64,000 nt of DNA from Spirometra erinaceieuropaei (lineage: Eukaryota; Platyhelminthes; Cestoda; Diphyllobothriidea; Diphyllobothriidae). The notes beneath the pieces were generated by a model. That model saw nothing but the letters and a program-made list of their open reading frames with translations, did no database searches and was not told the origin of the DNA. Position numbers and translations under genes: made by a program. This document shows, one piece after another, positions 1-64,000 of this stretch (its first letter is position 1; the number at the start of each line of letters is the position of its first letter). The stretch covers positions 1 through 64,000 of the forward strand of contig CACRXP010000893.1 in NCBI GenBank assembly GCA_902702965.1, written 5' to 3'.

Positions 1-159
1 CAGTGGTGGACCGACTGCGCCAGGTGCGTCTGTGCGCATGTTTGTGTTTCTGGTCTCAGCTGCTGGTGGTGGTCTGGGTTATGATTGGCTAAATGAAGGC
101 AGAATAAGCCCGAAACAGTGCTGTATCAATCTACCCGCATTCTCTGTCGTCCCTCCTCG

Positions 160-162
<3 letters not shown>
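1..162 (+). repeat. Fragment of 374-bp tandem repeat unit, left edge
   Basis: The sequence matches the part of the 374-bp unit seen again around 5,115-5,275, in the same orientation, and is cut off by the window start and by an AT microsatellite. The main array to the right (1,535-4,609) is in the opposite orientation, so the AT-rich island between them is flanked by oppositely oriented array pieces. Confidence 0.85.

Positions 163-192
<30 letters not shown>
162..192. repeat. (AT)n microsatellite
   Basis: Uninterrupted AT dinucleotide run at the exact point where the left 374-bp repeat fragment stops. A similar run lies at the start of the main array (1,493-1,527), so both array edges facing the SINE island end in AT runs. 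Confidence 0.95.
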
Positions 193-194
<2 letters not shown>

Positions 195-199
195 CTGAT

Positions 200-631
200 T
201 GAAGCGAAATTGCGCGTTCCCGGATATAACTGAGAAGATAAGGCGACCACAGGAACCATTGTTTTACTGTCCTGACGTTTCAAAAGCATACAAGCTTCCA
301 TCGTCGCAGGTGAGTGTGGTATCGCGCCTCATGTCATCCCACTGAAGAGCCGAACCCCACGCAGGTGTGTCACGCAGCGGCAGAATATCGGCGAAAAACG
401 TGACTGGGCTTATAGCAAGTATCTAGGTCGGGAGAACGGTATATGTTTAACATATGCAATTCATAATACTCGTCGTACTACTTGATTGTAGAATGGGCAT
501 TAAGCGTATATTCCACAGTAGTTGATTGCCTTCGGCTCAAATGTTCATTGAAATTTCGGTTCTGACCCTAAAAAGTCAACTTCCGGAGATCTAACACCAA
601 GTTCTGCACAGATTTATTTCCGAAATTATTC

Positions 632-640
<9 letters not shown>
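200..640 (-). other. Unassigned spacer; possible Penelope-like 3' tail
   Basis: No open coding frame is seen. Around 265-315 the minus strand contains a gatggaagcttg...gaaacgtcagg arrangement. This resembles the GACGACGG...GAAACGTCAG signature found near the 3' ends of many flatworm Penelope-like elements. The assignment rests on that short motif only. Confidence 0.25.

Positions 641-681
<41 letters not shown>
637..681. repeat. (AT)n microsatellite
   Basis: About 44 bp of pure AT dinucleotide, placed just before the inverted SINE tail. Confidence 0.95.
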
Positions 682-685
<4 letters not shown>

Positions 686-769
686 TCAGATGGGGTATGC
701 ATTGCGAGTTGATATAATGAAAAGTAGAAGTAGTTCTTCGGAAAAATCGAGTAAAACTCGATCGGGAAT

Positions 770-985
770 ATTAATTATGATAGTGGGCGCTCACCGATCA
801 GGTTACGGAACATGCTCGTTCCGTTGTGCCTTGGGGCTCATACTTAAAACCTCGCATGCAGTCGCACAGCGACTAGTGATATATGTTGGAAAGGTAATAC
901 CGACAAAGACAAGGAGACCGGAATGGCCATTTCTGGCTTATTAGCCGTCATGTTCCGTAACCTGATCGGTGAGCGCCCACTATCA
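770..985 (-). repeat. tRNA-SINE tail in inverted orientation, with perfect inverted arms
   Basis: Positions 783-950 are the reverse complement of the SINE tail at about 1,112-1,290. The stretch gtgggcgctcaccgatcagg (from 783) recurs inverted at about 966-985, so this copy is bounded by near-perfect inverted arms and faces the plus-strand SINE beginning near 1,007. No A or B box is present in this copy; only the tail survives. Confidence 0.7.
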
Positions 986-1006
986 TAATTAATATTCCCG
1001 ATCACA

Positions 1007-1310
1007 ACCGACAGGACAACGGGCCCGTGGCTCAATGGTAGAGCGTTCAACTCCATGACCAAAGATCCCGGGTTCGAATCTCAAGTGATCCACACTTGGG
1101 GTTGGGTATGACTGGCTTATGACGGCTAATAAGCCAGAAATGGCCATTTCGGTCTCCCTTGTCTTTGTCGGTATTACCTTTCCAACATATATCACTAGTC
1201 GCTGTGCGACTGCCTGCGAGGGTTTAAGTATGAGCCCCAAGGCACAACGGAACGAGCATGTACCGTAACCTGATCGGTGAGCGCCCACTGTCATAATTAA
1301 TATTCCCGAT
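1007..1310 (+). repeat. tRNA-derived SINE, first unit of a dimer
   Basis: The head carries RNA polymerase III internal promoter boxes: gtggctcaatgg (A box, about 1027-1038) and gggttcgaatc (B box, about 1070-1080). It is followed by a non-tRNA body containing gacggctaataagccagaaa. The acceptor stem does not close as a functional tRNA would, and the same head recurs 308 bp later, so this is a SINE rather than a tRNA gene. Confidence 0.8.
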
Positions 1311-1489
1311 CACAACCGACAGGACAACGGGCCCGTGGCTCAATGGTAGAGCGTTCAACTCCATGACCAAAGATCCCGGGTTCGAATCCCAAGAGATCCA
1401 CACTTGGGGTTGGGTATGACTGGCTGAAGACGGCTAATAAGCCAGAAATGGCCATTCCGGTCTCACTTGTATTTGTCTATTTAACATTC

Positions 1490-1490
<1 letters not shown>
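1311..1490 (+). repeat. tRNA-derived SINE, second unit, 3'-truncated
   Basis: Repeats the first unit from the conserved leader (aatattcccgatcacaacc) through A and B boxes. It ends inside the body near 1,480, where the AT microsatellite starts. The head-to-head spacing of 308 bp makes this a true tandem dimer. Confidence 0.8.

Positions 1491-1492
<2 letters not shown>

Positions 1493-1527
<35 letters not shown>
1493..1527. repeat. (AT)n microsatellite at array edge
   Basis: AT dinucleotide run separating the SINE dimer from the first unit of the 374-bp array. Confidence 0.95.
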
Positions 1528-1532
<5 letters not shown>

Positions 1533-1534
1533 TA

Positions 1535-4500
1535 GCAGTGAGGAGGGACGACAGATAATGCGGGTAGATTGATACAGCACTGTTTCGGGCTTATTCTGCC
1601 TTCATTCAGCCAATCATAACCCTGACCACCAGCAGCTGAGACCAGAAACACAAACATGCGCACAGACTCATAACCCTGACCACCAGCAGCTGAGACCAGA
1701 AACACAAACATGCGCACAGACGCACCTGGCGCAGTCGGTCCACCACTGAGGCCTACCAGATGGGTCATAAGCACTTCATCGAACCGAAGTTCATCAGTAC
1801 CTCGCCACCTGTCATTCACTGTCGCTGCAGATCGGGTATTTATCAATCAGGAATGGGCGCACACTGATCTATTGGCTTCACAAAGCAAACAAGCTGCGTA
1901 TCTGTGGCAAAGGTCACGAACAGGCAACCAATTACCAGGCCGAAGTCGGCCAAGTCATAATAGCAGCGAGGAGGGACGATAGAGAATGCGGGTAGATTGA
2001 TACAGCACTGTTTCGGGCTTATTCTGCCTTCATTCAGCCAATCATATCCCTGACCGCCAGCAGCTGAGACCAGAAACACAAACATGCGCACAGACGCACC
2101 TGGCGCAGTCGGTCCACCACTGAGGCCTAACAGATGGGTCATAAGCACTTCATCGAACCGAAGTTCATCAGTACCTCGCGACCTGTCATTCTCTGTCGCT
2201 GCAGATCGGGTATTTATCAATCAGGAATGGGCGCACACTGATCTATTGGCTTCACAAAGCAAACAAGCTGCGTATGTGTGGCAAATGTCACGAACAGGCG
2301 ACCAATTACCAGGCCGAAATCGGCCAAGTCATAATAGCAGCGAGGAGGGAAGACAGAGAATGCGGGTAGATTGATACAGCACTGTTTCGGGCTTATTCTG
2401 CCTTCATTCAGCCAATCATAACCCTGACCGCCAGCAGCTGAGACCAGAAACACAAACATGCGCACAGACGCACCTGGCGCAGTCGGTCCACCACTGAGGC
2501 CTACCAGATGGGTCATAAGCACTTCATCGAACCGAAGTTCATCAGTGCCTCGAGACCTGTCATTGTCTGTCGCTGCAGATCGGGTATTTATCAATCAGGA
2601 AAGGGCGCACACTGACCTATTGGCTTCGCAAAGCAAACAAGCTGCGTATGTGTGGCAAAGGTCACGAACAGGCAACCAATTACCAGGCCGAAGTCGGCCA
2701 AGTCATAAATGCAGATAGGAGGGACGACAGAGAATGCGGGTAGATTGATACAGCACTGTTTCGGGCTTATTCTGCCTTCATTCAGCCAATCATAACCCAG
2801 ACCACCACCAGCAGCTGAGACCAGAAACACAAACATGCGCACAGACGCACCTGGCGCAGTCCGTCCACCACTGAGGCCTACCAGATGGGACATAAGCACT
2901 TCATCGAACCGAAGTTCTTCAGTACCTCGCCACCTGTCATTCTCTGTCGCTGCAGATCGGGTTTTTATCAAAGAGGAATGGGCGCACACTGATCTATTGG
3001 CTTCACAAAGCAAACAAGCTGCGTATGTGTGGCAAAGTTCAAGAAATGGCAACCAATTACCAGGCCGAAGTCGGCCAAGTCATAACAGCAGCGAGGAGGG
3101 ACGATAGAGAATGCGGTTAGATTGATACAGCACTGTTTCGGGCTTATTCTGCCTTCATTCAGCCAATCATAACCCTGACCGCCAGCAGCTGAGACCAGAA
3201 ACACAAACATGCGCACAGACGCACCTGGCGCAGTCGGTCCACCACTGAGGCCTACCAGATGGGTCATAAGCACTTCATCGAACCGAAGTTCATCCGTGCC
3301 TCGATACCTGTCATTCTCTGTCGCTGCAGATCGGGTATTTATCAATCAGGAATGGGCGCACACTGATCTATTGGCTTCACAAAGCAAACAAGCTGCGTAT
3401 CTGTGGCAAAGGTCACGAACAGGCAACCAATTACCAGGCCGAAGTCGGCCAAGTCATAATAGCAGCGAGGAGGGAAGACAGAGAATGCGGGTAGATTGAT
3501 ACAGCACTGTTTCGGGCTTATTCTGCCTTCATTCAGCCAATCATAACCCTGACCGCCAGCAGCTGAGACGCACCTGGCGCAGTCGGTCCACGACTGAGGC
3601 CTACCAGATGGGTCATAAGCACTTCATCGAACCGAAGTTCATCAGTACCTCGCCACCTGTCATTCACTGTCGCTGCAGATCGGGTATTTATCAATCAGGA
3701 ATGGGCGCACACTGATCTATTGGCTTCACAAAGTAAACAAGCTGCGTATGTGTGGCAAAGTTCAAGAAATGGCAAACAATTACCAGGCCGAAGTCGGCCA
3801 AGTCATAATAGCAGCGAGGAGGGACGACAGAGAATGCGGGTAGATTGATACAGCACTGTTTCGGGCTTATTCTGCCTTCATTCAGCCAATCATATCCCTG
3901 ACCGCCAGCAGCTGAGACCAGAAACACAAACATGCGCACAGACGCACCTGCCGCAGTCGGTCCACCACTAAGGCCTGCCAGATGGGTCATAAGCACTTCA
4001 TCGAACCGAAGTTCATCAGTACCTCGCCAGCTGTCATTCTCTGTCGCTGCAGATCGGGTATTTATCAATCAGGAATGGGCGCACACTGATCTATTGGCTT
4101 CACAAAGCAAACAAGCTGCGTATGTGTGGCAAAGGTCACGAACTGGCAACCAATTACCAGGCCGAAGTCGGCCAAGTCATAATAGCAGCGAGGAGGGAAG
4201 ACAGAGAATGCGGGTAGATTGATACAGCACTGTTTCGGGCTTATTCTGCCTTCATTCAGCCAATCATAACCCTGACCGCCAGCAGCTGAGACGCACCTGG
4301 CGCAGTCGGTCCACCACTGAGGCCTACCAGATGGGTCATAAGCACTTCATCGAACCGAAGTTCATCAGTACCGCGATACCTGTCATACTCTGTCGCTGCA
4401 GATCGAGTATTTATTAATCTGGAATTTACGCACGGCGATCTATTGGCTTCACAAAGCAAACAAGGTCCGTATGTGTGGCAAAGATCACGAACAGGCAACC

Positions 4501-4609
4501 AATTGCCAGGCCGACGTCTGCCAAGTCATAATAGCAGCGAGAAGGGACGACATATTATGCGGGTAAATTGAAACAGCAATGCTTCGGGTTTATTCTGCCT
4601 TCGTTCAGC
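1535..4609 (-). repeat. 374-bp tandem repeat array, about 8 units
   Basis: Successive copies of the same point in the unit (the catgcgcacagacgcacctg stretch) fall at about 1710, 2084, 2458, 2835, 3209 and 3932, giving a period of 374 bp. The units beginning near 3,209 and 3,932 run into shortened units near 3,570 and 4,290 that have lost about 25 bp around the gaaacacaaacatg segment. The left end also carries a partial internal duplication (about 1,625-1,715). Each unit is open on both strands for 90-125 codons, but 374 is not a multiple of three, so no frame runs through the array. I read it as a satellite-like repeat, not a coding repeat. Confidence 0.9.
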
Positions 4610-5387
4610 TGTGTGAAGCCATTATATCGGTTTCGCCCGTTCCTGATTGATAAATACCCGATCTGCATCGCCAGAGTATGCCAGGTGGCGAGCCACTGAT
4701 GAACTTGGTTTCGATGAAGTTCTTAAGTCACGTCTAGTAGGCCTTATTGGTGGACCGACTGCGCTAGGTGCTTCTGTGCGCATGTTTGTATTTTTTGTCT
4801 CATCTGCTGGTTGTCTGGGTTATGATTGGCTGAATGAAGGCAGAATAAGCCCGAAACATTGATGTATCAATCTACCCGCATTCTCTGTCTTATTCCTCGC
4901 TGCTTTTATGACTTGGCCGACTTCGGCGTGGTAATTGGTTGCCTTTTCGTGGTCTTTGCCACACATACGGAGCTTGCTTGCTTTGTGAAGCCAATAGATC
5001 GGTGTGCGCCCATTCCTGATTGATAAATACCCGTTCTGCAGCGACAGAGAATGACAGGTGTCGAGGCACTGATGAACTTCGGTTCGATGAAGTGCTTATG
5101 ACGCATCTGGTAGGCCTAAGTGGTCGACCGACTGCGCCAGGTGCGTCTGTGCGCATGTTTGTGTTTCTGGTCTCAGCTGCTGGTGGTCAGGCTTATGATT
5201 GGCTGAATGAAGGCAGAATAAGCCCGAAACGATGCTGTATCAATCTACCCGCCTTCTCTGTCGTCCCTCCTCGCTGCTATTATGACTTGGCCGACTTCGG
5301 CCTGGTAAGTGGTTGCCTGTTCGTGACCTATGCCACACATACGGAGCTTGTTTGCTTTGTGAAGCCAATAGATCTGTGTGCGCTTTG
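4610..5387 (+). repeat. Inverted block of the same 374-bp repeat, about 2 units
   Basis: From about 4,610 the unit continues in the opposite orientation (compare gcgcccattcctgattgataa with its reverse complement in the left array). The first inverted unit is clearly more diverged than the second. The block ends abruptly at about 5,387 against another repeat family beginning with ccatcatgccgcacagacgg. Confidence 0.88.
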
Positions 5388-5690
5388 CCATCATGCCGCA
5401 CAGACGGCCATTCATTTCACAGTCCGCAATCCCTTTGATTCGCCATCCCCCTAGCCCCTAACACAGACAGTCGCAACAGTTCTTGCTTGTTTCTCCGACC
5501 AAAATACTTGTAGAATTATAAAATCAATCGTCACGCACACTTGTTGCCTGTTTGCCATTATCAGCACTGTAGGACTAGCCGGTCTAGTCTGACCATTTCA
5601 CTTTCTTGTCAGGTTATTTCGTCTGATGACGGGTTGATTTGACCAACTTAAATATTCACAAGCTCAACTCTTTTTTTTCCGACCACTCCT
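5388..5690. repeat. Dispersed repeat A, copy 1
   Basis: About 300 bp that recurs with roughly 90% identity at 10,795-11,090, both beginning near catgccgcacagacggccat and ending near ttttttccgaccactcct. No protein is recognisable. It contains a gtctgatgacgggttgat stretch reminiscent of Penelope-like 3' regions, but I cannot assign a family. Confidence 0.75.
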
Positions 5691-5699
5691 ACCAATTCT

Positions 5700-5880
5700 C
5701 CATATCATCACGGTGGACTCTCTTCCGTGCCATACCAGCAGCCGCACTGTAGCACATGATATAGGCAGTATGTTATTACCGACAACGGCAAGGGAGACTG
5801 GACTGACCATTTCTGGCGTATTAGCTGTCTTCAGCCATTCATACCCAATCCCCGAAGTGCGGAACACCTGGGGCTCGATG
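5700..5880 (-). repeat. tRNA-SINE tail fragment
   Basis: Contains the SINE body signatures tgttattaccgacaa, gaccatttctggc and ccattcatacccaa in the reverse orientation relative to the 1.0-kb copy. The tRNA-like head is missing. Confidence 0.6.
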
Positions 5881-6580
5881 AGCTCTGGGGATGATGATTT
5901 ATTCATCTGGCATTTCAAACTCCTAATCGAGCTCATCATCGGTTTTAGGAAATTAATGATTGCACGGCTTAAGTAGATCCTTCTCGCCCACCGCCGATAG
6001 GGCCATCAAGTACTATACTCATTGGGCTATATCATGTGCGTGAGTAGTGTTTGGCGTCCTCGTATGGTGCCTGTAGGTCGACGCAGCGGTTGATTTAGTT
6101 GTCGTGTGTTTGAGGGGCCTCGATTATTTCTCTCGCCAGTGTGCTTTTCGCTCGACCGAGCACTTGGGAGCCCAAAAAGTCAAATCGATTGTTATTTTCC
6201 AGGCTAAGGCGCCGTATGAGCGTACAGCTTTTCGCTTGTCGGTTAAAGTGTGCTCATGCATGCGCGTTATTAGTGGTTAAGTTGTCAGGATGCAGTAGTT
6301 GGCCAGACAGTCTAGACTGTTGACAGGGCAGATGACGCCCCACGTCCTCAGGGTGCAGCTTATCCCAAGGCTGCATTATTAATCGGCGGATAGTGGCTTT
6401 CGCTTATTGTCCAACGCCCACGTTGAGTGGTCTTAGCATACGCTCAGTGGTCTCTCAGAGACATTCCTCATGTAGGTCAACACACGGAGTAACTGAGGTT
6501 TTTGGTTCGGCTCATCGTGTGCCTTTTGAGCATGCACTTGCTTGCAAAGGAACGTGAATATTCATTGAACGGGAAGAGGT
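5880..6580 (-). pseudogene. Penelope-like element C-terminal remnant (copy 1)
   Basis: The region is colinear with 11,830-12,500. On the minus strand, a degenerate frame around 6,340-6,140 keeps a piece like MHEHTLTDKRK, matching the RMHEHILAVKRK segment of the GIY-YIG nuclease domain in the better copy at 12.2 kb. Stops and frameshifts are frequent and no start is present. It is a relic of the nuclease end of a Penelope-like element. Confidence 0.6.
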
Positions 6581-9500
6581 GCCACAGGGACGCACAACTC
6601 ACCAGTCATACGGATCACCATATGCCGCTTCCTATCGAGGTCACTTCTAGGAATTAGTTGACAACGTTAAGACTACTCACTGCAAGAGATCTGCTCGAAT
6701 TACGTTGCTGATGTATCATCTTAACCCACTATCAGAGACATTATTGTGTGAGGTTTAGATCTCATGCGTGTTCAAATTCCACCTACAAACCCAGGATAAC
6801 TGTCAATGAATTTATGTGATTAGATACAGGGTTGACATAACGGGTGTAGTTCATAAATTGGAGTTCGACGAAGGCGACTTAAAAGTTAACCGACAGCAGA
6901 GTTCCCAAGAGATTCCTGTTTACGTTTTTTGGTTTTTTCTTAACATCAGCTTGAAAACTGTTCCAACCTTTAATTGTGTCATGCTTACTACAGCACAAAA
7001 ATTCGTCAATTCACCAAAAACTTAAGCCAAGCAAATCCAACGGTACCTTAATGCGTGTGAAAAGGGGTTCTTATAAGTTAAGCCTCCGGGGAAATGTTGG
7101 GAGCAAATGATGCATATCCACGCTAAGTCTCTTTGACTTTTCTTTCTACGGGGAGCACCTAGTATATAACACGGTTGTCTGTGGCCGCAAAAGGGGAATC
7201 AGATGTGACCACCACGCTTTTCGCATTAAAGCAACATCCACTTAGTGGGATGGATACGGTTCTTTGCAGAGCTGTACTTCCGCTATGCAAAGGCCATTTT
7301 GCACATTGGCAATACCAGGGACATGGCGAAACAGAATGCTGGTAATTTAAAAAATGTTCACTGAATGATAACAGAGAACTTGAATTTGCTTACAAATTAG
7401 TACTCACACATCTAACTCAGATGAATTGGCTTTTGCCCGTGAGATATTTCATGGTCATTTAGACGCCAGAATTACGACAACCGCTAAAAATTAACATTTT
7501 TAAATAAGAAGTTGGAGGTCTCTAACATCACTATGTGGATGACAAATGGATGTTAGAGAAGATTTTGCGAAGCAAATAAATTTATCAAATGAATTCTCTA
7601 ATATATGCCACTAACCCTTATGCTTCTGTATTATTAGTAATACTGGAAATTAGCATTTATGCGCAGCACATTCACGAGCGGGCGATTATTACGAAACATC
7701 TACTGAAAATGATTGAACTTAAATATCGAAACAACGGTTTACCTCTGCTCGTGGTCTATATGACATGCAGTATTTCACATTTGCCTGCTTCCGATGATGT
7801 GCTGGATTACGAGTACGAAACGCCAGATGATTAAGTCTTCCTCCTCAGAGACCGACCTACCTTCATTTTCCAGTGATAACAGTATAGCGGACCACCAAGT
7901 CCACATTCGCATCGAATTTTATCTAATACATTTTGCGACTTTTGTTTTTATGCTTAAATTTCAACTGCCTTAGCATCAGTCACATCTTCTTCAAGCATCC
8001 TGGAACTGTGTTGGTAGTTCTCGATTTGTGATAATAGTTAATTTTTTCTAGGATTCTTTCCTTATTAACAGATAATTATTTACCTTAAAACTGCAAATAA
8101 CCTTTAACTGTCTACTGACGGCGTGGGTCCAGATAAATTCGACGTTTTAAGTTATGCTATCCTTTTGCTTTACTTTGATGGCGCTAAAAATATGATAGCA
8201 CTCTTTGTCTAGCCGCCCAACACTGCTTAACACACATAAAGCGCATTGAGCTCATCGCCGAAAGACCTGTACTTGGAGCACAGCTTGCTTTCAGAGGCTA
8301 CGCGTTCTCAGAATAGCGCTTACAGCCACCTCCGCTTTCACTTCGAACACCTTACACATGAGCTATGCACGACACACCCTTCTGATCTCGAGCCGATCGA
8401 TATAGCCTTCAATGACTGTCAAAACTAGCAGAGATTTCAGAAGAGCGAGGCTTGCGTTGCTGTAGAAAAGTTTAAATTATATTTTTTCATATCGAAGGGC
8501 ATACTTAGCGAATGTTTTTTTTCTACTTAAGCCCGGCATGTTGATAGGTGTAGTGGAATGTATACATCTGCTTGTTAAATTTCCACATATGTATGGGACA
8601 CATAAGTGACGTAAAGGCTTTTCCCGACAAAGCAGCCGGCCTCATCAATAACCAAAAAGTACGCATTTAGCTGCGATGAAGATCACACGTTTCAGCCTGA
8701 CTAAAATTCTCACGAGTTAGAAAGCGATACGGAGAACAAAAATCAAAGTTAAGATTTTTCTCCAGTGGGGAGTTAAAATAACCGAGAATGATGTTGCAGA
8801 CCACGGCTTCAATTCTATTTTGTTTGACAGATAAGAGTACAATTCCTGCTCAGGAAATGAACACTTTGCCAATGCAATGCAGCTAGTCTGAGAAGGCCTG
8901 CTGCCTATTTGTTTGTCTTACGGCTTTTCGTGTGTTCCGAAAGTCATAAAGCATTTTAGTTTAGTCAAACTCTTGCGAATAAGAACATATCACCATAACA
9001 TACTACGTGATATTAAATAATATTAAGCTGCTGATTATTAGAATTTTACGCTGTTGTTTCCTCTAGCTTTTGTGAATACAAAAATTAGCAAAACACTGTC
9101 ACTTGAGGTGTGGTAGGCGTTGTGATTCATGGATGACTGCTGTGAAAAATTCCTGGAGAAGAGTCGCGCCATTTCAGCTAATTGCATTAGCACTGCACAT
9201 GGCATGAGTTACGGGTTTAAAATAAACAGTGCAAATCAGTCAATGGTGTCAAACCGTCGAAGCCAACGTCAGGCTCAAATACCTATACTACGTTTCCTGC
9301 CAATGAGGAGAAATAGTCAAAGATACTTTCCCTTGAACACACTTGAAGCTAGGCGATGTTTTAGACTCCTTTGAAATATTATCTACCAATGGCTGTGTTT
9401 GCAAAATTCGAGAAGAGCTTTTTATAACAAAGAAGTTTGAAATTTTCAAATGATTAATGTTTGAGATGGCAGACGATATATTACCGTGGATCACAATGTG

Positions 9501-10795
9501 ACGTCAAAATTGGCAGGAAAATCTTCCGAAGTGTCAAGGTCTGAAAGTAAGTCCTTACGTGTGTATTCTATCGTTTGATGTAGCTGCCCTGCTTTCCTCA
9601 CAACCAAACGACCTACCATTAAGAGTGCAGCCAGACGCTTAAAAGATAATCAGATCAAAATTCAAGTGCAACAGTGCAGACTATTTTACAAGAACTTCTG
9701 TCAATTTAGTTGAAATATTTATCAGCACGTTAAGGGCTTACGAATGGGTTCGTCAAAATCAGGTCTCCATGTTGAACTGGTATTACGATAACTAGGAGAG
9801 AAAATTATGAGAATCTTTAGGCCAAAACATGAGTCCGAAACGTATATAATCCATTTTTATCATACAAACTGGCAAAGTTAAGCAGCTGCATCAGAGTCTA
9901 AGTTGTGTTATACCAGCTATCTGATCTGCTCGCAAAGAGGCAACATGAGGCATCTTCCCACTTCTAGACATGAGCGTCCAAAAACGTAGTGATGAAGAGT
10001 CTACCGAAAAGATACTGATGCTAACGTCAACCTTAAGTATGATAGGAAGCATCCTACGGTCCATAAATGGGACTGCGTCCGAACCCTTTTCCTCGGGAGC
10101 TTTGGCCATTTCAGCAGCGACAATCTAATTAAAAAGCTCACTTTCTTGTACTGGTTATTCAGGCTCAACGGTTACACGGTCTGTCTCAGATATCAGAGAC
10201 AGACACAAAACTTCGGTTCTAATGGAAAACAAGATGTGCGTACATCCTACATGCCTTAACATCCCGTAACATTTTGTCTGCAATTGATTCGACTTGGCAT
10301 CTCAGCCGGCCTCGTCCATGCGCTCAGCCCTATCTCCACCAAAAGATACCAAAAGAACAGTACAGTATTGCTATGAACCGCATTTCGTATGCCAACTGCT
10401 CTTTCACCTACGCTGTTCATTCAAGACGACAACTTGGGATGCGCACAAACGAATACCAAATACCAATCCGCCGACGTGACCCCTTCTCACTCATGTATTC
10501 TCACGCCCTTGATTGCGACCACCGTTTATATTTGAACGGGTAAAAGCAGGTTGAAGAACTGCACGAATCCTGCCATTCTGACACGACCATCATAAACCGT
10601 CACGTCAAGATGAAAGCTCACTAAAAATGTCTGTTTGCCCGGGTCAATGGCTTACGCTCACGATCTAACAACAACCGTTAATCGATGAAAGGTCGTGTGG
10701 AATCCCACTGGCTGGCCATCCCGTGTCAAAAACACGGCGAACTACAGCTGCAACACTTAACACCCCCGACCTCGACGATTTGAAATCTGTCATCA
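6580..10795. other. AT-rich region without recognised genes
   Basis: Only short open stretches occur (for example 7,589-7,834 and 9,129-9,374, about 80 codons each). They have no recognisable motif, no clear splice-site context and no repetition elsewhere in the window. I found no tRNA, no element termini and no sizeable tandem repeat here. Confidence 0.6.
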
Positions 10796-11090
10796 TGCCG
10801 CACAGACGGCCATTCATTCCACAGTCCGCAATCCCGTTGAATCGCCATCCCCCTAGCCACTTACACAGACAGTCGCAACAGTTCTCGCTTCTTTCCCCCA
10901 ACAAAATGTTTGCACAATTATATACTCAATCGTCACACACACTTGTTGCCTGTGTGTCATTATCAGCACTGTAGGACTAGCCGGTCTAGTCTGACCATTT
11001 CACTTACTTGTCAGTTTATTTTGTCTGACGACGGGTTGATGTGACAAAATTAAAAATTCACGAGCACAACTCGTTTTTTTCCGACCACTC
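10795..11090. repeat. Dispersed repeat A, copy 2
   Basis: Second copy of the 300-bp repeat at 5,388. Both copies are followed by SINE and Penelope-tail sequence in the same order, so the whole composite block was duplicated or inserted as a unit. Here it is expanded by extra SINE material. Confidence 0.75.
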
Positions 11091-11229
11091 CTCTCTCATT
11101 GATAATGTTACGTTGATTTGGAATATCAGTTTCTTTACATTTCAGAAAATTTTAAAAACGTCAAAAATGGTTCCCCCGTTTGGATCATCGATCAATACAC
11201 GCAACTTAATCTTCACGTTGTGCCCTCTA

Positions 11230-11442
11230 TCGAGTCCTATCGGAACCCGCACAGTGGCAAATGATATAGGTAGTATGTTATTACCGACAAAGACAAGAGT
11301 GACTGGATGGTCATTTCTGGCTTATTAGCAGTGGTCAGCCAGTCATACAATACCCCGAGGTGTGTAACATATGGGGCTCGATTTCGCAACCTGTTTGCTA
11401 GATGTCCAACGCTTCTAACCACTGAGCCACGGGCTCGTTTTC
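11230..11442 (-). repeat. tRNA-SINE, minus strand
   Basis: The minus strand reads from an A-box-like cccgtggctcagtgg head (about 11,440-11,415) into the SINE body with gaccatccagtcactcttgtctttgtcgg-type sequence. It lies head to head with the plus-strand SINE that begins at about 11,443. Confidence 0.65.
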
Positions 11443-11700
11443 CTGCCGGTGGTTAGGAGCGTTGGACTTCTATTTAACAGGTCGCGAGTTCGAGCCTAGG
11501 TGTTTCACACTTCGGAGTACGGTATGACTGACTGACGACGGCTACCAAGACAGAAATGGCCATTCCAGTCTTCCTAATCTTTGTCAGTAATAGCATTTTG
11601 CGAAAATCATAGTCGGGTTCGAGATGCGGCCCGTTAGGCGCAAGGGGACGAGTGTGTTCCGTAAAAACGATATCTTAAGCGCATCTTCACCATTTTATAT
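11443..11700 (+). repeat. tRNA-SINE, plus strand, head to head with neighbour
   Basis: The head contains ggtggttaggagcgttgg and a B-box-like gcgagttcgagcc at about 11,483-11,496. The body carries gactgacgacggcta and agaaatggccattcc, as in the copies at 1.0-1.5 kb. Divergence from those copies suggests an older subfamily. Confidence 0.65.
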
Positions 11701-11704
11701 TCCC

Positions 11705-11830
11705 GTTCGCAACCAAAAGGACAACGAGCCCGTGGCTCAGTGGTTAGAGCATTGTACATCTGAACAACAGGTCGCGAGTTCGAGCTTCACGCGAAAATGC
11801 TGACCCCAGGTGTTGAGATTGAAGAAGATG
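11705..11830 (+). repeat. tRNA-SINE head, plus strand
   Basis: A box cccgtggctcagtggttaga (about 11,730-11,748) and B box gcgagttcgagc (about 11,772-11,783), preceded by the conserved tattcccgttcgcaacc leader. The SINE body is replaced after about 11,830 by the Penelope-tail sequence shared with 5,880-6,580. Confidence 0.65.
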
Positions 11831-11849
11831 GTAAGACGAGCTCTGGGCA

Positions 11850-12870
11850 AGATGATTTATTCATCTGACGTTTCAAACTCATAATCCAGCGCACCATCGG
11901 AGATAGAAAATTAAGGATTGCGCGGTTTAACTAGATCCTTCTCGCTCACCCCCAATAGGTCCATCAAGTACTATACTCATTGGGCTATATCATGTGCGTG
12001 AGTAGTGTTTGGCGTCCTCGTATGGTGCCTGTAAGTCGATGCTGCGGTTGTTGGATTTGTCGTGTGTTTGTCAGGCATCGCTTATTTCTCTCGCCAGTGT
12101 GCTTTTCGCTAGGCGGAGCACTTGGGAGCCGTAAAAGTCAAATAGATTATTATTTTCCAGACTATGGCGCCTTGTGAGCGTACATCTTTTCGCTTGACGG
12201 CTAAAATGTGCTCATGCATGCGCGTTTTTAGTCGTTTACTTGTCAGGCCGCAGTAGTTGACCTGACAGTCTAGACAGTTGACACGTAGATGACGTCCCAC
12301 GTACTCAGGGGGCAGCTTATCCCAAGGCTGCATTACTAGTCGGCGAATATTGCCTTCCGGTCAGTGTCCAAAACCCACGTTGAGTGGTCTTAGCATAAGT
12401 TCAGTGGCCTCTCAGAGACGTTCCCCATGTAGGTCAAGACCTGGAGTACCTCAGGTTTTTGGTTTGGTTCACTGTATGCCTTTGGAACATGCATTTGTTT
12501 ACAAAGGTAGGTGGATATCCATTGAAAGAGAAGAGATGCCGCAGGAAAACCCGGACTTGCAGATTTGCGGCCTCTGTGCTGCAGTGCGTGTTTATGCGCC
12601 GAAAAAGTGTCCGGAGGCAACTGCGTTCATGCGACAAGGGGTGGTTACTTTTTTACTGGCGTATTTTCTTTTTTATTTTAACTTTTCGGAAAACACTGGT
12701 CTGGAGGATTCCATCTTCCTGCTATTATGCTCGCACGTGGAGTAAAGAGAGCGCACTGTCTTTTTCTTCTTCCAATGGGAATTGCATTTGTGTGAAGATG
12801 GAGTTTAATTCTCCTCTAAAAGCCTCCTTCGCAGCTCGGTGTAGGAATAGTAGTATACTACTAGCTGCCT
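11850..12870 (-). pseudogene. Penelope-like element, RT end plus GIY-YIG remnant (copy C)
   Basis: Minus-strand fragments line up with the order expected in a Penelope-like polyprotein. Near 12,830-12,730 there is a QFPLEEEKDSALSLLHV piece (palm region). Near 12,637-12,440 is a RTLFRRINTHCSTEAA thumb-like stretch. Near 12,310-12,180 is a nuclease piece with YCGLTSKRLKTRMHEH. Frames switch repeatedly and the catalytic YVDD box is not visible. The downstream part is shared with the relic at 6 kb. Confidence 0.7.
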
Positions 12871-12879
12871 TTCGGCAGT

Positions 12880-14415
12880 TAATTAATATAACGCGGCTAT
12901 CCGCTGCGGCTGACGGTTTTCGGCCCAAATATGCAAATATACATTTCTCGGTCTGCGCCTATAGAACTTGAATAAACTGATCTACTCCAACTTCGTACAT
13001 AATTTCTGAGGAAATTAAAAGCGACAATTTCTAAAATTGAAGAGTCAAGTTGGCAAGCACGCGTTTTCGGTAATTCTTCGTCAGGACAACACAATCACAT
13101 GAAGGAATGGAAATGTACGAAATCAACAGTGTTTATAGATTTATCAAGGGCCATAAAGTCAATAAACACTCATCATCTCCACGCCGCCCGCATGAAAAGG
13201 TCGGCGGGTGTTGGTCCTCAGAGCTAGGGGAGGGGGTATGAGAGTCTTTGAGTGATGTTCTTGGATTGAGTACACGGAGTACCCATCATCGTAATTATGG
13301 ATTTGAGGCGGCATGGCGTCATCACTTGAGGTTGGCGTTGGCCACGGTGGAGAGCGCTTGTGTCAGCGTTTCCTGACAGCATAACAGCGGAATCGCTAAC
13401 CGTATAGCTCCGGCCTCGGCCGCGGCTAGTATCCGTTGGCGTAAGTCTTTAGGGAAGCATGTTGGTGTCCGGTGGACAACCTGAAATGCTTCCTTGGCGT
13501 CAACTCGGTGATTCATATCGATTAAATGTGCGAGAATACTTCTTGAAATCGACCGGATCTCACCTCTGTCTAGCCAGGCGGGCATATGTTCCCACACCAT
13601 CTTTACTGGGCGTCTCGTTGTGCGGCCGATGTATCCTGTTCCACAGGGGAAAGTGAATGAATAAATATACATAGATGTGGCCTCCAACGTTAGTCTGTCT
13701 TTACCCCCCCCCCAAACGTAGGAGGGGAGAGTTTGTGAAGCATACGCGTAACTTCACCGCGGGGAATGCCCTCGTGATAGCTGTAGTTAAGCGCCGTCTG
13801 ACCAGTTCGCTCTCTGCGTTTCCTGCAAAAGGCAATCTTGTGAATACATCTTTCTTTTCTGCAGTCGGAATCGTGGGCTTTTCGGCACGTTCCCTAATAT
13901 TTCGGAGGATAGATCTGACTGGGTATCCGTTTTCCCGAAGTGTGTTCCGCAGCTGTTGATGTTCTTCTTCAGTAGCTTCAGGTGAGCAGATGCGTCTCAC
14001 CCTAGCCGCCATTCCCTGGACTGAATTCCGTTTGATGTTCAGGGGAACAAATCTGTGGAAATTAACGTATTGTCCCGTCCAGGTTTTCTTTCGGAACATC
14101 CTGCGCTGGATAGACCCATCCTCTTGCCTGTGCAGAAGAACATCGAGAAAGGCAAGTTCGTTATCTGCTTCGGCCTCTGCAGTGACCTTTAGCAAGGGGT
14201 GCGCACTGTTGAACTTTTGGACAAGCTCCTCGGTATCGGTGGCACCATCCGCCAGGCAGAAGATATCGTCCACGTACCGACCGTAGAAGACGAGGCCATT
14301 AATGGTCTCTTGCAAGCTTGTTTTCTCGGCTATGCACATAAACATATTTGCAAGGAACGGTTCAAGCGGTGATCCCATTGCCACACTATCTACCTGCCTG
14401 TATATTTGACCATTT
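12880..14415 (-). pseudogene. Penelope-like element, 5'-truncated RT plus GIY-YIG endonuclease (copy B)
   Basis: Translating 14,411 to 13,701 on the minus strand gives the RT palm: MGSPLEPFLANMFM, then FYGRYVDDIFCLADG with the catalytic YVDD, then ELAFLDVLLHRQEDGS. A second open frame, 13,687-13,322, gives the nuclease with CGTGYIGRTTRR and a downstream EHMPAWLDRGEIRS. The two frames are separated by a run of nine or ten C at about 13,706, so a small indel in that run probably split one polyprotein. The RT fingers are missing at the 5' side, where it abuts copy A. The 3' tail contains a cctgacgaagaattaccgaaa motif. This is the best preserved Penelope copy in the window. Confidence 0.85.
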
Positions 14416-15970
14416 CTAAATTGGACTATCTACCAGAAAAAAGACGGGGAATTCTGGGAGACCCAAAGACGAGCCGAACCTCTCGCATCTACAGACTGGA
14501 GAAGCTTCTTGCCATGACAGTGGGTCTTTTGGTCTCATCTTCTGACGCCTTATGGTGGCTTCCGGTCTGTGTGCGACTTCAGTCCTAAGGGGTGCGAGAA
14601 GGCGACTAACGGTCTCAGAGACGTTCTTGATGCACGATATCGCTCGCCAAGATTTGGAGTCGCTGTGATTTTTTCGCTCATCTCGTTTTCGCAACCACCG
14701 GTTGACGAAGTTGCGTGCGTAAACATTTGCTCTGAAAACTCTTTAAAGATATTGGAATTCGGCAACATTGTCTTTCGGTTCATTGTATTGCGTTTCGACA
14801 CGCCCACCTAGCGTCCATACACAACCGCCTTTGTGGCTGATTGGGCAGTTACTGGTGAAGTCAATAATTGCGTCTTGTTTGTCGCAACAGACGAGAACAT
14901 CCAGGAAGGCCAACTCGTTGTTCTCTTCTTCCTCCGTCGTAAATTGTATGTCGGGGAAGACCGCACTCAGATGTTCCTTGCATGCCAGCAGTTGGTTTTG
15001 GTCGATAACGACGAATGTACCATCCACATTCTGGTCCCTCAACTTCGGTCTGTAATGTTAGAAGCCCAGCGAACCTAACCTTTGCAGGACTGCCTTGGCG
15101 ATGAATAACCAAAATCGGCGAACCCATTGGTATGCCCTTAACCTATTCGTAGATTGTCCCGTAAAAAGTGAAGTACGCTCTGAGACAGAACTTCAGGAGC
15201 TGCAGGACCTGGGCATGTCCCAGACGATTTTCCGTTTCATTGTATTTGCCTTGTAGGAGTAGCTCGACGGTTTCGATTGCCAGACACTGGGGAAGAGAAG
15301 TAAAAACGGACATGTCATTAAAAGATGCCATTACCTCGTTTGGCAAGAGACTTGCTCCTTCAGGCTTCTGAGAAAAATGGGTTGACGAGCAGACCGTGGT
15401 GTCCAGATCAGTGGTCAGAAATTGAGACGTCGGAACAGCCACTTAGCCAGTCCGTACGTTGGAGTGCCTTTGAGCGACGCGATGGGTCGGAGGGTAGCGT
15501 CCTCTTTGTACACCTTAGAAAGACCATAGAATCGAGACAAAACAGTATCTTAGGGTCTGGCCATGCGTCTTTCGGTCGCGTGTCAGCGCTTTCGGAGGGT
15601 TTGTTGCATACGAGACTTAAATTTTTCGGTCCTCCAGCGAGTCTTTGGCCTGTTTAACGTAGTCTGTCCAGTCCAGGACAACCGTGGAGTTCCCCTTGAC
15701 TGTTGGCACGAAGAACTTGTCTTTTTCGTCCTTGAGGTCTTTAAGCGCATCGCTTTCGACCTTGAAAAGCACATTCTGCGGCATTTGGGTCATCAGGATA
15801 GACGACGCTTGGTGTCGAATGAGGCTCTTAGTCACTTCCGTTGCCCCTATCTGACAATGATTGGTTCCGCTGCTGCAGTCATGTTAACATGTCTGGCGTC
15901 AGCCGCGTTGAATGAAGCTTTGTGCCCTGACATCTGCATCTGACTCTTCGTCAGGTCCTTTCACGACTGC
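14416..15970 (-). pseudogene. Penelope-like element, decayed N-terminal to palm region (copy A)
   Basis: In transcription order the minus strand shows SLIRHQASSILMTQMPQN and VKGNSTVVLDWTDYV (15,835-15,617), then NEVMASFNDMSVFTSLP with AIETVELLLQGKYNE (15,380-15,230), then VDGTFVVIDQNQLL and ELAFLDVLV (15,030-14,890), and RPEATIRRQKMRPKDPLS (about 14,560-14,500). The catalytic YVDD box reads NVDG, so the polymerase is inactive. Several frameshifts separate the pieces. The nuclease end is missing because copy B begins at about 14,415 in the same orientation. Confidence 0.82.
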
Positions 15971-16464
15971 TTGTGAACCAGTTTGCCGTTTCTGGGCGAC
16001 CTTGGACTGGGCAGCTTTCAAAATTTGTTCTTCAGCGCTGCCTTGCGTATCACTCTCTGTTCGCGGGTTGGTTCAGCCACCCTCTGCAGGTGGCTGTGCG
16101 TCCCAATTCCAGGATCGATGGGTCAGATGGTCGAGCAATCATCATACCAACATCCAACACACTTGATGAAATTACTGCAATTAATGACGTGAATGCTTTT
16201 GATTAAACAGTCAGCACACCAACAGCAGCGATATATGATGAAGGGGGAGAACAATGAATATTCATAGTTATGCGGTAGCGTGGCGACTGCATCCTATAAA
16301 TACTGCATAGCCTTGTGCACGAACCACTCATTTCTCCTTTCTTCTCTGATGTCGGTTTCGAGCAGAAATCCGAAACGTCAGGTAAATAAAGCTCTTGTGC
16401 CAGCAATCGTGTTTCCTCCCTTACGTCTGCTTTCTGCGACTCGTCTGTTTGCCTCGATTTGCAC

Positions 16465-16590
16465 CATCACCATAGTTAATATTCCCGATCACAACGGGCT
16501 AGTCGCTCAGCAGCATAATTTTGCGCTTAAAATCCTATAATCATAGAAGTCCCCGTTCGAATCTCGGAAAGTATAAATGTTAGGCTGTCG
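16465..16590 (+). repeat. Degenerate tRNA-SINE head
   Basis: The SINE leader taatattcccgatcacaac is followed by a decayed A box (gggctagtcgctcagcag) and an intact B box (gttcgaatctc, about 16,556). The body is not recognisable after about 16,590. Confidence 0.55.
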
Positions 16591-16862
16591 ATGTTGATTC
16601 ATTACGGGGTTATTGCAGAAGAGTAATAATCGGTTCGTTGTAGTCATTACTGTACGGCCGTTGGTGAATTAACTCTGCCTTCTATATGCTATGCCATTGT
16701 CTGCATATGCTCGTAGTCGCCATGATGTTGCCTGTGAGAGCTCTTGATTAATCGCCAAAGCATAATTGAGCGACAGTATAATGTCAATTTATCGTTAATA
16801 TATATTCACAACGTAACTCGCATATAATAATCCATTAACATCGGCAAGCAAACAAACTTCGT

Positions 16863-17612
16863 GTGAGTGACAGTGGTCATAAGCTGACTTTGTCGACTAT
16901 TTCTCTGAAAAATGATACAAACCAGAAGTTTCCAGCGAAGAACTTAAACCTGTTCTCGAGAGCCTTTACATCAGCGGAAGAGAAAGTGCTCTCCAAAGGA
17001 ATGAAGTGCAATCTTTCCGACGCAAATTATTTGGACTTCCTCGCAAGCTTGGAATCCATCATAACAACAGCAGACCTCACAGAGGACGAACGGTTCACAA
17101 TCCAAAATACAACTGTAAACGTCCTAANNNNNNNNNNNNNNNNNNNNNNNNNNNNNNNNNNNNNNNNNNNNNNNNNNNNNNNNNNNNNNNNNNNNNNNNN
17201 NNNNNNNNNNNNNNNNNNNNNNNNNNNNNNNNNNNNNNNNNNNNNNNNNNNNNNNNNNNNNNNNNNNNNNNNNNNNNNNNNNNNNNNNNNNNNNNNNNNN
17301 NNNNNNNNNNNNNNNNNNNNNNNNNNNNNNNNNNNNNNNNNNNNNNNNNNNNNNNNNNNNNNNNNNNNNNNNNNTGGCAGTAAAGAGGCGAGACCATCTG
17401 TCTCAAGTAGCCATGCATACCCTGCACACCGGGAATGCCTTCACTTGGGACAGAACTCGGATTGTTGGTGTCTGCCCTTTCAAAAAGGCCGAGAGTTCCT
17501 CGAGGCCATGCACTCGGATGAATCATGTATCAACCCGCACATTGAGTTGGACGCCGCGTACAAATGTCTGAAGGGGAAGTGGAAGAGACGCGAGCCAATC
17601 AAAACAGAATGA
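16863..17612 (+). pseudogene. Penelope-like element, N-terminus and nuclease tail around an N gap (copy D)
   Basis: Left of the gap an open frame gives NLFSRAFTSAEEKVLSKGMK and a following YLDFLASLESIITTADLT, the typical N-terminal helical region of Penelope-like proteins. Right of the gap the plus strand gives AVKRRDHLSQVAMHTLHTG and WDRTRIVG, then a one-base shift into REFLEAMHSDESCIN and HIELDAAYK, the C-terminal end of the GIY-YIG domain. The gap is 247 N, far too small for the roughly 500 missing residues of RT. Either the gap length is nominal or the copy is internally deleted. Confidence 0.75.
17128..17374. other. Assembly gap, 247 N
   Basis: Run of N inside Penelope copy D. The flanks code the two ends of one polyprotein, so the true missing sequence may be much longer than the gap drawn. 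Confidence 0.95.
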
Positions 17613-17824
17613 CGCAGATGGCGGCCGCTCATTAACGCAAGAGCCGAACAATTATTGATCTTCAAGTGCATTGCCAGATGTTAGCTGTTGACGGCACATT
17701 TGATGTCTGTCTGTGTCTGACGACGACCTGGGCAACCAGCGTCGAAAATTCACACAATAAACTCTTTTTCCCAAAGAACGTTCTCGACTTCAACTTATAT
17801 CTCTTGGGATGCCTATCTTCAAGT

Positions 17825-17850
17825 GCATATATATATATATATCTGTATAT
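17825..17850. repeat. (AT)n microsatellite
   Basis: Short run of AT-rich dinucleotide near the end of the 3' untranslated region of Penelope copy D. Confidence 0.85.
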
Positions 17851-17939
17851 ATACCGGAGGATGGGCATTCGAAGAAGCATAATTCGAGGAAAAATGATGC
17901 CTCTGGGAAATCGAACAAAAATTATTCTGTAAATTTTCA

Positions 17940-18270
17940 CGCAGGTTGTCCAGGTCTCTTAAATGGCCCATGTAATTATGGCCGAGAATCCCCAGAGGTC
18001 CTTTATTTTGAGGATTCATCCATCAATCGGCCCATTGATCTGAAGGTCACGTACAAATATCTCATGCATAAACGTAAAACGCGAAAGACACTCAAAACTT
18101 GACGTCAGCCCACATCATCGACATATCCTAGGCACTGACAATGCAATATCGATTTTTGGAACATAAAAAGTCTTAACCGTTTTCCACATTTTCTACAAGT
18201 CTAACGCAGACTTGGGGAACCAGCGTCGAAAACTCAAGATACGAATTTTTTACATTATTCAAAGGATTTT
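17940..18270 (+). pseudogene. Second Penelope-like 3' tail, diverged
   Basis: A frame at 17,950-18,100 gives CNYGRESPEVLYFEDSS and INRPIDLKVTYKYL, homologous to the REFLEAMHSDESCIN tail 430 bp upstream. Both are followed by an untranslated motif with aaccagcgtcgaaaa. So two related 3' ends lie in tandem, the second much older. Confidence 0.6.
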
Positions 18271-18279
18271 TGTTGCCGA

Positions 18280-21200
18280 ATATATGTAAAATATCCAAGG
18301 AAACACATTAAAGTGCGGACGTTTAGGAGGCAGGACCATTGAGGAACAGATACAGTACGTAACCTATCACGTGAAATGTTCTTAGTTTATAAACGTTTAC
18401 CTATGTTTGATGTCGAATTTAATTATTTGAAAAATAACCACAAATATGTCTGCTGCAACAGGATGCTGGCTTTTAAATAGGTTTATGTTTCAAATGTCTC
18501 TATAGATCACACGCGACATAAAATAGCTATTTAATATTCATAATTCGAATTGAAATTCCTATGCCATTCTTTGTCTAAATATATCTTAAAGGAGACATGT
18601 ACACATTTGGCGCCAAATTACGTCCTTTTCAAATTTTATCCACAAGGCCTATGGTGAGAACACTTTCCTAAGACCATGGAATGTCCATCCACTGAACGTT
18701 GCAGTTTTGCGTTTGTAATGGTGATTTCGAAATACTACACATGTTGCACATCCAATGCAGCATTTTTGAGCCCTATTGTACGACTGCCTAATAATCTCCC
18801 GGACATCAGACAGAATTTAGTCTGTCAACTTAATGTCGAGGTGTAACAACAGATCAGGGAGAATTATGCGGAGATTAAAGCAACTTTCAAAAGCTAAAGG
18901 TACAATTTCTTCCAGAATAAAATGTGATAAAATGCGCAATTTGCCAATAAATTTGTTCAGCATATTATCTTAAAATATGTGTGAGAATTAAAAAGCACAA
19001 AGAAATTCGGTGGGATAATTCATAACTATTAAGTCCTTTTAGTCAACAGTGGTTTTTGCAGGCTACCGGGAAAATACATCGTGACCATATTTAAATAACA
19101 GATTATTATGCAAAGCAATATTTAATCCCACTACCCAAGTTTGGCAGTCTTTTAAATCGAAAACCCATTTCCGAATTTCGGTCGACATTCCATTAGACAG
19201 AACAGTTACTGTAATTTGCATTCTAACATTTGTCACATGGTGAATCCAAGGACTCTTAATCTGTTCTTCCATAGGACATGTTTAACTTGCTACGTGTCTA
19301 GTAGACACTTGTGAAATGATTGTGGCATGATGTTTGAGGACGCCATAATTTCAATTTTAAGAATCGGCGGCCTGCATGTCCAAACATAAACGACAGCCAA
19401 TTGATTCTTTGCCTTCGGTTTAGTTGCGGGTTTTCAAACTAATCCACTATAAAATACATATGCAATTTTTTTACGATTTATTTATCCTTTTTTAAACGAA
19501 CAAAACTGGGCAAAAAATACAAAGTCTGACCTAAAAATATGGAAGCTTAGTTTTCTGTCGATTAGTTACGGGACGGATTCAATTACAGTCGTGGGTTCTC
19601 TACACAAAGCGAGTCTGCGCATTATTCAGTACCCACATCAATACAAGCTCAAAACTTGTAAGATTGTTTACCACCGCAAAAAAACCATGTGCGCCATAGC
19701 GATTACAGTTAACAAGTGTTTTATCCATTAAAATTATCACATAGTCAATCGTTTTGTGCAAACATTCACAAATTGCATAACCAACGCACTACCAAAAGGA
19801 GAATCGCGTGACATAAGCCCGAAAATAACGTGCCACTATCGCTGTTTTTTTAGTTTATACTTAAAAACTAAAGATGGTTGTTTTTTATAACATATGCCTA
19901 ATATTATAGTGGTTCTTTTGAAACCGACCACGACTGTTCTGATGTAAATGCCAATTGATATTTGTTCGTAATATGCCAAAACGTAGAGTCGCCGGAGTGA
20001 AAAATCCGCCATTATTACCGAATATGGCGACGCCTTAGACTGACTGGACCCATAAAGAAACTGGCATTCAGGCAAGAGCTTAATATGTCCAAACACGAAC
20101 AGGCGATTTTACACCAATTGTTTTAGACAGATCTTAAAAATCAAAAAGGCAAGTGTATCTGGATGCTTTGCAAGTCTGCCATTTACATTTACAGCCTCTT
20201 GCTTCTACATTTGAAAAAAACGACGATTTGCCAGATTCTATTTTAGTCGCTCTTTCCAGTTTTTTTTAAGAACGCGATATCTGACGTGCCACAGAACGAA
20301 TGTCAGATAACTAAATTTGAGTTTTTGAGTTTATAAAAATGTGAGCTTGACATCGTTCTCCATCGTTGTTTGCTCGAACAGCTTCAAATGTATTTAAAAG
20401 TTAAGGCATTACACACGAGGCTCCCTCAGATAGTACAGCCTTTGTTTTAAATACAACATTTTCTTGTTCATTACTTTCGTCGCTGTTGTGTTGCCAGCTC
20501 TACTAAAAATAAATCGCATAATCTCCTTAAAACGAGACTTAATTTCGAGTCAGCTACTTCAGATTTTATCCAGAAGCCCTGAAATAGACTTTGCGTACTC
20601 AATTTGATGCCCATTTGGAAAATTAATATTTGTGGGCAGCGAAAATCCCTGGACGCAGTAAATGTAAAAATATCAAATTCTCATTTATTGTGCTAACGAG
20701 AAGCGATGCATTGACGCCTCTGTACTCCATATGACAAAGATAGCCTCTTGAAAAGATCTAGTAATCATCAAAAATAATGCAAAGTGTCTGTAGTTGGTGA
20801 AGTGCGAAGAGCTTTTCCTTCCTAAAGAACAGAAATATTCGTTAATCGTTAACTGTGAAAACACAAAATCTCATTAGAAGACATAGTTGACAAGGGCTTG
20901 CCGTTACATGTTTTTTATTTAATTGATCTTAACAAAGAAGTGAAATTTCGTTTAGAAAACATTAATGCTTTTTAAATCCAGACATTTTGATATAGGAAAG
21001 AATGACTTATAAAACAAACCTGTTGTGCGTCGTCTTCAGACCTGCAACGTATTTAATTGAAGCGCACTTAAGACTCCGCAAACGGAGACCAGAATACGCA
21101 AAATCAATAAGGGCAAGGAAAGGCTGTTACGTCCGAGTATTTTAAACAAACTCCAGAAATTAAATACATAAAATGGGTCGCTCCTCACCCCCAATCGAGG

Positions 21201-21400
21201 CTCTCTGTATTCCAATCACTAAAAAAAATTAATTTTGCATAAAGCTCATTAATATCGCGAAGGAAAAGTGTCATATATTTTATCTCTAATGCGGCTTTCC
21301 TATCCCTCTTAATAACATGTTTACTGGAGAAAATGTAAAAACTTGCCATTATCGACAGAAGATAAACGAAGGGGTCAAACTCCAAATGTTATAAATTTTA
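18280..21400. other. AT-rich region, no recognised gene
   Basis: About 3 kb with only short open stretches and no repeat shared with the rest of the window. It lies beyond the final exon of the minus-strand FN3 gene, so its right end may contain that gene's 3' untranslated region; no poly(A) site could be fixed. Confidence 0.55.
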
Positions 21401-21409
21401 GTAGACTGC

Positions 21410-21522
21410 TCACTCTTTATTTTTTTTGCTGACAAGTACGATGACTAGAATGATGAGGAGGACACCGATCAGTATTCCTATAACTATGCCTGCAATCTGT
21501 CCAGCATTGAGGTTGTTTGAAT
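21410..21522 (-). CDS. Terminal exon: transmembrane helix and cytoplasmic tail
   Basis: The acceptor acccccactcttttctag is followed by a phase-1 exon reading NNLNAGQIAGIVIGILIG then VLLIILVIVLV, a single strongly hydrophobic helix of about 24 residues. A basic SKKNKE tail and a TGA stop at 21,410-21,412 follow. A small-residue GxxxG-like face (GIVIGILIG) could favour helix packing. The splice phase matches the 57-nt exons, so any number of them can precede it. It is too short to stand out as an open reading frame. Confidence 0.78.
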
Positions 21523-24500
21523 CTAGAAAAGAGTGGGGGGTTTTAAAGAAAAAGGTCTTTATATTCAGATAAAAGATATGACTAGCATGACAACAGCAGT
21601 CAGTCAGTGGATTTAAACAAATATTTTAAATTCTCTGCTGTAATACAAAAATCCAAAAATAAATGGCAAAAGCAATTATAAATCCCCGGTTTTCATGTAT
21701 ACTGCACACGCATGCAGGTTCTAAATTTCAATATCACAGAGATCATACATGCAGCCCTAATTAACACTGATTAGACAATATTTTTCAGAGTACATTCCAA
21801 GCAGGGAAGTAGTAACTTATTACATAACATTTACAATTAACTCAATACAGATCCTTTGGGACGGGGTGAAATAGGCATACATACAGTAGATGTGCTAACT
21901 CGTGAAATGTCAACCAAAATTTCGAAATGCGTTCTCGTTTCGAAATGATAAATTAAGTGGTGTTGCAAAACTCATCATGACACAGCATAAATCTTTAATG
22001 ATCCAGTTACTTCAGAGTGTCGGCTTTCGAAGAACTTATTTTCGGCTGCATGCAAGATCTATACTCTGCAAACAATGACTACATAAGTAGCATGCAATTT
22101 TCTCCTTGATTTTCGATGCGCTTGAAAATTCAATTATATTTCATGTAAAACGTGCATAACAATATACAGTCTTTTACCTTTTCGGTACAAAACACGTATT
22201 CTCGGAATTTTTTTTGAAATATGGGTAAATTTAGGTTTCAAAAAAATTTCTAATTGTGAGATTTTCTAAAAACCATTAAATGGCAATACATGAAACGTCA
22301 TGTATCCGCATTTACGAATGTGCCTTGAAATGTTAACAATATTGCTCCAACTCAATGCTTAATTTTATGAACCTCATATGGTCTCATTTTAACACCGTAG
22401 AGCAATGCTTGGTTTTTCGTACACGGAAAATATACAGCTTGTAGTTTTGAAATCCTCAATGCAAGTGTAACAGCGGGTCGGGATCAACATTATTCGGGAA
22501 TGAGAAACGTTTTTTTTAAAACCCAATTGTACTCTTCCTTTGAGTATGAAAACGGAAGAAGATAGGATTTTCTACCGAATAAGTAAAAGCATGGTTTTCA
22601 TTAAATATATTTGAAATTTCAAGGGCGTCGAAAATCAATGAAAAAAATTTCCGCCAATTTATGTAGTCATTTTTTTGCAGAGTATAAATCGTGCAGGCAG
22701 CCGAAAATAAGTTTTTTCGAAAGCCGACACCCTGAGGTAACTGGATCATTATAGATTTCTGCTGCATCATGATGAGTTTTGCAACACTACTTAATTTGTC
22801 TTTTCGAAACGAGAAGGCATTTCGAAATTTTTGTTGACATTTCGTGCGTTAGTAAATCTACTGTATATGCAGAAAATCATTAAAGGACGAGAAAGAGCCG
22901 AAACACAATTGGTTTATGCCCATCTGACATCATATATGTATATGCATGTACAGGAAGTTGGGCATCCCATATATATATATCGGCAGATCCGGTAACGGAA
23001 CGTGCCTTTTCCGATCTGCCTCTAGGAGGATACTAGAATACATAAAGGTAGACGAACAGCGACTAGTAGAAGACATAAATGAGATAGTACTGACAAAGCA
23101 TGCCGGAATGGTCATTTCTGGCATTGTCCAAAAAACAGGGCGTTTTGTCATCAAAGCAAGTGAGCTAGTGAAACTCGATGCTGCGGTCAAAATCTTACTC
23201 CAACCAGTTAAAAAAAGTCGCGAGAGCAACGAAGCTGCGTAATCATAAACGCAAAAGACAAGGAATTAATGGATTGCAAAATTTAATGAAAGTGGCCGCA
23301 GAGTACACATCGAATTAAAACAAATGTTAAGCAGATCAAATCTGACTCAGACTGCGTTCAGGAACGCAAAAGAACATAAGGCCAGCCGACGAGAAAATAT
23401 TCAAATTAATTCAATAAGAATTTATATATCAACTTAGATAACGCGTAGTATTCAGACAACTGGACTGACCAAATTAAAACCGGCAAAGGTGGCCATAACC
23501 TCCAATATAAAAAGAAAGACTAGTGCACCATAATTAAATAATTCTGGAGCCATGATCAAATTCATAACGGGATGCTTCCAATACCACCTCGCGCAGAGAA
23601 GACTAAGAAAACCAACCGCTTGCAGATTCAACAGCACAATAAGAAGACACAATATCTGGTTTAACTAAAGACAAATTCATTAGGAACTCACTAACCTAGC
23701 CGACTCCCAGCTACAGGGATTGTTCGACAACTGGAATAGAAGTCTACAGATTTTAAGTGACTGTTGGGAAATTTACAATTTATGAAACATCAGCTTAACC
23801 TCGGACGGTTTGGCAGTGGGTACAGGCGTGGGATCCGTAGCTGCTGTAGATTTATCTACCAGAATCAGAAAAACCAATAGCTTAAATACATTCGAGACTG
23901 GCAGCATACAAATTTATCGGACACATGTTGCACCATCCAGATACGGATTTTCTCGCTCTATCTCTTAAGGCAGAATCTGTAGAACTCCTGGGCAATTGAT
24001 GGGAAAAGGCTCCATTCCACGTTCGGATAATCAGCATTTACATGAACAAATGTGTGCCATGCGACTAATTCACTTTATAGTTCTTGGATAGATTGGCTGA
24101 CTGCAGCAAAATCTGGCAAGAAAATTTACTTCAAAGCTCACACCAGATTGCAGGCAAAATCGGTTTATATAATCACAAACATGCAATACATGTTAGCATT
24201 TCTGCTCCTTCATTAATGACCTCAAGCGTCTGCAAATTATCCTGCAATTCGCTCTCAGGCTGCCTTGCTAAATTTCACTAATCATTCTGCTCTTACTGTC
24301 CAAAGCCAATACAATAATTTCCTTCGTGTTTGTCATCTGCTGTGAGCATCTCATCACATCTACGAACGCCTTACGCAACATGCTGTTTTCGGTCTCCTTC
24401 CTCCCATCCACTTCATCTGCAATGCTGGAAATTGTGCGCAAAAGCATATAAATGACATTGCCTATCTTGATGTCCTAGGAATGCAGCTGCCTACTGTAAA

Positions 24501-27500
24501 CGTGGATATAGTCCTTCATATTTCTTTAAAAGACAACATATTCTATTTCGGCTCACTATTTTGTCCAAACCCCCAACTAGCCCTCAAAGTAAGCACTGTC
24601 TTTGATTGCAACGTTTTCGAAATCAGCGCTTTTACCCTTTCAAAAAACAGAGCTCTGTTTACCGATGCATTTCATATGATGTATAGTTGTCGGACTTTAA
24701 TCGGATGTAGGCATATCTCATCTCCATGACAGTAGAGGTATTCTGACATACGAAGATCAGACTATTGTACATTTCAGTACTTAGGCAGTACATTCCTAAG
24801 CGGATGCTTCCATTACGACTTCGGGACATGTAGTGGACAAGATTTCTGGTTTAACCAAAGCCAAATTCATTGGGTACTCTGCAAACTAGCCGACTCCCGA
24901 CTACAGGGATTGTTCGACAACTGGAGTAGAAGTCTGTAAATTTTAAGTGACTTTTGCAACATTGAAAATTTATGAAATATCAGCTTACCCTCAGACGGTG
25001 TTGCAGTGGGCACAGGCGTAGGATCCGTAGCTGCAGTAGATTTATCTTCCACAAATAGAAAAAGCAATAGCTTAAATACATTCAAGAATGGCGGCATACA
25101 ACTTTATCGGCCACATCATCGGCATAATTCAAATACGGATTTTGTCTATCTCTCTTAAGGCAGAATCTGTAGATCTCCTGGGCAATTGATGGGAAAAGGC
25201 TCCATTCCACGTTCGGATAATCAGCATTTACATGAACAAATGTGTGCCATCCGACTAATTCACTTTATTATTCTTGGATAGATTGGCTGACTGCAGCAAA
25301 ATCTGGCATGAAAATTTACTTCAAAGCTCACACCAGATTGCAGGCAAAATCGGTTTATATAATCACAAACATGCAATACATGTTAGCATTTCTGCTCCTT
25401 CATTAATGACCTCAAGCGTCTGCAAATTATCCTGCAATTCGCTCTCAGGCTGCCTTGCTAAATTTCACTAATCATTCTGCTCTTACTGTCCAAAGCCAAT
25501 ACAATAATTTCCTTCGTGTTTGTCATCTGCTGTGAGCATCTCATCACATCTACGAACGCCTTACGCAACATGCTGTTTTCGGTCTCCTTCCTCCCATCCA
25601 CTTCATCTGCAATGCTGGAAATTGTGCGCAAAAGCATATAAATGACATTGCCTATCTTGATGTCCTAGGAATGCAGCTGCCTACTGTAAACGTGGATATA
25701 GTCCTTCATATTTCTTTAAAAGACAACATATTCTATTTCGGCTCACTATTTTGTCCAAACCCCCAACTAGCCCTCAAAGTAAGCACTGTCTTTGATTGCA
25801 ACGTTTTCGAAATCAGCGCTTTTACCCTTTCAAAAAACAGAGCTCTGTTTACCGATGCATTTCATATGATGTATAGTTGTCGGACTTTAATCGGATGTAG
25901 GCATATCTCATCTCCATGACAGTAGAGGTATTCTGACATACGAAGATCAGACTATTGTACATTTCAGTACTTAGGCAGTACATTCCTAAGCGGATGCTTC
26001 CATTACGACTTCGGGACATGTAGTGGACAAGATTTCTGGTTTAACCAAAGCCAAATTCATTGGGTACTCTGCAAACTAGCCGACTCCCGACTACAGGGAT
26101 TGTTCGACAACTGGAGTAGAAGTCTGTAAATTTTAAGTGACTTTTGCAACATTGAAAATTTATGAAATATCAGCTTACCCTCAGACGGTGTTGCAGTGGG
26201 CACAGGCGTAGGATCCGTAGCTGCAGTAGATTTATCTTCCACAAATAGAAAAAGCAATAGCTTAAATACATTCAAGAATGGCGGCATACAACTTTATCGG
26301 CCACATCATCGGCATAATTCAAATACGGATTTTGTCTATCTCTCTTAAGGCAGAATCTGTAGAACTCCTGGGCAATTGATGGGAAAAGGCTCCATTCCAC
26401 GTTCGGATAATCAGCATTTACATGAACAAATGTGTGCCATTCGACTAATTCACTTTATAGTTCTTGGATAGATTGGCTGACTGCAGCAAAATCTGGCAAG
26501 AAAATTTACTTCAAAGCTCACACCAGATTGCGGCAAAATCGGTTTATATAATCACAAACATGCAATACATGTTAGCATTTCTGCTCCTTCATTAATGACC
26601 TCAAGCGTCTGCAAATTATCCTGCAATTCGCTCTCAGGCTGCCTTGCTAAATTTCACTAATCATTCTGCTCTTACTGTCCAAAGCCAATACAATAATTTC
26701 CTTCGTGTTTGTCATCTGCTGTGAGCATCTCATCACATCTACGAACGCCTTACGCAACATGCTGTTTTCGGTCTCCTTCCTCCCATCCACTTCATCTGCA
26801 ATGCTGGAAATTGTGCGCAAAAGCATATAAATGACATTGCCTAACTTAATGTCCTAGGAATGCAGCTGCCTACTGTAAACGTGGATATAGTCCTTCATAT
26901 TTCTTTAAAAGACAACATATTCTATTTCGGCTCACTATTTTGTCCAAACCCCCAACTAGCCCTCAAAGTAAGCACTGTCTTTGATTGCAACGTTTTCGAA
27001 TTCAGCGCTTTTACCCTTTCAAAAAACAGAGCTCTGTTTACCGCTGCATTTCATATGATGTATAGTTGTCGGACTTTAATCGGATGTAGGCATATCTCAT
27101 CTCCATGACAGTAGAGGTATTCTGACATACGAAGATCAGACTATTGTACATTTCAGTACTTAGGCAGTACATTCCTAAGCGGATGCTTCCATTACGACTT
27201 CGGGACATGTAGTGGACACGATTTCTGGTTTAAACAAAGCCAAATTCATTGGTTGCTCTGCAGACTAGCCGACTCCCGACTACAGGGATTGTTCGACAAC
27301 TGGAGTAGAAGTCTGTAAATTTTAAGTGACTTTTGCAACATTGAAAATTTATGAAATATCAGCTTACCCTCAGACGGTGTTGCAGTGGGCACAGGCGTAG
27401 GATCCGTCGCTGCAGTAGATATAACTCCAGAATCAGAAAATGCAATTGATGAATATATTCAAGACTAACGGCATACAACTTTATCGGCCACATCATCGGC

Positions 27501-30500
27501 ATCATTCAAATACGGATTTTGTCTATCTCTTATATCAAAATCTGTAGAACTCCAGGGAAATTGATGGGAAAAGGCTCCATTCCACGTTCGGATAATCAGC
27601 ATTTACATGAACAAATGTGGGCCATGCGACTAATTCACTTTATAGTTCTTGGATAGATTGGCTGACTGCAGCAAAATCTGGCAAGAAAATTTACTTCAAA
27701 GCTCACACCAGATTGCAGGCAAAATCGGTTTATATAATCACAAACATGCAATACATGTTAGCATTTCTGCTCCATCATTAATGACCTCAAGCGTCTGCAA
27801 ATTATCCTGCAATTCGCTCTCAGGCTGCCTCGCTAAATTTCACTAATCATTCTGCTCTTACTGTCCAAAGCCAATACAATAATTTCCTTCGTGTTTGTCA
27901 TCTGCTGTGAGCATCTCATCACATCTACGAACGCCTTACGCAACATGCTGTTTTCGGTCTCCTTCCTCCCATCCACTTCATCTGCAATGCTGGAAATTGT
28001 GCGCAAAAGCATATAAATGACATTGCCTATCTTGATGTCCTAGGAATGCAGCTGCCTACTGTAAACGTGGATATAGTCCTTCATATTTCTTTAAAAGACA
28101 ACATATTCTATTTCGGCTCACTATTTTGTCCAAACCCCCAACTAGCCCTCAAAGTAAGCACTGTCTTTGATTGCAACGTTTTCGAATTCAGCGCTTTTAC
28201 CCTTTCAAAAAACAGAGCTCTGTTTACCGCTGCATTTCATATGATGTATAGTTGTCGGACTTTAATCGGATGTAGGCATATCTCATCTCCATGACAGTAG
28301 AGGTATTCTGACATACGAAGATCAGACTATTGTACATTTCAGTACTTAGGCAGTACATTCCTAAGCGGATGCTTCCATTACGACTTCGGGACACGTAGTG
28401 ACACGATTTCTGGTTTAAACAAAGCCAAATTCATTGGTTGCTCTGCAGACTAGCCGACTCCCGACTACAGGGATTGTTCGACAACTGGAGTAGAAGTCTG
28501 TAAATTTTAAGTGACTTTTGCAACATTGAAAATTTATGAAATATCAGCTTACCCTCAGACGGTGTTGCAGTGGGCACAGGCGTAGGATCCGTAGCTGCAG
28601 TAGATTTATCTTCCACAAATAGAAAAAGCAATAGCTTAAATACATTCAAGAATGGCGGCATACAAGTTTATCGGCCACATGTTGCATCATTCAAATACGG
28701 ATTTTCTTTCTATCTCTTATATCAAAATCTGTAGAACTCCAGGGAAATTGATGGGAAAAGGCTCCATTCCACGTTCGGTTAATCAGCATTTACATGAACA
28801 AATGTGGGCCATGCGACTAATTCACTTTATAGTTCTTGGATAGATTGGCTGACTACAGCAAAAACTGGCATGAAACTTTACATCAAAGCTCACACCAGAT
28901 TGCAGGCAAAATCGGTTTATATAATCACAAACATGCAATACATGTTAGCATTTCTGCTCCTTCATTAATGACCTCAAGCGTCTGCAAATTATCCTGCAAT
29001 TCGCTCTCAGGCTGCCTGGCTAAATTTCACTAATCATTCTGCTCTTACTGTCCAAAGCCAATACAATAATTTCCTTCGTGTTTGTCATCTGCTGTGAGCA
29101 TCTCATCACATCTACGAACGCCTTACGCAACATGCTGTTTTCGGTCTCCTTCCTCCCATCNNNNNNNNNNNNNNNNNNNNNNNNNNNNNNNNNNNNNNNN
29201 NNNNNNNNNNNNNNNNNNNNNNNNNNNNNNNNNNNNNNNNNNNNNNNNNNNNNNNNNNNNNNNNNNNNNNNNNNNNNNNNNNNNNNNNNNNNNNNNNNNN
29301 NNNNNNNNNNNNNTACCCTCAGACGGTGTTGCAGTGGGCACAGGCGTAGGATCCGTAGCTGCAGTAGATTTATCTTCCACAAATAGAAAAAGCAATAGCT
29401 TAAATACATTCAAGAATGGCGGCATACAACTTTATCGGCCACATCATCGGCATCAATCAAATACGGATTTTGTCTATCTCTCTTAAGGCAGAATCTGTAG
29501 AACTCCTGGGCAATTGATGGGAAAAGGCACAATTCCACGTATATGTAATAAACGTATTCAATTTATACTTTTTAGATAGTTTGACTGGCTGCGGAAAACG
29601 TCTAGCAATAAAAGGCACTTCAAAGTTTACACCAGCTTGCATTCGAAGGTTTACTCTCCGAATCCTGCGGGCATAATCGGTTTATATAATCACAAACATG
29701 CAATACATGTTGGCATTTCTGCTCCATCATTAATGACCTCAAGCGTCTGCAAAGTATCCTGCAATTCGCTCTCAGGCTGCCTTGCTAAATTTCACTAATC
29801 ATTCTGCTCTTACTGTCCAAAGCCAATACAATAATTTCCTTCGTGTTTGTCATCTGCTGTGAGCATCTCATCACATCTACGAACGCCTTACGCAACATGC
29901 TGTTTTCGGTCTCCTTCCTCCCATCCACTTCATCTGCAATGCTGGAAATTGTGCGCAAAAGCATATAAATGACATTGCCTATCTTGATGTCCTAGGAATG
30001 CAGCTGCCTACTGTAAACGTGGATATAGTCCTTCATATTTCTTTAAAAGACAACATATTCTATTTCGGCTCACTATTTTGTCCAAACCCCCAACTAGCCC
30101 TCAAAGTAAGCACTGTCTTTGATTGCAACGTTTTCGAAATCAGCGCTTTTACCCTTTCAAAAAACAGAGCTCTGTTTACCGCTGCATTTCATATGATGTA
30201 TAGTTGTCGGACTTTAATCGGATGTAGGCATATCTCATCTCCATGACAGTAGAGGTATTCTGACATACGAAAATCAGACTATTGTACATTTCAGTACTTA
30301 GGCAGTACATTCCTAAGCGGATGCTTCCATTACGACTTCGGGACATGTAGTGGACACGATTTCTGGTTTAACCAAAGCCAAATTCATTGGTTGCTCTGCA
30401 GACTAGCCGACTCCCGACTACAGGGATTGTTCGACAACTGGAGTAGAAGTCTGTAAATTTTAAGTGACTTTTGCAACATTGAAAATTTATGAAATATCAG

Positions 30501-33500
30501 CTTACCCTCAGACGGTGTTGCAGTGGGCACAGGCGTAGGATCCGTAGCTGCAGTAGATATAACTCGAGAATCAGAAAATGCAATTGATGAATAAATTCAA
30601 GACTAACGGCATACAACTTTATCGGCCACATGTTGCATCATTCAAATACGGATTTTCTTTCTATCTGTTACATCAAAATCTGTAGAACTCCTGGGACATT
30701 GATGGGAAAAGGCACAATTCCACGTATAGGTAATAAACTTATTCACTTTATTCTTTTTGGATAGATTGACTGACTGCGGAAAACGTCTAGCAATAAAACG
30801 CACTTCAAACTTGACACCAGCTTGCATTCGAGGGTTTTCTCTCCGAATCCTGCAGGCATAATCGGTTTATATAATCACAAACATGCAATGCATGTTAGCA
30901 TTTCTGCTCCTACATTAATGCCCTCAAGCGTCTGCAAAATATCCTGCAATCCGCTCGCCGGCTGCATGGCTAAATTTCACTATTCATTCTGCTCTTACTA
31001 TCCAAAGCCAATACAATAATTTCCTTCGTGTTTGTCATCTGCTGTGAGCACCTCATCAGAGCTACGCTCGTCTTACGCAACATGCCGGTTTCGGTCTCCT
31101 TCCTCCCATCTACTTCATCTGCAATGTTGGAAATTTTCCGCAAAAGCAAATAAATTACATTTTCTATCTTGACTTCCTGGGAATGCAGTAGCCTACCGGT
31201 AATATGCATATAGTACTAGATAAATCTTTGCAAGGCCGCATAATGTATTTCGGCTCCTTATTTTGTATAAAAACACCAACATGAGTTCAAAGTAAGCACT
31301 GTTTTAGACTGCACCGCTTTCGAAATCTGCGCTTTTATTTTTTCAACAAAAAGAGCTCTGTTTACCGCTGCATGTCATATGATCTACAGATGTCCGACTT
31401 TACTCGAATGTAGGCAACTCTATTTTACATGCCCGTAGAGGTATTCCGACGCAGGAATATCGCAGTATTGTACGTTTCAGTACTTAAGAGCGAAAATTTC
31501 CTTCGTATAAATTTAACCATTCGCGAACCCTCGTGGTTCTTTTATAGACTACTTGTGGCTTTACTTAAGAAATGCCACCTAAATTCTCTCATTTCCTCTC
31601 TCATGCTGTTGAGATTCATAACCATTCCGAAGTGTCTTACAATCAAGTGTAGATCGCAAAAAGAAGCCCAAGCTAAATTGCGAAAACACCGGCGTGAATG
31701 AATAAAATGATAGCCCTGGTGGAACACGATTACAATGCGACAGACCTAGTCAGGCAACTTGCAAATTTGATCATTCAACACCCTCCAGTATTTTGAACAG
31801 GTAAAGCATTACAATATATTAAAATTAAAAACTTACTTTCACCGGGTGATGGAGTGACTTCTCCCGTAGGTGTCACTACTGGCGTAGATGTGCCTGTGCG
31901 TATTCAAGTAACGTTTTATTCATGTAGACATCCAGGCTTATCAATAATCAAACGTAGTAAGAATGATCTCTTACGGCGAAACGCTGCCATAATAAACGTG
32001 CGTAAAATTTCCAGCAATTGCAATTTAACTTATCTACATACGTCTAATGAAAAGCCTGATGATATTTTACTTTCAGCCTAATCTCTACACGTGCTAGGTC
32101 CAACGCATGCAGAATGCTGCAAGTGTAATAGTGTAAAAGGCGTAATGCTGAGTTAGTGCAAAATGCAACAAACTGCGATAATTTTTAGCGTACATGGAGT
32201 AGGAATTCGGGTAGTTTCAGACATCGTCGTCGTCGTTTCGTCTTCCGAGGGCGAAGCTGTCGGATTACGACAAAAAAAAATGATTATTTTCGTCACCGAA
32301 TCACAGCAGTAAGCAATGCCCAAAGTACGCCGAAATATCGTGACAGGGCAAAATATATCAATAATGAACATGCACAGATACAGAGCGTAAAATATTCACC
32401 ATTATTCTTTGACCGTTATGCTCTATACTGTAACTGCAAAAGGAAAAGTTTATTATTTCCAAACTCCTCTTTAAACCCACGCAACCCAGATTAGACGACT
32501 ACAGTCAACACAGCTTGTCACATCAGCGACAGATATCGACCTAAATCAGAGCAGGTTGTACCCTTCCTGAGATTTCCTATGCCGAGCGACCACATTTTGT
32601 AGAAGATAATGTATCTATTATTTACAGCCAGTATGTACATGAAGAAACGAAGATCCTCTCTTCAGACAAGCCACTCATAATCAAACTTTAACCCCAACTG
32701 ATGAAAAAAAATGTTGAAAGAACTGCTACAATAAGTAGATGAACGCCACAGGAAAGGTTCTTCTCCTTAGTGCCCTGCATGCGTAATCATTGGTAGCAAC
32801 GCCAATTTTTCCATGTTCTTTGCCTAAAAATCATGAATTCTGATTTCACCGAGTTGCATCGTAAAAACGACTCTGCCATGGAAAATGGCGTCACACAGCT
32901 CTTAAATGGCCAACTTACGCATGTCCGAGAATTTCTGGTCCTTTATTAATGACCTCAAGCGTCTGCAAATTATCCTGTAAGTCGCTCGCCGGCTGCCTGG
33001 CTAAATGCTACTATTCATTCCGCGCTAACTATACAAACCCAATACATTAATTTCGTTCGTGTTTTCCATTAATAATATATGTGGCCATCCGAAATTTTAT
33101 TCGTATCAATTCAACAATTCGCGAACCCTTGTGATTCTTTTCTAGAATAGTTGTGGCTTTACTTAAGAAATGCCACCTAAATTCTCTCATTTCCTCATTT
33201 CTTTTGTGTTGTTCATTAATTATATTTGTGTCATATCCTAGCGGATCTCCACAAATGACTCTAGGATTTCGTTTGCAGTGCAGCTACATTTTGAAGAAAA
33301 TAAGTTGGTCATTCACAGCCAATATGGTCATCAAGAATCGAAGACCCTCTCTTACGATAAGCCACTCAAAATGTAATCGTAGCCCTAACAATTGACAACA
33401 ATAATATAAAAACTGCTTAAATAATCAGATGAACGCCACAGGGACTATTATCTATTAAGTGCCCTTCCTGTGGACTCATTCGCCCCACTGTCAACTCATC

Positions 33501-36500
33501 CGTGTGCCATGCCTGAAAATCTTGATTTCGGATTTCATCGAGTTCCACAAAAACATTCGGTTACAAGCATCATTGCCCCTGTAAAGGACGTCATCCTGCT
33601 ATCCCTTCTCCCCCATATCGACAATATTTGCTGTTTTTATATCATCTTCCGCATTCCGACCTCATGCGGTCTGTCGACGCTCACTGCAGAACCCTCAGTA
33701 GTCACTGTCTCCTAGTAGTTCGGTCGTTCCTCCCTTCCTCACTGCTCGGCTGAGCTCGAAGCGTGCTGTGGCCGATCGCGTCTGGGTTCCACTCGTCTGG
33801 CCTCTTTGACGCGGCGTACCAATCCGGCCCAGACGATCTCAATTGTGAATCCCGTATTCAATGCCATATGCAAGCCAGTCCTGTCTGACCCACATTCGTA
33901 CCCATCAAGGCTGACATTTATTGCTACCCTGACGATGACAGACAACATTCCGTTATACACCGCCACCTACAGGCCAGTGTTGCTCGCTTTTTTCTGTCAT
34001 TATTTTTATTAAGGGCTTTTTTTCTCCTGTAAAATTAAATTAATCATTTTTAACTTTATGTAAGGAGTTTTTTTTCACCCCTCAATCATCATGTTTCTCA
34101 ATGGACTTCCAATTTAGAAACTATGAATTGCATTTTGTAAAGATTCGGCCTACCTCGTCTAAAACTCGCATGTAAATTTATTTTAACTTGCTTTGATGGA
34201 ACCCCGACGGGTCTTTAATAAAAATTATTTATCTATCTATCTGTCTATATATGCCCGAGAATTCGCCTAATGGAGAAACTACCGAAGCAATCATCTTTGT
34301 AAAAAATGCTTTACAATCAAGATACCATCTTTTTGAACTGCTTCATTAAATGATCTGCACGCTGTCGAAGAGAGCGGACTGAGTTTGTTCGCTGATGCAG
34401 TAATCCACATTTGTGTTGGCATCTTCTCTACGCTGAGGTTATGTTATACCATGATTTTTAGCACATATCAAAGACGAGGTCTCATTTTAAGAAAGCGTAC
34501 ACTAGAGCAACTGTGAGATGAGACTTGTATTCCGCTGTACCGCGTTTGGACACATTCCCAACGCTGCGGTGTGCTGGCATCTTGTGAGCACCTACTATTT
34601 AGAGTGAAATGCGTGAATGCTCTGTTATCGCTGCAAAGACGTAAACCCAAAATAAAAACAAAAATTACTTTAAGCAATTTTCTACCTGTCACAGTACAGC
34701 TACAATATCTGGAAATTCTCTGGGGAGCCGGCATTATCTTTTGCAATTATCTATTTCTTGAGAAATCCTCATGGCCATTTCATAATTTACTGAATGCACG
34801 GTTTGTAGTGCTCTGGAAGTGCCACCTGATTGATCTTTTTCAAACACACGAAATTTCAGCCAACGTTCTTGACAATGACAACCATGAACTCACCAGCGAG
34901 AAGGGAGCATGCATGGTAACTTGTGCATGTGTTAGTACATAGTGGTAGTAAACTTGCTCAGTATCTAACGCACTCTCTGCTCCTACTTCCCACGTAGACC
35001 CGATGTTAAGACATAATCGGACGAAGCGGAGGTGACATTCGCAAAGGCAAACACACAGATGAATGTTTAGGCGTCGCAATTAGTGCTGTCTGCTCTACTT
35101 CGTACAGCTTGATAGTGATGGGACGTTGAAATGCGTGTGAAACATTTTTAAATGACGATGTGAGAGCGAAATGGCGTGGTGGAGTTGTAGCGTTAGTCGG
35201 CCTTCGACCACTGTAGGCGCGGTGCTTGAACGTGGCTCTTGTGTGCGCACAAAACTGGTTTTCGCAACCTGATGGCGGCCGCCTCTGCTGTTGCTTACAG
35301 GCACTATCCCAATTTTTAGGGAAAGCTCGATGTTTAGGCGTCGCAATTAATGCTGTCCGTTCTACTTCGTACAGCTTGAATGTGATGGGACGTTGAAATG
35401 CGTGTGAAATAGTTTATAATGATGACGCTGTATTAACAGCACAGGTACCTTCTTCCTCTACCTGGGAACGATGTCAAATCTGCATCAAAAAGAGGGATTA
35501 GAGAGTAGCGTGCAGTGGCCGACAAAGCTAAACAGCCATTTTAAACCTGTCACAAACAGGCCCAGCAGAAGAATGTTTGCCTTTTCAAAAAGCAAGACCA
35601 TTGGGCTCAGATCACACCCAGCGGGCGGCATATCAAGGCTTCATTAAAAAGGGCGTTACTTTCTATCTCCTGTAGGAATAGGACTGCGCCATCACACCAG
35701 TTGGCAGCATCTAAAGACATTTATCACAATTAATTTAAAAATCGTAAAGGAATTTCAAATAATTAATAGTGCGAGGCAGGACGGAAGGAAGAACATGGAG
35801 CAGAAAACACTATAACATATTGGGAGCGCGACTAGTAAACAAATGAAATAAGAAAGCTCAGTCAAAAAGTTGAAATACGAAAAGCTCACTACTAAAATAT
35901 GCGCACGAAAATATCACGAAAAACATTCCTAATATACGCATGTGCAAATTGGATACATTGGAGGCTAACACAAAATACAGAGGCTAAACTGATGCAGAAA
36001 GATAGGGAAGGAAAAGAAAAAAATAGCATTAGTCGCAGTATAAATGCGTAATGCCATTCAGTGCGCACACATAGGAGGATACGTCGCACAGGGCATTAGT
36101 CTGGATAACAACATTTACCTAACCAATTTGTGCATCAGATTTTTCTCCTGATATACACATGTATTATACATTATATGCAATTTTCTGAAGACTCGAACCA
36201 GAAACGCGCACAGAACGCCCAAATGCTACGCACTACATGGGCAGTCTTCCACGCAGCATTGCAGTATTCAGGTATGCGGGAGAACTATCAACTTTCGTTC
36301 ACCAGGGGGTGGTCGTTTTATTAAGTCCTCTATCAATATTTTGTCTGTCGAGGGCAAACCTGTCAAATGGGGAAAAATTGCATTTGTCTTGGCCTGATTA
36401 CGAATAATTATTTTGCTCTCTTTCACATCTGCATAATTTCACCAATTGTCTATTTCTTCAACTTCTATGAACAGTGTCTATGCCTTTATCTTGATTGCAC

Positions 36501-38883
36501 ATATCGTTTTGTGATGGAGGATTCCTTTTTATTTTTATATGTCCTTACGATATGCACTTTCTTATTTCTCGATTTCTGCGCTGTTATTTGCAAATGTTCT
36601 TAACTTATTTTTTGAAATCTTTATCACTTTTTCAAACTTTATCGGGATAGATATTTCTCATCTTTTTCTCTTATCTAGCTGACTCCCATATCACGTGTAG
36701 GCTTCTTAAATATTTCTCATTTGTACATAAATATCCTCAATTTATCTACTTTTCGTTAATCTTCACGTGGTTTGACCCGCCTTCAGAGGAGGCAGTCGGC
36801 TTTTCTCCCTCATGTGTCTAGTCCATCGAACGTCAATATGCGAACGTCTTCCACAGAGTAACCTATGCATTTATCTAGGTGCATATTTGGTCAATTTTTG
36901 ACATTGCACCTCGTATTAGTCTACAATTTTGAATGCATATATATTTATGTCAGTTTGTTTTAGAAAAACCTTTGTTGATTTTAATGTCTAGGCATTGCAT
37001 ATGTCACGTTGTTTTCGCTTTTAACTTTCCACACCTCAGTTTTACTAAGTGCTAAAATCAAAATTGATAACTATTTCATTTGGTTAATGTGTTCAATGTC
37101 CTTAAGACCATCGTTGGTGCTTTATATTCTGTTGTTTTATATCTAGGTCCTTAATTTGCTTTTCATGAGGGACGGTAAACAATGAAATGTCACTTTCTTC
37201 TACCGTATTATCATGTTAAAAACCGAAACTATGTTGTCATGTTGAAGTATAAGTGTCGGTAATTTCATTGCTTATTGTAGTTTTCCAGGTGAAACGCCTA
37301 TTTGACCGCAAACGGTCCTTAACATCTAGTGTATATTGTTTTAAAATATAATTTTGTCAAGACTTCACGAAAAAAAGAGCTTTGTTAAACAAGCTCTTTT
37401 TTTCATTTACCCACCTGTACTTTCCAGTTGTTGAATAATCCGTTGCGACTCAAGGCTACATTGTTTGCCATTGCAGGCTTTGGCTGTCACTGAATACTCT
37501 GTTGCAGTCTCCAACCCCAAAAGGGTGCATTGGCGTTGGTGTGTTTGGTCGCTGGTGGTGCACTCCTTCTCCGGAGCATGTTCACTTGCTGCCTTGACTA
37601 CGTACGTCAGATTGAAGTTCTCACTACCGGCCGCAGGTACTAGTGAAACTGTCATCGACGTTTGGCTTACTTCAATTATTTTTACTGTTGGTGCTGTCAA
37701 AGATAATAAATTGAATCAGAAGTTTGAATACGAAACGCAACAAGGCTAAAAAAAAATTACTTTTCCTTCCATACATCAGAGCCGTTCATTCACATTAGCA
37801 TATTTTTTAACACAGAAACGAACCACAAGGGTACTGATTGCCTTACTTTAAGTCTATCTTATATATGTTGTTGCATTTGCTAAAACCATACAATAATATC
37901 CTAATATACACGTGTGCAAACTACTAATTCGGTCATGTTTTGTGTATACCAAAAAGCCGAAAAGCTCAAGGCAATAATCTCGGACATGCATAAAGACGAA
38001 ATGCACAAGAATTTGCTTACGATTTGGAGCTGTCAGGACACATATTACTTGCTTTGAAATGTTGTGCTTGTTCGAGTATGGATTACGTACAAACATAATC
38101 GCATTATATTGTGTTAGAGGTCGCAGACCGTCAAGAATTGCCATGCTAGCACCCTCCTGAGCTGAAACCTCCAAAGTTTCAGTTTGGTTTTGATTACTTG
38201 CTGACGCAAAGACATTCAAGTTTCGTAGTGTTTGCGTCGGCAAGCTCCAATTAAATTGAATATGTTCGCCGTCAATTGCTTCGGCTGTAAATGTTTCTGC
38301 AGCTAAAATGGTAATCAAAGTTAAACCAGATCAATGAAGTTTACAATTCAGAGATCAAAATGTGTTTACTCATCAGGCCAAGTTACGTCTTTATAAATGA
38401 AAAAATTGTTCGCGAAAAACGCCTAAGTGGTTAGTCGACTTTATTTTTTCCCTTTTGCATTTATATAAACAAGACAATAAAAATAATTACTCAAACATTC
38501 ATGTAGTGTCACGCCTCCCAGGGCGTGGACACTAACAAACGATGTCTGTGATGACGTTTACAATACGCTTATTTTATACATTGTATAGTTAAGTTCGTTA
38601 CCTTGAGGATATGTACAAACATCCCTTGGGCTCGAAGCCTGTTCGCAGTTTTGCGGATTCTCTTCAGCCGATGGACAAATTTTCACCATAACATTGTACA
38701 CAGTGTTTGGCACTAAGTCGTTTATTGTGCAAGCGCAGTTTTCAGTATTCAAGGCATGCTTGCATGTGGAATCAATTTTTTCATTTAAAAACACACGAAA
38801 ACAGCTCTGGGAGTCAGCTTCATATGTCGAACGCCATTGCACAATTATCGCTGTAGAAGCATTGCTAAGGGCTTTGAATCGAC
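21410..38883 (-). CDS. FN3-stalk-transmembrane surface protein gene, 5'-incomplete (overall model)
   Basis: I infer a single spliced minus-strand gene from exons that share one rule: every exon enters and leaves in phase 1. In order these are FN3 exons (38602-38883, 38021-38302, 37415-37693), a 63-nt exon (32194-32256), a diverged 57-nt exon (31837-31893), seven related 57-nt exons (30506, 29317, 28553, 27368, 26179, 24989 and 23799 at their 3' ends), and a final transmembrane exon (21410-21522). The product would be a type I membrane protein with FN3 domains outside, a Thr/Pro/Ser-rich stalk, one helix and a short basic tail. The signal peptide and start lie upstream, beyond the transposons or outside the window. 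The domain order brings the EG95/45W family of cestode FN3 antigens to mind, but I cannot show homology. No transcript evidence is available. Confidence 0.6.
21884..22863. mobile_element. Tc1/mariner-like foldback MITE, 980 bp, flanked by TA
   Basis: Long inverted arms of about 340 bp. The left end reads CAGTAGATGTGCTAAC; the right end, reverse complemented, reads CAGTAGATTTACTAAC. Both arms contain a tttcgaaatg-type segment, a tcggctttcgaagaac/tcggctttcgaaaaaac segment and ccagttac. Each end is directly followed by TA, the duplicated target of the Tc1/mariner superfamily. There is no transposase frame. It sits in the intron before the transmembrane exon of the FN3 gene. Confidence 0.8.
22965..23140 (-). 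repeat. Old tRNA-SINE tail in the last intron
   Basis: Shares the SINE body in the same orientation as 795-940: ggtaacggaacgtgcc, cagcgactagt, tactgacaaag and ccggaatggtcatttctggc. An open frame across it (22,946-23,242) is a by-product of SINE sequence and is not annotated as a gene. Confidence 0.55.
23799..23855 (-). CDS. 57-nt stalk exon, copy 1, with mutated donor
   Basis: Aligned to the others it codes DKSTAATDPTPVPTAKPSE (Lys replacing Thr near the end). The donor reads GAGG|TTAAGC, so the invariant G of GT is lost. A GT one base earlier (GAG|GTTAAG) would give a 56-nt exon and shift the frame. Copy 1 is therefore probably skipped or dead, and splicing may run from copy 2 straight to the final exon. 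Confidence 0.5.
24989..25045 (-). CDS. 57-nt stalk exon, copy 2
   Basis: Base-identical to copy 3 including splice sites. Its 1,190-bp unit and that of copy 3 are nearly indistinguishable over their whole length, so this duplication is very recent or has been homogenised. Confidence 0.7.
26179..26235 (-). CDS. 57-nt stalk exon, copy 3
   Basis: Acceptor tttctatttgtggaag and donor GAGG|GTAAGC bound 57 nt in phase 1-1 coding DKSTAATDPTPVPTATPSE. An internal ctactgcag 15 nt into the exon could act as an alternative acceptor, giving a 42-nt exon in the same phase. Confidence 0.7.
27368..27424 (-). CDS. 57-nt stalk exon, copy 4 (Val-Ile variant)
   Basis: Same exon frame, with the first bases TT ATA giving Val-Ile instead of Asp-Lys and one synonymous change (GCG for GCT). 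Acceptor is gattctggag and donor GAGG|GTAAGC. All internal Thr/Pro positions are kept. Confidence 0.68.
28553..28609 (-). CDS. 57-nt stalk exon, copy 5
   Basis: Acceptor tttctatttgtggaag, donor GAGG|GTAAGC, phase 1-1, coding the DKSTAATDPTPVPTATPSE repeat. The exon is base-identical to copies 2, 3 and 6, while the intron beyond its 5' side carries the catgttgcatc variant also seen at copy 7. Confidence 0.68.
29161..29313. other. Assembly gap, 153 N, inside the exon array
   Basis: Neighbouring exons are 764 bp apart across the gap instead of about 1,189, so roughly 425 bp beyond the 153 N drawn are unaccounted for. A near-identical tandem repeat is a likely place for assembly collapse. Confidence 0.95.
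29317..29373 (-). CDS. 57-nt stalk exon, copy 6
   Basis: Identical to copies 2, 3 and 5, coding DKSTAATDPTPVPTATPSE with the Asp codon split across the junction. Only three bases of the following intron (gta) are visible before the N gap begins, so the donor core GGTA is seen but not its full context. Confidence 0.65.
30506..30562 (-). CDS. 57-nt stalk exon, copy 7 (most 5' of the amplified set)
   Basis: Phase 1-1 exon between acceptor gattctcgag and donor GAGG|GTAAGC. It codes the 19-residue stalk repeat STAATDPTPVPTATPSE, preceded by Ile after a hydrophobic split codon instead of Asp-Lys (first bases TT ATA rather than AT AAA). This variant start is shared with the copy at 27,368. Confidence 0.68.
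31837..31893 (-). CDS. Diverged 57-nt stalk exon
   Basis: Acceptor tacgcacag and a strong donor A|GTAAGT bound exactly 57 nt in phase 1-1, coding TSTPVVTPTGEVTPSPGE plus split codons. It has the same length, phase and Thr/Pro composition as the seven amplified exons but clearly different sequence, so it is probably an older member of the series. Confidence 0.65.
32194..32256 (-). CDS. Probable 63-nt symmetric stalk exon
   Basis: Between a T-rich acceptor (tttttttgtcgtaatccgacag) and a weak donor T|GTACGC lies a 63-nt phase 1-1 exon coding about 21 residues rich in Thr, Ser and Glu (SPSEDETTTTMSETTRIPTP). Length, phase and composition match the other stalk exons and it sits between them and the FN3 exons. 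The donor is non-optimal, so inclusion is uncertain. Confidence 0.45.
33700..34255 (+). repeat. LINE 3' end (family 2), plus strand
   Basis: This matches, in reverse complement, the 3' end of the minus-strand LINE at 53.1-53.6 kb. Shared stretches include gccgatcgcgtctgg, gcctacctcgtctaaaactcg-type sequence and acttgctttgatggaacccc. It ends in a simple atctatctatctgtctata tail, typical of a LINE 3' terminus. It is inserted in the long intron, antisense to the FN3 gene. Confidence 0.75.
34260..37370. other. Intronic region without recognised exons
   Basis: Apart from the short duplication at 35.1-35.4 kb, no exon-like phase-1 open stretch with splice sites was found. Several 60-120 codon open stretches exist on both strands, but none has recognisable motifs. 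Confidence 0.5.
35062..35430. repeat. Tandem duplication of about 100 bp, 268 bp apart
   Basis: The stretch atgtttaggcgtcgcaatta through gtgatgggacgttgaaatgc occurs at 35,062-35,160 and again at 35,330-35,430 with high identity. It lies in the long intron between the FN3 exons and the stalk exons. Confidence 0.8.
37370..37403. other. Perfect hairpin just inside the intron after FN3 exon 3
   Basis: Thirteen-base perfect stem (aaaaaaagagctt / aagctcttttttt) with an 8-nt loop, starting 11 nt after the donor of the FN3 exon in transcription order. It could fold in the pre-mRNA close to the 5' splice site. No function can be claimed from sequence alone. Confidence 0.6.
37415..37693 (-). CDS. FN3 domain exon 3 of the visible set
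   Basis: Exon of 279 nt, acceptor tctttgacag, donor G|GTGGGT, phase 1-1. The 93 residues start with PTVKIIEVSQTSMTVSLVPA (A and B strands) and contain LLGLETATEYSVTAKAC (E-F region with the Leu and Tyr core). There is one NLT sequon and four cysteines. It is the last FN3 exon before the small stalk exons. Confidence 0.82.
38021..38302 (-). CDS. FN3 domain exon 2 of the visible set
   Basis: Exon of 282 nt, acceptor attttag, donor C|GTAAGC, phase 1-1. The 94 residues include GEHIQFNWSLP (B strand with Trp), LDGLRPLTQYNAIMFV (Leu/Tyr core of FN3) and three N-glycosylation sequons (NWS, NQT, NIS). The sequons fit a secreted or surface protein. The open frame continues past the donor for about 60 codons, but that part has no FN3 character and is taken as intron. 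Confidence 0.8.
38602..38883 (-). CDS. FN3 domain exon 1 of the visible set (cysteine-rich)
   Basis: Exon of 282 nt between a polypyrimidine acceptor (ttttttgctttag) and the donor G|GTAACG, phase 1 at both ends. It codes 94 residues with the FN3 pattern: an early AIIVQWRS strand, then INDLVPNTVYNVMVKI, the typical L-x-P-x-T-x-Y turn and F strand. Seven cysteines are present, more than usual for FN3, and suggest disulfides in an extracellular domain. It is the most 5' exon I can see; nothing upstream to 39,024 looks like another exon. Confidence 0.78.
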
Positions 38884-39023
38884 CTAAAGCAAAAAATAAG
38901 AGTGACTGACGAAGATATTAATAAAACATTTCGTGGTTGTTGCATGGGCAAGGCAATATTATGACCAAGATAAATGAAATTAATCCCCTCGAATACGCAG
39001 GTATGGCTTTATTACGCTATTCC

Positions 39024-39338
39024 AATTCTGGCTTATGTGTGCACACGTAAGCCAGTGCAACTATAATGTTTGGAAAATAAGATACATATGTATCTTATTT
39101 TCCAAACATTATAGTTGCTATCATGATACTATCGTAGTAAGATACATATATAAATTAACCATAGTTATTTTATATATATATAAAATAACTATGGTTAATT
39201 TATATATGTATCTTACTACGAAAGTATCATGATAGCTATCATGATACTATCATGCATGATAGTATACTAGTATACTATCATGCATGAATATAACTATCAT
39301 GAATATTATAATATTCATACATATGCGTAACTCATACA
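39024..39338. repeat. Palindrome-built 315-bp repeat, intact copy
   Basis: The unit is a chain of near-perfect palindromes. One is about 60 bp centred near 39,089 (gatacatatgtatc core). One is about 110 bp centred near 39,180 (tatatatatata core). One of about 40 bp is centred on actagt near 39,271. It begins aattctggcttatg and ends gcgtaactcataca, where the next copy starts 315 bp later. No coding potential is present, and each arm would extrude as a long hairpin. Confidence 0.85.
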
Positions 39339-39486
39339 AATTCTGGCTTATGTGTGCACACGTAAGCCAGTGCAACTATAATGTTTGGAAAATAAGATAC
39401 ATATGTATCTTATTTTCCAAACATTATAGTTACTATCATGATACTATCGTAGTAAGATACATATATAAATTAACCATAGTTATTTT
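39339..39486. repeat. Second palindrome repeat copy, left half
   Basis: Repeats 39,024-39,170 with few changes and stops at the centre of the large palindrome, where the DNA transposon begins. The right half resumes at 43,435. Confidence 0.88.
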
Positions 39487-39994
39487 CCCTGCCAACACCT
39501 GGCCGCACCTTGTCGGTGTGGCCAGGTGTGGCCAAGCTCGGCCATGGCCACGCCAAATTTGAAGAAATTTCGGAGGACCTCCCAGTCGTGTAGGCGACCA
39601 CTTCTGCATTGCAAAGTGCTAAATCAGTCAAGATATATCCTATATCACTCATAAAGTACCACGAATCTTCATATTGTGAGCAGTGGTTATGTCTCGAAAT
39701 CAGGTGATTAAGGTGCTTTGTTTAAGTGGGCCAATGCGACGCCATTGATCTTTTGCTGTGTCTGGGGTAAGCGTTGCGGTTCTCTCGTCCTGTGATTGTT
39801 TATGACATATTAACAAGTAATTCGGCGTCCATTTTGTGTCTGGTACACCTTTCTTTTCCAAGTTATGCCATTTAGGGTATTCGTTATGCTTAATAAGGTG
39901 TAGTAACATATGTATTAGTATAATTTAACTTATGATTTTGCGAACAATGTTGAAAGTACAAATATTTGTTGTCTTTGAGTAGTTATTCGTTGCA

Positions 39995-41257
39995 ATGAAG
40001 CGTAATTATTACGGCTTTCACCGAAGCACTATATACAAACGGCTCTTGCGCCAGAGGCGGGCATATTATGCTGCTATGGAGGAGCAACCCATCGCATCAA
40101 CGTCTTTGGTTGCAAATGAGTCACCGGAATTGCAAATGCCCGAACTAATGCCGGAAGTTTCAACGGGTAGGAGTTGTATGTGCCTTATTTACTGGAATAC
40201 ATAGAACAACCTGTAGTGGCTGGGACCGTGGACACAGTGGAAGGCAGATGCTTGACGACGGATTTGCGCGAATTTTGTTTGAGGGCAAACTTGTCGTTGA
40301 CCACAGCAAGGGATTTGTTTCAGGTGCTGCGGCACTATCATCCGGAGCTACCCATCGACCCAAGGACGCTACTGCAGACGCCTCGGACTTGCGTTACCAA
40401 GTCCCTGAAGAGAGGAAAATACGTTCACCTGGGTCTCGAACGCGGCCTACTCGACGAATTGCGCCTTTGCCCACCAACAGGCATTTCTGAAGTGCACGTT
40501 CAACTGCACATTGACGGAATGAAGGTATTTAAAGCGTCTGCTCAGTGCTTGTGGCCGATCCTTGCCCGTGTTAACCACCCCGTTGTTGGGCAGCCCTTTG
40601 TCGTTGGAGTGTTCTGCGGTTTTGGTAAGCCCGAACCGTTGGAAGACTTTCTGGGCGATTGTGTAAGTGAACTGAAGGGCCTTCTCACCACGGGCCTGCG
40701 CGATCCACGTACAGAAAGTGTCATCAAAGTGCATTTGCTCAATGTGATTTGCGACACCCCAGCCCGCTGTTATGTACGACAAGTGAAGGCCCACAATGGC
40801 TACTATGGATGCGACAGGTACGCTATTTTGTAATTGCAATCGTAACTGCTGTAGATGTTGTCACAAAGGGAAACATATTGCGAATCGCATGACATTTCCG
40901 CAATACAGTGGCCGTCTCCGTGATGACAGGTCGTTTAGGTTGCGAAGTCAGGGACCGCATCATAAGGGCAGATCTCCCTTCGAGGATTTGCCCATCGACA
41001 TGGTTTCCTGTTTCCCAATTGACTACATGCACCAAGTCTGCCTCGGTGTTATGCGAAAATTGTTGCATACTTGGCGACTTGGTTTTGGTGGCAACTCTGT
41101 GTCATTAAACGCATCTACTAAGCTATGCCCTCACTTGAGTAGACAACGCTTATCATTTATTACTTTAGACACTCCACGGCCATTTCGTCATATGTTTCCA
41201 CGGCTACTATTTCGACGGAATTTAGTCAGCAGGTGCAAAAGGACATGGCTGACATAA
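39995..41257 (+). CDS. Transposase-like protein, spliced and partly decayed
   Basis: Exon 1 starts at ATG 39,995 (MKRNYYGFHRSTIYKRLLRQ). A 38-nt intron (40,167-40,204, GTAGGA...CATAG) joins it to a long exon with LREFCLRANLSLTTARDLFQ, VQLHIDGMKVFKASAQCLWP, PFVVGVFCGFGKPEPLEDFL and VICDTPARCYVRQVKAHNGY. A second 37-nt intron (40,818-40,854) continues the frame into CDRCCHKGKHIANRMTFPQ and DMVSCFPIDYMHQVCLGVMR. This order of blocks is typical of a widespread animal transposon protein that often carries DUF4806. After about 41,080 the frame no longer looks conserved, so the 3' part is broken or spliced in a way I cannot see. Both introns restore the frame exactly. Confidence 0.72.
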
Positions 41258-41950
41258 AAGGTCAGTTAATAAACACAAATGTCCGGCTAGCGCACTTGAG
41301 TAAGACTGTGAACAATCTTCGTAACAAACTATTAGGAGAAGGAACGATTTCCTAGCTGAGCAACTTATGGCTCTTCATAGCAGTGTGCAGCAGATGCAGG
41401 CGACACTATCAGATGTTGTCAATGCATTGCAGAGAGCCTCCAGCGCCGGTTCTGCCACATCCTCCTCCCTAAATTTACCGCTGTGTACCGAGGAGGCATA
41501 CGAAAACTTTCTTCGTCGGCTCAGCGTAGAAGACGGCTTTGCAAACGAGGCGGTATGTGCACATCTACTTGACTGTTTTCAGGTCCGGCAACTGGCCATG
41601 GTAGGTGGTCGAAATGAGGCAGACTTCCTCAGAAACCTACTGACGGTTCTATTGGGCCCGCCCTTATGCCACAACTTCTGTTGGGCGGGCGGATCCAAGG
41701 AGAAGAAGTCCTTCATGGCCTGTCCACTTTTTTCTGTCCTTAAAGGTAAGTCAAGTTTTTGTTTATTTTCCCGCGCAGATGCAATTGCCCAACATCCCCG
41801 TTTTGGCAACTGCACCACAGAGATATTTCGACGGACAGCAATCAGGTGGTTTCATGGATCACAGGACCGGTACGGAGGAAGATCGACACGTCGGCGGAGC
41901 GTTCGTCAGGTACAAACTTTGGGGATTTTCATCCACATTTATTTAGACTG
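41235..41950 (+). CDS. Coiled-coil plus DUF4806-like segment of the transposon
   Basis: A frame near 41,210-41,350 gives a heptad-like QQVQKDMADIKGQL and KTVNNLRNKLLGEG before a stop. The frame 41,367-41,750 continues with MQATLSDVVNALQRAS, then LPLCTEEAYENFLRRLSVED and DFLRNLLTVLLGP, then FCWAGGSKEKKSFMACPLFS. The last part follows the DUF4806 pattern: a conserved Leu-Pro-Leu start, a helical middle and a W-x-G...K-x-F end. In-frame stops and a possible intron near 41,745 (GTAAGT) make the exact gene structure uncertain. Confidence 0.65.
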
Positions 41951-42184
41951 CAGAAATCACCACACCTGCCGCCACATGCCCACAATTATCCCCCGCCAAA
42001 GAAACGGTAAGCAAATTTATCGAATTGCCAATCCTACACAGCATGCTATTTACTTCATGTGATTTTTACTATTACAGTAGATGTACTTGTACTTGATACG
42101 GCCTCAGTTATCCTCGCGATGTTGTCGCAGCGAGCGCGAACTATCTCATTTGAGACAAAGTCGGCTAACTTCACTCGAAGGATG

Positions 42185-43075
42185 ATCCTCAAGCAGTGGT
42201 GGTCAAATACCTCCAGTTATCGCTCATCCACCACGCGCAAAGGTCAGCATTCACAACCGTACCGAACGGTTGGGAAAGATTGTTACTGACCACGACTCTC
42301 GCAGTAGTGGAACGATAGTAGGCCTTGATCATGGCGATGATTTTTGCCGGTACACCATCTAGCGCCTTTATCCGCCACAGAGACTCACGGTGAACGGAAT
42401 CGAACGCGGCGGCAAAGTCAACGAAGCAGACGGCCATCGGTTGTTGGTAGCTATGGCGAAATTCGAGAATGCGCCTCAGTGTGAATATCTGATCTGCGCA
42501 TCCACATCCAGCACGAAATCGGGCTTGGTTGGGCCTCGTCCTTGAGTCAGGCACAGACTGTAATCGCCTGAGTAGGACAATAGCGATGATCTTCGCTGCA
42601 ACGTCGATGAGACTTATGCCGTCTGAGCAGACAACAGCGGCATCGCTGGGTGTATCCAAGGATTTTCTCAGCTGCCCCATACACTGATGTCTTCAGTGAC
42701 GACCACTGTTTACTGACTTCTCCGTCGGCTCGGGCTGTAAAACAGGTCCGGATTTCTCTGCTTAGGGCCTCGGCAGTGCTGGCTTGCCGGATTTTTGCGA
42801 CATTGAGGCGTCTAGGACGTGGCATTTTTGGTGCGGATGAGAGATGAACTTTCAAGCGTGTACGGACGAGGACATGGTCCGACCCATGGGCGTTACCAGT
42901 CTCGGCACCACGCATCGATCTGCTATCGTGAACCCAGCTGCGGAACCTTCAGCTGACTACAATGTAGTCAATCTGACTGGCCGTGCGACCGTAGTTTGAA
43001 TACCAGGTCAGCAGATGTTTTTTGCGATGCTGGATACGAAGGTCGCAGAAACCCCCCTGATCCAAGTCGGACTTT
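42185..43075 (-). pseudogene. LINE fragment (endonuclease end and RT) inside the DNA transposon
   Basis: Minus strand: around 43,015-42,960 a YSNYGRTASQIDYIV piece (end of an APE endonuclease). Then AETGNAHGSDHVLVRTRLK (42,910-42,850), then GISLIDVAAKIIAIVLLRRL, RPNQARFRAGCGCADQIFTL, and CFVDFAAAFDSVHRESLW with an RT motif FVDFAAAFD (42,430-42,380). The linker between endonuclease and RT is missing, so the copy is internally deleted. It lies between the transposon ends and therefore arrived after or with it. Confidence 0.78.
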
Positions 43076-43434
43076 GTACATTTACATTTTTTGACTTACG
43101 TATTCAATAAATCGTCCTTCCACAATACCGCCTTCCGACTTTACCATCTTCGGGACGTGGGGGTTCGCTGCGACTCGTTTCGGGCTTTTACGTTAGGCGA
43201 CCGTTCGTCATGGTTGGCGTTTACGGCCAAAAAATCGAGGCCGCGATGAATGGAAAAAACGAGAAAAAGCCCGCGCGCAAAATTTTTTCCAAGGTGCGGC
43301 CAAGTGCGGCCAATGCGTTGATGGCCAGCGCACAGCCACACCATTTGGCCACACCTGGCCGCAGCATAGCCGCACTTGGCCACACCATATTTGCCTCGGC
43401 CAAGTGCGGCCAAGTGCGGCTGGTGCTGGCAGGG

Positions 43435-43606
43435 TTTATATATATACAAAATAACTATGGTTAATTTATATATGTATCTTACTACGATAGTATCATGATA
43501 GCTATCATGATACTATCATGCATGATAGTATACTAGTATACTATCATGCATGAATATAACTATCATGAATATTATAATATTCATACATATGCGTAACTCA
43601 TACAAA
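43435..43606. repeat. Second palindrome repeat copy, right half
   Basis: Continues the unit from tttatatatatacaaaataac to gcgtaactcatacaaa, matching 39,175-39,340. Joined to the left half, it restores one 315-bp copy, apart from a duplicated ttt at the transposon borders. Confidence 0.88.
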
Positions 43607-43609
43607 AAA

Positions 43610-44219
43610 CCTTGACTTGTGTTAAGGATCTGGTAAATATCAAGGCGGATGCGGATAAATAAACTGACAAAATATTCGAATCTCACTTTAGTACTAAACG
43701 CCAACTGATTTCTGACAGAACAACTTACTTACGGCACCTAAACAGGTCGAAGTCAGAAATGATAATAATATGATGATTCTTCCTCCAGCGTAAGCGTATA
43801 AGGCCATTCTGCAAACTTCACCTCCCACAAGTACCAATCACAGCCCCAGGCCCCTCGTTACTCCTCACTGACCACACGCGCGTTTATAGATGACTTAAAT
43901 TATTTACGGTCTAACGTTAGAATAGGCTACTGGTAAAGGTCGTGCATTGCGGAGTAAGCTCATTTTGGATGCTAGTTAGATTAAGTCAATATACTTGAGG
44001 GAAGTGCTGCACATCCCAAGGTTATATTTGCCGCAAAATTCGGGGACGGAAACATCAAACGAAGAAAAACATTATCGAAACTGTACAGATAAACGAATTA
44101 GCCCAAGTGTTATTAACGCTGACACTGACACATTGAACAGAAGTCAGTCTGAGGGAAATTGCGTTCAAAAAAATTTGGTTTGATTTCAGCTGTCTGAAGA
44201 AGCAAAAGCTACAGCGTTA
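43610..44219. other. Unassigned spacer between transposon and gypsy element
   Basis: AT-rich; a 62-codon open stretch (43,995-44,183) has no recognisable motif. No repeat shared elsewhere in the window was found. Confidence 0.5.
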
Positions 44220-44681
44220 CTCACATTTTCGATTTTTTACTCTTAACTTTCTTGTACACCTCATCATTTCTGCACTCTTGTTAAAATTAACAAAAATACA
44301 CACACGGGGTTTCGACTTGTGAAAAAGCGTGACTTTTGTGTTCTGGTTTCGAGTGTGCTTGACGTCGTTATTTCTTGGCCTTCGCTTGTAACCTCTCAAC
44401 ATTCTTAGCAATTTGTATGAACTGACGGAGACTCCCTCCTCACAAGCCTACTTCATCATATTATCGCGGCACCGACTGCCTCTATTCAACGGGTTCCTCA
44501 TTGGAAATCTCTCTCGCTACTTGAGAAGATTCTACTTTGCGTGAGTCTGGAACATTCCTTTTCTGATTTTTTGATTCTGTACATTGTTTCTTTTTGTTGG
44601 TAAGCACAATTCCCCCATTTAGAGTCAGTTTTTCCTGCATATATTACTGTTCGTTCTTTTTAAGTCCGCGTTTGCGCTACA
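44220..44681 (+). repeat. 5' LTR, missing first 12 bp
   Basis: Matches 48,693-49,154 almost base for base, ending cgctaca. The 3' LTR begins tgtgtgggtttt immediately after the polypurine tract; that piece is absent here, so the 5' LTR has lost its outer edge and no target duplication can be read. Confidence 0.9.
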
Positions 44682-44731
44682 AAATTTGTGACGCCACTTT
44701 TTCCTGCATTTCGAACCTTTTTTTATTTACC

Positions 44732-45650
44732 ATGGCCGGTGACAACTCCCAAAAAGACTCAATTGACATTAACACCCTTTCTTTTAAACTGCTACCGTTT
44801 ACCCCAAGCAATCCTCGCGTTTAGTTCAGTCTGATCGAGGATCTTTTTGTGATAAGCCGCATTACTGGCGAGCCTACCCTCTATATCTGTCACCGTCGAA
44901 GACCTCCTTGAACCCATTCTAGCCGACAAACCGTATACGCTGCTGAAGGAAGCGGTAATCAAACAGGTAGCTAAATCTGCCAACCTTATGCTGCGGGAAC
45001 TTTTCACGCAAGAATAGCTAGATGATCTGACACCTTCCCAACTCATGCGTCACATGCGCTCACTTCTCGCTGGTAGGCACATTGACGACGCCATTTTTCT
45101 TGAGATTTGGTTGGAAAAGTTACCGGTGCCTATGCAACAGGTTTTGGCTATGTTGGACTCGAATACACCTTTAGAGAAACTAGCTACCCACGCTTACAGT
45201 ATCAAAGAGTGTTACCCTATGGGCGCCTTGTGTTCCACTACTCAACAGCCACCGCCTTCCAAAGGCAAGCCCCATCAGGGCATTGACTCTGATTCAGAAG
45301 GCCCACCATTATCAGAGCTCGACACTCCTTATACGGAAAAAGCGTCATGCTGTTGCACAACCCGACGAGCGCCCACATCAGCCGGTCCTCCCAGAACACC
45401 CACCCACGCTTATCGCACCGACTACGACGACTTAGGAGACACTGTGCGCCTTCTTTGCACTCAGGTAAGTAACATTTGCTCTGCTCTTAAGAGTTTCCAG
45501 CGGCTAGAAAACAGCCATACTCACATCGTCGGTCTAAATCCCGTGAGCGGCGTTCAAAACCCATATGTTGGTATCCTCGCACTTATGGCCCGAAAGCCCG
45601 AAAGTGCATACCTCCTTGTTCGTTCGCTTGTCCTCCACAGTTAAAAGACC
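44732..45650 (+). pseudogene. Gag, degenerate
   Basis: Starts at ATG 44,732 (MAGDNSQKDSIDINTLSFKL) and continues with a capsid-like region. It is interrupted by a TAG at 44,822 where Trp is expected, then by frameshifts and further stops before the open part at 45,045-45,600 (HMRSLLAGRHIDDAIFLEIW). The C-terminal knuckle (about 45,565-45,625) reads CWYPRTYGPKARKCIPPC: the usual His is replaced by Pro, so the zinc site is lost. Confidence 0.75.
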
Positions 45651-46095
45651 ACGCCAGCCATTAATGGCGACGACTGCTGCTGGCCCGTCGCGACCCAGTC
45701 CTCTTTTCTATATTAACGACAAGTCGAGCGGCCTTCGTTTTCTGGTCGATACCGGTGCCGATGTCAGTGTCATCCCGCCTCTAAGGCGTCGCCGCCTCAA
45801 GCCTTCGCACCAAATCAGCCCATACGGCCAACGGTCCCTCACTTTAGATCTTGGTCTCCGGCGACGTTTTCAATGGGTCTTTATTGAGGCTGACGTCAAA
45901 TCGCCCATTATCGGGGGCGACGTATTGTCATCTTTCGGGTTAACAGTCGATGTCAGACACCGTCGCCTCACAGACACCACCACCCAACTCTTTACTATAG
46001 GTACCATTAGCTCTGAACGTTCGGTTGGCATTCATCTCACCATCCCCAGCACCCCTTTCGCTGACATTTTGAAGGACTACCCGTCCATCACTTAA
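45640..46095 (+). pseudogene. Gypsy aspartic protease region
   Basis: One frame contains LRFLVDTGADVSVIPP, an intact aspartic protease active site (DTGA), followed by a flap region and IIGGDVLSSFGLTVDVR with the ILG-like end of retroviral-type proteases. The frame ends at a TAA at 46,093 before the RT. Confidence 0.8.
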
Positions 46096-46905
46096 CCATG
46101 TCATTTTACCGAAACCGTTCAACACGCAGTGAAACACCACATTGTCAGGGCAGAGCAACCAGTGCACGCTCGTCCGCGTAGACTCCACCCTGACAAGCGC
46201 CGAATACCAAAGAACAAATTTGAACATATGATGAATCTGGGCATTATACGCCCGTCATCTAGCCCATGGTGCCAAAGAAGTCCTCTGACGATTGGAGACC
46301 GTGCAGTGATTATCAAGCCCTAAACAGGTCCACACTCCCTGACCGATACCCCATTCCCCACATTCATGACTTTTCCCACATGTTAGCCGGTAAAACTATT
46401 TTTTCCAAGATAGACCTCGTCAGGGCGTACCACCAAATCCCGGTCGCTGAGGAAGATATCCCAAAGACCGCTATCACGACACCCTTTGGGCTGTTCGAAT
46501 TTATTCGCATGCCTTTTGGTTTGCGCAATGCTGCCCAGTCGTTTCAGCGCTTTATCGATTAGATCTTGCGGGGCCTACCATTCGCTTTCGCTTAAATCGA
46601 TAACATACTCGTCGCAAACTCTTCGGTAGAGGAACGGACCTCGCATTTACGCGTCATATTCGGTTGTTTCCAGCAACATTGTTTGCAATTAAACGTCTAC
46701 AAATGTATCTTTGGCGTCTCTTCTCTAGATTTCCTTGGTCACCACGTCGACGAGCATGGAAGCACACCGCTGTTGGAAAAGGTGCAGAACATCCTGTCAT
46801 TCCCTGTCCCCAAGACCCTAACTCAGCTGCGGCGTTTTATAGGTATTCTCAACTATTAACGACGTTTTATCCCTCACTGTGCGGCGACCCTAGCTCCCTC
46901 AACTG
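46096..46905 (+). pseudogene. Gypsy reverse transcriptase with destroyed active site
   Basis: Recognisable blocks are [41 protein letters not shown] and [19 protein letters not shown], then FAFA-stop-IDNILVA. The Tyr of the YIDD box is a TAA stop (46,593-46,595) and the second Asp is Asn. Downstream LDFLGHHVDEHGSTP and LRRFIGILNY complete the thumb in shifted frames. It cannot encode an active polymerase. Confidence 0.82.
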
Positions 46906-47440
46906 ACCTTCTTTAGTCTAAAGCAAAGCCCATCGAACTTCCTCCAGCAGCCCACTCAGCCTTTGAGGCAGCTAAGAAAGCTCTTGCTGATGCCACTTTG
47001 CTTCAACATCTCAGCTCTGATCCCCACGCACAGCTGATCTTGACCACTGACGCTTCCAATAGTGCTGTTGGCGCAGTTCTACATCAACAGGTGAATAAGC
47101 AGTTGCAGCCATTGGCTTTCTTCTAACAGAAGCTACAACCGGCGCAGACTCGCTACAGTACTTTCTCTCGCGAACTCCTTGCCATCTACCTCGCCATTCG
47201 TCATTTTCGACACCTCTTAGAGGGCAGAGACTTTTCGGTCCACACCGACCACAAACCTCTCACTTACGCCCTCAAGGCCAAGACAGATCGGTACTCGCCC
47301 AGGGAAGTTCGTCACCTGGACTATATATCGCAGTTCATTGCAGATATCCGCTACGTCCGCGGCAGCGACACTGTCGTTGCTGATGCATTATCCCGTCCGC
47401 GCATCAACACACACATCCGATTTCGACCTGGCGAAGCTTG
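46906..47440 (+). pseudogene. Gypsy RNase H region
   Basis: Frame contains FEAAKKALADATLLQH, LILTTDASNSAVGAVLHQ (first catalytic Asp), FSRELLAIYLAIRHF (catalytic Glu), and FSVHTDHKPLTYAL (Asp), ending YVRGSDTVVADALSRP. One TAA interrupts it near 47,125. The catalytic residues themselves are kept. Confidence 0.8.
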
Positions 47441-47559
47441 CAGACCTCCAAACAGCAGACGAGTCCATCGCGGACTTAATTACGTCTACTACTCTGCAGC
47501 GTCGCCAGGTACGCTTTTTTTCGGTTGTTCCACCGGCACCCCTCGTACTGTCGTTCCAC

Positions 47560-48150
47560 CATCCTATCGTAAGGTTGTCTTTGACCACTTTCACTCCCTC
47601 TCCCACCCTGGCATTCGCGCCGGACGTAAGATAATTGCTGCTCGTTTTGTTTGGCCGAAGATGAATTTTGACATCGCTCTTTGGACTAAACAGTGTTTAC
47701 CCTGCCAGAAGAATAAAGTACACCTTCACGCATTTTCTCCACCAAGTACATTTGCCGTTCCAGATGTTCGATTCCACCACGTCCACTTGGACTTAGTTGG
47801 TCCGCTACCCCCTTCACGCGGGTACACGCATATCCTGACAGCGGTTGACCGTTTCACACGATGGCCGATTGCCGTTCCTATCTCGGATACCTCGGCAGAA
47901 AATGTCGCCATGGTTTTTCTGACGCACTGGATTTCAACTTTTGGTATTCCAGCCGCACTTACTACTGACCGCGGAAGTCAATTCCAATCTAGCCTCTTCC
48001 ATGAGTTCACAAAACTGCTCGGGTGTGCGCATATCACAACCACGGAATATTACTCTGCCTCCAACGGCCTCGTGCCGCCGAACTTGTCTAATGTACACCC
48101 CTCCGTCTGCCCGGCGAATTTGTGCAGCCTCCACGGCAAACACTAACATC
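47560..48150 (+). pseudogene. Gypsy integrase, catalytic Glu lost
   Basis: Shows the zinc-binding HHCC (HPGIRAGRKII...CLPCQKNK), then HLDLVGPLPPSRGYTHI and TTDRGSQFQSSLF with the first two catalytic Asp. After YYSASNGLV the expected Glu-containing helix is replaced by an out-of-frame sequence, consistent with a deletion of roughly 200 bp. The core is therefore broken. Confidence 0.8.
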
Positions 48151-48621
48151 GCGAGCACCTTCGTACAGCAGTTGAAACAACGCATGGCTCAACTGAGTCC
48201 AACCCCCACTCGTCTGACTTCGAAACATGTGTTTGTACACGAGGACCTTAAAGCTGCCCACTTTGTTTTCGTCCAGCATGACGCGGTTCACAAGTCTCTT
48301 TGTTCCCCATACTACGGCCCGTATAAGGCTCTTCAGCGGATGGACAAGTATTACGTCATTCAGAAGGCTGACAAAACTGACACAGTCTCCATCGACAGAC
48401 TTAAGCCAGCCTATGTTGAGTGCATCCCGCCGTCAGCTGTGCCACCGACTTCCTCTGTACCGTCCTCACCGGCTCCACCCGTTTTGGTCCCATCGACTCA
48501 ACCACCACACTCGACCACCACACCCACCCGTCCTGATTCTTCCTCTACTCTACCACGCACCTCATCTCGTTCTGGTATACATATCAATTTTCCTGCCCAA
48601 CTCAAAGACTTTTTGATGTGA
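48150..48621 (+). pseudogene. Gypsy integrase C-terminal domain
   Basis: The frame resumes with FVQQLKQRMAQLSPTPTR, HVFVHEDLKAAHFVFVQHD, SPYYGPYKALQRMDKYYVI and DTVSIDRLKPAYVE, the usual end of CsRn1-like integrases. A Pro/Ser/Thr-rich tail and a TGA at 48,619 follow. It is joined to the upstream half only through a deletion and frameshift. Confidence 0.75.
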
Positions 48622-48680
48622 CTTTTTGCATTTTGTTTATCAAGCGTTTTTTTGTACAACAAGCGCTCTGGTGGGGGAGA

Positions 48681-49154
48681 TGTGTGGGTTTTCTCACATT
48701 TTCGATTTTTTACTCTTAACTTTCTTGTACACCTCATCATTTCTGCACTCTTGTTAAAATTAACAAAAATACACACACGGGGTTTCGACTTGTGAAAAAG
48801 CGTGACTTTTGTGTTCTGGTTTCGAGTGTGCTTGACGTCGTTATTTCTTGGCCTTCGCTTGTAACCTCTCAACATTCTTAGCAATTTGTATGAACTGACG
48901 GAGACTCCCTCCTCACAAGCCTACTCCACCATATCATCGCGGCACCGACTGCCTCTATTCAACATGTTCCTCATTGGAAATCTCTCTCGCTACTTGAGAA
49001 GATTCTACTTTGCGTGAGTCTGGAACATTCCTTTTCTGATTTTTTGATTCTGTACATTGTTTCTTTTTGTTGGTAAGCACAATTCCCCCATTTAGAGTCA
49101 GTTTTTCCTGCATATATTACTGTTCGTTCTTTTTAAGTCCGCGTTTCCGCTACA
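48681..49154 (+). repeat. 3' LTR, complete
   Basis: Begins TGTGTGGG right after the purine tract and ends cgctaca, 474 bp. Differences from the 5' LTR are few (for example catatt/catcat near the middle and gcgtttgcgc/gcgtttccgc at the end), so insertion was not ancient despite the coding decay. Confidence 0.9.
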
Positions 49155-49159
49155 AAGTA

Positions 49160-49970
49160 AATGTTAGTGAGCATGTCCGATAAACTATAGACATCCCGTG
49201 AACTGGGAAAAACAGACGCAGTAATACTGTAACGATAATATTAAAACTAATATTTAACCCTGTGGTATGTGACGCACTGCGAATTCAAAGGCGAAAGAAG
49301 ATAGCACATGGGGACGATCACAAATATCCCCTTAGCAGAGGGTGTTTTCTTAAGGTAACCAAGCTTTGCTGAACTGTGCCTGTTGACTACTAGTTGTATT
49401 CGGCAGTTGGCATTTTATGAGTTAAAACTATACCTAAATTTTTACATTATTTACTCTCTTAACCTCTCACCGAAATTGAGTTATGTAACCTGCCAAAAGC
49501 CTTACTTAATTGAAACCGACCACAAAGTACGTCGAAAGCAAAAGTCACGGGTAGGTAAAAGCACTCGGCTTTTGTATTTACACGTGGCTCAAACAAATCT
49601 AGATCAGAAAACATTTACAGCCATATAACACATGATGTCATTGATAGGCAGTTTAATCTGCCCGCATTTTTCCATTGCGACGTTTTATAACGACGTTTGA
49701 CGCAATATTTTTAACTCTGGAAAGAAGATTCGCCGGGGATATCTCGGATTTTTACCCACAGGAATGTAAACGTCTTTACTAAATAAAATATATCAATCAA
49801 TAAAAACGTAATTCTTGTTCATGATCGGTTGGTTTACGTCCATACCATGTAAAAATAACTGTTTACATAAGTCTTAGGACAGGTATACATAATATATTCA
49901 ATACTTTATTCATAGTCATTGAACAGTTAGTCCGTTACGATGAATAATGATCCCGCAGTGAACAAAACTT
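49160..49970. other. Unassigned AT-rich spacer
   Basis: No conserved frame, terminal repeat or SINE box found. An 81-codon open stretch at 49,383-49,628 has no recognisable motif. Confidence 0.5.
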
Positions 49971-49979
49971 CTTACAAGA

Positions 49980-50480
49980 AAGCAAAGTAAGTATCGCAGG
50001 ATTGACTTTAAACGAGAAAAAGAATGTCGCTAGTGAAAAGGATAAAAAGCGGACAGGACCGACCTGCATGCAGCAGCACATAACGGATTTCACGAAAGCG
50101 TATGTATGCAGGTCAGACAGGGCTGGTCTGCATGGGTTTTTGAGTAAAATGTTAGCAACGCCCATCATGCAGGCAGGATTCACACGCCAGATGAGGCCGT
50201 TCACGTCAAACTAGCGAGGCGAGAGAAATCCAGACGAGATCGATCTAGGTGCGTTTAGAGTCCTGGGGGTGTAAAGGAGATACGAACAATCGACTGGCAG
50301 ATGGAGAATACAGAGGATTCTGAGTCGACAAGCCGCGTGGAGGCGAAATGAGGAGATGCCTCCAAGAACGCTGGCGGGACAGGGTTCAAAATCGCTGAGG
50401 GCAGAGTAAAATTCAGACAAAGGTCGGCGGTAGGCGAAACAGGGACGGCTAAGAGCATCCACGCCAAACTAGCCAAACAA
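49980..50480 (-). repeat. LINE family 2, 3' fragment
   Basis: Shares with 53,340-53,620 the gcaggtcagacagggctggtctgcatg-type stretch, ccagacgagatcgatc/ccagacgcgatcggcc and neighbouring sequence, at moderate identity and in the same orientation. No coding frame survives. Confidence 0.6.
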
Positions 50481-50719
50481 TTCCTTCGAGTGAATTAGTC
50501 AGGAAGGACATTGCATAATGTGAGGGGCGCGATGCATGAACTGTAAAATCAAAAAACCAACATTTCTCATGAGGGATCTCATGAAGCAATAATAAGCACA
50601 AAAGGAGGAAATGTGAGCGGAGACGGTTATTTATTGCTGACATATAGCATTCCCGATAGCCCTTCATCACTTCATACAGAAATATGCCCAGGAAATATAT
50701 CCGAGTTCTTCGATTTTGC

Positions 50720-53100
50720 ATTCTGAAATTGAGTTAAGCTGCTTAGTTTAAATTATGCTGTCTTGTCCATCAATACTGATAGCTTTCTGAATTGTTTCAT
50801 CATACCTTGCCTCGTCCTTATATCCCCGACGTTTCGGCAACTATCTTTACTATGCAATGGGATTAATGTTTTCTTTTGCTTTTTCAACATGAAACATCAG
50901 GCAACTGTTCTCCGAAGACTAAGGGAATCTATGCTCCATTTTAAACCCGTCGTACATATGAAAAATGGATCTAGGAGAGCTCCATAATTCTAACAATTTT
51001 GCGGCTCGTTACGGATCAATTTTTTCTGTCCCGGGTGCACTTTTTGAAAGGAATCTGCAAAGACTTAGCTTTGCAAATGTGAGAATCTTATGCCTCTTAT
51101 TGACATGATTGCTATTGAGACCGAAAGCGGGCACAAACGAACTTTTAACTTTGTTTTATAGAACGTCCCTAGGAGTAGACAGCTAATCGATGTCGCCGTC
51201 CACTTTCTATATTCATGCGCCTTCAACTTTCGAGTCGCTGAAGGTAAAGACTTTCATCTAGGGGCAAAAATCCACTAATTCTACCTTTGCCGTTTTCGTC
51301 GATAGAAGTGGACCCTATTTTCTCCCATTTGGAGCGCTCAGTTGAATATCTTTTGGGTAAACAAACTTTTTATTGGTTGGGATAAAACTCCAATGCAGCG
51401 AATAGTTTCTCCACATTAATAAACGTAATGCCACCCCTAGAATTCTGACAATATGTCATTCGCCTCTGATGCAGATTTTCCATCCGCGTCAATTAAGCCT
51501 CCTCCCAATCTGGAGTGGCCCCAGTTCCATCTAGCTCTTTGACTGAACACATTGTCAGTTATTCCAATGAAACCTGTCACTGTAAAACACCTCCAAGAAG
51601 TAAGAATTTTTCAAATGCTGATCCCAAATTTACTAGGGCGCTTGATCTTAACAGTAAGGATGATCCAATCCTAGAAGCTAAAACGACCTACCCTGCCAAG
51701 AATAATGAACTAGTTAATAATGCTGGATCTTACCTATCCCGTTCTCGCTCATGGACACTCAGGTCTGACCTTGTGGTTAGGTCAAATAAACCAGATGATA
51801 GTTCACGAAGATCGTTACCTGTTGCTATCCCGAATTCTCAAATAACGTAAACGCCACAGTTGTGAAGCCCACTTGTACACCTGCCTCCAAAATGCAAGTA
51901 TCTAGGGTTGCTGATAATTTTTCCAATGCCATTGCTAGTCCGACTCCCAAAGAATTAGGCCAACTCCTAAGGTAAGCTGTGTCTCAAAATCATTTACCCC
52001 ATTATCTAACATAAACTACCCCTCATATTATGCTCACAATTCACAAAATCCTATTTTCGGGCCACCTTTTTCTCCAACTAAACAAAATAGACTTTCTCGT
52101 TATGGGTCCCGGTTAAATGATTTACATACAATTATGCATTTCTAGTTAGTGCTAATATCTTTACAAATTTTAGACCACAGCAACTTTGTTCTCCACCGAT
52201 TGCTTCATCTTAACAGTTTAATTTTCCACCACTAGCTATTCCTTTTATATAAGTAGCAGTTGACGGAGCCCGCATATTAGGAATAGGCTTAGCATAGTCT
52301 CTCATAACGAAAGATCAGTAGGACAAATTATGTCACAACTAAGAAGTATGGCTGTTGAGTTTGACTCAGTTGTTGTGTGCACTAAAGAATCTTGGGATCG
52401 CCCTCAACTTCCAGATTCGCACTCAATAAATTAACCCTTAATTTATACCGCCAGGATCGTGTGGAAAGACGCGGCGGTCGTTGCCTTCTTAACATCAAAG
52501 TCTCACTTGCACAGTTGTCTTATAACCTAAACATTTCCTCTTTCTCCGGAAATTAATTTTTAGATTCGGCAATCCTTCCGCAAAATAGGAAAGCCTTAGT
52601 CGGATGCGCATATAATCCACGCTGTTACTCCGGAAATAAAAGCAAACTTTGTGAGTTCTTTGAAAAATTGCAGACACTTATTCTGATATCAAGATCATCG
52701 TAGGTGATTTTAATTTTCCAGAAATTGAAAAGCACATACGTAGATTCTCTCGTTAATACCAGAAGGTTCAAAACAACATTCACTTTTAAATCTTGTCTCA
52801 ATTAGTCCACGCTCCGACCAAAAACGTTCGTGTATTAAATTTGATTTTATTAATGGCGCATTCCCTCTGTTTATGGATTTATATTGTGTCGTTTTAGATT
52901 GTGATTAAGCATTAGTTCATTGTTGCCTTCCTGTTGCCAATTCCGCTAAGCCAACGGTACAATACAGCATTTTTGACTTCGTTAATATTAACAAATAATT
53001 TCTAAACGTTTTTACATACAATCATAATTGGAACAAAATAATTTCTAATAAAGATCTAAATGTTTTCAAAAATCTATGACTTTTTTCAAAAGACATTCTT
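50720..53100 (+). pseudogene. LINE family 1, 5' half (ORF1 region and endonuclease), copy 1
   Basis: Colinear with 59,690-61,490. The ORF1-like stretch 51,515-51,850 contains RSDLVVRSNKPDDSSRRSLP. Then degenerate APE endonuclease pieces follow: DRVERRGG-like sequence at about 52,460, and IKIIVGDFNFPEIEKH at 52,690-52,735 with the GDFN motif. A decayed linker runs to about 53,090 (CLPVANSAKPT). Stops are frequent. It ends where the oppositely oriented family 2 LINE begins. Confidence 0.7.
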
Positions 53101-55189
53101 AACTAAAAAAATAATTCGTTAATAAAAAACAAGTTGGGGTCCCATCAAAGCAAGTAAAAATCAATTTACAGGCGAATTGTAGACGAGGTAGGCAGAACCC
53201 GTACAAAATGCAATTTATAGTTTCTGACTTTGTAGTCCGTTAAAAATGATGAGCAAGAGGTGAAAAAAAACGCCACTTAAAAATTTAAAAATTTGTGAAT
53301 TAATTTTACGGGAGAAGGAACCGCAGCTAATAATAATAACAGAAAAATGCGGGCAGGATTGGCCTGCATGTAGCGAAATACAGCTCAATTATAATCGGAC
53401 ATGTTCAGGGCAGAAATAAAGGTCGGCCTTGAGGGGTATATTTGCGGGTCGGACAGGACTGAACTGCATGTTTAATTGTATTAGGGATTGATATTTGACA
53501 TTGTCAGGGCCGGATAGATACGCCGAATAGGACTATTCGCGTCAACAATGTCCGACGAGAGGAATCCAGACGCGATCGGCCACAGTACGCTTCGAGCCCA
53601 GCCGAGGAGTGGGGAAGGGAGGTACGACCAAACAACTAAGCGACAGCGAATTTGGAGGGTTCCGCCGTAATCATCGACAGACCGCACGAGGTCGAAATGC
53701 GGGAGATGACATCAAGAACCACGAAAATCTTCGCCATGGGGGAGGAGTAATAGCAGTGGATTTAGCAACCAAATCAAAGCAGGGGTTTCTAATGATAGAA
53801 TTGAGTGTTACCACTTGATCAACCACTAAATCCCAGGAGGACCGCTCTCTAAATCAAGAACATGAGCGTTCGGGAATGAGACCGTTAGTAGTGCCTTTAT
53901 GCTTTCCGGTGTAAGGTGTGTGCGTAATTTCGACTTGAACACCAGTAACTTAGGCGATGACCTTATTTCCGGCGGAAGGTTATTCCAAAGGAAGCCACAT
54001 TTGGAAGCAAAGAAAAGGGAGCGCTAAGATGTAGGGCAAAAAGTCAGCGGAATCACCACGGAGGAGTTACGCGTGGCATAAGACCGATCTCTCGGAAAGA
54101 GAGCATCAATGAGCGACAGATTGGAGCGAGAGTTAATGCGAAAAAGGAAGCAAAGGCCAAATTCGAGTCTTCTAACCTACAAAACAATAATGTTCGCCAG
54201 TTGACATCTCTGAATATAAGAATTACCAGGTGTGACGGGTAAAAACCCTGTGAACAGTTTCGACCTTATAGCTGTCACACGCGTTCATTAAACCAAAGAA
54301 TGATCAGCAGTATTCGGGGACTGGAAGAACAAAGATTTGCTAAAGTTTTTGCTTATTTTTGAAATGAAATATTATGCGATATGTATTTACATATCTGCGC
54401 GGCATTGGCAGGGATTCTATCTGCATGAGGTGATAAAGCAAGTTTATTTGTATAACTTAGACCTAGGTCCTTTATGGTGAGGCATTCTGAGAGTGGGTCA
54501 TTCTGAAAAATTATGGGACCGGGAAGTTTGGCAAGACCAGAAGACATGATGAAAACTCCATCTGCCATGTAGAACTCCATCAGCTAAAGCGAAGTAAATC
54601 CGCATTAATTTTTTCAACGAAAACTTTTGCGCTGTCCTTAGAATATGAGTAAACACAATTGAGGTCTTCGGCATAAATAAAAGTTTGCGAATTTTCGACT
54701 TCAGTCGAAATATCGTTGATGTAAAGAAGGAAGAGTAGCGGACCCAGAACCGTACTTTGAAGTACGCCACTCATGATCGAGTATGGTGTCGAGTAGCTAT
54801 TACCGACCAGTACTTTCTGATATCGGTTGGACAGATAAGACCTGATAAAGTCGAGTAGAGGAGGCCGGATGTCGAGAGCTTCCAATTTTTTAAAAGATGT
54901 CTATGGAGCACCTAGTCAAAGGCTTTTCTAAGATCAAAGTAGATCATTACTACTGACTGATGCCATTAAGACTTAAGTAATTCGGTTAAGAAACGCAAGT
55001 GGCAAGTTTCGCTGGATCGTTCAGGTAAAAATCAATGCTAACTAGAGTTCAAAAGCTGATTAGCTAGACAGAAGTCAAGAATTACCGGACAGAGATCCAG
55101 ACTTCAAGAGGGGAATGGTAACTGACGTTTTCCGTGTTTCGGGGAAGAATCCTTTTGAAATATAAACCGAGAATAAACGAGTAAGTAAT

Positions 55190-55202
55190 ATGGGGGGGGG
55201 GG
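55190..55202. repeat. Poly-G run
   Basis: Run of about ten G within the LINE RT upstream region; a likely site of sequencing or replication slippage. Confidence 0.85.
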
Positions 55203-55917
55203 TCGAATGCTTGTTTAATAATCGAATTTGGAATCCCGTCCGTTCCTTTGCAGTGTGTTTATTTCAAACGACCTATGCGTTTCTTAATGAGATCTGAGGA
55301 GATATCGATTGTGTTTAGTGTCCTATCTGAAAGTGACCGAAAGAAAGGGACCGATTTGGACTCAGTATTAAGCTGTTATGCAAAGAAAGCACTAAACAAT
55401 CCTGCCTTGTCAGTGTCACCTATGAGGAAGATTGTGTTATCGTTTAGCATAGGGCGTGGTACGTTTTCCGTGAACGTGAAGGTGTCCAGATAATAGGGAG
55501 CATGCTTTATATAAGATCGAATTGAAGGAAGACAGCTGTCGGGTAGTAGAAAATCAGTTCAAGTTTGTGATGCACATATAATATCAGACGTCACTTTGAG
55601 AGCAATGGCTCTGATTCGGGCCATCTTGTTTATAACAGACTCGGCATTCAATAATATAACACATAATGTGTTTCTAACATCGAGGCTATTTTCGACGGTA
55701 TTTAGGAATAAAAATTTTAGGCAGATATGTAAAGGATGAATTAATGGTGCTTAGGGGATAAGTTGCAGTTTTTTACAGTTACTGACGTAGGGGGAGGGGG
55801 GTCAGCAAGAGAAGACTGGGCATGAGTCCTAAACGATGTGGGGATATAGTTTTTAAACATTGGAATGCTAGGGGAGTTAGAAGACGGATAGACTCGTTGG
55901 CAGATAAATGTGAAGGA

Positions 55918-55996
55918 AAAGGGGGTAGTGGAGGAGGAGGAGGAGGAGGAGGAGGAGGAGGAGGAGGAAGAGGAGGAGGACGGGGAGGAGGGAAGG
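55918..55996. repeat. (GGA)n microsatellite
   Basis: Interrupted GGA trinucleotide tract. On the minus strand it codes a run of serines, which creates an open stretch inside the 5' region of the LINE; this is not evidence of a gene. Confidence 0.92.
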
Positions 55997-56089
55997 GAAA
56001 GGTAACCTAAATCAATGTTAGTGGCTGGTGGGGGATGGAAGGCAGTTTTATGAATAAGAGGGTGCGAAACAATGTCTAGGTTGTAAGCC

Positions 56090-56540
56090 AAAGGAGTAAG
56101 GTTGAATTACTTGAGAACAGGTGGCCATAAGCTGTGGGAAACGTGACCTTGATCGAGCATAAATAACTTAGGGCAATCAGGAAGGAATTATTTTCCAGAT
56201 ATTTAATAGGACTTCGGTAGTTGACCTGTATGTAAGCCAAAGTATTATTTGGGGAATAATTGGAGGCACGTGGGTTGCAGATGAGCTGGGCTGTAAACGA
56301 CTGGTAAATTTTAGAGAACGCGGCGTATCAATGAATAACTATGCACTACATTTGCTTTGCAGCTGCATGCGGTACAACGATGAAACCGTCCTTTAAACCA
56401 ACTGTTATAGTACGGCCAGCGACAGCATATCGCTGGAAAATAATTTCGCGAGATTGTCGAAAGTCGTGTGGTCGACAAGATAAAGATTCCCAATCAAGTC
56501 AGGGAAGACGGTTTGAGTTGGACAACCTTTACTGCCTGAG
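56090..56540. other. Unassigned spacer between LINE copies
   Basis: No family recognised; only short open stretches without motifs. Confidence 0.45.
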
Positions 56541-56599
56541 GAAGTGCGTACACAAGGGCTCTGTAGGCAGTCGCCGCGAGCGCGCTCCAAGCAAGCTGT

Positions 56600-59310
56600 T
56601 GTCTGTGTCAGCCTTCGAGGTGTTGTCCGCGCGTGTGTGCGCCCTTCGTTGTCTCAACCTCGCCAGCCAATCCGAGTGGGGACAGTGTTGATTGGCTTCG
56701 AGCACTCGCGCGTCCCATCAGCGTATCGACACGGAGTGTAAGGTGGAGAGGACGGCAGCGTGACAAAGGCGGAGGGCGAGGAGACGCGAACCGCCACAAG
56801 ATGTTCTTCGCATCCACAACCGGTAGTCGCTCTAACTGCGTTTGCAGGCAACGGCCAGCAAAGCGTGCCAAACGCGTAATTATCGCGAATAGTGTGAGGT
56901 ACGACGAAAAGCCGTGTGGTGAGTGCGATTATATCCAAACCAAAGTAGACAAACTAGATACGGAGATTGCTGATTTAAGGGCGCTCATAAAACGGACCCT
57001 CGATGACCAGAACGTCTCTAGTTTAAGAGTCCAACAACAAAGAGCAAAACGCAAATCTCGAAAAAATGCCTCCTTGGGGGGCAACCCCAAACACGGGTTG
57101 CAAATCAGCAGCCAAAATCGCAGACGCCGGTAACAGCAGGACAACCAAAACGAAGCCGCCGATAAAGGAAGAATCGATTCCCACGCAAGATATCTTAAGC
57201 GATGTCACAAACAATGACCTAGCGCGGAAGCCATCTCGCCTAAGCCTCTTGCTGTATGTGACGAGAATTCTCTGTTGCAGTGACACGGTATACCTGGGTC
57301 AGCAAGTCTACTGTTGCCCTCCTGTTCATGCTACTACCCTGATCGCCCTATAAAGCACGTATTTGAATGCGAACACATGAACCCATGGGTAAATTGGAGA
57401 GGGAAGCGCCATTACAGGAGTCTGAATTCAAAACAAGCCCTGATTGGTTCCTCCGGACAGTCGTTAGACAGCATAAGTGTGCATCGATGCAACGACTCTG
57501 TAAATCGTCCTTGTACACATGCGACGAATTCACCAGAAAGACATTTTAAGGATGATCGTGATCGTCAGAAGCGTCCGCTTATTTAGGTCGTGTCTGAATC
57601 GAATGCAGTCAGACCTGCAGACCGTGGCTCGGGGGACCTTGCTTTATTTCATGATCTACAAAACCTGTAACTCCAGGCAGACATGGAAATAAAGGTTCTA
57701 AAAGCATTCCGGATAGAAAAAAAACGAGTGAAGACAGGACAGCAACACAACCATCTCGCAATCTCAAAATTATGCTGGAAAACAAAGAGCAAATCCGGTC
57801 GATCCTCTCCAATAAAACTGACATTAGAAACACAAACAAACAGGTTTTCCAACCCGACTACCCACCATCGGAACTCTGAAACGCCGAAACCCGTCTTGGA
57901 GTTAAAATCAGTATTGAATGCGGAAGAACACAATCTAGGTATCTTCAAGGAGAAAGTAGTTTGGAAAAATAGGCCGTTTCAATGGAACCAGTCAATAGTA
58001 CTAAGAACGACGGCAGCTACTCTGCTAACGCAGACACCTTCGTGAAACCACTTATTCAAGGCGACAACACAACTAAGCACGTAACCTCCAGTGATCTGAC
58101 TAAGGCCACGGAAATTAATGGAACTCATCAGGTTACGGAGGGGCCCAGGGAAAATGGCGTCCAGTAGAACCCAGTTATGTTTAAAACAGTGGCAAATGCA
58201 ACGGGAAATTCGGCTGAAGCAAAACTGAGGTGCATGTACACGAATGTCCAAAGCCTCATATCGAAACTAGACGAGCTAAAGCTTTGCCTAGCAAGCTGTC
58301 TCCAGATGTCTTAGCAATAACCGAGACCTGGCTGTCCGGGAATATTTGCAGTGGAGATGTTGTCTTGCATGGATACCTAATGTATCGGAGTAACAATGAA
58401 CATCTTCAGGGTGGTGATATAGTCGTGTACGTGAATGAGCATCTGGCAGTGTCCGAAAACACCAGCAAGTTTGCGTGCGGCACGGAAGCTATTTGGTTGA
58501 CCATCGAGGCGACAAGTTCCCCTATGTCCTGATGACCTAACTGTCTACCGACCACCTAGGGCAGACCAAATCGCCGACAGTGAGCTATTGGTGCACTCGA
58601 ATAAATCTTCCACTCGACCTTACATCATGATCATGGACGATTCAATAGACGAGGAACAAACTGGAACACCCTCTATGCGTTAGGTACGAATTCGGAATTC
58701 GATTACCGTCTGCTGAAGAAAACATTAATCAAGATACAATAGGTTTATTATTGCACCCCTGGGGCACTGTCAGTCCCAAGAGTTAATGATTCCAATGTAA
58801 TGATTACAAGAAGTAATGTAATGATTCCAACGAGAACACGTGAAGGACAAAGGACAAACTGCCTGTATCTGGTTTTTACGAAAACCCCAGACATCATAGA
58901 CGAGATCAACTCCATGGCGCCTCTTGGCCGAAGTAATCACGTAGTGCTTTTCTGGGATTATTCGTTATTCTCCATTTCGTATTCTCCAGACCAAAAAGAA
59001 GGAATGTTTGGCGAGGTAACTTCATTTAGATGAGGGCAGACTTGTCCTGTCTAGACTGGGGCTCATTGTTTATGAAAAAAGCCAACGATATTTGGGAGCT
59101 GTTCAAGAATCTCCTTCTGCAGCTCATTAACAACTATTGCCAACTGACAAGCGTATGACTGAACAAACACCTTGGGTAACTAAATAGCAAAAATAAAAAA
59201 GAAATTAGCTGGAAGCACAAACTGTGGAGAAAATACTGCGTTCCCTAAGAACAATTTCAACGCGCGCAGTACGATCTTGAAAAGATTTGTGAAAGTAATA
59301 TTTTCGGATT
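56600..59310 (+). pseudogene. LINE family 3, ORF1 and endonuclease, degenerate copy
   Basis: ORF1 region: 56,633-57,133 codes a basic N-terminus, CGECDY (Cys pair) and a coiled coil (QTKVDKLDTEIADLRALIKR). Further ORF1 pieces lie at 57,683-58,170 (EIKVLKAFRIEKKRVKTGQ). Endonuclease: LRCMYTNVQSLISKLDELK (58,225-58,280), ITETWLSGN, TVYRPPRADQ and LGRSNHVVLFWDYS (58,920-58,970), with Asn replacing the catalytic Asp of the SDH motif. A linker with WKHKLWRKYCVP ends near 59,250. It aligns block by block with the better copy at 62.1-64.0 kb. Confidence 0.75.
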
Positions 59311-59689
59311 CAATTTCTTAATCTCTTGCACAGTTATCAAGTGTACATCTGACAAAACTTCCTGTTTTTTGTCATAAGTCATTTTCGCCTTCCGCCGTGT
59401 TTCGCCGATTTATCATAAACCAGAAATGTAGTGTCATAGTGTTTGATTCAACATAGCCCCAATCCTATTAATCTGTACCCGCATATACGAAAGGTTTTCC
59501 TCGCAAAATTTTGAATAGCATTACATTTAAAGATAAACCGTCTCATTGGACCGCCTTCATAGTCGGTCTATTGACTAGTAATGGGAACTATACTTTTCTT
59601 TATTTTATCCTACATTGTCTCATTATTCAATACAAATTTACTCACAGTTCTCTTTTGCCACCTACGAAATTGTCCTTTCCTCTTTTTTT

Positions 59690-61490
59690 TCAAGTTTGCG
59701 TTCTGTTATTGAGTAAAATTTGCTTGGTATCAATTTTGCTGTCTGGTCCACCAATATTGATAACTTTCAGAAATCGTTTCATCATAAATAGCCTCATCCA
59801 TATATCGTCGAACTTTTGGCAGTTATCCTCCCAATGCATTTTTGGAGCAGATTCCTGTTTTGCATTTCTCGACATGAAACCTCAGGCAACACTTCGTCGA
59901 AATCTGAAGGAAACTTAACCCCATTTTATACCCATTGTTCATATAAAAAATAGACCTTGGGGTGCTCGATAACTTTAACCATTTTATGTCTCGTTACAGA
60001 TCAATTTTTTTGTTCTTAGTGCCCTTCTTGAAGGAAAGTTGCCAACACCCACGTCTCAGAAGTGTAAGAAGCTCATGCCTCTTATTGACCTGGTTGCTAG
60101 TGAGATTGAGGACAGGCACAAACGAAGTTTCAACTTTATTTTAAAAAAACGTTCCTAAGAATAGACGGCCAATCGACGTCGCTTTTCACTTCCTTTATTC
60201 ATGCGGCTTCAACTTTAGGGTCGCTGAAGCCAAAGACTTTCATCCACCAATTCTTGTCTAGCTCTACTCGTCGATAAAAGTGGACTTTATTTTCTCCCAT
60301 TTAGAGCCCTCGGTTCAATGTCATATGGGGAATAAACTATTTATTAGTCGAGATGAATCTCCACTCCAAGGAAGAGTTTATCCCCCATTAAAAACATAAA
60401 GCTACCCCAGAATTCCGCTAATATATCATTTGCCACTTAGTTTCTCCATCGGGGGTCGACCAAATGTCTCCACTATCTACAGCGGCCTGAGGTCCATATA
60501 GCTCTTCGACTGATCACATTCTTACATAAATATTTGAAGCAAGCCTCTTTGAAACTCCCCAGGAAGCAAGGATTGTTCAAATGCGGCTCCCAAATTCACT
60601 AGGAAGCTTGGTCTTAACAGTGAAGATGAGCCAATCCTTGAAGTACAACCGACCCCCAGCAATAATAATCGTGATTTAATTAATAAACCTTTATCGAATC
60701 CACCCCGTTCCCGCGCCTGGCCGCTCAGGTCTGATCTCGTGGTAAGGTCAAATAAGCTAGATGATAGTTCAGGAAGATCTTTACCTGCTCCTATCCAGAA
60801 TTCTCAAGTTAACGTAAACACCCCAATTGTGCAGCCCACTTACATACCAGCCTGCAAAATGCAACCATGCTGCATTGCTAATAACTTTTCATATCCCATT
60901 ACCAGTCTGATCCCCCAAATAATAAAGCCCTTTCCTGATGTTATCTGTTTCTCGAAACCATTACGTCTGCTACCTAACATAAACTACCCCTCATATTATG
61001 TTCATAATTCATAAAATCCTATTTTCGTGCTTCCTGTTTTTCCACCCCAACAAAATAGCTTTCCACTTCCAAGGTCCTCCTGAAATGTTTTTCAACATAA
61101 TGCTGCATTTTCTAGTTAGTGTTAATTACCCCACAAATTTTAGACCACAGCAACCTTGTCCTCCAAAAATTGCCTCGTCCCCACAGCTTAATTTCCACTT
61201 CCGGCTGTCCCTTCTTTATAAGAAGTAGTAAACGGAACCTACAGATTAGGAATACGCTCAGTATTGTCTCTCTCAAAACAAGATCAGTCGTGCAAAAGAT
61301 GGTATAACCAGGAAGTGAAGCTGGTGAGTTTGATACAGACGTATTGTGTATAACAGAAGCATGGGCCCACTCTCTAATTTCTGACTCAGAAATGAATATA
61401 GATAGCCTCAGTTTAAATCGCTAGGATCGTGTCGAAAGACGCGGCGGTGGTTGCCTTATTTACGTAAGAGCGTCACTTGCACAGTCGCCT
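59690..61490 (+). pseudogene. LINE family 1, 5' half, copy 2
   Basis: Shares with 50,720-52,510 the stretches catgaaacctcaggcaac, ctcatgcctcttattgac and ggatcgtgtcgaaagacgcg, plus an ORF1-like piece VRSNKLDDSSGRSLPAPIQ (60,745-60,800). Similarity ends at about 61,490, just after the start of the endonuclease, so this copy is 3'-truncated. Confidence 0.72.
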
Positions 61491-61985
61491 TGTGAACCAA
61501 CTGCCGCGCGGTTTAAATTTTGTACTCGCAAGAAGGAAATTTCCAAACAGTTTCTACTCTCACAGAACAAGGCTGCTCTCCACGAGAATTGGCTTGAAGA
61601 ACACCTCATTGCCTTCGCTTACATCGGCATTTTATCTTACGACCAGGACACGTTTTCCGCAGTCTTCACCTTCCACCGAAATTTAGCCTTGATCTGCACC
61701 ACCTACCGTTTCGAAATACTGTCTCAAAGTGCTTTTTATTGTCCCGTGCAACGTCTACGAACGGCTGAGTCGATTTATTCTTATTATTATTTCTGCTTGT
61801 TGCGCGGTTTATAGTCAGATCGTTAGCAACTTTCAAACGTAAAATTAGTTAAAACGCTCGTCAGACCCTCCAATATCAAGTTATTTTGACAGACCACCAG
61901 AAAACGGTCACATCTGAAATTCTTTCCCGAAGATTTCCCTTTTTACACAATTTAGGAAAGCACTACGAACATGTGCGCTGCTGCT
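61490..61985. other. Unassigned spacer
   Basis: Follows the truncated LINE; a 69-codon open stretch (61,477-61,686) begins inside the LINE and has no recognisable motif of its own. Confidence 0.45.
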
Positions 61986-61989
61986 CAAA

Positions 61990-62078
61990 ATATGCCTCCA
62001 TGAGGAGTCGATCTCGCGACCTTCAAAAGTCCGTTCATCAGCCCAGACCGCTCGGCCACCTCGGCACGGTCTCCAGCC
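61990..62078 (-). repeat. tRNA-derived sequence (Ser/Leu-type head)
   Basis: The minus strand reads tgccgaggtggccgagcggt (5' stem and A box of a class II tRNA), then a B-box-like ggtcgcgagatcgactcc about 40 nt later. No matching 3' acceptor stem was found, and the variable arm is abnormal, so a SINE head or tRNA pseudogene is more likely than a working tRNA. It sits directly before the ORF1 of the terminal LINE. Confidence 0.5.
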
Positions 62079-62092
62079 CTCCCACAAAATTA

Positions 62093-63229
62093 CATGGATT
62101 ATACGGGCGAGCCATACGCAAATAGGCTCTGTGGTGGGTGTCAGCTGTTAGCTTCCAGGGTCAACCATCTCGAGAAAGAGATTGAGAAATTAAAGGCTCT
62201 TCTAGAATAGGACTTATACTCACCTGAAGATACAAGTTCTCCAACTGGACGAATAACAAGAAGTAAAAGAAAAGTACCTCCCTTGAAAGGCTCTTCAGAA
62301 ATGACTCCTGTAGCAGATACGGCTGCACAGGATCGAATGGCAAAAAATAAAAATGACAGCAGTCAACGAGGAAAACAGAAAAACAAAAAGAAGTCTGATT
62401 GTAAAAAAAAACCAATGAAAATGAACAGCCGCTTTTAAGTGATATTCCCACAGCACCCGAGCCAGAAACCACGACAACAGCCCCGTCCATAACGGTTAAT
62501 GCCGAAAGTCCAAAAACAGTTCGTTACGCCCAGAAAATTCTTGGATCGGATGAGTCCAGCACAAGTAATGGTAATGAGGCCATTGCCGAATGTACAGACC
62601 ATCATTCGCTACCGTCCATATCAACGCCCCCCTCCAATTTAGTTAAAACTGGTGTCGATCATCAAAACCGCGATATAGCATGTGTTCCACCACCGCCATC
62701 TAATACCCCTAAAGTACCAAATCCACCAGAGAGAAATACAACAACAAAATATACGAACGATATCGCACGAGACCAATGTCTCGTTATTCAGGGGCTCCCT
62801 GAATCTAATACCAACACTCCTAAAGACCGGGTTTCGGAAGATCTAAGGCTTTTCCAAGGTTTGCTTAACAATATCCTGGAAACTACTGAGGCAATTGAAG
62901 TACTCAAAGCCTTCCGTCTCGGAAACCGGACAAACAATCCGCCTAGACCAACACGCCCCCGACCACTCAAAGTTGTGCTGGCTTGTAAGGAGCAAGCTGG
63001 GTTGATTCTATCTCGGCGCTTTAGAATAAAAGGCACAAACCCCGGTGTTTTTTTTCAACCGGATTACTCGCCAGCAGAGAGGCTGAAACGTCGTCTTCTA
63101 GTTCTGGAACTGAGGAAGAGACTCAACGAAGGAGAACGGAATTTGGTTAACTACAACAACCAAATCAGACAGCGCCCATTATCTTTTGTTTGGACGGGCC
63201 CGATCCGGATGACCGTGCAACTGGAATAG
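62093..63229 (+). pseudogene. LINE family 3 ORF1 protein (stop and frameshift)
   Basis: Begins near 62,093 (MDYTGEPYANRLCGGCQLLA) with a Cys-x2-Cys pair and a coiled coil (RVNHLEKEIEKLKALLE) ended by a TAG at 62,208. The basic region continues in frame (GRITRSKRKVPPLKGSSE). At a run of A near 62,404 the frame shifts to one that stays open to 63,229: EQPLLSDIPTAPEPETTT, DQCLVIQGLPESNTNTP, and IEVLKAFRLGNRTNN. A final FFQPDYSPAERLKRRLLVL block is the conserved ORF1 C-terminus. Only two lesions separate it from an intact frame. It probably acts as an RNA-binding partner of the LINE RNP, by family analogy. Confidence 0.75.
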
Positions 63230-64000
63230 TGGACGAAAGCCCTAGACGCATCGAACTTAGTTCTCTGCCAGCCGCAAATCGCAAACTGAAATTTCTATAT
63301 ACAAATGTGCAGAGCATGTTATCGAAAGTTGACGAGCTCAAGATCCATCTATCTCATCTATCCCTGGATATAATCTCACTTACAGAAACTTGGCTGAAAC
63401 AGCAGGTAAACAACCGTGAGTTAACTATACCAGGATACCAGCTGTTTAGAAGAGACAGGTCAGGACGTCAGGGCGGAGGCGTACTTACGTATGTAAAACA
63501 CGGGCTTATGGTCTCAGACAAAACAGATAAACTTTCGTGTACTTCTGAGGCTATTTGGCTAACTATAAAAGCACCGGGTTCACCTAGCCTTGACATCCTG
63601 ACGGTCTACCGACCGCCGAGAAATGATCCCACAGCGGACGCCCATCTGATTGAGGATCTGGAGAGATTCTCTATCCGGTCCGAAGTCTTAATGATGGGGG
63701 ACTTCAACGCATCTCTTATCGACTGGAGTTCAGCTTATGCATCTGGTTCAGACCACGCTTTCGACCGACGGTTGCTGGACATGACTATCAAGTTATTTCT
63801 CACTCAGCGCGTCTCCTTTCCGACGAGGGTGCGCGAAGGGCAACAGTCAAACTGTCTGGATCTGCTCCTTACGAAGTCACTGGACAGCGTTGATGAGGTG
63901 CAATGTCTACCCCCCCCCCTAGGCCGAAGAGATCACGTCGTACTGTTGTGGGAGTACTCCATTTTTTCTCTGCCCGAACAGGCCACCAGGGTTAGAAGGA
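63192..64000 (+). CDS. LINE family 3 ORF2, APE endonuclease domain, open to window edge
   Basis: The frame is open from about 63,192 to the end of the window and overlaps the end of ORF1 in the -1 frame (ORF1 stop at 63,227-63,229). It carries the APE endonuclease blocks in order: LKFLYTNVQSMLSKVDELK, ISLTETWLKQ, GGGVLTYVKHG, LDILTVYRPPRND, and EVLMMGDFNASLIDWSS with the GDFN motif. SNCLDLLLTKSLDSVDEV and RRDHVVLLWEYSI follow. The last differs from the usual SDH only by Arg for Ser. A C10 run at about 63,909 stays in frame. RT lies beyond the window. Family: APE-type, CR1/Jockey-like. Confidence 0.82.

Follow-up and report, generated by a model that had tools for sequence, protein, structure and literature searches.

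The window, that is, the whole stretch of DNA analysed, comprises the first 64 kb (64,000 nt) of contig C893 of Spirometra erinaceieuropaei, which has 211,331 bases in total. A real FN3 gene lies on the minus strand of the window; compared to the original prediction, its 5' end is longer and its 3' end is different. The features of this gene, in the direction of reading, are as follows.

43729..43807, minus strand, signal-peptide exon (MALYAYAGGRIIILLSFLTSTCLGAV), starting with ATG and ending at a phase 1 donor
38602..38883, minus strand, FN3 exon a, 282 nt, phase 1-1, Pfam fn3 E 3.3e-5
38021..38302, minus strand, FN3 exon b, 282 nt, phase 1-1, Pfam fn3 E 0.002
37415..37693, minus strand, FN3 exon c, 279 nt, phase 1-1, Pfam fn3 E 5.6e-8
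32194..32256, minus strand, 63-nt Thr-rich stalk exon, phase 1-1, also present in the C70 paralogue
31837..31893, minus strand, 57-nt Thr/Pro stalk exon, phase 1-1, unrelated in sequence to the cassettes
23646..31150, minus strand, tandem array of exon and intron units of about 1190 nt, limits approximate
30506..30562, minus strand, stalk cassette 1, 57 nt, or 42 nt via an inner CTGCAG acceptor
29317..29373, minus strand, stalk cassette 2, donor truncated by an N gap following GTA
29161..29313, assembly gap (N) within the array
28553..28609, minus strand, stalk cassette 3
27368..27424, minus strand, stalk cassette 4
26179..26235, minus strand, stalk cassette 5, KSTAATDPTPVPTATPSE form
24989..25045, minus strand, stalk cassette 6
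23799..23855, minus strand, stalk cassette 7, GT donor lost (TTAAGC, compared to GTAAGC in the others)
21414..21522, minus strand, transmembrane (TM) exon, 109 nt, phase 1-2, GTGAGC donor
21189..21218, minus strand, cytoplasmic micro-exon, 30 nt, phase 2-2
21020..21041, minus strand, cytoplasmic micro-exon, 22 nt, phase 2-0
20771..20821, minus strand, last coding exon, directly followed by the stop codon

The signal-peptide exon was located by tblastn with the N-terminus of P0002, a paralogue from Sparganum proliferum (76% identity over 25 residues); the original prediction had found no such exon and had called for an upstream search. The donor of this exon consists of two overlapping GTAAGT motifs, the second of which is in phase 1. 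The three FN3 exons of 282, 282 and 279 nt, each with phase 1 at both ends, are present where they had been placed, as open frames flanked by splice sites. Exon by exon, the Pfam FN3 profile matches all three; exon c alone exceeds the cut-off of 25 bits, with 33.3 bits, and exons a and b, taken singly, reach 24.4 and 18.7 bits. The paralogue P0002 contains three fn3 stretches, with 70.5 bits for the whole protein, and by sequence it matches fibronectin chains in the PDB (best E 5e-8). Phase 1-1 is the usual phase of extracellular modules (Patthy's rule), and the symmetry of the FN3 exons is therefore ordinary. In the first intron, two 153-nt repeats (39019-39171 and 39334-39486), 98% alike, are found amid AT-rich palindromes. 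Rfam and tRNA scans were empty.

By scanning the whole window for Ser/Thr/Pro-rich symmetric phase-1 candidate exons, one candidate was obtained on the plus strand and 13 on the minus strand, where all but one (12) belong to the FN3 gene; 30 first-order Markov sequences used as a control gave a mean of 0.17 and a maximum of 1. The 12 candidates in the gene correspond to two acceptor choices each for the 63-nt exon and five cassettes, and these five cassettes go back to a single event. The exon at 31893 and two cassettes escaped the scan, and with a stricter acceptor filter, the 63-nt exon alone was recovered on the minus strand.

The stalk follows the FN3 exons. Its 63-nt exon was found as predicted, at 32256-32194 and in phase 1-1. 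Eight 57-nt exons had also been proposed, and eight sites do exist; however, seven are copies of one unit of about 1190 nt, and the eighth (31893) is unrelated to them. The seven cassettes are spaced 1185-1190 nt apart, with one spacing of 765 nt across the N gap, and because this gap lies inside the array, the count of seven is a minimum. Phase 1 at both ends holds for the 57-nt exons, but in cassette 7 (23855-23799) the in-frame GT donor is missing; the closest GT, one base before that position, would cause a frameshift. A stalk of up to about 170 residues is too long an estimate, as the 63-nt exon, the 57-nt exon and six cassettes give a maximum of 462 nt, or 154 residues. In addition, every cassette has a second in-frame acceptor (CTGCAG, or AGCAG in the last copy), which yields a 42-nt exon. 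A stalk exon of 57 nt only was rejected, as the 42-nt form is used in the deposited models P0004, P0005 and P0007. Where both acceptors are present, the sole model, P0001, takes the outer one (57 nt). In the C70 paralogue, where one acceptor is missing, the models take the other, so that copies 1 and 2 are 42 nt and copy 3 is 57 nt. Since the stalk exons are symmetric (phase 1-1), copies can be added or removed while the frame is kept. Compared over the cassette and the 1100 nt of intron upstream of it, five of the window copies share 94.8-98.8% identity; copy 1 is 82-84% identical to the rest, and copy 3, whose upstream stretch holds the N gap, 83-88%. A 127-aa frame lies on the plus strand opposite the array unit (24346-24726 and its copies) and is open in four copies; it has no Pfam match at E<=1.

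For the TM exon, the predicted acceptor at 21522 stands, but the exon is entered in phase 1 and left in phase 2 and is not of the 1-1 type. The TGA after the TM helix was considered as the true end of the gene and rejected, because it lies in the GTGAGC donor that is spliced by P0001, P0004 and P0005. This donor, as GTGAGC or GTAAGC, is kept at the same place in all five aligned loci, the window included. Judged by eye, the 30-nt tail exon is present in five of these loci and the 22-nt exon in four. In P0004 and P0005, which represent the C70 paralogue, the sequence INKN-DWNTDAFDLR-SEYDPPEE corresponds to the TM exon, the 30-nt exon and the 22-nt exon; the tail of the window gene, read in frame, is KKNK-DDWNTESLDWG-SEDDAQQ-EGKALRTSPTTDTLHYF. 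A similar TM helix, 47-53% identical, was observed on C322 (loci L021-L024, e.g. 575501-575626), a scaffold rich in FN3 matches, where the frame continues into a different cytoplasmic tail.

The deposited gene models tell us how these exons are joined. According to the accessible text of PMC8166898, Augustus was run with intron hints from RNA-seq to obtain the published S. erinaceieuropaei models, and P0001, P0004 and P0007 probably belong to this set. P0001 ('unnamed protein product [Spirometra erinaceieuropaei]') contains FN3 exons b and c, the 63-nt exon, the 57-nt exon and three cassettes exactly, as well as the last 29 of the 93 residues of FN3 exon a. Three of the seven window cassettes are used: the KSTAATDPTPVPTATPSE form is found twice, and the third has the sequence of cassette 7. 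P0001 leaves cassette 7 one base early and continues at an acceptor within the TM exon, which is then read in a different frame, whereby the TM helix is lost; the 30-nt and 22-nt tail exons are used too, with the frame shifted, and the model ends on the same last coding exon in the other frame. We read this frame jump as a prediction artefact; alternatively, the end without a TM helix may represent a soluble isoform. With regard to the proposed joining of FN3, stalk and TM exons, P0001 thus supports the step from FN3 to the stalk exons but enters the TM exon in the other frame.

On the other hand, P0004 runs in frame from FN3c through five stalk exons to the TM helix and the tail, and it is the only model with an intact stalk-to-TM-to-tail end. 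The proposal that an FN3 head, a Thr/Pro stalk and a TM exon belong to one gene is borne out by this model. P0005, which represents the same gene in another assembly, has three stalk exons in frame and a helix shorter by 17 residues than that of P0004. The Aus1 models, as described in the available part of PMC12249497, were made by BRAKER from short and long RNA reads, with S. erinaceieuropaei and S. proliferum proteins as evidence; P0005 is therefore not independent of P0004. Direct-RNA Nanopore reads from spargana are also reported in PMC12249497. P0007, from another gene, has one cassette, enters the TM exon in frame and leaves it half way. From residue ~249 onward, it resembles, by eye, a reverse-transcriptase frame at 15146-15442 on the minus strand of the window, and to the eye the model looks as if it runs from the TM exon into a transposon. 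In P0008, no cassette is used, and FN3c is joined directly to a TM exon; P0009 has neither a cassette nor a TM helix; and P0002, P0003, P0010 and P0011 are without a cassette. The number of stalk exons per deposited family model therefore ranges from none to five. With the best 8000 candidates scored, no cassette of the C964 type was found in P0001-P0011. That the FN3 exons are never joined to a 57-nt exon or to the TM exon is contradicted by these models, which are RNA-seq-guided predictions. Because the differing stalks belong to different genes or assemblies, the models do not demonstrate regulated splicing of one gene.

The gene belongs to a family. The genome searched comprises 758.7 Mb in 1932 contigs. 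With P0002 as the query, 62 matches were obtained, on C1148, C893, C964, C774, C70, C244, C10, C106 and C834. The TM and tail exons gave 19 matches at E<=1, including two within the window, and the cassette region gave 28 (C893, C964, C774 and C70), all on FN3-family scaffolds. Similarly, the intron of the array unit had 25 matches (C893, C964 and C70), all on FN3-family scaffolds; the DNA search skips very common words, so this low count is no proof of rarity. FN3, cassette and TM matches occur in the same order and on the same strand at four loci, each of which presumably represents one gene. These four loci, and two further ones with FN3 exons and cassettes, are listed below.

C893, minus strand, window gene, 7 cassettes with a period of ~1190 nt
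C893 118-143 kb, FN3-cassette-TM locus, 3 cassettes in the 4 kb fetched
C893 207-199 kb, FN3-cassette-TM locus, 1 cassette in the 4 kb fetched, donor lost
C964 27-64 kb, FN3-cassette-TM locus, 15 cassettes with a spacing of 725-730 nt (~726 nt)
C774, FN3 and 2 cassettes, no TM match on that strand
C70, FN3 and 3 cassettes, sequence reading N where the TM exon is expected (from base 1097 of the fetched piece onward)

The nearest paralogue by FN3 lies at C1148 133-134 kb and corresponds to P0003; the genome search with the cassette region had no match there. All 31 cassettes found measure 42 nt between the homologous sites and are free of in-frame stops, a count that holds partly by construction, as the listing patterns allowed substitutions only and a copy with an indel could escape; the even spacing of the C964 and window arrays leaves no room for such a missed copy there. 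In 4 of the 31 cassettes (window 23855; C964 44354 and 48718; C893 203802), a splice site is lost, and no in-frame substitute was seen.

Other repeated or mobile sequences surround the gene. About eight 374-nt units form a tandem array at 1668-4609, with long frames on both strands. A reverse transcriptase piece at 13704-14429 on the minus strand matches Pfam RVT_1 with E 1e-4, under the curated cut-off, and is presumably Penelope-like. Just upstream of the signal-peptide exon, the plus-strand frames at 45018-48618 resemble gag-pol, and we take them to be part of a Gypsy-type LTR element. A plus-strand frame at 62405-63999 is, we assume, the endonuclease-like frame of a non-LTR element. In the first intron, the plus-strand frames at 40171-41254 are regarded by us as transposase-like; the frame at 40171-40830 has no Pfam match at E<=1.

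By comparing array copies with each other, the way in which the arrays grow may be traced. In C964, copies 3 and 9, and likewise 4 and 10, are 97% alike, more than neighbours are, and the outer two copies are 83-89% identical to the rest. The last copies of the C964 array and of the C893 128-kb array have their own variant end in common. In addition, C70:578908-579265 shares 97% identity with a stretch of 358 nt in the window unit, compared to 78% for two other places on C70, and a recent exchange between genes is likely. Such patterns fit unequal exchange within arrays together with occasional exchange between genes. The exon itself contains no gap columns in the alignments of C964 (14 units) and of the window (6 units); outside the exon, there are 12 and 196. 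Variability is also lower in the exon than elsewhere in the unit (Fisher p 0.008 for C964; in the window, 0.007 with six copies and 0.08 with five), with sites that are not independent. However, among sliding windows, 104 of 683 in C964 and, in the window array, 497 of 1121 (five copies) or 303 of 1121 (six copies) vary as little as the exon. Exon conservation within the arrays is unexceptional by this measure and was rejected as proof of function.

The FN3 domains of the window gene were compared with those of the C1148 paralogue (L052) over 38603-38881, 38022-38300 and 37416-37691. The dN/dS values, which are pairwise estimates, are 0.89 for FN3a, 1.11 for FN3b, 0.39 for FN3c and 0.78 for the three together. 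The membrane-far domains therefore change fast, and the membrane-near FN3c changes more slowly. Introns of the two genes diverge by 0.16 and 0.22, about equal to the 0.16 at silent sites.

Based on the results presented above, the window gene quite probably encodes a Spirometra type I membrane protein with a signal peptide, three FN3 domains, a stalk of tandem-copied Ser/Thr/Pro mini-exons, a TM helix and a short tail, the length of the stalk depending on the copy number and inclusion of the mini-exons. A whole exon and intron unit has been copied in tandem, with 7 copies found here and 15, 3, 3, 2 and 1 found in sister genes, most likely by unequal exchange within arrays. As the mini-exons are in phase 1-1, the gain or loss of one would leave the frame intact, and how far the FN3 head stands from the membrane would depend on copy number together with exon inclusion. 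The stalk may be O-glycosylated, a property that composition by itself does not prove, and the FN3 protein would face the host.

An adjustable stalk is plausible, and its main rival is drift. In the most far-reaching form of the adjustable-stalk reading, the mini-exon copy number acts as a molecular ruler that sets the reach of host-facing FN3 receptors. Fast array change by unequal exchange between and within genes would then make worms of one species differ, and the 42/57-nt acceptors and exon skipping would trim the stalk further; this form is tentative and on the doubtful side. There is an appreciable chance, if short of an even one, that the arrays are instead by-products of unequal exchange in repeated introns, in which symmetric extra copies are harmless and mostly skipped and the stalk length has no function. 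The loss of splice sites in 4 of 31 copies would be expected under drift, as would the lack of C964 cassettes in any retrieved model, the use of only 3 of 7 copies by P0001, the five retrieved family models that, besides P0008, are without a cassette, and the unexceptional conservation of the exon against sliding windows. Nevertheless, cassettes are used in the models of three family genes (P0001, P0004/P0005 and P0007), and both the gap-free exon alignments and the lower variability of the exon, with the reservation on site independence given above, speak against drift.

Two other readings start from the same arrays. Splicing-based antigenic variation, in which random skipping of cassettes produces a repertoire of similar surface proteins exposed to the host immune system, as has been proposed for schistosome micro-exon genes, would suit symmetric exons in a predicted ectodomain stalk, a multigene family and the higher dN/dS of the distal FN3 domains (0.89 and 1.11, compared to 0.39). 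However, the cassettes are near-identical, so that skipping alters length and not sequence, and the dN/dS values are pairwise estimates; we consider this reading unlikely. Far less probable still is an artefact, with the array being a mobile repeat or a mis-assembly that looks exon-like by chance. The N gap with its short 765-nt spacing and the transposon-like frames around the array would be in line with it. A transposon origin of the array unit was nevertheless set aside, because its 25 intron matches in 758.7 Mb all fall on FN3-family scaffolds, in a search that skips very common words. Moreover, the C964 array has another period, and a model of the C70 stalk exists in a second assembly (P0005), although S. 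erinaceieuropaei proteins were part of the evidence for it. The transposon or artefact reading is thus largely refuted.

Provided that the cassettes do enter the mRNA, whole-exon copy number can alter how long a surface stalk is with the frame unbroken, and a micro-exon gene design is joined to a coding copy-number repeat design in a flatworm family. This would offer a concrete, testable case of quick change in the reach of a parasite surface protein. The locus is a warning as well: predictions for genes of this kind may be faulty, as in the deposited model of the window gene, where the frame changes at the cassette that has no donor and the TM helix is lost.

The stalk exon array is an exon copy-number repeat common to the FN3 gene family. 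Among the literature on micro-exon genes, cestodes, Spirometra/Sparganum and fibronectin, searched largely outside subscription papers, no description of this array was found; in the available text of PMC8166898, the FN3 family is given as expanded in S. proliferum. Like EG95, 45W and TSOL45, the window gene has a signal-peptide exon, FN3 exons and a C-terminal anchor, and it belongs to a multigene family; TSOL45 transcripts are spliced alternatively to contain two, one or no FN3 domains, according to the accessible part of PMC3383989. According to the available part of PMC2671473, the EG95 gene consists of three coding exons and specifies a single FN3 domain and a GPI anchor. Unlike EG95, the window gene encodes three FN3 domains followed by a stalk array, a TM helix and a tail, and it does not show the layout of three exons with one FN3 exon and GPI anchorage. 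The protein search returned 3 matches at E<=0.001, all from Spirometra or Sparganum and none of the EG95 type, in a procedure that needs shared 5-residue words and from which distant kin may escape. EG95 is, moreover, listed as absent from S. erinaceieuropaei in the accessible text of PMC4265353. These comparisons do not establish kinship with EG95.

The likeness to micro-exon genes (MEGs) is partial. Like flatworm MEGs, the window gene has a run of short symmetric exons behind a signal peptide that can be skipped in frame, and the signal-peptide and TM exons predict the secreted or anchored product expected of a MEG. One operational rule, as stated in the available part of PMC7653826, requires a gene to have 7 exons or more, of which at least half are <70 nt and divisible by 3, and a run of at least 4 such exons. 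With six cassettes included, the window gene would have 9 such exons among 16, with a run of 8; the deposited P0001 has about 5 among 12 and falls short of the rule. The part of PMC4350168 at hand describes MEGs as genes whose coding region lies mostly in tiny symmetric exons, and VAL-6 of schistosomes as joining a conventional domain to a run of short symmetric exons. In contrast to MEGs, micro-exons make up ~492 of 1599 coding nt here (~31%), and the run consists mainly of one exon and intron unit that is near-identically amplified, with a copy number that differs between sister genes. The MEG logic that had been proposed therefore applies to the short symmetric exons and to this one operational count, but covers about a third of the coding length.

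For the array itself, a parallel is found in human LPA. The kringle repeat units of LPA hold exons and introns, and like LPA, the window gene contains tandem in-frame units of exon and intron. The tandem copy-number repeat of LPA kringle IV type 2 sets protein size, with 5.6 kb units present in 1-40 copies per allele (PMC11462820, in the part available). The LPA unit, however, encodes a folded kringle domain, and its number varies between people, whereas the unit described here carries a short stalk exon whose number varies between paralogues.
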